From Liolophura sinensis (Eukaryota > Mollusca > Polyplacophora > Chitonida > Chitonidae), in assembly GCF_032854445.1 (NCBI RefSeq), contig NC_088295.1:13193385-13257384 (forward strand): a stretch of DNA of 64,000 nt, written 5' to 3'. The first letter of the stretch is position 1; every line of letters starts with the position of its first letter. Both the position numbers and the translations under genes were made by a program. The notes beneath the pieces are model-generated. The model worked only from the letters and a program-made list of their open reading frames with translations. It ran no database searches and was not told the DNA's origin. Positions 1 to 64,000 of this stretch are shown piece by piece.

Positions 1-3000
1 GATGGTTGTCTCACTGTTCAGTTCCCCAGACAATGGCCTGCTCATTCAGGACAGCTACCCTCTGGATGATATTTACAACTCCCTCATGGCTGTCCAAGTC
101 CCCTACCATTATTTCCTCAGAAAGGTAAGCACCACATGTTTCTATGAATTTCACACGAATACATGCTCAGCTGAAGTCACTGGACCAGATTGTAGAAAGG
201 GAGATAACCCAATTAAGTTATACTTTGCCAGCATAAACATCAGCAACTTGGCGAATTCAGCCTCTTTGTTTATGGGTCATTTAGGATGCCTTACTGTATA
301 GGGAATTTAGGTATAGACTTAAGTCTCCTAAGAGGGAGTTTCAAGAGCTGAGATTGTTAAAGCGCTGTCTTACTGCAGGTGTTGGGAGGCCCATCCCAAG
401 GAGGTCACGCTTTCAAATTCGACTCTTTGCTGTTTCCATCCCGAAATTAAATCAGGAAGTTTGTCAGGTTCTAGTGGGTCACTTCAGTTTCCTCTTATGT
501 GCTGTCATTTGAATATGAGTGAGGTGTTAAACACCGGCAAACAAATACATGAATCTCCTCAGTAATTGTGTATTTTTGGATTTTTTATATGGAAGAATTA
601 AGTCATCAAATAACCATTGTTTTGCCTTCTGTCTGCAGCCTGGAAATATTCAGGTATTATATTAGTTAATATCTACAATTACATGTAGAATTGTACTTTG
701 CGTCACTGACATGACATGTTCTTCAGTAGATAATATGTGAAAGGCACTTAATGATAGGTGTACTTGTACTAAATATACTTTAGGCAAATTCTACGAAACT
801 TCATTCATTTCCTTTGTAACTTCTTGATAAACTTTGGCCAACTAGGACTAAACTTTGCTAAAGTTAGTTCTCAAAAGGCTTGAGATCTGGGGCTGATTCC
901 ACATATCTGACTTAATTCAGAACTTCAAACGGTGTCACAGTGTTCAGTTCACAATGAAGATAAAGTTTTGACACATTTGCCTGAAGATAACATTGATGAG
1001 GTGGTTAAAATTTTAATTTACACAGCTCAGAAATAAGGTCTGAAATCATATTTCAAATTTCTGACTTAAGTCAAAACTGGCTTTGTGTAATCTGCCCCTG
1101 GTATTTAAGAAGTTTGTTAGAAGGGTACACGGTACCCTCCCTATCATCTTTGTAGAGTGTATCTAAACTGACATCCTCCTTTTATTCTGTAGCTTCTTTT
1201 GTGCTCAAATTTGTTTTCTAGATTGTTCTCTAGACAGTGTTTTTTTTTCACTGTGTATATAATTTGTCACAGAACATGTGCTGTTTACTTTTTTAACAAT
1301 CTGTTTGATTTAATCTTCTTCATGCTTGTAGATGATGCTTAACATTTTGAAGTCTTTTAAGGACTTCTGAATTTAAAAAAGTTGACTTTAATGCTTATAA
1401 ATTAACACTTATCTATTCCCCCACAGTATCCATGATGTAACTGTTGGCTTATTGAACCAAATCACTACCCTTGTATGCTATTTAAATATTACAGTATTTT
1501 AGAATGTTTGGAATGAATGTTTAATGAAATAGTAAAATCAACTTTTAATAACTCTAATGGTATGTGGAATGATCATGGAAATAATACTGTTCATCCATTG
1601 TCACCCTTTAATGTGTACAGTGCATTTGCTGATCATTGAAATACTGATTACACATGCCAATATTTCTGATTGATGAAAGAAATCACTAGGGTGGACTTTC
1701 CCTTATTGATAAAAGGTGGCTATCAGAAAACAAGGTATTCACTTTGCTGTTACGGAAAGATTTACCTGTTATTTGTTGCAGTCTGAAGACACAAGTGATG
1801 AGCCTCCACCTGTAGTTAAAACTGAAAGCATGTACTCTGTGATAGAGAAAACCCCATTCTTCCCCAAAATGGTTTCCCGCAAAGTGATGCGTGACTTTGT
1901 GGGTTTGGAAAAAAGTGACAAGAACACTCGTGATGCTATGATGAACTTCAGCTTTTACCTGGCTGTGGGCAACATGGATGAAGCTTTTAAGGCTATCAAA
2001 CTCATCAAGAGGTAACGTCATGTCAAGCTCTGCAGATAGTGAATTTTGCGAACACTTATCAAGGTGAAGGAGTAAATTTGCACGCCAGACTAATTAGGAG
2101 CTAAACTCCTGTTATCCATGTGTACTTAGGACACCATGACAAAAATGTGCGGGAAATCTGTTTATTTTGTTCCCAAATTACATGTGTAACATAAATTACT
2201 TACCATCAAACTGAAATACAGTGTACTGGACCTTATTACTAAAGAGTTTTCTAATCTGATGTATTGTGTAGTGAGTCAGTGTGGGAGAATATGGCTAAGA
2301 TGTGTGTGAAGAGTCGCCGCCTGGACGTGGCTAGCGTGTGTCTGGGAAACATGGGACATGCCCGTGGGGCCAAGGCTCTCAGGGAGGCCCAGAAGGAACC
2401 AGAACTGGATGCCCGGGTGGCCATGCTGGCAATACAGCTAGGCCTAAATGTGAGTGCTGTAATTTTTCAACCTTTTAGAATGTTTGCAGGGTGTTTATTC
2501 AAACATATTCTGAAGGCATTATTATGTGTAGACTGATAAAATTATACATGTAGCCCTTTTGTGATGCCTGAATTTGGTCAATCCAGCAAATGTAGTTTGT
2601 TTCCAAAGTGAAGTGAAAAAGATGCAGAGTCACACTAAAACTTACTGTTTCATGTGCAGAAAGGTTGAGCAACTAGGGTAGTTCCTGGCAGATATTTGAG
2701 TGCGGATTTACATAGATGTACAGTAAACAGGGATAAACATTGGAGAAAAGACAGCACTAAACCAAAGTTATGTGCATCGATGAAATAATCCCAGAGGAAG
2801 CTTAAAGAGCATAACATTTTACATTTGCGATGTTCCACAACTCATATATTGTGGTTCAAAGTAAGCAAAATCAAGCACTTTGAGACAGTGGAAAGTGCCA
2901 TCATGTTATCAGGGTTTTTTTTCAGTCAGACACGAGTTATTTCTATACACCCAGGAGGCACCTGTTTCCGCTTATGTCAGGCACACCCTGTTTTGCCTGT

Positions 3001-6000
3001 TTTAACCATATGTACGTGGAATATGAGTGACACAGCATCATGTTTCTGGTTAGTCTAACATGGCATGTCCCATGGCCTCATAAGAATTCCTCTTAAAAGT
3101 TCCTTTATAGAGCTACAGAGCACATGAGAAAAAATGTCTCTGACTGTTTTAATAGGTCTATTTTCACCCCTCTTCTTAAATAACGCAGTTTATATTATTT
3201 ATTGTGTTTTGTCTTTTAATTGTCCAGGGTAATTTTAAGGATGTTCAAGAGCTGAGCTAAGTATTTAATCAATACAAAGAAACACATCAAAGCCTTCTAG
3301 GTTTATTTCCAATCATATAAGCAAACGAACATGGATGATACATGTACCACATGGTGAACTTGTTGTATGAGCTCTATATGTTTTTATACCGTTTGTGCTA
3401 GTAGAAATTTTACTTCATACAGCATAGTGAAAGAAGAGTTACAAATATGTTACAATGAAAAGAAAATATGCATGAAGAGAATTAAGACATGCATGTACAT
3501 GTGTACAATGTATGCTTTTACAGTTACCACAGATTCAGACTCTGCTGTCATCAGAGTTGAATTGCTGGAAATATGAATCTTTAAATGTCATTCTCTTGAG
3601 AGTAAATAAGAATTTGTTTTTCTCAGTAATAGTTAGGATCACCACATGCAACTTTTTTGTTGATATCTAGCTATGCAGAAAGGATCTGCACCTGTCAGTC
3701 ACCTAAATTTACACATTTTAATGGTCAAGATGATTTAATGCTTTGTGTGTTTTAAATGTTTCTGCCTTCTCTGTTAACAGGAAGATGCTGAAAGACTTCT
3801 GAAAAACTGTAAAAGATACGACTTGCTGAATCAGTTTTATCAGAACATGGGGCAGTGGGGCAAGGTATGAACTTCGCTCTTGGTATATTTTGGTTTTGAG
3901 CACTTATCAGATGTCATTTGCAGGTGACAGATATTTATTTGTTCCTAGTTGTTTACCGAGATCACAGTGTAATGTTGAGCATGCCTTTCTCTTGTGTCTA
4001 TTACAGGCCATGGAGACAGCAGAGATGTATGATCGTATACACCTGAGATCCACCTATTATAATTACGCTAAACACCTGGAGGCTAAAGGGGATGTTAATC
4101 AAGCGGTGCCCAAGTAAGGCAGCCTTAGGCTAGGATAGTGATTATGAGTTGGGTTTTACCCCAAGGCTAATGGATGTCATCTTGTCGAGGCAACTGTCCT
4201 ATTTATGAACATTTCTGGCCATGCATTGCTGCCATTACTCTCTCTCTCTCTCTCTCTTTCTCTGTCTCTGTCTCTCTCTTCTGTCCCAGTTTCCTCCCAC
4301 CATAATGCTAGACGCCATTGTATAAGTGAAATATTCTTGAATACAGCGTAAAACACCAATCAAATAAATAAATAAATTTCTCTCTTCTGATGAATTTGAA
4401 ATATGACTTGTACAAACAGGGGAAGCCTCTCAAGATATCTCATTTTTGCCTTATATTATGATGCTTTGTAACCAAAATGCATGGAAAACTGAATATGAGG
4501 TTTAAATTACATGTAAGATAATATGATTAATATAAGTAATATGAAATACATATCTTAAAATAAATATACATGTAGTTATACATACCAGTCTTTTTGACTT
4601 TCCAGCTACGAGAAATCTGACACCCACCGCTTTGAAGTTCCCCGCATGCTATTTGATGAGCCCGATGCTTTAGAAGCTTACATCATGAAGAGCAGAGACA
4701 TGTGAGTGCATGTAAAATCAGCATACATGGACATAAAGTAGTCAAATCTACAGCCATATGTAACATACCTGACTCTTTATTGAAGTACAAGTCTATAAGA
4801 TTACAAGAGTAATCTTACAAGATTATATATGTCATAAACCTTTGGGGAGGGCTAGGCCATCACCAGGCTCAATACTTCAGAACGGTTTTTCACAACAGGT
4901 TTTTTACTATACATTAACTACAATATATATGTATATGTAATACTGGCATTTTTGAAGCTTATATGGTAATTTGCAGTTTGATCAGATATGTAATCTTCAA
5001 TAATGGTAATGTAGATGTACTTGCATACATGTTTATATGCTTGTCCTCTGTATGTACTTCAGGAGTTTACGGAAGTGGTGGGCCCAGTACCTGGAGAGTA
5101 CAGGGGACATGGATGCTGCTTTGCAGTTCTATGAGGCAGCTCAAGATTACCTATCCCTGGTCCGCGTCTACTGTTACTGTGGCAGTATGGATAAGGTCAG
5201 ACATCCACTGATCATAACGTTTGTGATTACTACAATACTGCTTGCTGTATTTTCCAAGATGAGGTTAATAACCAGTTTTCATGAAACATACCACTTTGTC
5301 ATATCTTGTAGCAGTATATATATGTATATAAATTAAGATGGGCTACAAAGATTACATATGATCTGACAATGATATACTTGTAACCTTTGCTTATGGTTTT
5401 GCAGTTTGTACAACACCAACATTTATATAATCAATGGTTATTACAGATATAAAGGTGTATTGTGATGTTTCCAGGCTTCTGACATCTGTAACGAGACTGG
5501 AGATAAGGCTGCCTGTTATCATCTGGCTCGGCAGTTTGAGAATCAGGATCTTATCAAAGAGGCCATCCATTTCTTCACTAGGGCTCAGGCCTACGGAAAT
5601 GCTATACGGCTATGTATGGTAAGTTCATTAATGTCTGGCTTTGAGCAAGGAATTTCTACATTCCCCAGGTCACCTTTTTCTTCATGCTCAGTTGGCAAAT
5701 AACAGTTGATGGCATTTTTCATTTGTTCCACCATTAAGTAAGGTATATCAGCCTAAAACAGGAGAGGATGGTGATCCTCCACCCTTGGCCACCGTTGGCC
5801 ACCATATTTCCCATGAGTTTCCCATTTTAATACGGTCAAATAAATGAATACTATATCTTTGTATAAACAGCCATGGAAAATATAATCTTCCTCACATGCA
5901 CTGGTGTAGAATCAACAATAAGGCTGACCTATTTCTGATGGCTTCAGTTGTGAAAGTGTTGTAATTAATGTCGTAAATAGATTCACATAATACAAGATGA

Positions 6001-9000
6001 TGTTCCCAGAATGTTATCTTCCTCTCCCTGACCTTTGTAGGAACATGGCTTTGAGGATCAGATCCTGAACCTGGCTCTCCTTGGCAGGCCGGACGACATG
6101 ATGGATGCAGCCAGGTACTTTGAACAGAGGCCTGGCATGCAAGACAAAGCAGTCATGTTATTTCATAAGGTATGGCTGTTTGTGTAGTAAATATATGTAC
6201 ATGTCTTGAGTTTATCTCCTGGAGCAGCAGTAGTAGTAGTCATAGGTTTCTTTCTTAAAATTTTATTGCTCTCCTTTACATAATAATTTACATCATAAAA
6301 CACAGAGCAGAAAATTCTAAAAATTTCAGATTTTGAGCATACTGTTCAAAATTCCATTGTTAATAGGCCTTACTTATCTGTTTCGTCTTTTCAGGCTGGG
6401 AACTTTGCTAAGGCTCTTGACCTGGCCTTCACTAGCAAACAGTTTGGGGCTCTGCAGATGATATCTGCTGATCTTGACGAGCACGCTGATCCAGCCTTGT
6501 TACAGCGCTGTGCTGATTTCTTCCTGGACAATGGCCAGTATGACAAGGCTGTGGACCTGCTGGGGCTGGGTAAAAAGGTGAGGCAGGGCTAAGCTGGTCA
6601 ACTCAGTTTGTGTCAACCCTTATCTGACTAGCAATAATGTCTGTCGTCCGCCACGTACAAATGTATACATAAAGATATCTCATGCTGCCAAATAGCTATC
6701 CTAATGCTGGGATGTTTTCTGGTGATATGAGACAATCCACTGTGAGAGTACAGAAGTGTTTGGTGCTGGCCATTTCGGAAGGTAACTGAATTTGCGTTGG
6801 ATTGCCTGATATACTCAGATTGTAAGATTTTTTCTTGGTGGGTCATATCCAGGTTGTTATGGTTATGTTCATGCTCAAGATTTTACAGGGTTTGAGTCTC
6901 ATTCTTGACCCACACAGATGTGATTTGGAGGTAGATGTGTCTGTTGCTGTTTTAGTACTGGGATGCTCTGAAGATCTGTATGGAGCAGCATGTGATCATG
7001 ACAGAGGAGTTAGCTGAGCGGATGACCCCAGAAAAGGGAGACGGAGAGAATGATGTGCTGGAGAGGAACAAGATACTGGAGGGGATAGCTGAGGTCAGCA
7101 TGCACCAGGGACAGTATCACATCGCTACCAAGAAGTTCACTCAGGCAGGAAACAAACTCAAGGTCAGCTTCATCTGTAATATCTGTGATTTTCCAGCTGT
7201 TGTGGATTTTCACTTTACTTTCAGCTTTTCTAATCTGAGTAATTACCTAGAATTTTTTACAAAATATATATGCATTTAGGCAGACCAGACTATTGCTATT
7301 CAGTAACATTAACGTTTATGTATGTATTTATTTTTTATTTATTTTGTATTTATTTATTCGATTGGTGTTTTGCACCAAATAATGTTTCACTTATGCAGTG
7401 GCTACCAGGTGCAACATACTGAGCAGAGCCTGTGGAGGTTGGGTGGGGTGGGGGGAACCACAGCTATCTGCAGGTTACTTACATTAATGTAGTAATAGAT
7501 TTGTCATTATGAAATATTGCCAAAGTGTATAGCCTAAACATTCATTCATCCAAGGGTCAAATGTATTAATACCTTTAGATTTTAACATAAACATATACAT
7601 CCTTACTCCCACACCTCTCTTCCCAAAGCATATGATATTAATGTCACAGTTGTTCTGTTTGGGTGTACCTGTATTTATGTTTTCAGGCTATGAAGGCATT
7701 GTTGAAGTCTGGCGATACAGAGAAGATAGTTTTCTTTGCTGGTGTTTCCAGACAGAAGGAAATCTATGTGATGGCAGCAAATTACCTCCAGTCATTGGAC
7801 TGGCGAAAAGACTCTGAGATCATGAAAAATATTATTCAGTTCTACACCAAAGGCCGAGCTCTGGACTCTTTAGCTGGATTCTATGATGCCTGTGCAATGG
7901 TAATAAATATAGGATGAATCACACACAGTATGCTGTCTTTTTTGTCCATTTTCTGCTGTATGATTGATTTCCATAAAAAAAAAAAAAACAGGAAACTACT
8001 CATCCTTGGTAGTAACACTTCCTTCCTTAGCTGGTTTATCTTCTGTAAATGACCCTATTTGTACTGTTTCAGGTGGAAATAGATGAATACCAAAACTATG
8101 AGAAAGCCCTGGGGGCTTTGGGGGAGGCTTACAAGTGTATGAGTAAAGCCAAGATGGCCAATGAGTCACTCCAGGAGGAAAAATTAGGCATCATTAAACA
8201 CAAACTGACTCTCATCAAGAAATTTGCTATGGCAAGAAGGTGAGGCATATCTTTAGTACTCTGCCTTGACAAATGACCATGAGAGTTATCTGACAGTTTA
8301 TAATTCTGCACTGTACGGCTGTTGTCCTGTCTTCTCTGCTGATAGAAGTTTTCAATAAGTCACTTACTGTTACACATGTATGTATACCTTACTCTCATCA
8401 CCCTGGGTGTTTAGGTTTTATAATGTTTAGCTTCATTGTCTTCAGCATTGAGGGAAATATTTTGAAAAGTTTGTATCGCATTTGTCTTGATGGTGTGTAA
8501 AATTTGCCTCTTATTGTGCACTACTGTATTCTGTGATGCTTCATTTCCTGATTCCTTCATTCCCTGGCTGTCCTCAGGTCATATGAGGAGGATTCTGAGG
8601 AGTCTGTACGTCAGTGTCAGGTCCTCCTTGAGGAGCCAGGAGTTGAGTCCGCTGTCCGTATTGGAGATCTTATAGGCTTCATTGTTGAACACTTTGCCAG
8701 GAAGGAGAAGTGGAAAGTGGTGTGTAACTGACTTCATCTATTATTGTGTACCATCTGAACATTAAAATGTAGTCTTCCCAATTAGTATGTGTGGATGAAA
8801 GACCATATGGAAGTGATTTTGTGTAATCAGCCTTGTAAAACATAATTCATGTTGATACTTTGGTTTTCTATTTGAAAAAAAACTCAAGCTGTGCACCAGT
8901 TATCCTGCGCAAAGAATATTTATTTGCTTGATGTTTAATTTTGTACTCGAGCATTTTTCACCTACATGAAAGTCAAGTTCAGTCAGATATTTGTATAAAG

Positions 9001-9654
9001 GAACAGGAGTGCTCAAAGTAGACTAGCTAAAACACACAACCTCGTTGTTCATAGGCCTGATAGTGCTTAATATCTGTGTGAGGGCACCTCATAAAGAATG
9101 TTGCTGAGCACACAAGTACAAATGTAACTGTTTAAGAAAGTGTGTATTGAGTGCATCGATGCTTGCTGGTGTTATTCATAATAATGAAATCAAGGCGATC
9201 AATGCTTAAATGTAACAAAGGTTTCACAAGCCTTTGATCCACATGCCGGGATCATTATCAAGTGACTAACCACATTATTTCCTAAATTTGGCTAGTTTCT
9301 TGAGGTCCACTAGTAGTCTGCGAAATCCTTGTCCATAGGAATGAATTATTACAGCTAAAGACTCATAGTGGTCCTGTTATTATTACTGAACCCACGTACA
9401 AGTATGAGTCTAGCAGTATATGATGTTATTCATGTTATACATTTCAGGCCTACAACTACATTGAGGAGCTGAGAATGAAAATGCCATCTGCAAATTTGTC
9501 CTATTACGTGGACATGAGAACAATAGAAGCCATATACCGTGCCTTAGATCTGCCGCTGGGTAGTATCATGAATAACAACAAGCTCAATGGTTACCGAGGC
9601 TCACCTGAGGAGGATGGAGAAGAGGTGGAGGAGGAGGTTGTGGAGGAACAGTAA
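1..9654 (+). CDS. IFT140: Intraflagellar transport protein 140 (IFT-A subunit), C-terminal half, 15 exons, 5' end outside the window
   Basis: Exons: 1-124, 1782-2011, 2272-2449, 3781-3864, 4007-4113, 4606-4701, 5063-5195, 5475-5618, 6041-6169, 6395-6577, 6956-7162, 7687-7899, 8073-8239, 8578-8719 and 9448-9654. All junctions are GT-AG, and the joined frame is open for about 780 codons to TAA at 9652. The product aligns along its length with the C-terminal half of animal IFT140. Examples are [69 protein letters not shown] and [23 protein letters not shown]140 belongs to the IFT-A complex, which drives retrograde transport and import of membrane proteins in cilia. The N-terminal WD40 propellers lie upstream of the window; this part is the TPR-like helical solenoid. 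The protein ends in an acidic tail, [11 protein letters not shown], much like the acidic end of vertebrate IFT140. Several introns carry SINE fragments (4281-4377, 7321-7440). No frameshift or missing block is apparent. Confidence 0.97.
4237..4280 (+). repeat. (TC)n microsatellite abutting a SINE fragment
   Basis: An interrupted CT/TC run lies in an IFT140 intron and leads directly into the 3' part of a SINE-A copy at 4281. Expansion may have started inside the SINE body. Confidence 0.85.
4281..4377 (+). mobile_element. SINE-A, 3' fragment
   Basis: The fragment carries the family hallmarks TTTCCTCCCACCATAATGCT, then AAATATTCTTGA, then AAACACCAATCAAATAAATA with an AAAT tail. The tRNA-like head is missing. 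It lies in an IFT140 intron in the sense direction. Confidence 0.85.
7321..7440 (-). mobile_element. SINE-A, degenerate minus-strand fragment
   Basis: A TTTATTTATT tail is followed by GATTGGTGTTTTGC and a diverged AATGTTTCACTTATGCAG, the reverse of the family 3' module. Divergence is strong, so this is an old copy. It sits in an IFT140 intron. Confidence 0.6.
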
Positions 9655-11540
9655 GTGGGAGGAGCGCAAACAAATGGGTGTTGTCATGACCCAACATGAA
9701 GCAGCATTAACACTGGGTAAAGGTCACAACACTGTATCACCAATCACTGCTTTTCCAGATTTACCAGTTGTCTGTGATGTCTAGTGAAGCTTGTTACAAC
9801 AGCCAGACTGGATTCAGAGAGAGCAGAAATACTCCCAGGAATGCAAGACCATAACATAAAATGTGATTTTCGGGACTTGTTTGTAGTGAGGCTGTGCTTA
9901 CTCTTATCTGTTTTCGCAAGTCAGACAGACTTGAGCATAAACACATGCAAATGTTTGAGAAACTCTGCATGGAGTTTATTTATTTACATGCTTCTTAAGA
10001 AGGAAATGAACATTTGGGAACTAAGGTAATATGGGTTAATACAGCATAATTATACAATTATTTTATTCCAATGAATCACAGTCAAATAAGTATATTTGTG
10101 ACATTTATGTGTATGTATCTCTCAGTCTTGTATCACACATTTACACAGGTACAGGGTCACAGGTAGCACTATCTCCAACACAGATCACATCAAGTGTGTT
10201 TTCAGTGTGATTTTTGTGATGATAAAATTCCATGTGTGATTTATTAGCATAGTATTTTTTGCCGAGTATGTGTAGTTACATTTACTTTACAGTCCAAGAA
10301 AACGTGACATTGATATTTGTCAGATGTTTTTGAATCTCGGTTCTAAGTGTTCAGTTTCCTATATTTCCAGGTGAATATTCTGCTGAAACATTCCACTACA
10401 TCCGTCACACAGCATCCAGTGTTCATAAAACTTACTAACCAATAGAATCTGCATGTTTTTGTATGACACTTTTTCTAGGACCTTATCACCATGATAGGCA
10501 CTATTACTCAAACCATTTTTCACCTGTGCAGATTTTACCTGTTGCAACATGTTTACATTTAACTCCGTCCAAAGGTTACAACAGCAAAAACTTCACCCGA
10601 CGATGTCTGTGTGTTACTTGAATCTCTCATCTTGAGTGTATAATGTATGTGGGTGAATGTACATATTAGCAATCTAGTTTTGTCATTCCTTACGTGAACA
10701 CGTCCAGTCTAACTGAACTTCCATATGTGATTCTGAATCTATTATATATACAAGCATAAATATAATCAAATATATACATAATGCATGGATACATAATACA
10801 TATACAATCTGCATTCAATCTAATCTGTCTTCTTGTGGTTACCCTAAATTGCCTGTAAAGAGTACAGCAGTAAGGATAGAATTTACGTTAAAAAGCTACA
10901 TGTACTAGTGTGGGCCTGCAGGGCAAGTCCAGAAGGCATAATGTCTAATCCCTAAGTTTGGTCACAAAAATCCAGATGTGATAAAAATCATCTCATTCAT
11001 TTGTTAATTTAGGTTGTAATATTTGTACCTTGCATCATACTCCTTGTTCTATGTAAAGACTGAACCGGGTGTCCCTTTTTTAAACAGTTTTTTTTTCTAT
11101 AACATCTGTATTTCTTGCCTACTTGAGTGATCGGAAGGCTTCTCATTTACAGCAACAGTCCATGTGAATCCACAAAATACATGTACTTTTATTGTGAAGT
11201 ATTTTTTAAGTTTAAAAGTATAAAATTACAAATACGTATAACTTTCTGGACGTACCCTAACTTTTTAATCATGTTCTGTATGAAACCGTCCATGAATGAC
11301 TGATGTGCTGTTTTACAAAACTTTATTATGTATTGATGACCTGCAATTTGTCATAATCACGGAAGACAATATAAGGATTGTATGTTTGTTAGTTTGTAAC
11401 ATGATGGTTGTTTCTCTCTTTCGTATTGATGACGTATATGTGTACATTGAATCCATATATCCCGTCCCAGACTTGCGCTTCTTTCAGACCGTCCCTATTT
11501 AACAAGTTGTTATTTGACAATAAAATGCCACAGGCAGATC
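9655..11540 (+). other. IFT140 3' untranslated region and flank
   Basis: The stretch after the IFT140 stop has no coding signal. It is AT-rich with stops in all frames. The first good polyadenylation hexamer with a downstream GT/T-rich stretch that I noticed is AATAAA at 11519-11524, which would imply a 3' UTR of about 1.9 kb. A nearer, weaker variant signal could also be used, so the transcript end is an inference. Confidence 0.4.
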
Positions 11541-13340
11541 CTGGTCTTATTGGTGGCCTTCACTTCGTTACCTTTGTAGCTTTATCATCTGTCATATTTT
11601 ACACTGGCCGAAAGGTTTAAAAGTGTTCTACACTTTGAAACCACTAATTAACGACGAATCTGGCCACGTTTGTATCAAGCGTCTTATGACTTAAGTGAAA
11701 AATTCCAACGCAGCTGCAAATAAAATGCTTTGCTCTGGAAAGATTCAAATTTGTGTAGTGATTCATTACTGCAACACATTGTATTAACTGCAATTTGGGT
11801 TCTTTCCTGTTCTGGGTTTTCCTGTTTATGTTTATGTTAAACATTTTCCGAATGTTTGACAAACAGAATTGTGATATACCATGGAAATGCAAATGGAAAG
11901 CAATGAAACAACATATAGATAACCCAGGGCATATTGTCATTAAACGAGAAGACGGGTTTTACATTTGCCCATATTCATCTTAAATGTAGATGTTCACAGC
12001 TCACTTCCGTACACAAAGGTTGCGTATTTTGAATGGCTACAGAATTCCACGAGTTTGGACACCAGTTAGAATTTTCGTAAGTCATAATTCCACAGCAGAG
12101 ATGACGTTCCTATCAACAGATCGGGGCAAGTCATTCTTCGATGCAGCATCCCGTTTTAGGAAACAACCACCCATGAGATATGTGTGCGGAGTATATAACT
12201 GCACAGTTCTCGATTCATCAGTTATGTGTTCTGGCTAGACATTGCGAGGTTTCTCTACATACTAGTAGGTTATTAAACCATATTTGCGGATCAATATTGC
12301 AATCTAAAATTAATTCACGTCATGTCCGCAAAACCGTTAAAGCTATTAAACCTTTTCAAATTAGACTAGGCTTATGTGTTCTACTATCCCACAGACCTAT
12401 TGAAGTACAGATCTAGTGATGCTTGATTCGCATTACGAATAGACATGCAACTTTTCTTAATTGTTACAACTTAGAAAAAGATGATTTTCCATTGCATCTT
12501 CCTAGATTTGTCACGTATAGGGAAACAAACTTGTTTGAATAACCCTTTTGAACACACATTCTTCAAACAGAAGGATTTGGAAGGTGTTTTTCCATTGGTG
12601 CGAAGATGAAGTCCCAGATCAAATGAAATTCACTCGTACCAAGAATCCTGTATGCCTTGATAAGGAAGTGTCTTGGAATATTATAGCAATATTATAGCCA
12701 TTATAGCAGCAATTCGTCTTGCTGTACGCTTTAGATATGTCCTTTTATCACAACCATGTACGCCCATATAGTCCTCATTTCTGTGTACTCAACATCTACA
12801 AGCTGACCTGCCAACGACCAGTCAAGGTTTGAAATCGGAAAGATAAGTACACTGTTCCACGTAAATATATACGTTAAAATTTCCCAGAAGCGTCCAGCAC
12901 TTCAAGAAGGACTTATACATAGTTGGTGGGCGTTCTTGGTTTAAAGGAGAAGAAAACATAATAATGACACCAAAATCAGATGAAGAGCGTCAAAACTCAT
13001 TTGTAAATATGGTCTTCAAAATTTTTTTCCATTTTTTTTTTTATCAGGAGGAAGGTTATTTGAAAATATTTTTGCAGGGTGGGTATTTGGGACCACCTTT
13101 TGGCATTTAACGTCGTTGCTTAATAATTTTCTAAATAAAGATGTGAAGCATTTCTTTGAATGTAAATTTGTTGGTTATATCCAAGCATATGCATTTAATC
13201 TGAATTATGATAATATTTATGAATATATTAAAAATACAGATACGATCAAAAACCCGGTTGAACACGTTTCTTAGCTGAAAAGACCAAATTTTAATGCAAA
13301 TATATTTATTAAACGTGTTACATCCTCATTTATAACACGT
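11541..13340. other. Intergenic stretch, no recognisable gene
   Basis: Small plus-strand open frames occur between 11795 and 12416 (for example 11990-12238). They are short and interrupted, and no family is recognisable. The codon-like composition around 12000-12400 could be a decayed element. I see no domain motif, terminal repeat or RNA gene. Confidence 0.4.
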
Positions 13341-13577
13341 GCAGGTCGAGGTGGTTAGCACGCCAGCGCGGTGCAATGACCTAGGAGCCTCTCACCTGTG
13401 AGTTCAAGTCCAGCTCTTGTTAACTTCTTCTCTGGCTGTACGTGGGAAGGTCTGCCAGCAGTCTGCGGATGATCGTGGGTTTAACCCGGGATCTGCCCGG
13501 TTTCCTCCCACGATAATGCTGGCGGCCGTCATATAAATGAAATACTCCAATCATAAAATTCCAATTAAACAAATAAA
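13341..13577 (+). mobile_element. SINE-A, near full-length copy with tRNA-like head
   Basis: The copy starts with a tRNA-like head: GAGGTGGTTAGCACGCC resembles the box A region and GTGAGTTCAAGTCCAGC is a box B-like motif. The body follows (TACGTGGGAAGGTCTGCCAG, then GGTTTCCTCCCACGATAATG) and it ends in AAACAAATAAA. This is the best head-bearing plus-strand copy in the window. The intergenic location gives no clue to function. Confidence 0.85.
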
Positions 13578-14068
13578 GCATTTATAACTTTATGATTACA
13601 CAAAGATTATATATACCAAAAGATGATCCCAAATGACCACCATACAAAAATAATTTCAAGTGTTTATGTAATTTTTATGTTTTTTACACCTTTAACGTTT
13701 ACTGCTTTCAAGTTCCGTTTTGGTCTCAGATGGACTGAACCATCTCGTTTTATTACGAATCGAAGTTGTGCCACATTCACCGAGTTGTCCAAAATGTATT
13801 CTCATATTCTGCTGTACAAACCAAAATACATTTAGACCGGGAAAGCGGACACGTCTTCCTTTTTTCCGAGTAACGTGTAAAGTAATCAGTATATACTAAA
13901 TATGGGACATGTCCCAAAAAAACATATCGCTGGAATGCTGGAAATTAGTGCATCCTGTAGTTACAGTAAATTATAGGTAAAAATATAGCCTTAAAGTTCG
14001 TGTGATATATATACAAAGGGCTCGAGTATCTATGCAAGGCCTGCATATAGTTGACAAATTGAGTTCCA

Positions 14069-14129
14069 CTGCACCACCCCCACCCCCCACCACCCACCCA
14101 CCCACCCCCACCCACCCACCCCCACCCCC
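14069..14129. repeat. C-rich (CCCACC)n tract
   Basis: The tract is about 60 bp of almost pure C and A, with many CCC to CCCCCC runs separated by A or CAC. The opposite strand is therefore a series of GGG/GGGG runs with GT spacers. Confidence 0.9.
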
Positions 14130-14999
14130 AATAAAATGCTTGCGGTGAGTTCTTTGCTTATAATAAAAGTTTTACATTTACAGGTCTTATAAATGGCACT
14201 AGAATCTACAACAGGTTTATTTGTTTGATAGATTGCTCTTCTTTTTTCTTTTTTTTTCTCTGGAGCAGATGGCGACGTGAAATTTGTTAATAGTTGCGAC
14301 TTGACTCGTCCACATCTGCATTTAGGTTTTGGTCAGTCCTGTGTTAATGAGAAAAACATCTTCATTCTAGTGAGCAGACGACGTGAAAATTTGAGATTCC
14401 AGTAAATATATCTGAATATGAGTACTGCCAACTAATGCCATCTGCATAATCAAACCTTTGTGGGCCTACATATTGCAGACTACATGTCTGAGCTGTATCG
14501 GTCGAAGACGTATAGACATATAATCCCAGCCTGATCTACACGGAATAAGCGAGTGTTTGTAATGTCCGTGTAGTGAGAAGGATTTTTTATCCGTTGTGAA
14601 TACGCCAACATGCATATTTGTCATGAACCTTTTAGATCATATGAATATTTTATAAGGGAATCCAAAAGGCAAGAATACAGTGATTGTGTCACAGGATGGA
14701 TTTTTGCGGATGATGTTAGTTTTATGTCCAGCATGAATACCATAAATGCTGAAATTTCAGCGTAATGAGAAAACTATTGCGTATCTGTTCTGACTTGACT
14801 TCACCTGTACCGAATACGATGTTGAACATTTTGGCAGCCTAGCATTAACGATGGACGTGCTGTGTTCACAGCTTATGATAAGATTTGCTGAAGTAAACAT
14901 GGAGAAGAAAACTAAACTGCGTTCAAAACCTGTGTTATTTTTTTCTGTTCTGCTCAGTCCTAGAGAAACGATGAAGACGGGGTAGCTATTGGTGACGAA

Positions 15000-15261
15000 A
15001 TAAGCAGCTGTGACTGTGTAAGAGAGGCTGACGTGAGATCGGGGCTCCTATAGCTCGATGACTGTACCCGATCGATGAAGATGTCGGCAAGGCCGTACCC
15101 TCGTCAGACTGCCGCAGAAATACAGGCAGCCAGGAGAACACTCGGGTGGACTATTAGCTGATTGTGTGACATTGTCGTCGAAGCTTTTACCAAGGCAGTG
15201 AATATCGGGTCTGACTTGGATATGCTGGTCCTGTAGCTCGTCCAGCACTTCGCATCAACAG
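15000..15261 (+). other. Possible 5' non-coding exon (speculative)
   Basis: This GC-richer island in an AT-rich desert ends in a very good donor, CATCAACAG followed by GTAAGC. The transporter gene starts its coding exon at an acceptor (24034/24035) and so needs at least one upstream non-coding exon. This island is the best candidate I noticed on the correct strand. There is no protein-coding signal, and the 8.8-kb first intron it implies is long for this window. Confidence 0.2.
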
Positions 15262-15892
15262 GTAAGCTGACGTTGATTACACGGAGAAGTAGTGCAATAG
15301 ATTAGCTCACCTGCACACATATATACGCAACCCGGTAGAGCTCTTGAGAGAGGATAGGCTAAACCAAAGGAAGCCCATTAGATCACCAGGTCTGTATAAT
15401 AGAACCATTTCACAATATGGCAAACCCAAAAGACGTACTGACTAAAACCGTCTAGGGATACCGAACCATAAATGAATTTTCTTGCAGGATTTTTTTCGAT
15501 TCTGTTTAAACAGCTAATCTGTAATATCACGGAGCGAATTCGGTACTTAGCTTCACGTGATTTCTTGGTTGATCGATTTCAACAGATGAACAAAAACATG
15601 TATATCGGAGACAAACTGACGAGAAATTGGTCGTGTCATTGATTATTTGCCCATACTCAAGCCATGCAGAGAGTCGTAATGTGTGTGTTCACAGGCTGAG
15701 TGGAGGGTACGAGCATAGCAGGAGCATATGTTCAAAGGCTTGGCGAGGGCGCGCTTAGCAGCCCTCTCAAACCTGGCTATTATAGGTGATCGTCATAACT
15801 ACACTATATAGCTCCAACATGTGGCATGTTTGCTTCTTACCGTGCTACATATTTGGACATTGACTACGTCTTGTACTGAGTAATGATAAAAA

Positions 15893-16049
15893 ATAATTTA
15901 TTTGATTTATTTATTTGATTGGTGTTTTACGCAGTACTCAAGAATATTCACTTATACGACGGCAGGCCAGAATTAAGGTGGGAGGAAACTGGGCAGAACC
16001 CGGGAGAAACCCACGACCACCTGCAGGTTGCAGACCTTCCTCGGACGGC
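15893..16049 (-). mobile_element. SINE-A, minus strand, head-truncated
   Basis: The tail TTTATTTGATTGGTGTTTTA is followed by the family body in reverse: ACTCAAGAATATTCACTTAT, then GGTGGGAGGAAACTGGGCAG, then CCCACGACCACCTGCAGG. It stops before the tRNA-like part. Confidence 0.85.
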
Positions 16050-19000
16050 ATAAGAAATAAAAAATATATTACTCTATATCTAGTTATCCACCTTTTAAAT
16101 ATTAGCCATGCTCGTTTAATTAAATATTAGCCTATCAGATTAAAATAAATGTTGTTTTTTGCTCTTTAGAGGTAAACAACTAGCCAGGTTTAAAGGGAGA
16201 TCGCTCACTCACCTGTGTGACAATTTACTCGTATTCCAGCTTTACTGCTGATGAACGACAGTGGTTTTTGAACCAGTATACAGGCTTTACGCAAATATCC
16301 ACTTTTTACAAAGGATTATTCAAGATTTTGGGGGAGACTATATACCAACGTAATCGGTATATCGGTATAGTTGCCAATCGATAATCCAATCAACTAATGT
16401 AATAAGTTATTACTGTACATTAACGTATAAAGTATATTCAATGAAAGGTTTTCAGTCCAAGTTTCTTAAATTAAATGAGTGTATATAATTAATTGTCTTG
16501 CGATTAAATATTTGCAGGCACCCAGGGTTACGCGATAACCTCATCTTATGTATAGGGGCCTACTACGGAGCCGTAAAAGTGACATGGTAAAAATAAAGTT
16601 TCCGCAAGAGAAAAAAAAAATTTTGACAATTAAATTAAAAAATTACTTGGTGAAAAAAAATTGGGGAAGAGAAAATATTTTTAACCACCAACTTTGGAAG
16701 TCGGAGCCCGAGTTCAGAAGTCTGAGCCCCGACTTAATAGGCCAATCACAGGTCGTATGCCATCAAACAGGCAATATGGCAGTGAGCATCTCTCACTGAT
16801 AACTGCATGTTTTGACAAGGGTTTTACCATGAGATAAATTAACTTAAATCAAGAACAAGGATTACAATGAACATGATAGCCTACACAGGTCAGTTCCAAT
16901 CTGTTTAAAAACACATATTCTTAGCTGCCGCGTTACAGTACTTATGAACTCCGTGTACAAGCACAACTTTGCTTGATGGGCACGACTGTAGCTCTACTGA
17001 GTAACAATGACGTACTGAAAGAATAAAAGAGTACACCGCTTAAGAACGATTTGTTTTAGGCGGGCCATGCATTTCAGTATATGAATCAGGCAGCTTATTC
17101 ATTAACATATTGCAAAGAGACATATATGGACTAAATAAAGATAAAATACAGAGTGCAGCCCCAGCCTTAAATAACCGTAACTGAGTTCTTTCAATCTCAA
17201 CTGCAAAAGCTATATGTGAGACATTATTCGAATACATGTACTTGATCCAGCCAGGGTAGAACTAACCCAAGCTATATGTAGTTTAGGATCAAAGGCCTTA
17301 TCTTTATGTCACATACATATCTAAGGAGGGTTGTGATCACTTTTAAAGTTATCGTACTATTTGGTTGAGTATTTACTTTATTAATAATAATCCCAGATTG
17401 TTGGAGATCATACTATAAATCGTGTTGGCGTTCCTCGTCGTCTAAAAAGACATTTTGGGACTGAGATAGTGTAATTTGCAAGAAGCAAAGGTTAATTTGC
17501 AAAAGCATAACGGCACTGACGATCAGAAAAAATTAGCTTCGTTGAAACGTCAGATAAGGTATAATGTGCATAACAAGGGTAAGAAATCAGTTGCACGTTC
17601 TTGTAAGAAATTGTAAAAATCTCGAAGTGCAGAACATCTCTCAACCAGACTGACTCATGTGTTGCTACATGTGCCTCGTTTTTCCTGTATAGGCCAAATC
17701 ATCGCTAATGTTCAAGCAGACGCAGATGTGGACGCAGATGGTCAGCGTCATGCTAATCAATATCTTATACCTACAATACAGAGGGTTCAAAAATAGCCCT
17801 CAGCTATCACTGTAATCTACTCCAGAACTCTCACTATCTGATTTTCTTCCCACGTCGCCCTCGGACTTTGTATAGATCACACTTATACATGGTAAAGTGA
17901 AGCTTGTTTTATTAGAGTATTATTTATTTATGTCTATTTCTACGGAAGCCGGTTAGTACCATGACTGAACTTTGTCAAGAAGTGTCAGAGCCTAAGGACG
18001 AATTGTCGTAATTACTTTTTTCCCCTCGTAATTTGGCTATTTGGCGATAAAATTTAACCATGAGGTTTCCCTCCTATGTGTCCAGCTATGTTAATATAAA
18101 AGGCGTAAACACAATCTATACATTGTTAATGCATGACCGGTTTTTGAGCACAAGAATGACATGGAGGAACTTAAAGCTCCACGTTATGCATAGTTTGTCT
18201 TCTTTTATTACCTTTTCAAGTGGCGAATTCATCCTAAAAACCTTCTCTATACATTAATGAAAAGTGCCTTAAACGAGGTATCACGTCATTTTCTCTGGTG
18301 AATTGTTAAACCAGTGAATGAAGCGTTTTCCGTCCACTTGGAATCCGGGGCCCTGGCTAGGCGACCAGTTTACCACATTCTTCACTAATTCTTGATCAAT
18401 TGAGCACCGTGTTCAAATCCAGCCCTCCCTGGCTCGTCTCTAGTATAACATATATATATATATATATGTTGTGGTTTTCACCGGCCTCTACCTGTTGTCC
18501 TATATACCCATGAACCTGACCTCTTTTGTATACGTGAAATTCCAGTACGATACCTTTAAAACACTACTCTAATACATACATGGATCTGTTTAATATCCCT
18601 GTGTGTATGTGGACAATGACTAGTCTCGCATCATCTTTCTCGCACAATACCTAGATATATAAGTGCTGACTGTTTGTCTGGTCTGACCAATCTAGAGGTA
18701 CTGGCGTTATCTCAGTTGTCTGAGACGTTACCTTGTAGCCGTTAACAGGCCCTTGGTCAATAAGGCGGCTTGTTGGATTACAACTCGTTGGTTTGTATGT
18801 ATACGTCTAGTCAGCATGTTCATCAGATACCTGGCGAAGTTCCGTGATTTAATCAATCTTACTACACCTTCTTGGAATTGAAATATTTGGCGTAAAACAC
18901 ATTCACATGGAATGCATGTTTGTTCATTTGTGTGATGAGTCGGAAGATAAAAACTCCGTGGTTTTGATTGCCGTTCTAATATGTTGATTATGTATATATT

Positions 19001-20320
19001 TATTTATTAATTTATTTACTTATTTATGTATTTCAAGTTAACTAATATAACAATATTAATAATAATAACTAATATTTAAAAAATATATACTTTTTTATTC
19101 CTGACACTGACCCCCTTAGCTTGAGTCACTATATCCCCCTAGCCCGTGCACATCCTCTCATACACAAACACAGTGTTGAGTGTGAGCCTGTCTGTGCAGT
19201 TGTCCACAATCATAGCGTGTCCACATAATGTCTTGAAAACTCCTCCGCCAAATAACATGGTCCTCTTTCGATCTGTTTGGCTTTCCATCCAGCAGGCTAT
19301 GTACCTTTTCGCATGCACTATATCTTGAAAACGCATTGCGATTAGTATTTACTATACTTGCCTGAAAGGCGCCTTGAGTGGAAGCCCTCACTGACAGCTC
19401 AGTTTTCTGAAACCCGTCTGTACATTGGTCTGTAGCCTACACATGGAATTACCCCAGTCTGCATGAATGTATCATGTTAACCTAGTTTGTAAGTATACCG
19501 CACATATCTGGAGATCAGAACATATGGCGTGGTCGATGTGTTTGGTTTTGGTTTGTTTTGTTTTTTTTGTTTTTTTGTTTTTTTGAGATTCACACTTTCT
19601 AATACAACTGTATTTTCCCAATTGACATTCATGCACCAATTTGATTTGTTCAACAACTAAGTATGAAGACATTTCTAAATTTAGTAGTACGCTCGCATAG
19701 GTTTACTCCCAGGAGAGTCATCGCGCAGTTAATATTTGACACTGAAGGCCTAAATCCATGCCATATAGAAAGTATATGCTACAAACGTTGAGGTCATTTA
19801 TCAGGCTTAGGGGGTATGAAAGAAGCAAAGATGCTTTTCTTGAGAATGTGTAGAACGCTATTTGAATACGATGAATTGGATACGACAACAGAGGCTACTT
19901 GTATCTAATGTTACACAAAGCCCTGTGTAGAACGTTCAATGCCATAACATTTACCCTGGTAGCCAGCAGCTTAGCGGGATGGAGCGCACAATGAAACTTC
20001 GATATCATATTCCAGTGTTGATGTGAGATGCCATTTGTATACATCACTGGTTGTTCTACTCCCAATACAGCATGCTATAATTTGTTTGTTGTCATTCTTA
20101 CTTGTCGATGTAACAATGAAACAGTCTTATATGCCATTTTTGTCCATAGATGAAAGAATGCTATCCATTTCTGATTGAGGCCTTATACCAGTTTAATTCG
20201 TAGGTTTAAACAATGCTATTAATATTTGAATGAGATTTTCTATATAGCATTTTAATTCGTAGATGAAACAATGCTATCATTACCTGATTGAAGTGTTTCA
20301 TACCATATTTATCAGTAGAA
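16050..20320. other. Intergenic desert with no supported gene
   Basis: The stretch is AT-rich with stops throughout. A short (AT)n run lies at about 18452-18469. Open frames such as 16548-16799 are small and low-complexity (lysine-rich over A-runs). A tRNA-box-like TGTTCAAATCCAGC at about 18411 may be a trace of an old SINE head. Nothing else was recognised. Confidence 0.5.
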
Positions 20321-20479
20321 GCCGTATGTGGGAATGTCTGCCAGCATCCTGGGGATGGTCATAGGTTTCTCCCGGGCTCTGCCCGGTTTCCTTCCATCAC
20401 AATGCTGGCCGCCGTTGTATAAGTGAAATATTCTTGAGTACCGCGTAAAACACCAATCAAATAAATAAATAAATAAATA
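20321..20479 (+). mobile_element. SINE-A, plus strand, head-truncated
   Basis: The copy begins within the body (TATGTGGGAATGTCTGCCAG), runs through GGGCTCTGCCCGGTTTCC and AAATATTCTTGAGTACCGCG and ends in (AAAT)n. The flanks ATCAGTAGA (left) and ATTAGTAGA (right) look like an imperfect target-site duplication. Confidence 0.85.
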
Positions 20480-20734
20480 TTAGTAGATGAAGCAATGCTA
20501 TTCATATCCGCAAAATGGAACAATGCTATCATATCCCGCATGAATGAGGTCTTATATACCATTTGTATCCGTATATAATAAGCAATACCATGTAAGTCTG
20601 CGTTAGGTCATATAAAGGACCCAACCGTGGCAAGTCTGCATGTTATCTAACGTCAGGTGCATGGCATCGCAAAAGTCCATGACAGGGAGTAAATATTTAT
20701 ATATTTATCCAATAAATTGTCATTTAGTGCTGTA

Positions 20735-20850
20735 TATACTAAAGAATTTTTAACTTATACGATGACAGTTAGGTTTATAGTCGGGAGTGCCCGGTATAAA
20801 CCACCGACCTTTGGCATTCTTATTGGACCTACAAGTTTCCTCTTCTAGGC
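20735..20850 (-). repeat. Family-D dispersed repeat fragment
   Basis: This segment (AAAGAATTTTTAACTTATAC, then AAACCACCGACCTTTGGCAT) matches others near 46790, 53140 and 56190 that share AAACCACC/AAACCACT followed by TTTGGCATTC or a close variant. The family is a degenerate SINE-like repeat, probably related to SINE-A at its 3' end. Confidence 0.45.
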
Positions 20851-21984
20851 CAAGAGAGTAAATAGTCAAAATAGTTTAATATCTATCTGATAATAATTCA
20901 CTTCCGTCGACAATTTTCATAGTTTTATGGTTTGCATGCGTCGAGCTGAAAACAATGCCTAAATGATCCCCAGACATACATAGTACATGTGCAAGCAATG
21001 ATAAATTTATATACTAACTTAATTCCCAAGGTTTGACAATCAGAAATACACGCTGAGGGCCACTTCCAACAACTGCGGACAAATGCATACTCCAGCGGAA
21101 ATCTTCCAGGTCAAATCCCAGTTGGAATTTCAGCTACAGAAAGTGTCAAGAAACTGTCGTAATTTCGTATAAGTGAAGAATGTCATTTTTTACATGTATG
21201 CCCAAGCTAGCCTGACGATAAATTTTTATTCCATGTTTCAAGCGACAATTAGGTATTAGGTTAATTGCTTTCCTCTACCGGCATTACTATTACTACATGC
21301 ATACATTGTTTAACGTAATTTATAATGAGCCTATGTGTACATAGCTCTGCATGTTCATAATTACCTGAGAGTAACTTTAAAGTAGACTGGCCTTGTGACA
21401 AATCTTCACTGAAAACTCTTGTCACAGTTTCTGATAAATCGCACGATCGCACATATATACGGTTTCCAGTCTGTTATACCATTGTCTCCGCAGCGTCTTT
21501 ATGCAATGATGCAGTGGTCAGGAATATACCCCTTGGTTATATGTTTTCCCAGAGCTTTTGACGTTCAGTGATTCCATGTGCAGAAGGAAAGGTACATGTT
21601 AGTCTGAGATTACTCAGCAAAATTTTGCTCGGCCAAGGATAGCTCCAATCCAATGTCAAGAGATACCTCCATTTAAAAAACGTGATGCAGTTACCCACCC
21701 TTGTTAAATATGTTGAGACTGTCCTTACAGGTGGTGACTTTCACCGTGGTCGGGATCTCGATCACGGCTTAGGAATAACTGATGGACGCTGTGTTTGCGA
21801 TAAATCGCCAGGCGAAAGATAAGGAACAAGTGTATGAAAACTTCAAGCTATGGAGACTTATTTAACTCACTTATTTAAATGGAGCGCGCTCTGACGTTAG
21901 TTTTAGGCCACTCTTGACCAAACAAAATTTTGCCAAACCTAACGTCAGAATAATATTGGAATATTTACACGTATATACAGGGTC

Positions 21985-22428
21985 TCATATGTTCTTGTTG
22001 TAAGGTGTCTTGTTCCGACAAGTACGCAGCTGTACGAAGAGTTTCTCCGTTAATTTATTTACAACAGCTTTTTGACCTTCAGTTTTTTTTTTTTTTTTTT
22101 TTGGCTTTGCACTTTGAAGAACTGTTTTTGCTAAGACGGTTTCACAGAGCTTCTTCATCGTTAGCAGCATGCTGCTTAACTTCAGGGCGGAGCGGGCAGT
22201 GGCTGAAACGTTTGACTCACAGCTTTTCTTTCTGAAAGTGGTGGTATTGCAATCGGCCAGCTGCTTCGGGAAGTTGCTCACAAATTCTTCATGCAGCTCT
22301 ATGAACAGCCTGGCAGCGCATGTAGACATATAGTACTGATTGATATCGACTGTTAACACGATGCTCACTGGTCTTTGGACATAATGCTCACTGATATGGC
22401 TGGTAGACATTATGCTGACTGTTGGCAT
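21985..22428 (-). other. Unidentified 147-residue open frame, doubtful as a gene
   Basis: The frame is open on the minus strand. Its N-terminal third is translated minisatellite (22320-22428). The remainder contains ARLFIELHEEFVSNFPKQL, then a lysine run encoded by an A22-type tract (plus-strand T-run at about 22083-22103), then KLTEKLFVQLRT. No domain is recognised. The poly-A inside the frame suggests either a chance opening or a retrocopied fragment. There is no convincing splice signal or promoter nearby. Confidence 0.2.
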
Positions 22429-22680
22429 ATTCTAGTGCTTACTGCATGTTACCGTCTGTCGACATAGTGCTCATTAACGACGCCTGTGAACATAGTGCTC
22501 ATTAACAGAGCCTGCCCTCATTTAGTGCACATTAACAGCGCCGGTCAACATAGTTCTCATTAACAGTGGCTGTCGACACACTGCTCATTAACAGCGCCTG
22601 CAGAAATGCAGTGCTCACTAATAGCGCACGCCGACATATAGTGCTCACTGATAACGCCCACACGGATGCATATAACGATC
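22320..22680. repeat. ~28-30 bp degenerate minisatellite
   Basis: The recurrent unit approximates ACATAGTGCTCATTAACAGC plus GCCTGTCG. About ten recognisable copies are spaced 27-30 bp apart, clearest between 22460 and 22660. Looser relatives continue to about 22870 (GATGATAACTGATA-like units). Confidence 0.8.
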
Positions 22681-23677
22681 ACTGTTAATTGATAACGCCA
22701 TGATGCGAAATGATAGCACATGTTACCTTCTGTAATGATAAATTACAGCGCTTGTCCACATTCATGTTCATGACTGTTATCGTCTGTCGAAAAGATGATA
22801 ACTTATTACCCGTCGATATTATACTATACATAACTGATAACCCATGTCGACAGGATGATAACTGATAGTTGTTACTGACAAAACATCAATTCTGTAAGTT
22901 TCTCTCAGAAAAAAGTGAGAAGAAGCTGTCGTTAATTTATCTCATGTAGAGAGCGACCTCTCCTTGCTTTCGGCTTATCTTCAGGTATACTTAAACAATT
23001 TAACCATCGCCTACATACACATATAGCTATACACAGTTTTGCACTGGTGCTCTCTATTTGATATATATTATATTTGCATTTACTATTTGTTTCTATCTGT
23101 TGTGACAATGGAAAGTACAAGCATATGTCATCGCACTTAATGAGAGTGGAAGACACATACTGTTCTGTTGAGTGGTCTTAACACTGGCGGAGACGTGGCC
23201 TTATCTTTTCTTGAAGGTTTGTGAAATGAATACAGCTAACATGCTTGGCGAGATATTACAATTGTTTATAATCCGCTATTTGTTTCATTGAAAGAAACTT
23301 AATATTTCCTCAATGCTCCAAGCGTTGGTCTTTACATGGGCACAGGTTGTAAGGGAAAGATTTCTGAACAGAAATTTCTGATAGCCTGTATGTTGTGTTT
23401 GGTATACCTGTATATGTTTACCTATCATATACCTGACATTTGATATATTGTATGCACACGCCTGTTTGTGATAATCTCTTACAGATCTATGCATCTGTGT
23501 CTTTGTTAATCTGTTGTCTATGCCTACTTTGTACCTGATGTCTGCAAAAGGTAATTCACAAATCAACTTTGACGAGGCTCTTGTTAGTCTATTATGCTTG
23601 TACACTAGATGCGCCGTAATAACTGCTTTCCCTTGCTTAATTACATATTTAATTTTTCATCCATTCGTTAGAAAAGT

Positions 23678-23862
23678 GAAATAACGCCGTTCTCAAGAAT
23701 ATTTCACTTGCACGTCGGCGACCAGCATTATGGTGGGAGAAAACCGGGTAGGAAGCCATGCAGCATGAGTTTCGACTTGAACTCACATCGACCGCATCCG
23801 TGAGAGGCTCTTGTGTCATTGCATCGCGCTAGCGTGCTAATACCCTCGGCCACGGAGACCCC
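23678..23862 (-). mobile_element. SINE-A, minus strand, internally deleted, with tRNA head
   Basis: The 3' module (CGCCGTTCTCAAGAATATTT) joins a shortened body. The reverse of the tRNA-like head follows, through TTGAACTCACATCGACCGC and GCGCTAGCGTGCTAA to GGCCACGGAGACCCC. The central part of the body is missing relative to other copies. Confidence 0.85.
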
Positions 23863-24044
23863 AAGAGTGGAATAAACCACTGTTCATTGTACGGCAATGA
23901 AAACGATCAGTTAGATATACACCTCTTCATTGGAGGGATATATGTAGATCATTTGCGGAACTGAAAGAATCTATTTTTGATGTGCATTGAGGAGTATACA
24001 TGTAACCAACTTTTCTTTCCCGATTTGATTTCAGGGATAGCACA

Positions 24045-24083
24045 ATGAGGCCTATAACTTTCTGCTTACACTCCATAAACTGA
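24045..24083 (+). promoter_or_regulatory. Upstream ORF in the 5' leader of the transporter mRNA
   Basis: An exon begins after the acceptor TTTGATTTCAG at 24034. Its first ATG (24045) opens a 12-codon frame ending in TGA at 24081-24083, 15 bases before the transporter ATG at 24099. It is in the same frame as the main start, so the TGA also fixes 24099 as the first usable start. Confidence 0.5.
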
Positions 24084-24098
24084 CCAAGGTCCGACATC

Positions 24099-27000
24099 AT
24101 GCCTGCCCAGTATACAGAGGAAAAGGAGTAAGTTCTTTTATTAGGGTTCGGGTTTATGTCTTTTTTAAACATGATTTCATCTCTGTGGATTCATATGCAT
24201 GTATAAATGCCTGCTCCTTTCTACATACACAACTTGCATGTACTTACAGACATGTGACAGTGTTCATCATTGTGTTTTACAGTTTTGTCATCTGTTTAAA
24301 TGCATAACAAGTTTTATGATAAGCCATATGACTTGTGCCCATCTATATCCAGTATGTTCGCGCCTTCCATAGTGCAGACGTACGTAAATGTCGATCTTTA
24401 CTCCGCGGACTCCGCTACTAATTCCAGCAGAGTATATATAAGAAAGCTCTATATATTTTAAAGGTATTATCGATCAGGATTGGACAACAGCTGGTTGATT
24501 GGCCGCTAAAATTTCGCTCCCACTTAACCATCAGGAAGAGAAGTTAGATGTAGAATAGTGGCTGTATCTCTTATATCGGAAATCATGCACACGAAAAGTG
24601 TTCTTGTGAACAGAGACCATATATACTTCTACGTATACACGGATTGCAATTTTTTATGTTAAAGGAGAGGTTGAGAGCATTTTACAGAAGAGATTTCAAT
24701 GGTCGGCTTATTTATTTATTCAATATAAAACGTTTTTAATGGAAAGAGGAAAGGCTCTGTCTGTATAGAGAACCAGCTGTAGACCGAACCGATGCAGTGG
24801 ATAAAGTACATAATAACGCAAAAGCGTGGGCCTAAGTATTGGTTCGTTTGCAATCTTACCCTAGTTGATAATTCAGTCAGTTCAGTAGGCTGGAGATATT
24901 TCACCTGATATGGATCATGAGGCCCGATGCAACAGTTAAATTCAACACAGTTATGGTATATATATATATCTCACACAATCTATTTTACCCTGTAAATAAC
25001 TATATGTGTACTCCACTTTCGTCATTCAGTTCAAACACTACGTGCGTTTCACAAGTATTCGCTTTATCTGAAAGTCTGCCTACAGTACGGCAACAGGATT
25101 TGATTTCCTCCCAGCCTGAAGTAAACAATTTTTAATATTGAAACGAAGTGATATAATAGTCAACCAAATAACTAGGTTTGTTCCAGCGATGATAATTATT
25201 TAGTGAAAGGTTCAAATTTTTGAAAATTATTGTTTATTATATTCAAGATGGACAGCATAGGCCTATAGTTTTGATTTTTTTATTTCTGAAAAATGCTTAG
25301 CCAAAAGAACCTGGTTAAATTAGTTGAACCTGATCTGTGTTATTTTAATCAGGGCAGACTCGGACGTTTTAGAACTGACAGAGGCGGTAACTCCGGAGAT
25401 TCTCCCCAAATGGCGGGTGTTACTGTTGAACCTCTCCTGGTACGGTGTCAGTCTCATGTTGCTCGTCATGTCCGTGGAGGGTGAGTAGATACGCCAATAA
25501 AAATAATACCACCGGCAATAATGACGGGTGTCACTGTCCGTGGAGGTTGAGTAGATACACCGACAATATGGACTATATTGACGGGTGTCAGTGTTGAACC
25601 TCTCTTGGCACGGTTTCATCCTCCTCTTGTTCGACAATACGGACTATAATGACGGTGCGGTGAGGTGGAGTAGAGGTACCGAAAATGCATCCTTTTTCGA
25701 CAATCACATCCTTTCAGCCATTTAGTGAAGCATTCCTCAAAAAAGAAATTGGCAAGCAATTAAAAGGAAAGAAAACAAATAATATACTCACTGTCTGAGG
25801 GGCGGAAACAGGCCTAAACAACCACATACGGTTTTACTGACGTGCTTCGTAACTCTATAAATCAGTTTCTAATCATGAATTCTTACCAAACTGTGAGATG
25901 CGCAATGTCAGTCATACAGCTGAAAGGGAAAAGAACAAACTAGCATATGCAAAACATGGGATTGTGTGCATTGCAGTGATCCCGTCCCAGATGAGAGTAC
26001 TGGTTGGAGAGCGCTACAAGGGCCGCTGGCTTGGGGGACTGGTGGCCGCAGGGGCAGGTAAACCACACTCATACCGCATTCTGAAATAGATGAGGCTTTT
26101 TTGTATTTATTGAAAAAAATCCAAAAAAGGAAAAGAAAAAATGTAAGCATGTTACCCATATTACGTGACTTTCGATTTCAGATGTTGGTATCTATACTAT
26201 TTCAAGGTTATTTTATCCAAAAAACATTTGTGCAAATCAATGTTTCCAACAAAAAAAGGTAAACATGTTGGACGGAAGTAGCGTTTTAAAAGTGCTGCAC
26301 CTCTTTTATTTCCTTCGCTTAATTAGAGTGCATGACTTGTCCCACAATGTTTCTCTTTAGGATAATTCATCAGATAAGTATTACTGCCTTTTTTTTCGTC
26401 AGTGATCACATTTTTCCTGAGCCCTATCATCGGGATGAAGAGTGACCGTCTACAGTCCAGATATGGCCGACGCCGGCCCGTTATGATCACTGCCACATTC
26501 TTTCTGTGGTAAGATAATCACTTTCGTACGAGGTTGAGTAATTAGATGTATGACAGTCAAGTTAAGTAATTAGATAGCAGTGTACGTGCAGTTAGCTATC
26601 TGTTGTAAAACCAAGGATGCTCTATAAACCAACAATGACACCCTGCAAGGATGTAATATAATACTTGAGGATTATTGTGTGCTTGGTATGTTGTGGTTTG
26701 ATTGCATGCCACTGAGAAAAAGCTGCCCTAAACTGATTATTGCGTGGGTCATTTCCTGCAACATGAGTGGTGGCTATTTCAGTATTCTCATCACAACCTG
26801 TATTCTGTTGTTTTCTCTTTAATAGTATTGGTTTGATTGGGATGGCGTTCAGTGCCCCGGAACTGGAAATGTGAGTGACATAAAACCATGTTTTGAAGAA
26901 ATTATATAGAAATATTTGCTTAACATTGTATTTTTAAGAGTGTTTGTTTAATCTAAAATGCAAGACGTATATTGTTTTGCCTTTTTGTAAATTGTCAGTT

Positions 27001-30000
27001 AATATGTATATCCTTCCGATTTCAATATATTCGAACTAAACGGTACGGCATATTGTATGTATGTATACTTGGGGGTTCAACGTTGTACTTAACAATTTTT
27101 CAGTGACAGGGAGTCATTAGGTGTGTGAACATATACTGTGTCTTCTTGTGCCACTGAAGCACCATGCAGGTGCTCACCAGACATGACCCTCACTCAGTCA
27201 CATTATACTGACACCGGTCCAACCAGTCATGTTTCCTTGCTCTAACCTCTGGGTGCCAAGTGAAGCAGCAGCAAGTATCATCTTTAAAGTTTTTGGTATA
27301 GGGATATTGTTTATTTATTTATTTATTTATTTATTTATTTGATTGGTGTTTAACGCGGTACTCAAGAATATTTCTCTTATATGACGGTGGCCAGCATTAT
27401 GGTGGGAGGAAACCGCTCACAGCCCGGGGGAAACCCACGACCATCCGCAAGTTCTTGACAGACCTTTCCTCGTACGGCCGGAGAGGAAGCCAGCATGGGC
27501 TGGACTTGAACTCACAGCGACCGTATTGGTGAGGCCCCTAAAGATATTGTCATGGCCTTGTACATAGTTTGCCCGTCTGTTAGTCCTAACATAACTTACT
27601 GCGATGACTCAACAAAGAATTGTCGTAAACTTGATACTAGTCCTATCTGTAAGGAAATGTTAAGGCACAGTCAGAATTAGATGAGTTCTGTCACAATGTT
27701 CTAAGTCTACAGGAGGAGAGAGTTTAGTATTTTAAGCTATGATGAAACCACTTGTTTACTTTTGTTTCAGACCTTTGGACCCCGAGGTTGTTGAAACGAA
27801 CAATATCACCGGAACAGTAAGATGATAATATTTCTCGTAATACTTAAAGCTGATGATTTTTTTTTCACTGAATGTCCAGCATAATATTTAGCTCGAGTGA
27901 CACAGAGTTTTCGTATTTCGTATACGTCGGGATGGCGTGATGTTACGTAATATATTTAACTTAGTTGTTTCAAAGATCGTTTACTCGCCACGATATGGCT
28001 GAAATATTGCCGATGTGGCGTTAAGCCATAATCATTCATTCATTCAAAGATCGTTTCAAAGATCGTACACGTCACAAAGATTATATAGTGATATAACTAT
28101 CGTGCATCACAGATTGTACACCATTATATTTAACTGTGGTGTCGCACAGAGTGTACACAGAGTGTATACACCTGCGTATGTTGTAAAATAATGGCGCTGA
28201 AATGCACATGCAGTGATCGCATTGTGATGAATGCGATACTTGCCCTGTTTCAGTGCGAGGTTGACCTGGTGCATGTCCGGTGTTCGGCTTACAATAACGC
28301 TAGTCTACCTCACATTCTAGAACAGGAGAATGGGGTGGCCGTTCAGGGCACCATCAAACTGCCAGAGAAAAAAGTCCAAAATCCGGAGATGGACGTCAAT
28401 ACACCTTCGTCAAAGGGTAGCCTAGGTAACCAGATTTAATACCAATTATTTCTTCGCCTCTTTTGTAAAAACAGTTGAGCTTTTTTTGTCTTAAGCAAAT
28501 GTGGTATAATTAGCTAAGCAAATTAAAGTCTATGTAATCTTTGACGTTTCAAGAGACATTCTATGTTTTGGCAAATAAATTCAGGACTTCAACAGTTTAT
28601 TCAACTTAAAACGTTTCGTGAATCCGGACGCTGTGGTGCACTCCGGAAACCCCTGTTTCCTACATCCATAAACCTTGTGCCGCCGTCATGTAAGAGTGCG
28701 GCGTTAAACAGCTATGAAACAAACAATTAAACAGGCAAATAAGTATATAAAAACAGCACTTTTAATATTCGCTTGCTTGCAGAAATGAAAAATATTAACT
28801 GGTATAAAAATCGCTTAAAATAACAAATATTTACATTTTCTTTTTGTTTTACATAAGCTGCATATGAAGGTTCCATTGTTGTGATTCTTTATGTCAATAT
28901 TTATTTATTTTTTTTTTTGATTGATTAATACTCAAGAATAACCGTACTCAAGAATATTTCACTTATACGACACCGGCTTTATGCCAATATGCACTGAAAA
29001 AAGGTGGGTTATATGAGCCCTATCAGTTAGAATTTTTCAGGATGTTATTGTCTGTTGAGAAGCAGATGGTCACTCAGGTTTCTTCTCACCCTGCAGGTCT
29101 CTACGTTGTTTTTTATCTGGTTGTGACGTCAGCCTTCGCTTCTGTTACCGTCCCGTATAACGCTCTGATAGCTGACAAGTCACACCCGTCTCAGAGAGGT
29201 ACAGCCATTTACTAACGCCGCGTTCACACGGGGAATGCAACTACTCAAGTCAAAAAAAAAAAAAAATCATTTCATTCGAGTTGTTTGCTTTCAAATAAAT
29301 CGACCGAAAGATGACGCATTTTGATTTTGTTGAATTCTGTTAACTGGTACGACAAAACGCATCCTGTCAATGCAGCTTCGCGATTTGTTAAAATCTGATA
29401 GTCCGCGTGTACAACAAATTCAACCGTGTGAACAACGCTTACATAAATGTATTTTTTGTTTTTCCTCTCTCTTTTCTATACTACTCATAGTGCTAATTTC
29501 AAGCCGAATATCATTTGTTATGCCCTCGTCTCCATCCTGTATTCTCTATATGAAGTTTCGCTAAAAAAGAGTGTTCTAGATTACGTAGTATATACCTATA
29601 TCTGATTAACGGAAAGCTGAGGTAGTCCATTAACCAGTCTTACAATCTGCACACTCGTTGTGAACTTGAACACTTAACTGGGTATTCTGCTGATGTTATT
29701 TGGTGGTCCCTGTCTATATATCCGTTTGACCTATGTCTGTATATACCTCCTTCAGGGTTCAACTCTGGCGTTATGGGAGCAATGATTTTGCTGGGTAACC
29801 TCTCAGGAGCCGGGATAGGAATCTGCCTGATGGTAACTTTGACACAGTTCATGATCTCTTATGTTTTTTTCAATGCAGAACAAACTCGTGTCTGATTGGT
29901 AGACACAGGTGATACAGGAGATTCTAGGTTAAATCATATGATGGTCACACCTGAGAGCAGGCAGATTTTTATATGGTTCCAAAAATCAGAAACAGCCAAT

Positions 30001-33000
30001 CTAGCTCGGCTGTGATTCGGTCACGTTTAAGACTGCTTCTTTCCAATATTTAGCTTCATATGATTGTTCACTGTGCAAGCGTTTGACATGGTCAGGAGTA
30101 AATTTGTCCACTATAGGAGTACGAATCTGATTGTTACAGTCTGATGCATTCAGTTACACCAAGACTGCGTGTGAAAGCATTCAGTGTTCAGTAGAGACTT
30201 TACATCACTGTTACGAAATCACTAATGGTCTGTTCTTATTTCTTGTGTAGAAAATTGGTATATTCAGCACATATGGTTGTATGATCGGGGTCATACTACT
30301 GTGTATACTCATAACCTGCCTGACCACCTCAGAGACCCCCGGGAAAAATCCCGGGGAACCACTGGGTAAGTAAATGACAGTAGCAATGCTGACAATTTCA
30401 TTGTCGGTGAAATCACGCGTTACAGAGAAATTAGGATGTCATTGTGCAGATAGACTGGTATTTGTGTGTCCTTGATATCCTTTGAAGGAAATTCCCGTTG
30501 GGTCCATACATGAACTGTATCCCATCACCTGACATACATATGTCATAATCTCAGTACAAAATATGGATACCGTTATCATTTTTATACATTCAACGGTGCT
30601 CGTAGGGTTTTTATGCGGTTTTACCTTCTATGGAGACCACTAGTCTAACATCATGCAATAATGGCATTTTAGACTGTACCCCACAAGTAGGAAAGTTCGT
30701 TAGTAATGTGCCAAAGTAGGGAGTTTTACCCCAGGCAATCTGGTTTTCATCACCCATGAAAACTGGCCGCCATGGGATAAGTCAACAAATCCTGAGAATG
30801 TCTTTAGACAACAATCATGTCAGTTATCATTTAATCGTTAAGTATGGAAGCCAGATAAGGCTATCATCGTACTAACGTAGCAGCGTACCATCGCCTATCA
30901 TCAAGGGACGAAACGGTCGTACGAAGCGATGGTTCGATGCTAGCATCGTGTCATCGCTTCGTGCCATCGTACCATTGCTTCGTGCCATCGCCGGGTGATG
31001 GAACTATAGTACGATGGTTCGATGATGGCCTTATTCGGCTTACGTAGTTAAGACATATATGAAGTATTGGCTCACACACAGCCTCAAACAGGGAATCTAC
31101 CTGAAATTCATGTCGGACATCCATATTGATAGACACCTGATATATTTCGACGCATAGATCCTACTTTTACCTTACATAGCGTTTTTGGAAATTGGCTGTT
31201 TTTCAGCAAACACAAGTACAAACATAGGGGCCTATACATTTGCAGGTAACGTTTGAAATTGTTCGTCAGTTACTATCCTACAAGACTGACCCATACCACC
31301 ATTCTAATGTGGCGTTAAAGCCCAAATAATTAAGTTAATAAAATAAATATGTGCAGATTACCTTGTATAACTGACCAGATGTAATAATGACAGATGGCGG
31401 TTTGCCATCGACATTTTATCTAGTATTTCAGAGCTTGAGGTCAGATATCAGTAGACTCTATGTAATTAATTGAAAGTATCGTGTTTTTCTGTAGGATTCG
31501 GTACAATATTCTGTGGATTCTGGCAGCCTTTGACAGGTAAGACCGTACAGGGTGACGTATATATATTTACCAACGGATCTAACCCTGATGTCCATGGGAT
31601 ATAATACCCTCGATAAAGAACTGATCTATAAGATTTAAGGAAATGGCACTGACCAGATATAACCAATGAGTGTATGTTATTTTTCGGCTATATTTCGGCT
31701 TTCCAAGCGTTTCATGAAGCTGGGAGCCTCGATGAAAAACATAATAGAATACATATTATACATATTGATTCTTCAGTTAATTCTATTTATAAAATAAGTT
31801 GGATGACATTCCTGCAGTTCGGAATGCGGAGAGATATTGACTGATTTAATGTCAGGGGTATCAGTAGGTGAATGGTGTGAATGATAAGAGAACGGATTAC
31901 TATAGTCACCGCAGCCAATACATGCATCAGAATAAAAGGTTTGACTTTCAGATCATGACTTCCGGTGGGTGTTTCTGACCCGGTTTCTCATGCAGCAAGG
32001 CGTCTCCACGGTAACGGCGTAAGTCAATGCGCACATCTCTCTATAAGCAGTAGCCATCTGCTTCCATTAAGCTAACAGGTGAAATCTATAGGCTAAGTAT
32101 TATAGGCCTATAGATGCTCTGAGAAATTTCGAAGAAATAATGTAATCAATGCATCATAAACAGCGTTTTAGGACAGAGATACTGCGTGTATAGATCCATT
32201 ATGTAACAGTGCATGATCCCGTAAATTGTTACTATACACTCATCGATACTGCGTACCCTCATTTGTTATCATATAAACTAATACATGAAAGGAGAGGCAC
32301 ATTTTCCAAGCAGGTTGATTAAAACGGCAAAGGGGTGGGTTTGGATACTTGTATTTTGCAAGCTTTTGGAGTAGAATTCTATTGATTTCTAGAAGTACTA
32401 AGTTACCGGAGTAACGGTTAGATTAGGATTCTCTCGTGTCTCACATGTGGGTTTCAAAGTATTGGTCAGGTATGAAAATGGCATTAAAAAAAGTGTTTTT
32501 GTAAGTGAGTGAGTGCTTGGGGTTTAACGTCGTTCTCAACAATTTTTCAGTCATATGACGACGAAGGAATCATTAGGGTGCATGTACGTGTAATGTGCCT
32601 CCTTGTTGCAGGACGGATTTCCACCGCTCTTTTATTTAGTGCTGCCTCACTGAGACGACTTACCGAAGGCAAGCAAGCCGCCCCGCCCGAGCCATTATAC
32701 TGATACGGGTCAACCAGTCGTTGCACTATCTCCTTCATGCCGAACGCCAAGCGAGGAAGTTACAACTTCCTCTTTTAAAGTCTTAGGTGTGACTCGATCA
32801 AGGATTGATCCTGGATCTACCGGTCCCGAAGCGGACGCTCTACCAACTAAGTGTTTTTGTCAGTCTTAGTTATCTTTAGATATTGATGTATGGTAGAGTC
32901 TTGAAACATTGGCTAGGTTTGGATTTTGCTGTATTGTGCTTTCAGGAGAGTTGCTTATATTTGGATTTTGATGTCTTGCAGATTTTTGGAATATTGGTTG

Positions 33001-35330
33001 AGTGACATGGTCAATTTGCCGAACTGTTGGACACCCCAAACATCCGTTGGTCTTCTTCTAATTCCACTGTTGTCAGCTGCCGCCATTTGGTAAGACCAGA
33101 TAGCAGTTTTGGTGTATATATATCGACAAATTACAAGTTTTGGCGTGCATGATAAGTCTTGTGTTGTACACAGCGTTGAAGCTCTAAGGCCTTTGTGTGG
33201 TTGACGACGTTTTGCAGGGCATACTTAACTGTTATCTGTAAGCCCGCCTTTCTCTTATTGATTAAGCCATAGTGCTATAGGGGGCGTTTAAGATAATAAC
33301 TAGTATTTAGGCATTCACATGAACAGTTAGAATAAAACTCCAATAATTGACATGAGGCAAGATTTCACCTGTTTGGTGTTACCGTTTGGTGATTATTACA
33401 CTATCGCTGTTCTGGTTTTACCCTCCATGCTACAGCCTGATGTATAAATATGGTTTAAATCATTTAGTCGTTCCATTGACCATTCCAGCTCAGTCTTGTG
33501 TGGCATCCTGTCGGACAGATTAGGCCGGCGTAAACCCTTAGTCATTACCTCAGGTAAGCTAGAATAGTCCAACATACTATGTGAAATTCATGTGTATATT
33601 GTCAGTGTTTCATGCCAACTTAAAGCAATTTGATTATAAATGAAGACAGCCAATCGAACCTATGGGGGTGTTAACAGTGGTCCGCAGGACAAGGACGATC
33701 ACCAGCAAGGCTGCATATTGTTTATAGTAACGACTGAATAAAACTTTTGTGTCTTGAAAGGATTTGAACTGTTTAAATTGTTCAAACTCATGATTCTACT
33801 CATTTCCATTCACTCGTACATTTCTAGCGCTGCTCATGTGTGGGACTTCATGTGTCCTGGCCTTCATCCGAGGTTCATACGCTTATTACATTGCTTTCGT
33901 CATGTCATTCTTCTTCGGTGAGTCACTATGAATATTACCAGTTACCTGTGACAACTTGCCAACCACCAACAATAAAACAATAAGTCAATCCATTCCCTTC
34001 GACAATGATATCTCTGGCGTTAAGTCGGTGGGTTCGCAAGGTACTGGGCAAAGTGTGGTAGTTTCTCTCGAGCACAGCGCTTTCCTCTTCAAAAACTTGG
34101 TGAATGAATACGAGATTTTGTACATGGTGTTGTAGAATCCAAGTTTTCAGACAAAAATTATCCCAGTCAGGAGGGTTGACTACAGACGTTAAAACTGATT
34201 TTATTTATTTATTTGATTTAATTTGATTGGTGTTTTACGCCGTACACAAGAATATTTCTCGCATATGACGGCGGCCAACATTATGCTGGGAGGAAATCGA
34301 GCAGAGCCTGAGGGAAACACACGACCGTCCGCAGGTTGCTGACAGACCTTCTCCCGTATGGCCGGAGAGAAAGACAGCATGAGCTGGACCTCTAGCGACC
34401 ACATTTGTGAGACGCTACTGGGTCATTACGTCGCGCTGGCGTGCTCACCACTTCGGCCACGGAGGCCCCCAAATGACCTACAGCGTTCGTTAAAAACGAA
34501 TGAATGATCGTGATTATAAATGTGTATATGAATATATATACCTTTTTCAAAGCGAGGTCATTTCTCTCTCTCAAGACTGTGCCACTCAAAACCATGAATT
34601 GTTTATTGTAAGCAATTCACTTATATTCACTTATATATTAACCATATGTATCATGTACAGTATAACTATTTTCTCTCAATTCTTATATTGCAGGGCTGGG
34701 ATTTGGTTCATTTCAGTCAGTGGATTTCGCCATTGTAATGGATATTTTACCTGCTGAACGTGACAAGGCAAAGGATATTGCGGTCTGGCATCAGGTGAGC
34801 GTAATCAGAGCAGCATAATTAAAAATATATTTTAGTGACAAAATTAGTATAATGGTTTAAGAAAAATGGGTTTCCGTCATTCTTTGTGCGAATCGTGAAT
34901 GTAAAGGCTTCCACAGCGGTTAACGCAGTTGTGGATATTATATTTAAATACACAGACTACATCCGGAACTATATGTAACTATATATCTAATGTATATAAT
35001 ATCGTTACCGGAAGTACGTAAAGTAAATTGAATTTAGGTCACTCTCTCGTCGCTAGTCCATCGTACTGGTAAACTGGCGCCCTTCCAGGCGTGCATGTAT
35101 GGTGCTTCCATTTAACTACTTGGGTGAAATGATTTACAACTGCGTTTTTCTCCTGACAGGCACTGGTTCTTCCCCAAGCTCTGGCAACGCCCATAGGCGG
35201 AATGGTGTTGGATATCTTTGAGCACGTAAACTGTGAAATTGGACTTGGTTACATTATTTTGTTTTTGATGACTTCATCATATTTCTTTCTAAGCGGTGCC
35301 TTTGTACTTAAAATCAGAGGTGTTCGATAG
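24099..35330 (+). CDS. Major facilitator superfamily transporter, GPH/SLC45-like, complete, 514 residues
   Basis: Exons (coding): 24099-24127 (exon starts 24035), 25353-25480, 25977-26057, 26403-26508, 26826-26870, 27771-27816, 28254-28425, 29097-29198, 29756-29832, 30251-30365, 31495-31536, 31952-32018, 32982-33089, 33489-33553, 33828-33917, 34694-34794, 35160-35330. All introns are GT-AG and phases agree, giving 1545 nt with stop TAG. Twelve hydrophobic segments are visible: TM1 ~31-52, TM2 ~67-89, TM3 ~105-125, TM4 ~204-224, TM5 ~240-262, TM6 ~268-290, and six more after ~318. The two MFS loop signatures are GMKSDRLQSRYGRRRP (90-105) and GILSDRLGRRKP (378-389). The first resembles the RxGRRRP of SLC45/sucrose-type carriers, which suggests a sugar or other small polar solute moved with a cation; the substrate is unknown. 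A ~75-residue loop between TM3 and TM4 carries two N-glycosylation sequons (N141-I-T, N160-A-S) and a Cys pair (146, 155). It is a plasma or organelle membrane protein. Family is sure; subgroup is not. Confidence 0.9.
25577..25632 (+). pseudogene. Decayed partial copy of transporter coding exon 2
   Basis: This intronic segment repeats the exon-2 stretch at about 25410-25465. GGGTGTCAGTGTTGAACCTC parallels GGGTGTTACTGTTGAACCTC of the exon. Its translation RVSVLNLSWHGFILLLF mirrors RVLLLNLSWYGVSLMLL of TM1. Between exon and copy, a second duplicate of the exon end and donor occurs at about 25535-25558 (TGTCCGTGGAGGTTGAGTAG against TGTCCGTGGAGGGTGAGTAG). No acceptor precedes the copy, so it is probably not used. 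Confidence 0.6.
27069..27295 (-). mobile_element. SINE-B, old diverged copy
   Basis: The copy has the reverse 3' module (GGGGGTTCAACGTTGTACTT, then CAATTTTTCAGTGACAGGGA), then CATTATACTGACACCGGTCC and CATCTTTAAAG. These match in order the two younger SINE-B copies at 32503 and 56812 with many changes. It lies in a transporter intron. Confidence 0.7.
27311..27542 (-). mobile_element. SINE-A, minus strand, with target-site duplication
   Basis: A (TTTA)n tail leads into GATTGGTGTTTAACGCGG and the full body, ending near GGTGAGGCCCCT. The outermost tRNA head is lost or truncated. GATATTGT at 27303-27310 and again at 27543-27550 is a likely 8-bp target-site duplication. Confidence 0.85.
27986..28047 (+). 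mobile_element. SINE-C 3' end
   Basis: ACGATATGGCTGAAATATTG followed by CCGATGTGGCGTTAAGCC and an (ATTC)n tail. It is a third tail type that aligns with the SINE-A and SINE-B 3' modules. Similar remnants occur at about 28655-28730 and 31285-31345. Confidence 0.7.
28893..28985 (-). mobile_element. SINE-A fragment with a partly repeated 3' module
   Basis: A T-rich tail is followed by ATTAATACTCAAGAATA and immediately CCGTACTCAAGAATATTTCA, so the module start is duplicated. It breaks off after CACTTATACGACACCGGC. It lies in a transporter intron. Confidence 0.7.
30838..31051. mobile_element. Fold-back (MITE-like) element bounded by TTAA
   Basis: The left arm AAGCCAGATAAGGCTATCATCG (30848-30869) matches the reverse complement of the right arm at 31020-31041 with few mismatches, and both ends run out to TTAA (30838-30841, 31048-31051). 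At the centre a 42-bp palindrome (30921-30962) has an 11-bp outer stem ACGAAGCGATG, a 3-nt mismatch and the perfect core CGATGCTAGCATCG. There is no coding capacity. It lies in the intron between transporter exons 10 and 11. TTAA flanks are typical of piggyBac-like transposons, but the terminal bases do not show the usual CCC start, so the class is uncertain. Confidence 0.6.
31285..31345 (+). mobile_element. SINE-C 3' remnant
   Basis: ACCACCATTCTAATGTGGCG followed by TTAAAGCC and an A/T tail, matching the SINE-C end at 27986 with an altered 5' part. Confidence 0.45.
32503..32848 (-). mobile_element. SINE-B, full-length, young, with 12-bp target-site duplication
   Basis: AAGTGTTTTTGT at 32491-32502 and at 32849-32860 brackets the element exactly. 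Read on the minus strand it starts with a tRNA-like head (TTGGTAGAGCGTCCGCTTCG, then a box B-like GGATCAATCC), then a body, and ends with the 3' module and a CACTCAC-type tail. It lies in the intron before transporter exon 13. Confidence 0.9.
34199..34470 (-). mobile_element. SINE-A, full-length, minus strand
   Basis: The copy runs from the (TTTA)n tail through GATTGGTGTTTTACGCCGTA, the body GGAGGAAATCGAGCAGAGCC, and the reverse tRNA-like head to CACTTCGGCCACGGAGGCCC. It is one of the two most complete copies in the window. It lies in the transporter intron before exon 16. Confidence 0.9.
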
Positions 35331-37200
35331 GCCATCCCCAGCTATATGATCGATGCACTTGTTAATAGTTAACACAGATTTCAACCTTTCTTTGGCATCA
35401 TCGTAGAAGGGTAAAATCAAGAATGATAACACACAATGCAGTATTTAAAATTTACATATGGGTTAGTTATAAGAGGTGTGTAATACTTTATGTAGTTTAG
35501 CTATATAATTCTGACTGGATAAGGACATCATTTCAGGTTCTTTACATGCGAATCATCTTAAAACAAAATTGATAACAAAAACTGGCTGGAAATCAATGTA
35601 ACATGCATACTGAACCCACTTCGGGGATATGTTGTGTTTTGTTTGCATTGAATGTACTCTCTTATCTGCAAAGTTACAAGTCTCAACTTATCCATTTCAT
35701 ATGTTAAAGTCACTTAGTTGGGTCGAGCAGTTGACATATGTATAAGCTATATACACTATTGCGTAACCTGCGGTATTAAGTGAAGCAATTGTTGGTGAGT
35801 GTTGTACCGATACTTCTTTCTAGTATGAACAAGTACAATCACAAAATCACCATGGAGAACATTGCATACGTATCCTAGAGATATGCCACGATGTCACTGA
35901 GATTAGTTTCGTACAACTGAGGTTAATTATTTAATACAACATTCAGTATATATAGAGCATCCACCATCGATTGAAGAAAGGTGTAGTATTCAGCTATGTT
36001 ATCTATATCGGGTGTTATGTTATTGTAGTCTGTTAGAAAGTACATTGTTAGTCAACTGAATATTAAACTTTCACTATATTATCAGTCAGTGTGTGAGAAA
36101 GCAGCGTGTACCTTACATATTAGCTTTTCAAGAACAAACATTTTGTAGAACTTATTGTATTACCTGTGTAATTGTGCATTTTCAGTTGTATGTACTTTTA
36201 TGTTTATAACGTTATGTTCCTTGTAGTTCTTTACACTTGAATATGTACATGAAAGGTTACATACATAGCTGGAAAGAAAAGGCCACAAGATATAAATGTC
36301 TGTAGCATAAATCGTTGTTATTGTTGAGACATTGTTCTTATTTATGAATAAATTATTTCGACTTATATGTTTGCAGTGATGTCTTTTTAAAGGACCAGGG
36401 TTGCATTTTACAGCTAGAGTAACTCGAATGTCCTGAAGGTTAACCATTGTTGCACATCATTTATGACGCTAAGCTGATGTTGACACAAACCATTCTGTGA
36501 AGCAACGGTACTGTGCTTAAAACTTTGGTATGTATATTGAGTTATATATAATGAGGTCCTAATGTGATCTGCATGCAAACAAAATATAAAATGTTTGAAA
36601 TTCCAGAGCAGAGGTCTTTGGTCTTACACGACAAAAGCCTATATGGCGTGTCAGTTGTGTTCCCTGACATCTTCTACCATTAAGAAAATTGAGCAACCTG
36701 GTCTACACATCATGAAGTTATACTACATCCCAGAGACGTTTCAAAGGAGAAATACGTGAAACCCAATCCTTGGTACAACCCTATGTCTGTGCATTGGTTG
36801 CCAGACATGTGGTACATTTGGGCCTATAAACAGCGTGTATATGAATGTCCCTTCAAGGTACAATTACACAATCACATATCACATTACACAAAAACCACGA
36901 TGTACCTCAGCAATGCGGTGGCAGACATATGCCAGGGCAATCACGTTGGTCGCTAACAAAGGTGGAACGTATAATGGATCTCTTTGTCATTGATTTCCGA
37001 TAATTCTGCGACTTTCACATTGCCACCAGGAAGAGAAAACCGTGCGTCCGCATTTGTTCTTTTCAAGAACTTTACTACATAGACTGACTTCATGTTTGCA
37101 AAAAGCCTGACATTTGAATTTACTCCTTTCACCCATGTATGACTATCCAGTTATATATACGTTCATACACTGAAGCACAATGACTCACATTCACGCAGTG
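35331..37200 (+). other. Transporter 3' UTR and flank
   Basis: No gene is recognised after the TAG at 35328-35330. Candidate polyadenylation hexamers are ATTAAA at 36062-36067 and AATAAA at 36347-36352, giving a 3' UTR of about 0.7 or 1.0 kb. Small open frames such as 36756-36956 show no family resemblance. Confidence 0.45.
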
Positions 37201-37309
37201 ATTTATTTATTTAATTGGTATTTTACACCGTTTTACGTAATGACACACGAGCGATTACGCAAGGTAAGAACTAACCTTGGTTTAATCGTCATGTAGGGGC
37301 CTACTGATC

Positions 37310-38220
37310 ATCACATCCTATCCTATATTTCTGCAGTTACAACAAGTTATAGATGCTTACAGGAAAGCTTCATCTACATGTATTTCTCTGGTAAACTTCA
37401 GCAGTTACATCCAGGTACTGAATTTTACAGGAAGCCTTCATCCTCGTGCACTTCTATCGTACACTTCTGAAGATACAGATGCCTTGAGGAAACCGTCATC
37501 CACACGTATTTCAGTTCTGTACTTCCACAGTTAAATCCAGGTGCTAGAGCTTACAGGAAACCTTCATCCGCATGAGGTTCTATCCTACATTTCTGAAGTT
37601 ACAACAATGATTGGAAGCTTACAGGAAACCTTCATCCGCATGAGGTTTTATCCTAAACTTCTGCATGCAGTTACACCAAGTTACAGATGCTTTGAGGAGA
37701 CTTTCATCCACATGTATTTTTATCTTATACTTCTGCAGTTACACCCAGGAACTGAAGCTTAGAGAAAACCTTCATCTCCATGTATATCTATCCTACATTT
37801 CCACAGTTACATCCAGGTACTGAAACTTACAAAAAAACTATTATACGCATGCACTTCTATAACTTCTGCACTTTAGGCCCATACTGTTGCTCACTGGAAA
37901 CTGATACGCATTCCTTACAAAACTTCAGTTTCTTCTGGATAGCAGGGGAGGAAATATATCACGCACACTTCAGTTTTTCACATGTGTATGCAGTTACTTA
38001 TCGGTACTGAATGCAGGAAACCTTACATTTCTATCCTATCACATTTTCAGTCGCTACTTGCTGGCATTGAAGCTAAAGGGAAACAGTCTGAAGGCCTCTT
38101 TCCATTACATTGTGCGCAATTACTCCTCGGTACTAAAGCTGAGAGACCATGCGCAACATGTACGTCCATCACACATTTAAATCTGCAATTAATTAATGGC
38201 ACTGAAACTATACACTAAGG
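37310..38220. repeat. ~65-68 bp degenerate minisatellite
   Basis: Units contain CTTACAGGAAACCTTCATCC, then GCATG-type, CTATCCTACA and TTCTGCAGTTACA in order. Adjacent units at 37551 and 37619 are 68 bp apart and nearly identical; others have drifted. About a dozen units can be followed, with one more relative near 38590-38660 beyond the inserted SINE. Confidence 0.8.
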
Positions 38221-38295
38221 TTTTATCAGGATTTTATATTCTCGCCATGCACATATTTCTGTAGTTACTGCCTGTTTGTGCAATTTCTTCACTGT

Positions 38296-38541
38296 GTTTA
38301 TTTATTTACTTGATTGGTATTTTACGCCGTACTCAAGAACATTTCACTTATACGACGGCGGCCAGCATTATGGTGAGTGGAAACCGGGCACAGCCGGGAT
38401 AGCGGGATAGACCTTCCCACGTACGGTCGGAGAGGAAGCCAGCATGAGCTGGACTTGAACTCACAGCGACCGCATTGGTGCGATACTCATGGGTCATTAC
38501 GCTGCGCTAGCGCCCTAACCAACTGAGCCACGGAGGCCCCC
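38296..38541 (-). mobile_element. SINE-A, full-length, minus strand, with 10-bp target-site duplication
   Basis: TCTTCACTGT at 38286-38295 and 38542-38551 flanks the element. It includes tail, 3' module (ACGCCGTACTCAAGAACATT), body, and the reverse tRNA-like head ending GAGCCACGGAGGCCCC. Perfect flanks argue for a fairly recent insertion. Confidence 0.9.
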
Positions 38542-39639
38542 TCTTCACTGTATTGAAGTTATTAGCAAACCTTACGTTCGTGTTGATTCTCATCACACAA
38601 CCTTCTGCACAGTTACTTCTCGGTACTGAGCTTAGAAGAAAGCCTACATCCACAATAACAATTCCATTACAAACTGTGTAACATCCACTAGTAAAGAGGA
38701 ATGTTATATTGCATATTTCCTTCCTATTTGTGAAGTAGGAAATCTTCCAAGCTGTGTTTCCATCATACGCTTCTTCGGTTACTAAGGTAGCTGTAGTTTT
38801 AATTGGATAACAAAGAATTTTTGCATTTGAAAAAAAATATCAGTCTCTCTTAATTCAACATTTAATGGCTGCTTGAAACATACATCTTCCTATTCGCCTT
38901 ACCCTTAGTCATGTTTTTTGGGTTAACACACACTATATAATATTAAGAAGATTCTTAACAGGCACCGCGCGTCATCACCACAACGGTCTACTGGTGTGAC
39001 AAATGTTCATGTACGTTGCTTTTAATTCCTCACGACCGCTGTTAGGTTTATTGTTAGCCCAGATTATATCCCGGGAGAGGCTCGTACTGCTATAGTTATG
39101 ACAGATATCCATTATTTCACAGATATTCGAGCGTAAAGATCAGCCAGATGGATTGCAAAACGTACAACTCCACGGGACCTGAACGACTAGTGATCTTGAC
39201 TAGTGATACAGAAGTTGTCATTATTCAGCCGGTAATTGCCAACTCTTTGGCGTAACGACTTGCAGAATTCAAACATGTGAACTGTCAATCCATTTCAGTC
39301 GAAAAGTAGAAATGATATATGATTGAAATAGAGCTTATCCTACTTTCCTTCGATGGGTCGATATGATCGATTGTACCGTGTAAACACTGCCTTTAGTACG
39401 TCTATATCGGGGACCTGCGTATGGAAATCAGCTAGACATATACATCTGTGACAATACGAGAGTACTGTTACTCAGCGCTGTGGTTTATCACATTTCAGTT
39501 TAAAGGGTACATCAAAAATCGAAAGTCATTTGTTAAATCTTACAACCATGTATAGGTGACTTCTATAAACATATGTATATTACAGGCCTCTTAGTTACAC
39601 CTCAGTACTAGTCAGGGGTTAAGTGTTACCTTTCTACAG

Positions 39640-39688
39640 TTTATGTTATTTGATTGGTGTTTCAAGCCGCATTTAAGAATATTGCACA
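39640..39688 (-). mobile_element. SINE-A tail fragment
   Basis: TTATTTGATTGGTGTTTCAA followed by GCCGCATTTAAGAATATTGC, the reverse of the family 3' end. It abuts the 21-bp minisatellite. A similar short tail fragment lies at 37201-37236. Confidence 0.6.
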
Positions 39689-39714
39689 TACAAGTGGTTA
39701 AGTCAGTTTTACAA

Positions 39715-40025
39715 GAAAAGGACACAGGTAAGTCTTGGACGAAAACCTGGAAGGCCTGGACAGAAAACTGGAAGTCTTGGACTGAAATATGGAAGGCCTG
39801 GACTAAAAACCGTATGTGGACATAAACCTTTGAGCCTTGGTCTGAAACCTGGAGGTTTTGTACTGATACCTGGAAAATGTTGGCTTGGACTGAAACCTGG
39901 AAGCGTTGGACAGAAACCTGAAAGGCTTGGACTAAAACCTGGAAGCGTGGGCACACACCTGAAATGCTTGGACAGAATCCTGAAAGGCCTGGACAGAAAC
40001 CTTGAAAGCTTGAATGAAAACCACT
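39715..40025. repeat. 21-bp minisatellite with open frames on both strands
   Basis: About fourteen tandem units near GAAACCTGGAAGGCTTGGACT occur; most are 21 bp, with a few of 19-22 bp and one of 27 bp. Because 21 is a multiple of three, the array stays open in several frames and encodes 7-residue repeats on either strand (minus-strand FQVSVQ-type units, 39612-40046). No start context or splice structure supports a protein. Confidence 0.9.
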
Positions 40026-40315
40026 GCATTGTTTCCTCACAGCCATGTTAGTAAGCGAGAGTTCAAAATCGAAACAAAATCGCCTCTGAAGATTTTAAGG
40101 ACTAACGTTATCAAAACCTATATCTTCCACTCTTCTGAAAGGTTTCCAGTAATGTGAGCTGTTCTGACATACAATATACGTCCAAAATCCCTGTGATAAG
40201 ATCACCTCTTGTCCCTGAGCCAATGAAAAGGAAGCCAAAAAGGGAAATAGAATTCTTAAATTTTGTTTACTAGAAAAAATATTTCAGCATTTGTTTCACC
40301 GCACTGATAACATTA

Positions 40316-40409
40316 AATCCTCCCACCATAATGCTGGCTGTCGCCGTATGGCTAAAATATTCTTGAGTATGACATAAAGAATCAATCGATCAAATAAATA
40401 AATAATAAA
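40316..40409 (+). mobile_element. SINE-A, 3' fragment
   Basis: TCCTCCCACCATAATGCTGG, then AAATATTCTTGAGTATGACA and an AAATAAATAA tail. The head and most of the body are absent. Confidence 0.8.
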
Positions 40410-40980
40410 CTTATAAACAGAAAAATATACAAGCAGGAAAATGCTATACGCTGTGGATTCAGAATATTTTAACACATTTCATGAACTGAATAATAAAGGT
40501 AAAATGTAAGATCATTAGAAAAGCCTTTATCTACTCTCAAACCAAATACACATTTTTCACTTTTCCCTCCTGACAACAGCCTAAAGAAGCTCCTTAATAT
40601 ATCTCAATAGTTATATCATCGTTCATGTTTACTTTATTGTCTTGAAATATACATTGTTGCTAGTTTCAAATTAATGTTATTCGCTAAACAGTGGCTTAGT
40701 TACTTTTACGTTATCTATATTTTAAGTCTATCCTTTCCTATGCCGATGCGCAATAATGCTACTCTGGTGGCGCTGAATGGATTGTTCTTACTGAATTGTA
40801 TGTGCTGTGAGACCAATCCAGTACACTTCCATGTTTGCACCATTATGTTATGAATCTTTCCAGTTTCTTTACTCATAAAAAGTCAACATCACTACTGTAT
40901 GTGTAATACTGAGCATGATCACTGTTTGTTCTAAATGTATCTTTCTGAACTAATCCCAAGTTTCTAGTTATTTTACTGGC
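40410..40980 (-). other. Putative 3' UTR of the coiled-coil gene
   Basis: There is no coding signal. A minus-strand AATAAA (TTTATT on the plus strand at 40633-40638) lies about 345 bases past the stop of the minus-strand gene and is the likely polyadenylation signal. Confidence 0.4.
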
Positions 40981-43900
40981 TCATGTATTTTGCTGGTTTG
41001 AATGGCTCTGCTCTTGTTGACATATGTCAGACAGTCCTTTACTTTTCTCATCCAGGCTATGTGGCTTGTCAATTAACTCATCACAGTTTTCATCTGAATC
41101 CACTTGCTGGACATTTTGTGACAGTTTCTCCCCTAATGGTTCCTTCTGTGATGAAGTTTGCCCTTGTAGATTATTTAGAGTTTGCTCGCCCTCCTTTGGT
41201 TCCAGTAAGCTAGAATCTTCAGAGTCCATGCTCTTAGCACCATCCATCAGCAACTCAATCTCAGTGAGAGGTGGGTGCATCCTCAGTGGAATTTCCTGGG
41301 CACAGGATGTCAGGTTTGACCTGCGTCGAACTGATTTCAAAATGCTTTGCCAGGTCTGTAACTATGAGACAAAAAGTCTTGGTCAACCAACTTCAGTCTA
41401 GTTTAAACCTTAGACATAAAGAAGACATGAAGACATAAAGCTAAGATTTCTCATGTTTGGATGTATCAATATGAATTCAAATATGAATATGAAACAACTG
41501 TTATCATATGAGAGTGATTCTACCTGTTGCTCCATATTTGGTGTGATTTTTTGTTATTGTCTTCACGCATCCATCCAGCAGAGTTGCCAATAAATTGCCA
41601 TACATCAATTTCAAGTGACACAATAATAATTTCTAAGGCCTTATTCTGAAACTGTAACATGAGTATGACCAACAAATTACCGTACATGTAGAAAGCTGAT
41701 AATAATTTTTTTTCTGTGTCTATATCAATGGGATCTTTGGAAGTTGCATTAGAAGCCCTTGTTGCATTGTAACAAGAGGAATTTTAGGTTCAGGAAAGAA
41801 CAGGGGCTATAAGGTGGTCATATTACATATGTAGATGGTTTATCAACTGTGCAATCTTATGTTTTTTTAGGGATATACTGGCACTGAGTGAATGATTGCA
41901 GAGTGCCACAGTCTTAATTACTCTGTATAGCCACTGACATTGCTTTCCATGGGGAGAACTCATCTAATTAGAGGAGGCTCTCTTGTTCACTTTCTTCTAA
42001 GTTATAGGCGTGCAAGATACTGAGATGTATAACTTATGTCAAATATCTATAATGATGACAATACGCACTGATACAAAAAGGAGAGAAACATGTATTCACA
42101 TGTATCAAAAGAACATAGGCTCTAGAAGGATATAACAACACTTATGTGGATATCATCGCAACTTACCTCATCCAAAGCAGCTTTGTGTCGCTCTGACAGT
42201 AACTGGAAGTTTCTTTCACTACGGGTCTTTTCATGCTCATATTCAGCAACCTTTTCCTGATAATTAGCAATCATCTCATTTTGAGATTCACAACGGCTTT
42301 TCAGTTCCTTGTTCTTCAAAGAATAAAAATACATATAATGTTTTTATACACTTTGTTTTGGGGTTTTGCTTTGCTTTTGATCTGAAACTCCAATCTTGAC
42401 AGTTAATTTAAATGATTTGTCGTAGAGTGCGACGTGCGAAAAGTGACTGTGTATCCGATGTTTTTATGTCCTACATCTAATTTACACTGATTTAAGTGAA
42501 AAAGACTGCCTGGCTATTAACTTAAGAATTCTTTCCTTATTTTGACATCCGTGATTATTGAATTATATTCTGTCAAGCCTCCAAAATGAGGCCCCTCCAA
42601 AAACATGTTTTCTTCAGTTAGTGAGAAATGCTTAGCAGATTCAATCACAACGATTTGGCAAAACTTCTTCATTATTCTAAAAGTTATCAGTCACTTGTGT
42701 TGAAAGATAGCAAGTATGATAATGTCATCTCCTCAGTAATACTAACTAACCTTTGTCATCAAAGAATCTGTTAACTGTTTCGTTTCTTTCAGCTGATGAC
42801 GACTTGCCATGAGCTCCTCCATGGATTTCTGGTACAAGGCTTGCGTCTGGATTCTTTCAGCTTCTCCATTCTGCTCAAAGTTTGCAGGAGTCTGTACATG
42901 TTGCTCACCCAACATCTAATGATACGAGACAAAAGGTTCATTTCACCAGCTCGTGTGAATGTTAGACAAATCAAACTACCAGTATGATCTGTAGCAACCT
43001 GGTATAGTTATCAAACTTCAGTGAATTATAGTTATAGAAAAGAAAGATGTTGACCACAGAGGTTTTTATGATAAACAGTAACAGACAAACATCAGATAGC
43101 AGCATCTTCCGCTTTGGAAGGAAGGCTTTAATATTACCAATAAAAAACATACCATTAACCTCCATTTCTCATGGTTCTTACAGTAATAACAAGCCTGTCC
43201 AACTGATATCAATACAGTCCAATATTACACTAGAGAGACCTATCCTCAAACTTAAAAGACTCATCCTCAAACCACAGAAGCTTTTCCTCAAACTAGAAAG
43301 ACTCAAAACCAGAGATGCCATTCCTCAAATCAGATAACTTACACCTAATATGACGATTATGTGCAATCCATCACCACTGATGCAAATTCTATAATCTATA
43401 ATGACAAACAAGGATGGAAACACCACACCAACGATGATTATTTTACACTGGTAATACTTGTATAAAATGTCTGATTGTGACACATCAATTATGTCAGTCC
43501 TGTAACACAGATATGTATCTTTACATTTGTGAAAACCTCATCATTCCAGGACTGCCAACCAAAGGTCCATTTTTTGAAGAATGTGTAACGCTAAATCTCT
43601 TCAATATGACGGTTAAGTTACACCCTCTTTGTAAAATATGCCCCAAGCAGCTACCATCCAAGATATGTCAGCTACCCATCCAAGTTATGTCACCTACCCA
43701 TCCAAGTTATGTCACCTACCCATCCAAGTTATGTCACCTACCCATCCATTTAATTGCTTATGACTATGTTAACATAGTTAATGCCATTTGGTCCGTCAAG
43801 CAATGAGATATAGCAAAAATAATGCAATTAAACCTGGTACTCCAGCAGATACTGAATTATGTATAGCTCAACTTGACACTGCAGTAGATGAAAAATGTAC

Positions 43901-46900
43901 ACGTTTATCTGACACTGCATTAGGCAGAAAGTAATGCCTGATACCGTGCTTGGTGCAGAAGTATGCACCAAGCACAGTCTGATGCTGTAAGGGGGTAAAG
44001 AAAAATGCACACCTCAGCCTGGCACTGCATTAGCAGCCGAATGCAAATCTTAGTCATCACAGAAAGGATAATACAAAGCTCTGCCAGATAATCATGATCA
44101 TAGAGAATAGTGATCATAGAGACTTCATGAACAGGAAAACTCATAATCTTACCTGACATTTGCTCCTCAAGTTGTTGATGACATTCTTGGAGCTTAACAA
44201 TTCTGCCTTTATATATCTGATCCGTTCATTTGCCTGTATTAACTGAGATGTCACCTAAAAAAAAACGTAAACCAAAGTTAAAACATCCAAAGTTTTTTAA
44301 TTTCATACAAGCCAATTATGCGTGTATGTATGAGTGTTTGGACATGTGTAGGTATACTACTCTGCTATGCTCTGTAAAAATCATTCTCATAACAATTTGA
44401 ATCTCATCTCCAAATAAATACTTCCGTGACTTATGAGCAGTGATATTTACAATAAGTACACTATGATTTTCCTTATTGATAAAAAACACTTTCAATTTCA
44501 TTTAAACTTTTAAGATAAATATGTCACAAAATTGCAATAATCATTTTATACCTCTGTATCATTGAAACTCCCTGTTTGGTTTCTCTCGTTTTTCTCAAGA
44601 TGATGGTTGGAGATTGATGAGTTCTCTCCCTTGGACTGCTGATGACTGAATCTTTCTGTGGCTTTCGTTACCATGACTTCCTGTGATCTAATGGATGTTG
44701 CACTTTTCAATGATTGCACCTGTGACAGCTGCAGCCTGATTATTTTCTCCTGTTTTCTCACCTGTACAACAAAGAAGACATTATATTTGTATCAAATTTT
44801 ACTAACTAAACAGGGTTACTTTACACCACATTAAATGAATTTGGTGCGATATGATATCACTGCACTGATTAACCATGATGGTCCCTGTTTCCTTGTCAAC
44901 ATTTGTGATAAAATGTACAATGTTAATATAAATCATGACAGACACATCATGGCATGCAATCTAGAAGATTTCCTGGTCAACATTTTAGGTAAACACTGTT
45001 ACCGCCTGGAAAGTTTACTCACTCTCGTATTACACTACACTATATGCACATGGAACAATCCAGGACTCCTCCCGTCAGCAATGTCAGCATACACATCCTG
45101 TTACCTTATCTTGAAGCTGTCCGATTGTGTGAACAATATGTTGTGGGTGTTCTGTCTGCAGTGCTTGTCGTATCTCTGTGTACTGGCACATCAGCAGAAG
45201 AAAATCCTCCTGAAGCTGCTTTATTATTTCTTCATATTCCTTAATATCCTGAAAGAAGAGAATGTTCCAGACTGTTTGCTTCTTTGCTATTCTTTAAGTC
45301 AATTTTATCACAACTTAACAATTTTTCAGTCATATGACAATGAAACACTATAATGGTCACATCATGACACTAACTAAAGCAGGCCTGTCTTTTGAGACAG
45401 ACATGCTGGGATCAGTTCACAAAGTATAGAGATGTAGAGATGCAAAATGCACTTAGCTAAGGGCTAAGCCTACCACACAACAAGTATGCTTCACGAAACT
45501 GACTTATGGAACGCTGTACTAAAGTCTTCAGAAATTATCCAGTCTGCTATTCTGTCATACATAACTTACTTAGACCGTGCCAATGTAAAGCAGATTGCCA
45601 GTTTAGAACTCCAAAATATGATTTAATGAGAGACTGAGCCTTGGTCACCTACTGAAAAGGTGGGCAATTCAACTACTAAACTGTGTTTAAAGTACTGGAT
45701 TTTCCTGAATACGGTGTAAAACACCAGTTAAACAAATAAATAAACAAATAAATAAATCAAAGTACAGAGTATGGAAGAGCACAAAAGAAGTTATAAATCT
45801 GCTAGAGACAGGGCAAATGGTTTCTCTTCATTACTGATTATCCACACAAGTTTTCTTAGACACCTATTGAAACAGTTATATTATTTCAATTATTATTTCT
45901 GTCCCACTGAGTTTGCGAACCCACTACATCTTATGCCATTTGACTAAATCATTAACTTCTGGTACAGATATTGAAGTTTGGCTGAGACATCACAACTAGT
46001 TTTGGAATTTACATTTTTTTTTTTTTTTTTACACATTCTAGTTTACTCTGGGAGAGTGATTCCAAATCTGCTATTGCCTTTTGTTTATCTTTGCAACATT
46101 TTAAGATATAGTCAAAAACTATCTTTAGTTGAACTACAACTCGAGAGCAAGAAATCAAACTATGAGAGCTAGAAATAAAAACTTGCACGAAATTGTAGCC
46201 CGGCCAAGACATTCTCTTACTGTCGAGTGCCACAGGATTTGATCTGCAATCAATTGTTTCTTCGCTAGAAGCATTTAAATTACTCCAGCGTTTTACACAA
46301 ATAGATGTTTATGCCTAAATTGCTTAAATTGAGTTATATGACAACTGGACAAACATATTTTCTTGGCTGGTTTCTACTGCACTGTCCATGAATTACAACA
46401 ACAAATATGGATATGGATCCCGGCCGAAACAGCTGTGCAGTTCTAGTTTCATAATTATTTTTATAATTACCAATACTTAAACTCCGTTCAAATTCAGCAC
46501 AAGCTTCCCACTTTTCAACTAAAGACATTTTTCAGATAAAAATATTAATCACATCACAATATTACATTCAGAGAATCTGAATAAAATCATATCACAAGGA
46601 AATACCAAATGCTGTACTATATTCTCCTATGAAACTCTTTAATCTTGATTCCAAAAGGAATTGACTTTTTGTGCATTTATTTGATTGGTGTTTAATGTCA
46701 CACGAGCGTGATATATTTGACTGAAATTAGGTTTATAGATGTTTCACTAAAATTAGATTTATGTTTGTAGGAAACTAGAGGGGCCCAGTGTAAACCACTG
46801 TCCTTTGGCATTCCTGATGACAAACATCCTGACTATTATAACCTCTGCCAAACCAACAAGGGTTGGTTGAATGAGCCTGTAACCCCATTGGTCAATAATC

Positions 46901-47980
46901 AGCAGTTTGGCAAGAACAACCTACATATACATATGCTGGAGAGGTAATATTATAAGCACTAAAGACCAACATTTATACACTATTACTTGCTGACTAACAA
47001 CCATTATCTTTGCATCAATTTCTTGTAAACAGAGTTTATCAACTAACCAGCAGTGAACCATTATTCCTTGTAGTTTCTTTTTCCTGCAGTACAGTGAGGA
47101 GCGCTTTCTTTGTCTTCCATAATTCAGCTGTCAGTTTCTCAAGCATGGGAAGTGAGCCACCCAACATCCGAGCGAATGTTTCACTTTTACCATCAGATAA
47201 GTTTGCTGTAACAATTAATGTGTTCGCTTCTAGCTTATCAACAGATGATTCCAAATGTTTCATATCTAATGACTGTGAAAGTTTATCATCTGAAATCCGT
47301 GGAAGTTGGTGCACTGATGAGCTTGACCATTTGTCCACATTGGCATGAGGGACAGCTTTCTCAACAAGGGATTCTGGAGCCTTTGCTTCTGAAGTCTGGG
47401 CATTTTCAAGAAAAGTTTGAAACTTTGGAACATCTAAACCACTGCCTTTCTTTGCATCACCAACACTGGGACAGGTCCGCTTGTGTGACAGCATGAGACA
47501 CCTTGATAGCCTGGGACTATCTCGGTAAACTTGAACCATTACCTTAGACAGTCTCATCTCCGCCTCAAGCAACCTGCTCTCTGCAAACTGACAGCGTTTT
47601 TCTAAACATGTTATCAAAGTGTCTTTTTCATGCGGCAGTAACTGCCCATATCGAATGGAAGGAAATGGGCCCTGCATGCTGTATTGCGTTGGGCTGTCAA
47701 TCTTCGCAATGTTTATGGCAGCGACTTATGCCCTCGTCTCCATGTCGATTGCGACAAATTTGTCAGATTTTACCTGTCCAACAGTTAGATCAGATTATCC
47801 TAGCAATATCTACAGGTTAGACGACGAAACTGCCAACGCTTTGCCCTTCTTTCTGACACGTCTTCCTGTGCTTATTCGATCACAAACAGCTAATACATCT
47901 TCCGGAAATTCTGACAGAATATCACGGGGATTTCCCTTAGCCTCGCTTTTGTACCGGAATAGCCCGAGTTTCTCTTTCAT
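40981..47980 (-). CDS. Coiled-coil protein of unknown identity, ~683 residues
   Basis: Exons in transcription order: 47980-47814, 47693-47048, 46122 (or 46133)-46033, 45248-45105, 44761-44552, 44254-44153, 42915-42751, 42313-42167, 41361-40981. Exon 1 ends and exon 2 begins in matching split-codon phase across a 120-bp intron. From exon 2 on, nearly every junction is phase 0, so skipped or extra exons cannot be excluded. The product starts MKEKLGLFRYKSEAKG. It has heptad-like helical stretches (LEKRCQFAESRLLEAEMRLS, DIKEYEEIIKQLQEDF, NKELKSRCESQNEMI) and a polar acidic tail rich in Q, S and E ending QSHSNQQNT. There are no TM segments or signal peptide. I do not recognise the family. A centrosomal, ciliary or other scaffold role would be a guess. 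It lies head to head with HERC4. Confidence 0.75.
43653..43750. repeat. 22-bp tandem repeat, about four to five copies
   Basis: The unit is CCCATCCAAGTTATGTCACC plus TA. Three units are identical and the outer ones diverge slightly. It lies in an intron of the minus-strand coiled-coil gene. Confidence 0.9.
43946..43975. repeat. Perfect 12-bp-stem inverted repeat
   Basis: GTGCTTGGTGCA (43946-43957) is followed by a 6-base loop GAAGTA and the exact reverse complement TGCACCAAGCAC (43964-43975). It lies within an imperfectly repeated intron segment (~43840-44040) in which CACTGCATTAG-like and CTGACACTGCA-like words recur. Confidence 0.85.
45699..45758 (+). mobile_element. SINE-A tail fragment
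   Basis: TTTTCCTGAATACGGTGTAA followed by AACACCAGTTAAACAAATAA and a repeated AAAT tail. A SINE-B 3' module fragment (ACAATTTTTCAGTCATATGA) lies nearby at about 45318-45337. Confidence 0.65.
46471..46528 (-). other. Possible alternative first exon of the coiled-coil gene
   Basis: ATG at 46528 opens MSLVEKWEACAEFERSLSI and runs to a donor, ATTG then GTAATT. It ends in phase 1. Exon 2 of the main form ends in phase 0, so this segment cannot follow it. It does join in frame to an acceptor at 46133 (TTGTAG, then TTCAACT), giving SIVQLKIVFDY. Exon 2 fits an acceptor 11 bases further on (46122). No acceptor in the right phase precedes the ATG closely, which favours an alternative promoter and start. 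Confidence 0.4.
46672..46935 (-). mobile_element. Family-D SINE-like element
   Basis: It begins with a SINE-A-like tail (TTTATTTGATTGGTGTTTAA) and continues GTGTAAACCACTGTCCTTTG, GCATTCCTGATGACAAACAT and a conserved distal part. The same order is seen at 53085-53335 and 56096-56290. The element sits in the coiled-coil gene between exon 2 and the alternative first exon. Confidence 0.55.
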
Positions 47981-47988
47981 AACGAGGC

Positions 47989-48048
47989 TTAACCGTAGTG
48001 CCGTCTGGTGGAGGTTGTCGTACGAAATAGTTTTGATGCGTGTAACAT
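47989..48048 (-). promoter_or_regulatory. Upstream ORF of the coiled-coil gene
   Basis: An ATG at 48048 (minus strand) opens a 19-codon frame that ends in TAA at 47991-47989, only eight bases before the proposed start ATG at 47980. It could dampen translation or favour reinitiation, provided transcription starts upstream of 48048. Confidence 0.35.
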
Positions 48049-49063
48049 GAACGACCTGACAGGTACATTTCTTGACACTTTTCTGAAATCAATTTTTAGG
48101 ACATTACCAAAGAAATCTGTCCAAAAAAATGCGTTTCATCAATCTGGTTGTATAGTGCTTCAGACTTAGTTGTTGAAGATTGTGTCGCAGTAACGCCTTC
48201 TCAGTGTCACCTTGATTGCAGCTAGAACAATACAGTTGTTCAAAATGTTTGTGTCGATGAAATTATTAGGCTATTGGTAGACTGAGTGAGTGAGTTGACT
48301 TGGATATTTCAAAAAGGCTTACAAGTTAATACCTATGAGCTATATCCTCAATGCTTCTTTAAGTTTGATGGGCTGACTGTCCTTGAATCACTAGTTTAAG
48401 TGTACTTTCGATATCAAGAAGCAAAATCAAGAAACATTTTGTAAAATCCTAATTTTAACAGGCTGCTTGGAAAAACTTGAAAGAAAATTATTTTCTCAGA
48501 TTAACTTGAATTAGATTTTGACAGCTTTCAAAATACATGATGATACACAATCAAAGAAGATTCAGAATGCATGATGATATGTAGGCCTACACCATCAACT
48601 TGCAGAAGAATTACAGAATACAATTTTGGCATAACTTGTGGAGTGCTGAGTTTATTAAAATGATTCCTTTGAGACTTCATATGCAAAGCCCCAGTATATC
48701 AGAAGATAAAAATACATTGTAGTAAAATCTACTCAGCAAGACTACTCAAGCCTGTAGGTCGCCATTAAAGCTAAAATGATCTAATGCCATCACTACATGA
48801 ATCTTTTTGCAGAAGTTTGCGTAGCCATTGTTTGTTCTTGTCCATGATACTAGAAAATCTTTACTCAACTTTAACGTGAGCATTTGAACGCTGTATATAC
48901 TTACACTCGTGGCTATCAGTTGTGACGGCATGACATCATTGTATCCGCCTCCTGTCCAATCAATACATTTGATCAAATCTATATTAATTTAAAGAATTGA
49001 GAGAAAAAAATTGTATATGTATTCTGTATGAATTTATTTCAGTTTTTCTTACTGATTTGACAG
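48049..49063. other. Intergenic region between the divergent coiled-coil gene and HERC4
   Basis: About 1 kb separates the two opposed transcription units and probably contains both promoters. I see no TATA box, CpG-rich island or RNA gene. It is AT-rich with scattered stops. Confidence 0.4.
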
Positions 49064-49134
49064 GTTCATTCAGAGTTTATTGGGTGGAGAAGGTAATACC
49101 ATATGACATGTAGACAGGTTCTGTGGTCAGCGAG

Positions 49135-52100
49135 ATGTCCTTGCTTTGTAGTTGGGGTCAGTCCACAGATGGTCAGCTGGGACTGGGTGGCATTGATGAT
49201 GACCGCATCTCCTGTCCCAGGGAAGTGACATTGTTGAGCAAATGTAACATCAAGGATGTTAGTTGCGGGAACAAACACACAGTTATTGTGTCCAAAGATG
49301 GAGTGGTGTATACATGTGGGAATAATGATGCTGGCCAACTGGGTCACGACAAATCAAGGAAAAAACCAGGTTTGAATAAATAAACCTTTTTGGTAGAAGC
49401 AAGAACTTATTTCATGGTATTTCCAGTATATTATGCCTCATAGAAAAATTATTATTTGTTAAATAAAAGGAAAGGAAGAGCTATTTTGACTATGACTTAC
49501 ACATGACTTATGTGTAACTTACACATGACTTACATTGATATTTCATGCAGTTTTGAATGGTGAGTTACTTTGCTTTTGTCTGTGCTGTTCACGCCCCCCA
49601 TTTTTATCAAGTTTAGAATAATAGGTGTTGTGTATTCTGCTATTTTGCCCTTTTAGAACAGGTGTTATCTTTAGAAGCTTGCCATATAAACCAAGTATCA
49701 GCAGGTGGAAATCATAATCTAGTTGTGAATTCAAGTGGAGAGGTATACAGCTGGGGAGATAACTCAGGTGGGCAGCTTGGACATGGAGATATACAAGGTG
49801 ATTTACACAGGACCCCCAGGTAATTTTACAAGATGGATGGTCATGTTTGCTTATTGTTAAGATAATAATGTAACCACTAGTCACAGGACTCACAGACAAA
49901 GAAGTACAATAAAAGTTATATCCTCCAATTTCAATTGGTGTAATAAATTGGCCTTTTATTTGACTTTAAACTTACTGTCACATTCATACTCTTAATTTTA
50001 ATTTTTGAACAACTCTGTTGAGTGGATTTTGGAACAGTCTTTTTGCACGTGTTATGTAAAAGTACTTTATTGTTGTATGTTTGTTCTGCCAACAGGTTGG
50101 TGAAGGCTCTGAGTGGTCAAAAAGTGATACAGGTGTCTTGTGGAGAATGCCACTCTCTGGTACTCACAAATGGTAGGATCTTTACAACATTGGTACAACA
50201 TTTACCTTTAAGCACTCAAACACTCACTAATTATATGTCTATAACATCATTGGTAAATGTACATGGGCTAGTGGATAAAATCCTTGTCTATCAATTTCTC
50301 GTAAACATGAGGCGCAGGTTCAGGGAATTTATGGATTCCTCAATTCTCACAGTTTGTGAGGGCTTTGTGTCAATCAGTGGTCAACACACACGCACAGTTG
50401 TTGGTTGAGTCTAACATTTGTTAACGCCACTTGTCTTTCACCATTATGTTGTGCACATCTGTCAGTCACATAGGGCAGAGTGTCGTTAACTTCCAAAGGT
50501 CAGTGGTTTGCCCTGGGCACTCCAGTTTTCCCCACCCATCTTGGTTGATGTGCTTAGTATGCCAGCGTGGCGCAGTGAGCCTCTCACCAATACAGTCGCT
50601 GTGAGTTAAAGTCATGTTTATACTGGCTTTCTCTCAAGCTGTATGTTAAAAGGCCTGCCATTAACCTGCAGATGGTCAGGGTTTACCCTGGGGGTCAGTC
50701 TGGTTTCCTCCTACAATGCTGGCCAGCGCCGTATAAATGAAATATTCTTGAGTACTGCATAAAACACCAGATAAATAAATATTGCTGTGCATAATAATTC
50801 TTCCCTGAAATAAAAGCGGTGATGTTTATGGGTGGAGGAAAATGGAATGTCCAGAGTAAGCCACCCCACTTCACGAGGTACCAGCTAAACCTCACAACCT
50901 ACAGTCACTGTTGAAACAGCTAGAGTTGAAATCATGTCTGTTCCCTTCTTGGTCAGCTACGACGAAAACAGTATGCTTCAGCAAAATGTATTGGCAAAGG
51001 CCTTGAATAAATATAACCAAGTACATGTGCATTTTGCTTTTCAGACAGCAGGGTGTTTACTTGGGGAAGCAACAGCTTTGGTCAGTTAGGAATAGGGAAG
51101 AACAGAAGTGGTCAAAAGTCACCTCAGCTGCTGGACTGTTTGAAAGGGATTCCCATGCGGATGATTACAGCTGGCGCCAATCATTCCTGTGTATTGTCCT
51201 TGTCTGGAGCGCTCTTTGTTTGGGGGAAAAACTCGTATGTACTCACAATTATATTCTTATATAGAGGTTTGGATTTTTTAAATTGATAGTTAGGTGAAAT
51301 CAAGAGCATTGTACTCTACAGACTACTACTTTTTAATATGCAACAGTACAACTTGACTCACAGTTATCTTGGAAGTGTTCATTTTTAATGTTCATTATCC
51401 TTAAAGGGAGTCCTGGTTTATGTTGCCTTGTTCCCAAATAACAGAAAGAGCCAGTAGTGTGGTGATTGATAGCATTTCCCATAGTAAGTAGTACTGGATG
51501 TGATGACATTGTTGGGCTTTGTACACATACATGTAGACGTACTAACAGGCTTGTGTCTCTTCTGTGTAGGTTTGGGCAGCTGGGAGTGAATGATCAAAAA
51601 GGTAAAGAAAGTTTATAGATGAACCTATTTTATAGTTTTATCAATATCCTCTGCTAATCTTGTAACGTGATACAAGTTTGGAAATTCATTCAGATGTATG
51701 AGTCCTTTATTTCTGACAGTTCAGAATATAGGGTGCATGGGTACACATAACTGCCCAACCAGCTTTTAGCCACTTCACTCCAAAAAGTTTATTGGTGCTG
51801 CTTTTTTTCAGTTGTCAGTGCACTAACGTACCCAATATTGTTTTTTCTGATTCAAACCCTGCATGAAATACAAGTTCAAATGTATCCACAATTCCATACA
51901 AATATTTTGGGGATCTACTTGCAGAGCTTAGAATCAGTTGGGCTTGAGCCAGTGCGGCAACCTACTATGATTTACATCCTTTGTTTTGGGTTTGGTGAAT
52001 AGCAGCCTTTTTATTACTCTAAGAGATCTAATATGTACAGAGTACTGTCTAAAAAGATAAGATAACAATGTTTTCTTGATACTCGTTTTTCCAATCTTGG

Positions 52101-55100
52101 CATAATTGCTGTTTCTAATTGCATACTCTTTCGCTCCAATCTTCTTTTTTGGAGATAAATTTCATTGCTATGGGCTATTTTGACCCCTTTCTAACCTCTG
52201 AACCTTCACTTGTGTGCCGAACACTAGGATGTCTACTAAATTAATAATTCAATTATCCAAACCTCTGTTTCTGCCAGAAAAACATCATCTGACAGACTTT
52301 TTGTGGTTGGTGATATTTATTTTGCCTTGCTCTGAGTGTGACATTTGTTTGTGAAGTACATCAACAACAACAATGCATGTACGCACACGTTTTATTTCTG
52401 TGCAGGCTTTATCAATATACAACGCTTTACAGAGTACCAGTAGTCCTGCAGGTCATATCTCACTACATGATGCAATTTTTACAGGGTACACTATAGTACC
52501 CACGCAAACATGTGCATTGAGCAAAAGACAGTAGATACTGTCAAAAGCCTTGACTTCTAGTTTATGTTGCATCTTTTGAATAATTTCTTTAAAGCAGTAT
52601 AAATTGTAGTTGAACTTTGCCCAAATCTATTTGCCTTGTTTGTCTGAGAAGGCAATAAACATTGAGTGTTGTTGAAAATTTCTAGCTTCCTCCACTGTCT
52701 GTGTTTATGACATTGCAAAGGTATAAAACAAATTCTAGGCATGTGTGTTATTTTTTCTCCAAATTTCAGACCGTCACTTTCCTACACTATGCAAATCCCT
52801 ACGAAGCCTAAAAGTGATGTATGTGGCTTGCGGGGGTGATCATACTGCAGTTCTCTCAGAGGCAAGATGCTTTGTTCATATATTTGTGTGATTTCTCAAC
52901 TCATATATATTTTGAGAGAATATTTCATCCAGATCGTGAAATAATCATAATTTTTGATGTTTTGTGGTTGGCCTGATTTCTCTTGTCATATCTACATTTA
53001 CATGTTACTGTAATGTCACACAGTAGACATCATCTTCAATGATGTACACAAATGACTCAATCAGAACACATTTATTATAACCAAGAATTTTACTTGCACA
53101 ACGACAGTCAGTTTTATGTGTTTAGGAAATCAGTGCCCACTGTGAACCACCTACTTTTGGCTTACTGACAAACATTCCAACTTGTGACCCACGATTTGTG
53201 CAACATATAAACACTGTGCAAAACAACCCATGAACTTCATTGACCACTTATTGTCACCATGACCTCACTTTATATGATCTACTGACTGAAAGGTAAGCAC
53301 CTCTAACTATGAGACCTTGCTACCCATTCAATTATGACTGCTTAATGCATAATGGTTTTGCTATATGTATGTTCTTAAAATCACTGGACAGGTCCATTAT
53401 GTATGGATTTAAAGAGTAGCTTCTTAATATTTTTTTGTTTTGCAATATGCACTATTTTCTTAATAATGACTAGCAGAGGACATCACCAAAATCTGATTGG
53501 TGAAATTTTGTGCATTATTAGGCTTAATCTTCCTCTGCTATAAGCTGTTTGGTAGATCCCACCAGGTTGAACTCATGGGTAAAGGTACATGTAAATTCAC
53601 AGGGATGATAAGATTGACAGAGATTACGTAGAATGTTCTGTGTGCAGTTGTGAAATGGCAAGATGTTTGATTGTTCAAAAAATAATCATGAATCCAGATC
53701 ATTGACACAAAGACAGATTTATGTAGACATTAATGTGTTGCCATGCCATGTTATCTGTGTATTTGTGACTGAAAGAAACTGGGATAAACACATCCGTACT
53801 GATACATGACGCTTATAAGAGCACATGCATGTAGATATCATCAGTGTTGAAGTGGTTTTGTTACAGGATGGAGGTGTTTTTACATTTGGTGCTGGCATGT
53901 ATGGACAACTGGGCCATGGCTCACAGAATACAGAGTTTCTGCCCAAAAAGGTGTTGGAGTTGATGGGTAGTATAGTGACACAGATAGCATGTGGAAGGTA
54001 AGATAAACAACAGAAAGTGGCCAGCAGACAGCTTATGGGTGGTTAGATAAACATTCACACAGATAGCCTGTGGAAGGTAATATAAGAGCAGAAAGTGGCC
54101 ATGCAGATAGCTTATGGGCAGTGAGATAAACAGTCACATAGATAAACTGTGGAAGGTAAGATAACCAGCAGAAAGTGGCTACACATAGCTTATGGGCAGT
54201 TAGATAATCATTCACACAGATAACGTGTGGAAGGTAAGTTGACCAGCAGAAAGTGGCCACACAGATAGCATATGGAGGGTCAAATAAACATTCACACAGA
54301 TAACCAGCAGAATGTGGCCACACAGATAGCATATGGAGGGTCAAATAAACATTCACACAGATAACCAGCAGAAAGTGGCCACACAGATAGCATATGGAGG
54401 GTCAAATAAACATTCACACAGATAACCAGCAGAATGTGGCCACACAGATAGCATATGGAGGGTCAAATAAACATTCACACAGATAACCAGCAGAAAGTGG
54501 CCACACAGATAGCGTATGGAAGGTTAAATAAACATTCACACAAATAACTTGTGGAAGGTAAGATAACCAGCAGAAAGTGGCCACACAGATAGCTTATGGG
54601 CAGTTAGATGAGCAACAGAAATTTGTCACTTAAAAGAGCCCTTGGAAGGTATGATAAATAGTAGAAGTGATTAGACAACTTGTGGCTGTGAAAGGTAATA
54701 TAAAGAGTTACACAGATAGCCTGTTGAAGTTAAACAGCAGAAATTGGTCACACATAGAGCTTTTAGAAAGTTAGATAAACAGCAGGAAGTGGTTTGTCAT
54801 CTATTCAATACTGCACAAGGTTATCAGAAGAGCATGATTTTTTGGCATGTTCATGAATACCTCTAGTATAATGTTGATTTTATTATGATAATATGTGTAT
54901 ACTGATGTATTTCTCTTGTACATCATGCCTTTTACCAGTATTCCACAAACCCTACCCCTGTGACAGTCGAAATACTTCCCATCTCAGAGCATTATAAGGA
55001 CACTCACAAAGTACTTCTTAATGAAAAAATCTAAAAAAGTCTAAAGTATGCACTGCTAAATATACATGCATTTTTCTCTGCCACAGATGCCACACCCTAG

Positions 55101-58100
55101 CCTTTGTATTAGGCAGTGGAAAAATCTACTCTTTTGGCCTGGGGGGTAACGGACAGCTAGGTTTGGGGGACACAGCCAACCGTAGTGTCCCATCAGCCAT
55201 TAAAGCTCAGTTTGAGAATAACTCTATGGCAGGACGATCAGCTGACAGCGTTGTTTGGGTGGAGAAGATCTTTGCTGGTGGTGACCAGTGTTTCTGTCAG
55301 GTGTCATGGTCTCAGGTAAGAGCAATTCATGGACAAGTATGTGTGGTCAGAGACCACCTCCTGATTAGGATGATGTTTGACTGGGTCTGCCTCCAAGATG
55401 TTATAAACAGTGTATATTATGTAATTCAGTACATAGGAACAGCAACATTTCAATTTTGGTAAAAATTGTTTGCCAATAGGCTTTTATAAGATTTTTGAAA
55501 ATTTTCATTGTGAAAACAATTTATTAAAAGTAGAATTGTCCATTGCAGTATTATATGGATAATAGAGCAGTTTTTTGCTCATGTTGACAGTCAGATGAAT
55601 AAACAATTGTCACTTTAATGTCATGACAGAAACTCTAATGGAAATAAGATTTGAGCAAATTATACACTGTCCAGATTTGTCAATTTCTGGCCAGACATAA
55701 GCTCCAAATTGCATACGCATTTGCAAATTCATGGCATAAGGTATTGCTCTGGTAACTTAAAGATAACTTTCAGTTTCAGATCAAGCACCTTTGCAGTTGA
55801 CTAAACTAAAACAAGTGGACTGTTTTGTATTTGCAGCCTGTTTGCCCGGAAGATTTCCGTGTGCTGAAGGAGGATAGGAGAATTCTTCACTTGTCAGATC
55901 AGATAGTGGATAGAATATGCGAATTAAGTGTTGATGATAGACCTCCAGCAGAACTGTCAGAGTAAGTTTGATCAAGATGAAACTTCTGTCATTACTTTTA
56001 CTTGAATGTATGCCAATTAATGACCTTATGGATAAACCTGTGTGTTTATACAAGTGTTTGTCAGGTGGTCTGTATGGTAAAAATGCTATGGTGGATTTAT
56101 TGATTGGTGTTTAATGCCACGCTCAAAAATTTTTCACTTAAAAAATGTGGGTCAGACTTATGAGATATGATGGTGGGGCCGCCACTTGAAGTAAACCACC
56201 AAATCTTGTTTGGTTCCTGACAAACCTCTAGACTTAATGCCTTGTTGTGATGGAAGAATCAGAACATTCAAATGCTCTTACACTGTTCCCATATTTCTTG
56301 CAGAAAATGTGAGATGTTATTTGGTTCAGCGTCTTGCCTTAACTCTTCATTCCTGATGAGGTAGGGGCCAGTTTGTAAATTTTTGTTATATACACTTTCG
56401 TCTCGAGGAAATGGATGAAATAATATTCGACCTGTGAATTTGCTTGTGTATGGTTAATTGGTGGATGGGACACAAGTATGAATAATCCATTCTGTATGTA
56501 CATTGTTCCATTTTGAAAACTTACTTTTCATGTAACAACTTGTATAGAAGACAAGAAATGACCAGTTGATGTTACACTATATTCAGTACAGTGGTAATCT
56601 TTTAGATGAGTGCTGTCATTACAGGGAGAACAAACACTTTAGAGCCAGCAGCAAGAATCATGGTGTAGATCTGGAATCTGCCAAGTGTCTGCTTCAGAGA
56701 CTGGGAGAAATGAAAAATAAAATATTATCACACATTGTAAGTGTTGACATATAAGTATAATAGATTGCAAATGATTCAGTGGTGACCAATTTCTTTTTCC
56801 TTTAGAACATGAGTGAGTACTTGGGCTTTAACGTCGTGCTCAACAATTTTTCAGTCATATGACGACCAAGGAATCCTTAGGGTGTATGTATTGTACAGGA
56901 CGGATTTCCACCGCTCTTTTATTTAGTGCTGCTTCACTGAGACAACTTACCGAAGGCAAGTAAGCCGCCCCGCCCGAGCCATTATACTGATACGGGTCAA
57001 TCAGTTGTTGCACTATCCCCTTCATGCTGATCGCCAAGCGAGGAAGTTACAACTTCCTCTTTTAAAGTCTTAGGTGTGACTCGATCAAGGATTGATCCTG
57101 GATCTACCGGTCCCGAAGCGGACCCTTTAGAACATGGTTTAATATGTTGTTCTTAACATAACATGCCAACTTGATGTATTTACTCTATTAGTTGATTAGC
57201 TGAAAACTTCACATGTCCTTGAAAGATGTCTACAGTTAATACTTTTTATTTAATGATTACAAGTTACAGAATAAATATACTTTGAACTAATTTGCCAAAC
57301 ATGATGTATTGCTAAGACTTTACTTTCACATTTGTTTCAGATAAATACACATTTTCATGTATTTTGTTTGATGGAATTGTATTTTTGGTATGTTACATTC
57401 ATCTGGCTTTATTTGTGTTAGTAATACAAGTGCTATGTTCTGTTATATGACTTAGATCTGCGGGACCTTGGAGAGTAAGTTGTTGAGGGAGTTACCGTCT
57501 TCTCCGCCTGATGTGGAGGCTCTCAGACTCTACCTGTTCCTTCCTCTTTGCCATCTCTTTGACAACCCTAGACACTACAGGACCATTATCTGCCCATTTG
57601 GAGAATCCATCATCAAACTGGATAAATCAGCATCCAAAATAATAGGTTAATTATCAGCCTTTGATGTTCCAAACATGTTTTCGAGCAAACAGTTTTTGCA
57701 TCTTGTTGTCAAATTGATACATTGATACAAAATGATGAAATACAATTTTGTGATGTCTTTGTAGATCTTTGGTGGTCTTCTCAGAAGGCAGAAGAAATCA
57801 ACAGGCTAGTGTATGTAAGTACCAGTAGGCTCATATCTTTAGTTGCTCATTCTTAGATAAAATTAATCAATACATCCTTTTGGAAATGTTTGTAGCATTA
57901 AAGATTCAATTAAACATACAATTTTATCACTTTATAAAGTGAATAATTCTGTACATGTACATATATATAAGTTGATGAATTTCCCTCGAATCGTGAAACT
58001 GTCTTAGACTTCAACCAGATTTAGTCTTAACTTTACAAGAGTTTACTGTACAATATTTTCTAAGAGTTCTTAGTCTTCTTGACAACAGTGAAAATTAGCA

Positions 58101-61100
58101 TCAAAGTTCAAAAATAACAGCATGAGATAATACTAAGTCTGACTTCAGTCTAAGACACTTTTCTGATCTTGGGGCCAGAAATCTATCAACATTAATTAGT
58201 ACCTTGGTCTGTAGACTTGTTTGTTATTGAAGATATCATGGCAAGGTAATTGACTATATTTTTCTTAATTTCAGATCTACAAGCAAGTGGTGGTGTACAT
58301 ACTGAACTTACCCTCTCCAACAGACCAGAATGATGTAAGTAACATGGCGGCCTCACACATGGTAGAAGCATGGTACAGTGAATGTTTATTTGGGTCTCAT
58401 TTAAATCCAAATGTTATATTAACTGAGTGTGTTGATAACAAGCTCTTTTTGTACATGTACATGTAGTGTGCTCCAAAAGTTTACCAGCATTTCGAACTGA
58501 TGAACTAATTATGGAAGGTTTCCTAATTCTAGATAATAGTGAATGTACAATGTAACCTTTAGGCCATATGCATTGTGTACATAGAGAATGGTTAATTCAC
58601 TGGACATGCTGGAAGCACAACTGTGGGTGCTACACACAGTTCATGGCAGCAACATGACACAAGAAACTGGCATATGAACTATCAGTTGTTTCAATTTATA
58701 AAAAACCTAATTCTTAACAAATAGAATTGTCTTTTTTGATGTATACATTCAGTTAAATTTTTGTGATTGGACAGTGATAAAATTTTCTGAATTTAAGTTA
58801 TAATGAATGTAAATACAACTCTCAAAGACAGTTCTTCTGTTTATTGTTTCCTCAGGTCATGGGCCGACAGCGTTGTTTACATACTTCTATGGAGGTGCTC
58901 AAGAAACTTAACTCTGTAAGAAGCAAATCTCCCAGCCATTATAATACATTCTACACAGAAGCCACTGTTAAGTGGTACCTTGAAGTGTGAAAATGTTTTT
59001 ACTCTATTAAGGCTTATTGTTATGATGTCTGATTTGAGAAACTGGTTATACTATACGAAATATACACAATGTGATTCAGTAAAATACAAGCAAAGGAATG
59101 CATCTTGTCATGAGCAATACACAATACTCATATAAGTCAATGTGTTTATTGTTTAGGTGAATGAGATGAATGGCCAGATCATTCCATACCATCGCTTCTA
59201 CATAGCGGAGCTCACAGAAAAAGTCAACATCAAAGCAGATTATGTGAACTGGGTACAGGTCAATAGCTCTTCTAATCCTGTAAGTGTTGTCTCATTGGGG
59301 TTTGATCATTTGTAACAATCCAATTTGTTGTACTGGTAAAAATAATTTAAGTACTGCTCTGTGCTTAGTGAATTCCACTGTGTCATTCCCTCTTAATTGA
59401 AACAAACAGTTTTCTTTTTACATGTCATTGGTACCTTACTAGGATAAGTGTACATCAGTCATAACTGTAGCTATTACATCCTGTCGTTTTACTTTTTATT
59501 TCACCAATTCTCATTCTGACACAATCTTTTCAAATAGAATGTAGGAAGTCCATATTTTAATTTAAGAATAGTTGTATTTGAACAGCTACATTATATCTGT
59601 GGACATTGATGATGTACTCTTGCTGAGCTTGTGTGACAGGAGAGGTTGTTTTCCTTTGTAGGGACTGTTGTCCTTCTGTAACTACGCTTTTGTGTTTGAT
59701 GCAAAGGCTAAGACTATGCTCCTTCAAACAGATGCTGTTATGCAGATGCAGGTAATACATGACTAGGGCATGTGCTGATTTTAAGCGTATCTTCATCAAA
59801 GGATTATGAACAGTGAGAGTTCGTTTCTCTTCAGACATGTTTTCACATTTAAAGAATTAAATTAATCAAGGAAATAATCATTATCCATTCATCTGGTTGA
59901 AAATATTAAGAAAAAGAAAGCGATTGAAATGGAAACATAAGACATTTGAGTTTGATTTACATTTGTACTTTTTTTATTTTAAATTTATTTTATTTATTTG
60001 TTAGGTATTCAAGATCATTTTAAATCTGACATTGAAATGATATTGATTTCTGATTTGGCTTTAGTTTGCTATAGATGAAGTGTACCGCCGTAACATCTCC
60101 AGTATGTTGATGCATTTGGCACCTGTTAACCCTCTGAACCCTTGCCTCATCCTCTGTGTGTCTCGGAACAACCTTGTACAGGACACCATCCTACAGCTCA
60201 GCAAACAGGGGGCCGCAGACTTCAAGAAACCACTCAAAGTTAATGTCATTTTAGTAGTTGTACATCACTTCACTGTAAAAAAGTGCAAAATTGAATTGTT
60301 GCAAGCCTTTTGGGCATTTGCTTATTTAACTGAATAACACAATACATTAGCGTTAGGAATCTAGAAACCCAATCTCAAGTGGCAGCACCTTAAATTGAGT
60401 AATCTGTTGTGCTGACTTCTCTTTCAGCGTTACGGGATAAGCCAAGAACTTGACGACCTGGTCAGGAAATGCTGTGACTGGGTTGATCTTCATATCTGTT
60501 GTCTTCTACATAACCTTCCAGTTAGACAGCACTAAAACTATGTGTTTGTGCCTTAGATGTGTTCTTTTCGGGGTATAAAGGTTAAAATGAAATTTACTGT
60601 ATTACAAACATTTAACTGTATGGGTATTCAGGATATTTAAAAATTCACTTGTACACAGAAGTGCTGGTCTATATTTTGCAGACAGTATATAGTACAGTAT
60701 AAAGCTAGCACCAAATTTTCATGAACAAGCACATACAGCAGTGGCTGTAGATGTAGATATGGTGTTAGGCTGAATGGCACCAGTCTGTGTTTCAGGTGTT
60801 AATCCAAGGAGAAGAGGCTATTGATGCTGGTGGTGTCAAAAAGGTAACAGGTTTCTTGATCTGTCTTCCTAAAATTGATTTGACAGAGCTTCCTGTTGTG
60901 ATTTCAGGTGTACTTTTTAGGGGAAGAAGCTGTGGACGAAGGAGGAGTTAAAAAGGTTATAATCTTTCAGAGAAAATGCAAATACATGTATTTCGCCCGG
61001 TTTGTTCTTCTGTGTTTTGTGTGTTGTTGGAAAATAACATGCATGAGAACTCAGTTTCTTACATGTATCTGGTACTAAACTCCATCTTTAATAATCATCC

Positions 61101-63412
61101 TGTTGTCCGCTTGATTCACTTGTCTACCTCCCTCACATCCTCTCTTTATTTGATTTCTGAATTAATCTTCCAATCATATTTGAATATTGTGCTGGTTATC
61201 TGAGGTGGATGTGTTATCTGTGTTGCACCTGTGAAACCTGTGTTTTTGAGCTAGACAGTTTGTGGTGGGGTGATTGGGGAAGCATGCGGCCAATCAGAGT
61301 AGCAGATTTGTAGGTCCAAAATGTTGACACTAAGTGTAATTCTTCTTGTCTTATTTCTGAGATAATTTGTCTTTCTTTGGAATATACTGTTGAGTGATGC
61401 AAGTGCTGTTATTAATTGAAATGAATGTACATTTACTTGTATAAACTGTTTTGATGATGAATTTTGATTTTATGGTTTGCTCTAGGAATTTTTCCTGCTG
61501 ATACTACGAGAGGTGTTGGACCCAAAATATGGAATGTTTAAGTACCATGAAGAATCAAGGCGAATTTGGTTCCAAAAAGAGGTATAATTACTTTATCCAT
61601 CTGTTATCTATGCCTTGTTAAAATTTTCCCAATTTGTCCATTTCTATGCTGCTTTCTGTGATTAGCTTTATCATTGCCATTAGTTAAAGTTTGTTATGTT
61701 TTTTCATGTTTTGACAGACCTTTGAGGAGGAGGGTATGTTCCACCTAATAGGTGTACTCTGTGGACTTGCCATTTACAATTCCATAATCATAGACATTCA
61801 CTTCCCTCTGGCTCTCTACAAGAAGATCCTCAACAGGTGATTAACATATTGCTAAAAAGTGCAGGTAACTGCCAGGTCATACAAAACACACGCTAAGACA
61901 TGTCAGAAATACTTACATTGCCCTGCACAATAAATAATCTTGCACTTCATTGAACTTGTATTTTGAAGGCTCGCTGTGAGGTCCAAAATGGTCGAGGTCT
62001 CATCAGGGTTATAGCTGTATTCTATTGTTGATGTCCAAAACTCTAGAAAGAAAGATGTCCATACTTTATGTTTATTGTGTGTTATCATCTTTGTACAACT
62101 TTATAGTTACATGTATGTGTGAAGTAACAGTTTTGTCCAAGCGGACACTCTGCTACTTTTTACTATTTCTTTTTGTGGCCATTTGCTATTCAAGCAGAAG
62201 AACCAGGATCATGAACTGATCAGCCTTCTGTCAGTATACTGTGTCTGGGTGGGGAGCGATATCCTGTGTTTTCAGCATGGTGTTCCAGGGGTGCAGCGCT
62301 ATAAAAATGCTGGTGTTGTGACTGGCCTGTGACAAGGAGACACTGAAATGTTTATGAAAGTGACATTAAAGCAAACAGACAATTTAAACTTTGCCGCTTC
62401 CACTTTAATATTCATCTTCATTTTGTTTTCCTTGTAGTTGAAGATCACTTCATGTTCAAAGGTTTATTTGATATATTTTTGTTTATCCAGACCTGTGACA
62501 TTAGATGATCTCAAGGATTTGATGCCATCAGTTGGGAGGTAGAATATCTAGATTTTGTATCATGTCCTGGAATGCCAGTAGAGCTGTAGCGAGATAAAAG
62601 TAACATTGCCCATGTCGACAAGCAGTCTCTTATAATAATGTTTGTATTAGTCCATTTTTGTGTAAGATTACTGAGATGCTCCATGTATCGTTTTTAACAA
62701 ACATTTCTATTTGAAACCTGTTTGACCTTGACGACTGGTATTAGTTTTTTTTTTTTTTTTTTTACTATACATTATAGGATCTGGTCTTGTTCTCACTTAC
62801 ATTCTTATATTTTGGTTATGTCTCAGGAGTTTACAGTGCATTCTGGACTATGAAGGAGATGACTTTGAAGAACTGTTTGATCTCACCTTTGAGGTAAAGA
62901 TATGGAATGTTTCACCTTATTTTGGGTGTCCTGAGTATTTGAAACTTATTTAATACAGCATGTTTACATTTAACTATCGTTTGTGTGTAAACCTGAAAAT
63001 AAATTATCTTCTATTTTTGAGTCTAAAGTGTTATCTCTGAGCATGAGAATTAAAATGTATACTTTTGTCAACATGAAATCCAGTCCACTTACTTCAAAAT
63101 TTAAAACAGTTCAGGATTACTCTGTCAAGGTAAAAATACCTGTTTTTTGGATAAATTTTCATGTAAAGGATAATTCGTGAAATTGTATTCATGATATATG
63201 TAAATTGAAGCGGTTTCAAGTCGTGCTTTGCTGTTTTTCACATCCTTTTCATAATAATCTTTTTAAAGCAGCATCACTGTATATTACATGGGATTTAACA
63301 CATTACAATAAGCTCTGATATGGTTATAGGTGAGTGAGGACTACTTTGGTGAGCTGAGAAGTGTGGAGTTATCACATGAAGGGAAGACTAGACAGGTGAC
63401 CAAGGAAAACCG
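49135..63412 (+). CDS. HERC4: HERC4-like E3 ubiquitin ligase (RCC1 repeats + HECT), 3' end outside the window
   Basis: Exons: 49135-49369, 49657-49819, 50096-50172, 51045-51234, 51570-51601, 52770-52861, 53867-53997, 55087-55315, 55837-55961, 56304-56360, 56625-56736, 57456-57645, 57765-57814, 58275-58334, 58856-58915, 59157-59279, 59662-59751, 60065-60238, one of 60796-60843/60908-60955, 61486-61581, 61718-61836, 62491-62538, 62827-62893, 63330-63412. They give ~883 codons in continuous phase. An in-frame TAG at 49111-49113 precedes the ATG. Residues ~1-370 are RCC1-type repeats (WGQSTDGQLGLGG, TCGNNDAGQLGHDKSRKKPG, FTFGAGMYGQLGHGS, SFGLGGNGQLGLGDT). A linker follows, then the HECT N-lobe from ~residue 690 (KKPLK, GEEAxDxGGVKK, EFFLLILREVLDPKYGMF, FHLIGVLCGLAIYN). 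The ligase takes ubiquitin from an E2 onto a C-lobe cysteine; that lobe lies beyond the right edge. Residue order matches vertebrate HERC4 throughout, though HERC3 is a close paralogue family. Confidence 0.95.
50540..50780 (+). mobile_element. SINE-A, plus strand, old full-length copy
   Basis: The remains of the tRNA-like head (GCCAGCGTGGCGCAGTGAGC, CGCTGTGAGTTAAAGTC) lead into the body, GGTTTCCTCCTACAATGCTG, the 3' module AAATATTCTTGAGTACTGCA and an ATAAAT tail. It lies in a HERC4 intron. A family-D-like segment in reverse orientation precedes it at about 50470-50530. Confidence 0.8.
52859..52870 (+). other. HERC4: Non-canonical GC donor (GC-AG intron 52862-53866)
   Basis: The exon ends CTC TCA GAG and the intron starts GCAAGATGC. 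The frame and the conserved next residues DGGVFTFG (from 53867, after TTACAG) demand this junction, and no usable GT donor lies nearby. AG followed by GCAAG fits the stronger consensus typical of GC-AG introns. Confidence 0.85.
53085..53335 (-). repeat. Family-D dispersed repeat
   Basis: GTGAACCACCTACTTTTGGC, TTACTGACAAACATTCCAAC and downstream text correspond in order to the copy at 46672-46935. It lies in the GC-AG intron of HERC4. Confidence 0.5.
53985..54790 (+). repeat. ~60-bp minisatellite derived from an exon end and its donor
   Basis: The repeat starts in the last ~13 bases of the exon ending 53997 (CACAGATAGCATGTGGAAG, then GTAAGATAA). It recurs through the next intron as CACAGATAGC, TGTGGAAGGTAA-type and AGCAGAAAGTGGCCACACAG segments. 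A homogeneous core at 54250-54520 has nearly identical 60-61 bp units. Several units keep an intact donor-like GGAAGGTAAG (about 54069, 54150, 54229, 54549). Confidence 0.9.
56096..56290 (-). repeat. Family-D dispersed repeat
   Basis: TTTATTGATTGGTGTTTAAT followed by GCCACGCTCAAAAATTTTTC, then GAAGTAAACCACCAAATCTT and CCTGACAAACCTCTAGAC. The first part is again related to the shared SINE 3' module. It lies in a HERC4 intron. Confidence 0.55.
56812..57123 (-). mobile_element. SINE-B, young copy with 13-bp target-site duplication
   Basis: CCTTTAGAACATG occurs at 56799-56811 and again at 57124-57136. The body is nearly identical to the copy at 32503-32848, including TACAACTTCCTCTTTTAAAG and TCGATCAAGGATTGATCCTG. 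It lacks the outer end of the tRNA-like head and has a short internal gap. It lies in a HERC4 intron. Confidence 0.9.
60428..60535 (+). other. Candidate alternative terminal exon of HERC4
   Basis: After a good acceptor (TTCTCTTTCAG) a phase-0 frame of 35 codons runs to TAA at 60533: RYGISQELDDLVRKCCDWVD, then LHICCLLHNLPVRQH. The block is GC-richer and more codon-like than the intron around it and has no internal donor. Joined to exon 60065-60238 it would truncate the ligase inside the N-lobe. I see no polyadenylation signal close by, and a frame this long can arise by chance. Confidence 0.25.
60796..60843 (+). other. HERC4: HERC4 HECT exon, copy a (probable mutually exclusive exon)
   Basis: It is bounded by TGTTTCAG and GTAACA, is 48 nt long, starts and ends in phase 0, and encodes VLIQGEEAIDAGGVKK. 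This is the conserved HECT N-lobe segment joining KKPLK upstream to EFFLLILREV downstream. It differs from copy b at five of 16 residues. Confidence 0.85.
60908..60955 (+). other. HERC4: HERC4 HECT exon, copy b (probable mutually exclusive exon)
   Basis: It is bounded by GTGATTTCAG and GTTATA, is 48 nt long, phase 0, and encodes VYFLGEEAVDEGGVKK. It is closer than copy a to vertebrate HERC4 in the hydrophobic start and in GEEAVD. The 64-bp gap to copy a is too short for easy splicing of one copy to the other. Including both would insert 16 residues without a frameshift. Confidence 0.85.
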
Positions 63413-64000
63413 GTAAGCACTCTTCATTTATTTAACAGTTATTACCTTATCACAAGCAAATGTACTTCAGTGGCCCTATTTTGTTTTTACTTGTGATGAC
63501 ATAATGCATTAAGCTGGGGACACACTAGAGAATGTTTTTGTTCGTACAGTCATACTTTACAATACTCTGTGTAGTGTGTCCATTCTAGATGCTTCTGGTG
63601 ATCAAGATGACTGAAGTTGACTAGTAAGACAGTACAGAAGTCTGTTGGTCCATGTTATTTTGTTTGTGTGGTGCTAGGTCACATGTAATACCATTCTGAT
63701 TGTTACTTATGAAAAAATATAACTGGAAAAGAATTACTCATTTGGTGAATACAACCAGGTCATTTTCTCTGAAGTTGGAAAACTTGCGAATATGTCAACG
63801 TAGTATGACCAGGCAGTAGCTAAAGGCCAAGCTTTTTGTGACTTTTAAAGGAATAACAGTCATTTAAAGAGGCATTCTTAGCTAGATTGTTGCCATCAAA
63901 GCAGCAACACATCACTCATTGACTGAAAGCCACAACCACTGAACATACCATTACATGTAATGCTAGCAGGTTAGGTCATTGGTAGCATATATATGTTTTT
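63413..64000 (+). other. Start of the next HERC4 intron, no exon seen
   Basis: The donor GTAAGC follows the exon ending 63412. The remaining ~590 bases are AT-rich with no acceptor leading to HECT C-lobe sequence, so the next exon lies past the window. Confidence 0.6.

Follow-up and report, generated by a model that had tools for sequence, protein, structure and literature searches.

A tandem pair of 48-nt exons in the HECT region of a HERC-type ubiquitin ligase gene of Liolophura sinensis: likely mutually exclusive splicing

The HERC-type gene and its exon pair

The window, a stretch of 64,000 nucleotides of Liolophura sinensis contig NC_088295.1, carries a HERC-type gene on the + strand from about 49.1 kb on, in which RCC1 repeats are followed by a HECT domain that runs past the window end (Table 1). 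Pfam RCC1 matched all four exon pieces tested from this gene, and Pfam HECT matched with 331.1 bits over positions 2-305 of the 306 in the profile, nearly its full length. Five more exons past the window end finish the HECT domain, the last one with the stop codon. The domain is complete; its C-lobe holds ...VAHTCFNLLDLPRY...FGIV-stop with the C-terminus intact, and the VAHTCFNLLDLPRY stretch is presumably the catalytic cysteine motif. This order, with the HECT domain C-terminal to the RCC1 repeats, is shared by small HERC ligases of the HERC3/HERC4 type and suggests that the gene encodes a ligase of this type. It departs from the small HERC ligases in carrying one N-lobe exon in two versions.

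Table 1. Features of the HERC-type gene, in positions of the window
Feature	Position	Strand	Remarks
RCC1-repeat exons, same gene as exon pair	approx. span 49135..55320	+	Pfam RCC1
Shared upstream exon, FAIDEVYRR...KKPLK	60065..60238	+	3' end phase 0; donor AAA/GTTAAT
Exon A, VLIQGEEAIDAGGVKK	60796..60843	+	48 nt, phase 0, AG/GT borders
Intron between exons A and B	60844..60907	+	64 nt; shortest of 19 delimited
Exon B, VYFLGEEAVDEGGVKK	60908..60955	+	48 nt, phase 0, AG/GT borders
Shared downstream exon, EFFLLILREVLDPKYGMFKYHEESRRIWFQKE	61486..61581	+	5' end phase 0; Pfam HECT match starts here
HECT exon, TFEEEGMFHLIGVLCGLAIYN...	61718..61836	+	
HECT exon, about PVTLDDLKDLMPSVGR	62491..62538	+	48 nt
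HECT exon	62827..62893	+	
HECT exon	63330..63412	+	

Other features accompany the gene in the window. Tandem repeat arrays with units of about 61, 78 and 158 nt lie inside the HERC gene span at 53974-54548, the 61-nt unit with 96% matches. Exons of an IFT140 homologue occupy about 1700-9700 on the + strand, and the Pfam IF140 C-terminal TPR family matched one of two pieces tested. At 37523-37860 and 39730-40019, stretches with open frames contain degenerate repeats in tandem, with units of 68 and 21/42 nt.

The original prediction described two adjacent exons in this gene, and its coordinates, lengths, translations, AG/GT borders, phase 0 and 64-nt intron were all borne out on the sequence. 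The acceptors of exons A and B both read TTTCAG and the donors are both GT. The shared flanking exons fit phase 0, and no stop arises with either A or B. The two copies are identical at 32 of 48 nucleotides and 11 of 16 amino acids. Their BLOSUM62 score against each other is 55. No other 16-mer in a six-frame reading of the window scored above 22 with A or 23 with B, and 100 mononucleotide-shuffled windows, searched with exon A only, reached 33 at most. The six-frame 16-mer scan found no third copy of the exon within the window. The likeness at the DNA level spans TTTCAG, the exon and GT and ends at the exon borders; the adjoining 60-nt intron stretches of A and B are identical at 22/60 and 25/60 positions. 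A search of the genome (609 Mb, 632 contigs) with 401 bases around the exon pair found one place only, which speaks against a haplotype duplicate, that is, two alleles kept apart in the assembly. Use of an AG at 60783, which precedes the exon A acceptor by 12 nt, would lengthen exon A in frame by SVFQ.

Comparison of the copies gave a pS of 0.84 (9 of 10.7 synonymous sites differ) and a pN of 0.19 (7 of 37.3 replacement sites), coarse estimates from 16 codons only. Synonymous sites are thus saturated and replacement sites are not, which points to an old duplication and to constraint on the pair ever since. Both exons are free of stops and keep their splice borders. These results support an ancient tandem duplication of the 48-nt exon whose copies are constrained as a pair, and the earlier claim that both copies are intact, free of stops and apparently under selection holds in this form.

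Copy number of the segment in HECT domains

The segment encoded by the exon pair had also been predicted to be required once per HECT domain, and comparisons with solved structures and with other HECT genes of the same genome agree. With the same flanks, a phmmer comparison against PDB sequences scored 154.2 bits to E6AP (1c4z) with one copy (B), 136.5 with both and 117.2 with neither; the double form therefore loses about 18 bits relative to the single form. All 57 PDB sequences match the one-copy protein as a single stretch here, with alignments printed for the five E6AP rows. Phmmer against the PDB was used instead of Pfam HECT, which was rejected as a discriminator of isoforms: its match starts after the exon pair, and the four isoforms scored 110.5-110.7 bits. 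Changes of G545 and E550 in UBE3A are reported as loss of function (PMC8635412). By count on the E6AP alignment less 23, G545 is the first G of the GG in the 48-nt exon, and E550 is the first residue of the exon downstream of the pair.

The search for paralogues gave at least 13 matches in the genome, 4 of them to the present gene and 9 elsewhere. Loci of about 3.1 kb were taken for eight of the nine, which by place represent six genes (L004 with L008, L009 with L012, L007, L010, L013 and L014); the ninth match (C7:9937962, E 0.163) was left out of the paralogue control. The segment occurs once in all six genes, of which about 3 kb each was seen, so that a copy farther off would be missed. In every one of these genes the segment itself scored 84-91 and the second-best match to it no more than 19. 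The structure and genome comparisons together support a requirement of the HECT N-lobe for a single copy of the segment.

In the six sampled genes, GG runs into a REF/KEF/REW-type motif without an intron. Because these genes hold the segment once and lack an intron there, the present gene stands alone among the HECT genes sampled in having a second copy and an exon border following KK. The border before V is not peculiar, as L013 has a likely acceptor, TTTATAG, at the same place. No retrocopy showing one isoform was present among the 13 genome matches listed. Viral and prokaryote contigs, searched for relatives with one protein query each, gave 4 and 24 pattern matches, none of which was confirmed.

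The short intron and the choice between copies

Mutually exclusive splicing of A and B is the best reading of the pair and is likely, with a probability of roughly 0.75. The shared donor at 60238 would be joined to A or to B, and either would then be joined to 61486. The 64-nt intron between the copies would not leave the spliceosome enough room to join A to B; the remaining 18 of the 19 delimited introns in this part of the gene are 119-2219 nt long. Candidate branch points by motif are located at 60859, 60872, 60878 and 60883, which are 16, 29, 35 and 40 nt from the exon A donor; TTGAC at 60883 has the most favourable place, with the acceptor 24 nt farther on. Since this predicts a branch point no more than about 40 nt from the exon A donor, joining of A to B would be sterically blocked. 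Steric exclusion by the short intron would provide a concrete mechanism, which the original prediction did not name.

Short introns are common in Drosophila, which counts against a steric block. In human extracts a minimum of about 50 nt between donor and branch point is required, and assembly is abolished at 35 nt (PMC6692369). Also against a block, Smu1 and RED are reported to aid the splicing of short introns (PMC6692369), and human introns shorter than 66 nt, and one of 56 nt, are spliced in some cases (PMC4463651, PMC8363638). The model presumes, by analogy, that the human limit of about 50 nt carries over to the present animal.

Other means of enforcing or regulating the choice were considered. 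Double inclusion and skipping of both exons each stay in frame, with no stop in the double form, so frameshift-triggered decay cannot enforce the choice. Competing RNA pairing between introns did not exceed that of shuffled sequence, as 8 (upstream with middle), 36 (middle with downstream) and 38 (upstream with downstream) of 100 dinucleotide shuffles equalled or exceeded the real value. Four exon-intron pairings were likewise equalled or exceeded by 24 to 86 of 100 dinucleotide shuffles. Of 19 donors scored by leave-one-out, the shared one at 60238 is the weakest, at 1.27 compared to 3.83-9.04 for the others. A donor this weak would leave room for regulation; it fits regulated use and proves nothing. 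The exon B donor, GTTATA, departs from the consensus and has a score of 5.36, inside the range of the other donors.

A reading in which splicing relies on one copy and rarely or never includes the other, a silent relict, is unlikely. The isoleucine of copy A at position 3, where copy B, E6AP and four readable HECT genes of the genome have phenylalanine, would suit a relict, as would the non-consensus donor of copy B. However, an unused copy of such age should have decayed, whereas the pair, saturated at synonymous sites, differs at only 7 of 37.3 replacement sites, with no stop and no lost border.

The two in-frame alternatives carry even less weight. Regulated skipping of both exons would yield a dead ligase, so that the pair would act as an on/off switch in addition to offering a choice; the absence of both exons would keep the frame, and the shared donor is the weakest of 19. 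Nevertheless, skipping alone leaves the upkeep of two diverged copies unexplained, and it is considered very improbable. Joining of A and B in one transcript, with 16 extra residues in the N-lobe, has hardly any probability: the product would be in frame and free of stops, but the 64-nt intron has branch candidates no more than 40 nt from the donor, the double form scores 136.5 rather than 154.2 bits against 1c4z, and the match of each of the 57 PDB sequences to the one-copy protein runs through this place unbroken.

Two versions of an N-lobe element

Exclusive use of A and B would generate two enzyme versions from one gene, five residues apart. The copies differ at positions 2, 3, 4, 9 and 11, with LIQ in A against YFL in B, I against V, and A against E directly before GG. 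The LIQ/YFL and A/E differences had been recognized previously; the count of four had not included the I/V difference at position 9. At position 3, phenylalanine is found in copy B, in E6AP and in four of four readable HECT genes (L004/L008, L009, L010 and L013), and isoleucine in copy A; L007 and L014 were excluded from this count because the letters before their segments look like an intron and acceptor. At position 11, copy B has glutamate, as do E6AP and the E6AP homologue in the genome, and copy A has alanine, as does the gene at L007. Because copy B agrees at positions 3 and 11 with E6AP and other HECT genes, it is the more usual version at this strand, and copy A the more divergent one. 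In the full comparison against the PDB, the one-copy scores to E6AP were 163.5 bits for B and 159.7 for A. The PDB HECT rows are split: E6AP, SMURF and RSP5 favour B, and WWP1, WWP2, TOM1 and AREL1 favour A. The solved PDB structures matched included no HERC3/4 HECT domain and no vertebrate HERC.

The A/E position was considered as the ubiquitin-exosite tyrosine of NEDD4 and dropped. The NEDD4-type exosite residue is placed at E6AP I564 (PMC6463701), and the position equivalent to I564 falls, by count, in the next exon (KYGMF). Since this residue lies outside the exon pair, a switch of ubiquitin binding seems less likely than tuning of stability or rate. The two versions may differ in how stability, rate or partner contacts are tuned, and not in catalytic chemistry. 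A more tentative proposal, to which we give somewhat less than even odds, is that steric exclusive splicing switches the N-lobe between two tuned versions, giving two ligases that differ in rate or specificity by tissue. If true, a HECT enzyme would be regulated at its core rather than via its substrate-binding domains.

The pair is real, old and well preserved, and represents a known kind of exon pair in an unusual protein, within an enzyme core. OGDH 4a/4b and alpha-tropomyosin likewise have adjacent homologous exons for one protein segment. The human OGDH pair is reported to use branch points 25-41 nt from the donor for exclusion (PMC7969005), and the candidates found here are likewise under about 50 nt. 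Unlike those pairs, the present one falls within a ubiquitin ligase's catalytic domain, and the branch point and exclusive use of the pair are predicted. Potential steric interference of the short donor-branch kind is reported for 57 human clusters (9%) (PMC5740500), and ion channels and other membrane proteins are described as over-represented among human duplicated-exon choices (PMC9741552). HERC, HECT and ubiquitin are absent from the main text of these two human exon-pair catalogues, and no report of an exon pair of this kind in a HECT gene was found in open-licence PubMed Central. With such a pair in its core, a ubiquitin ligase would supply two naturally occurring forms of a HECT N-lobe element that selection has already tested, and a direct means of finding out what the element tunes.

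Human HERC4 is likewise reported to vary in splicing within the HECT region, with exon 23 skipped in breast cancer (PMC7536242). The human event is a skip and not a choice, and by the primers printed in that source it lies farther downstream, corresponding to about 61718-62538 here.
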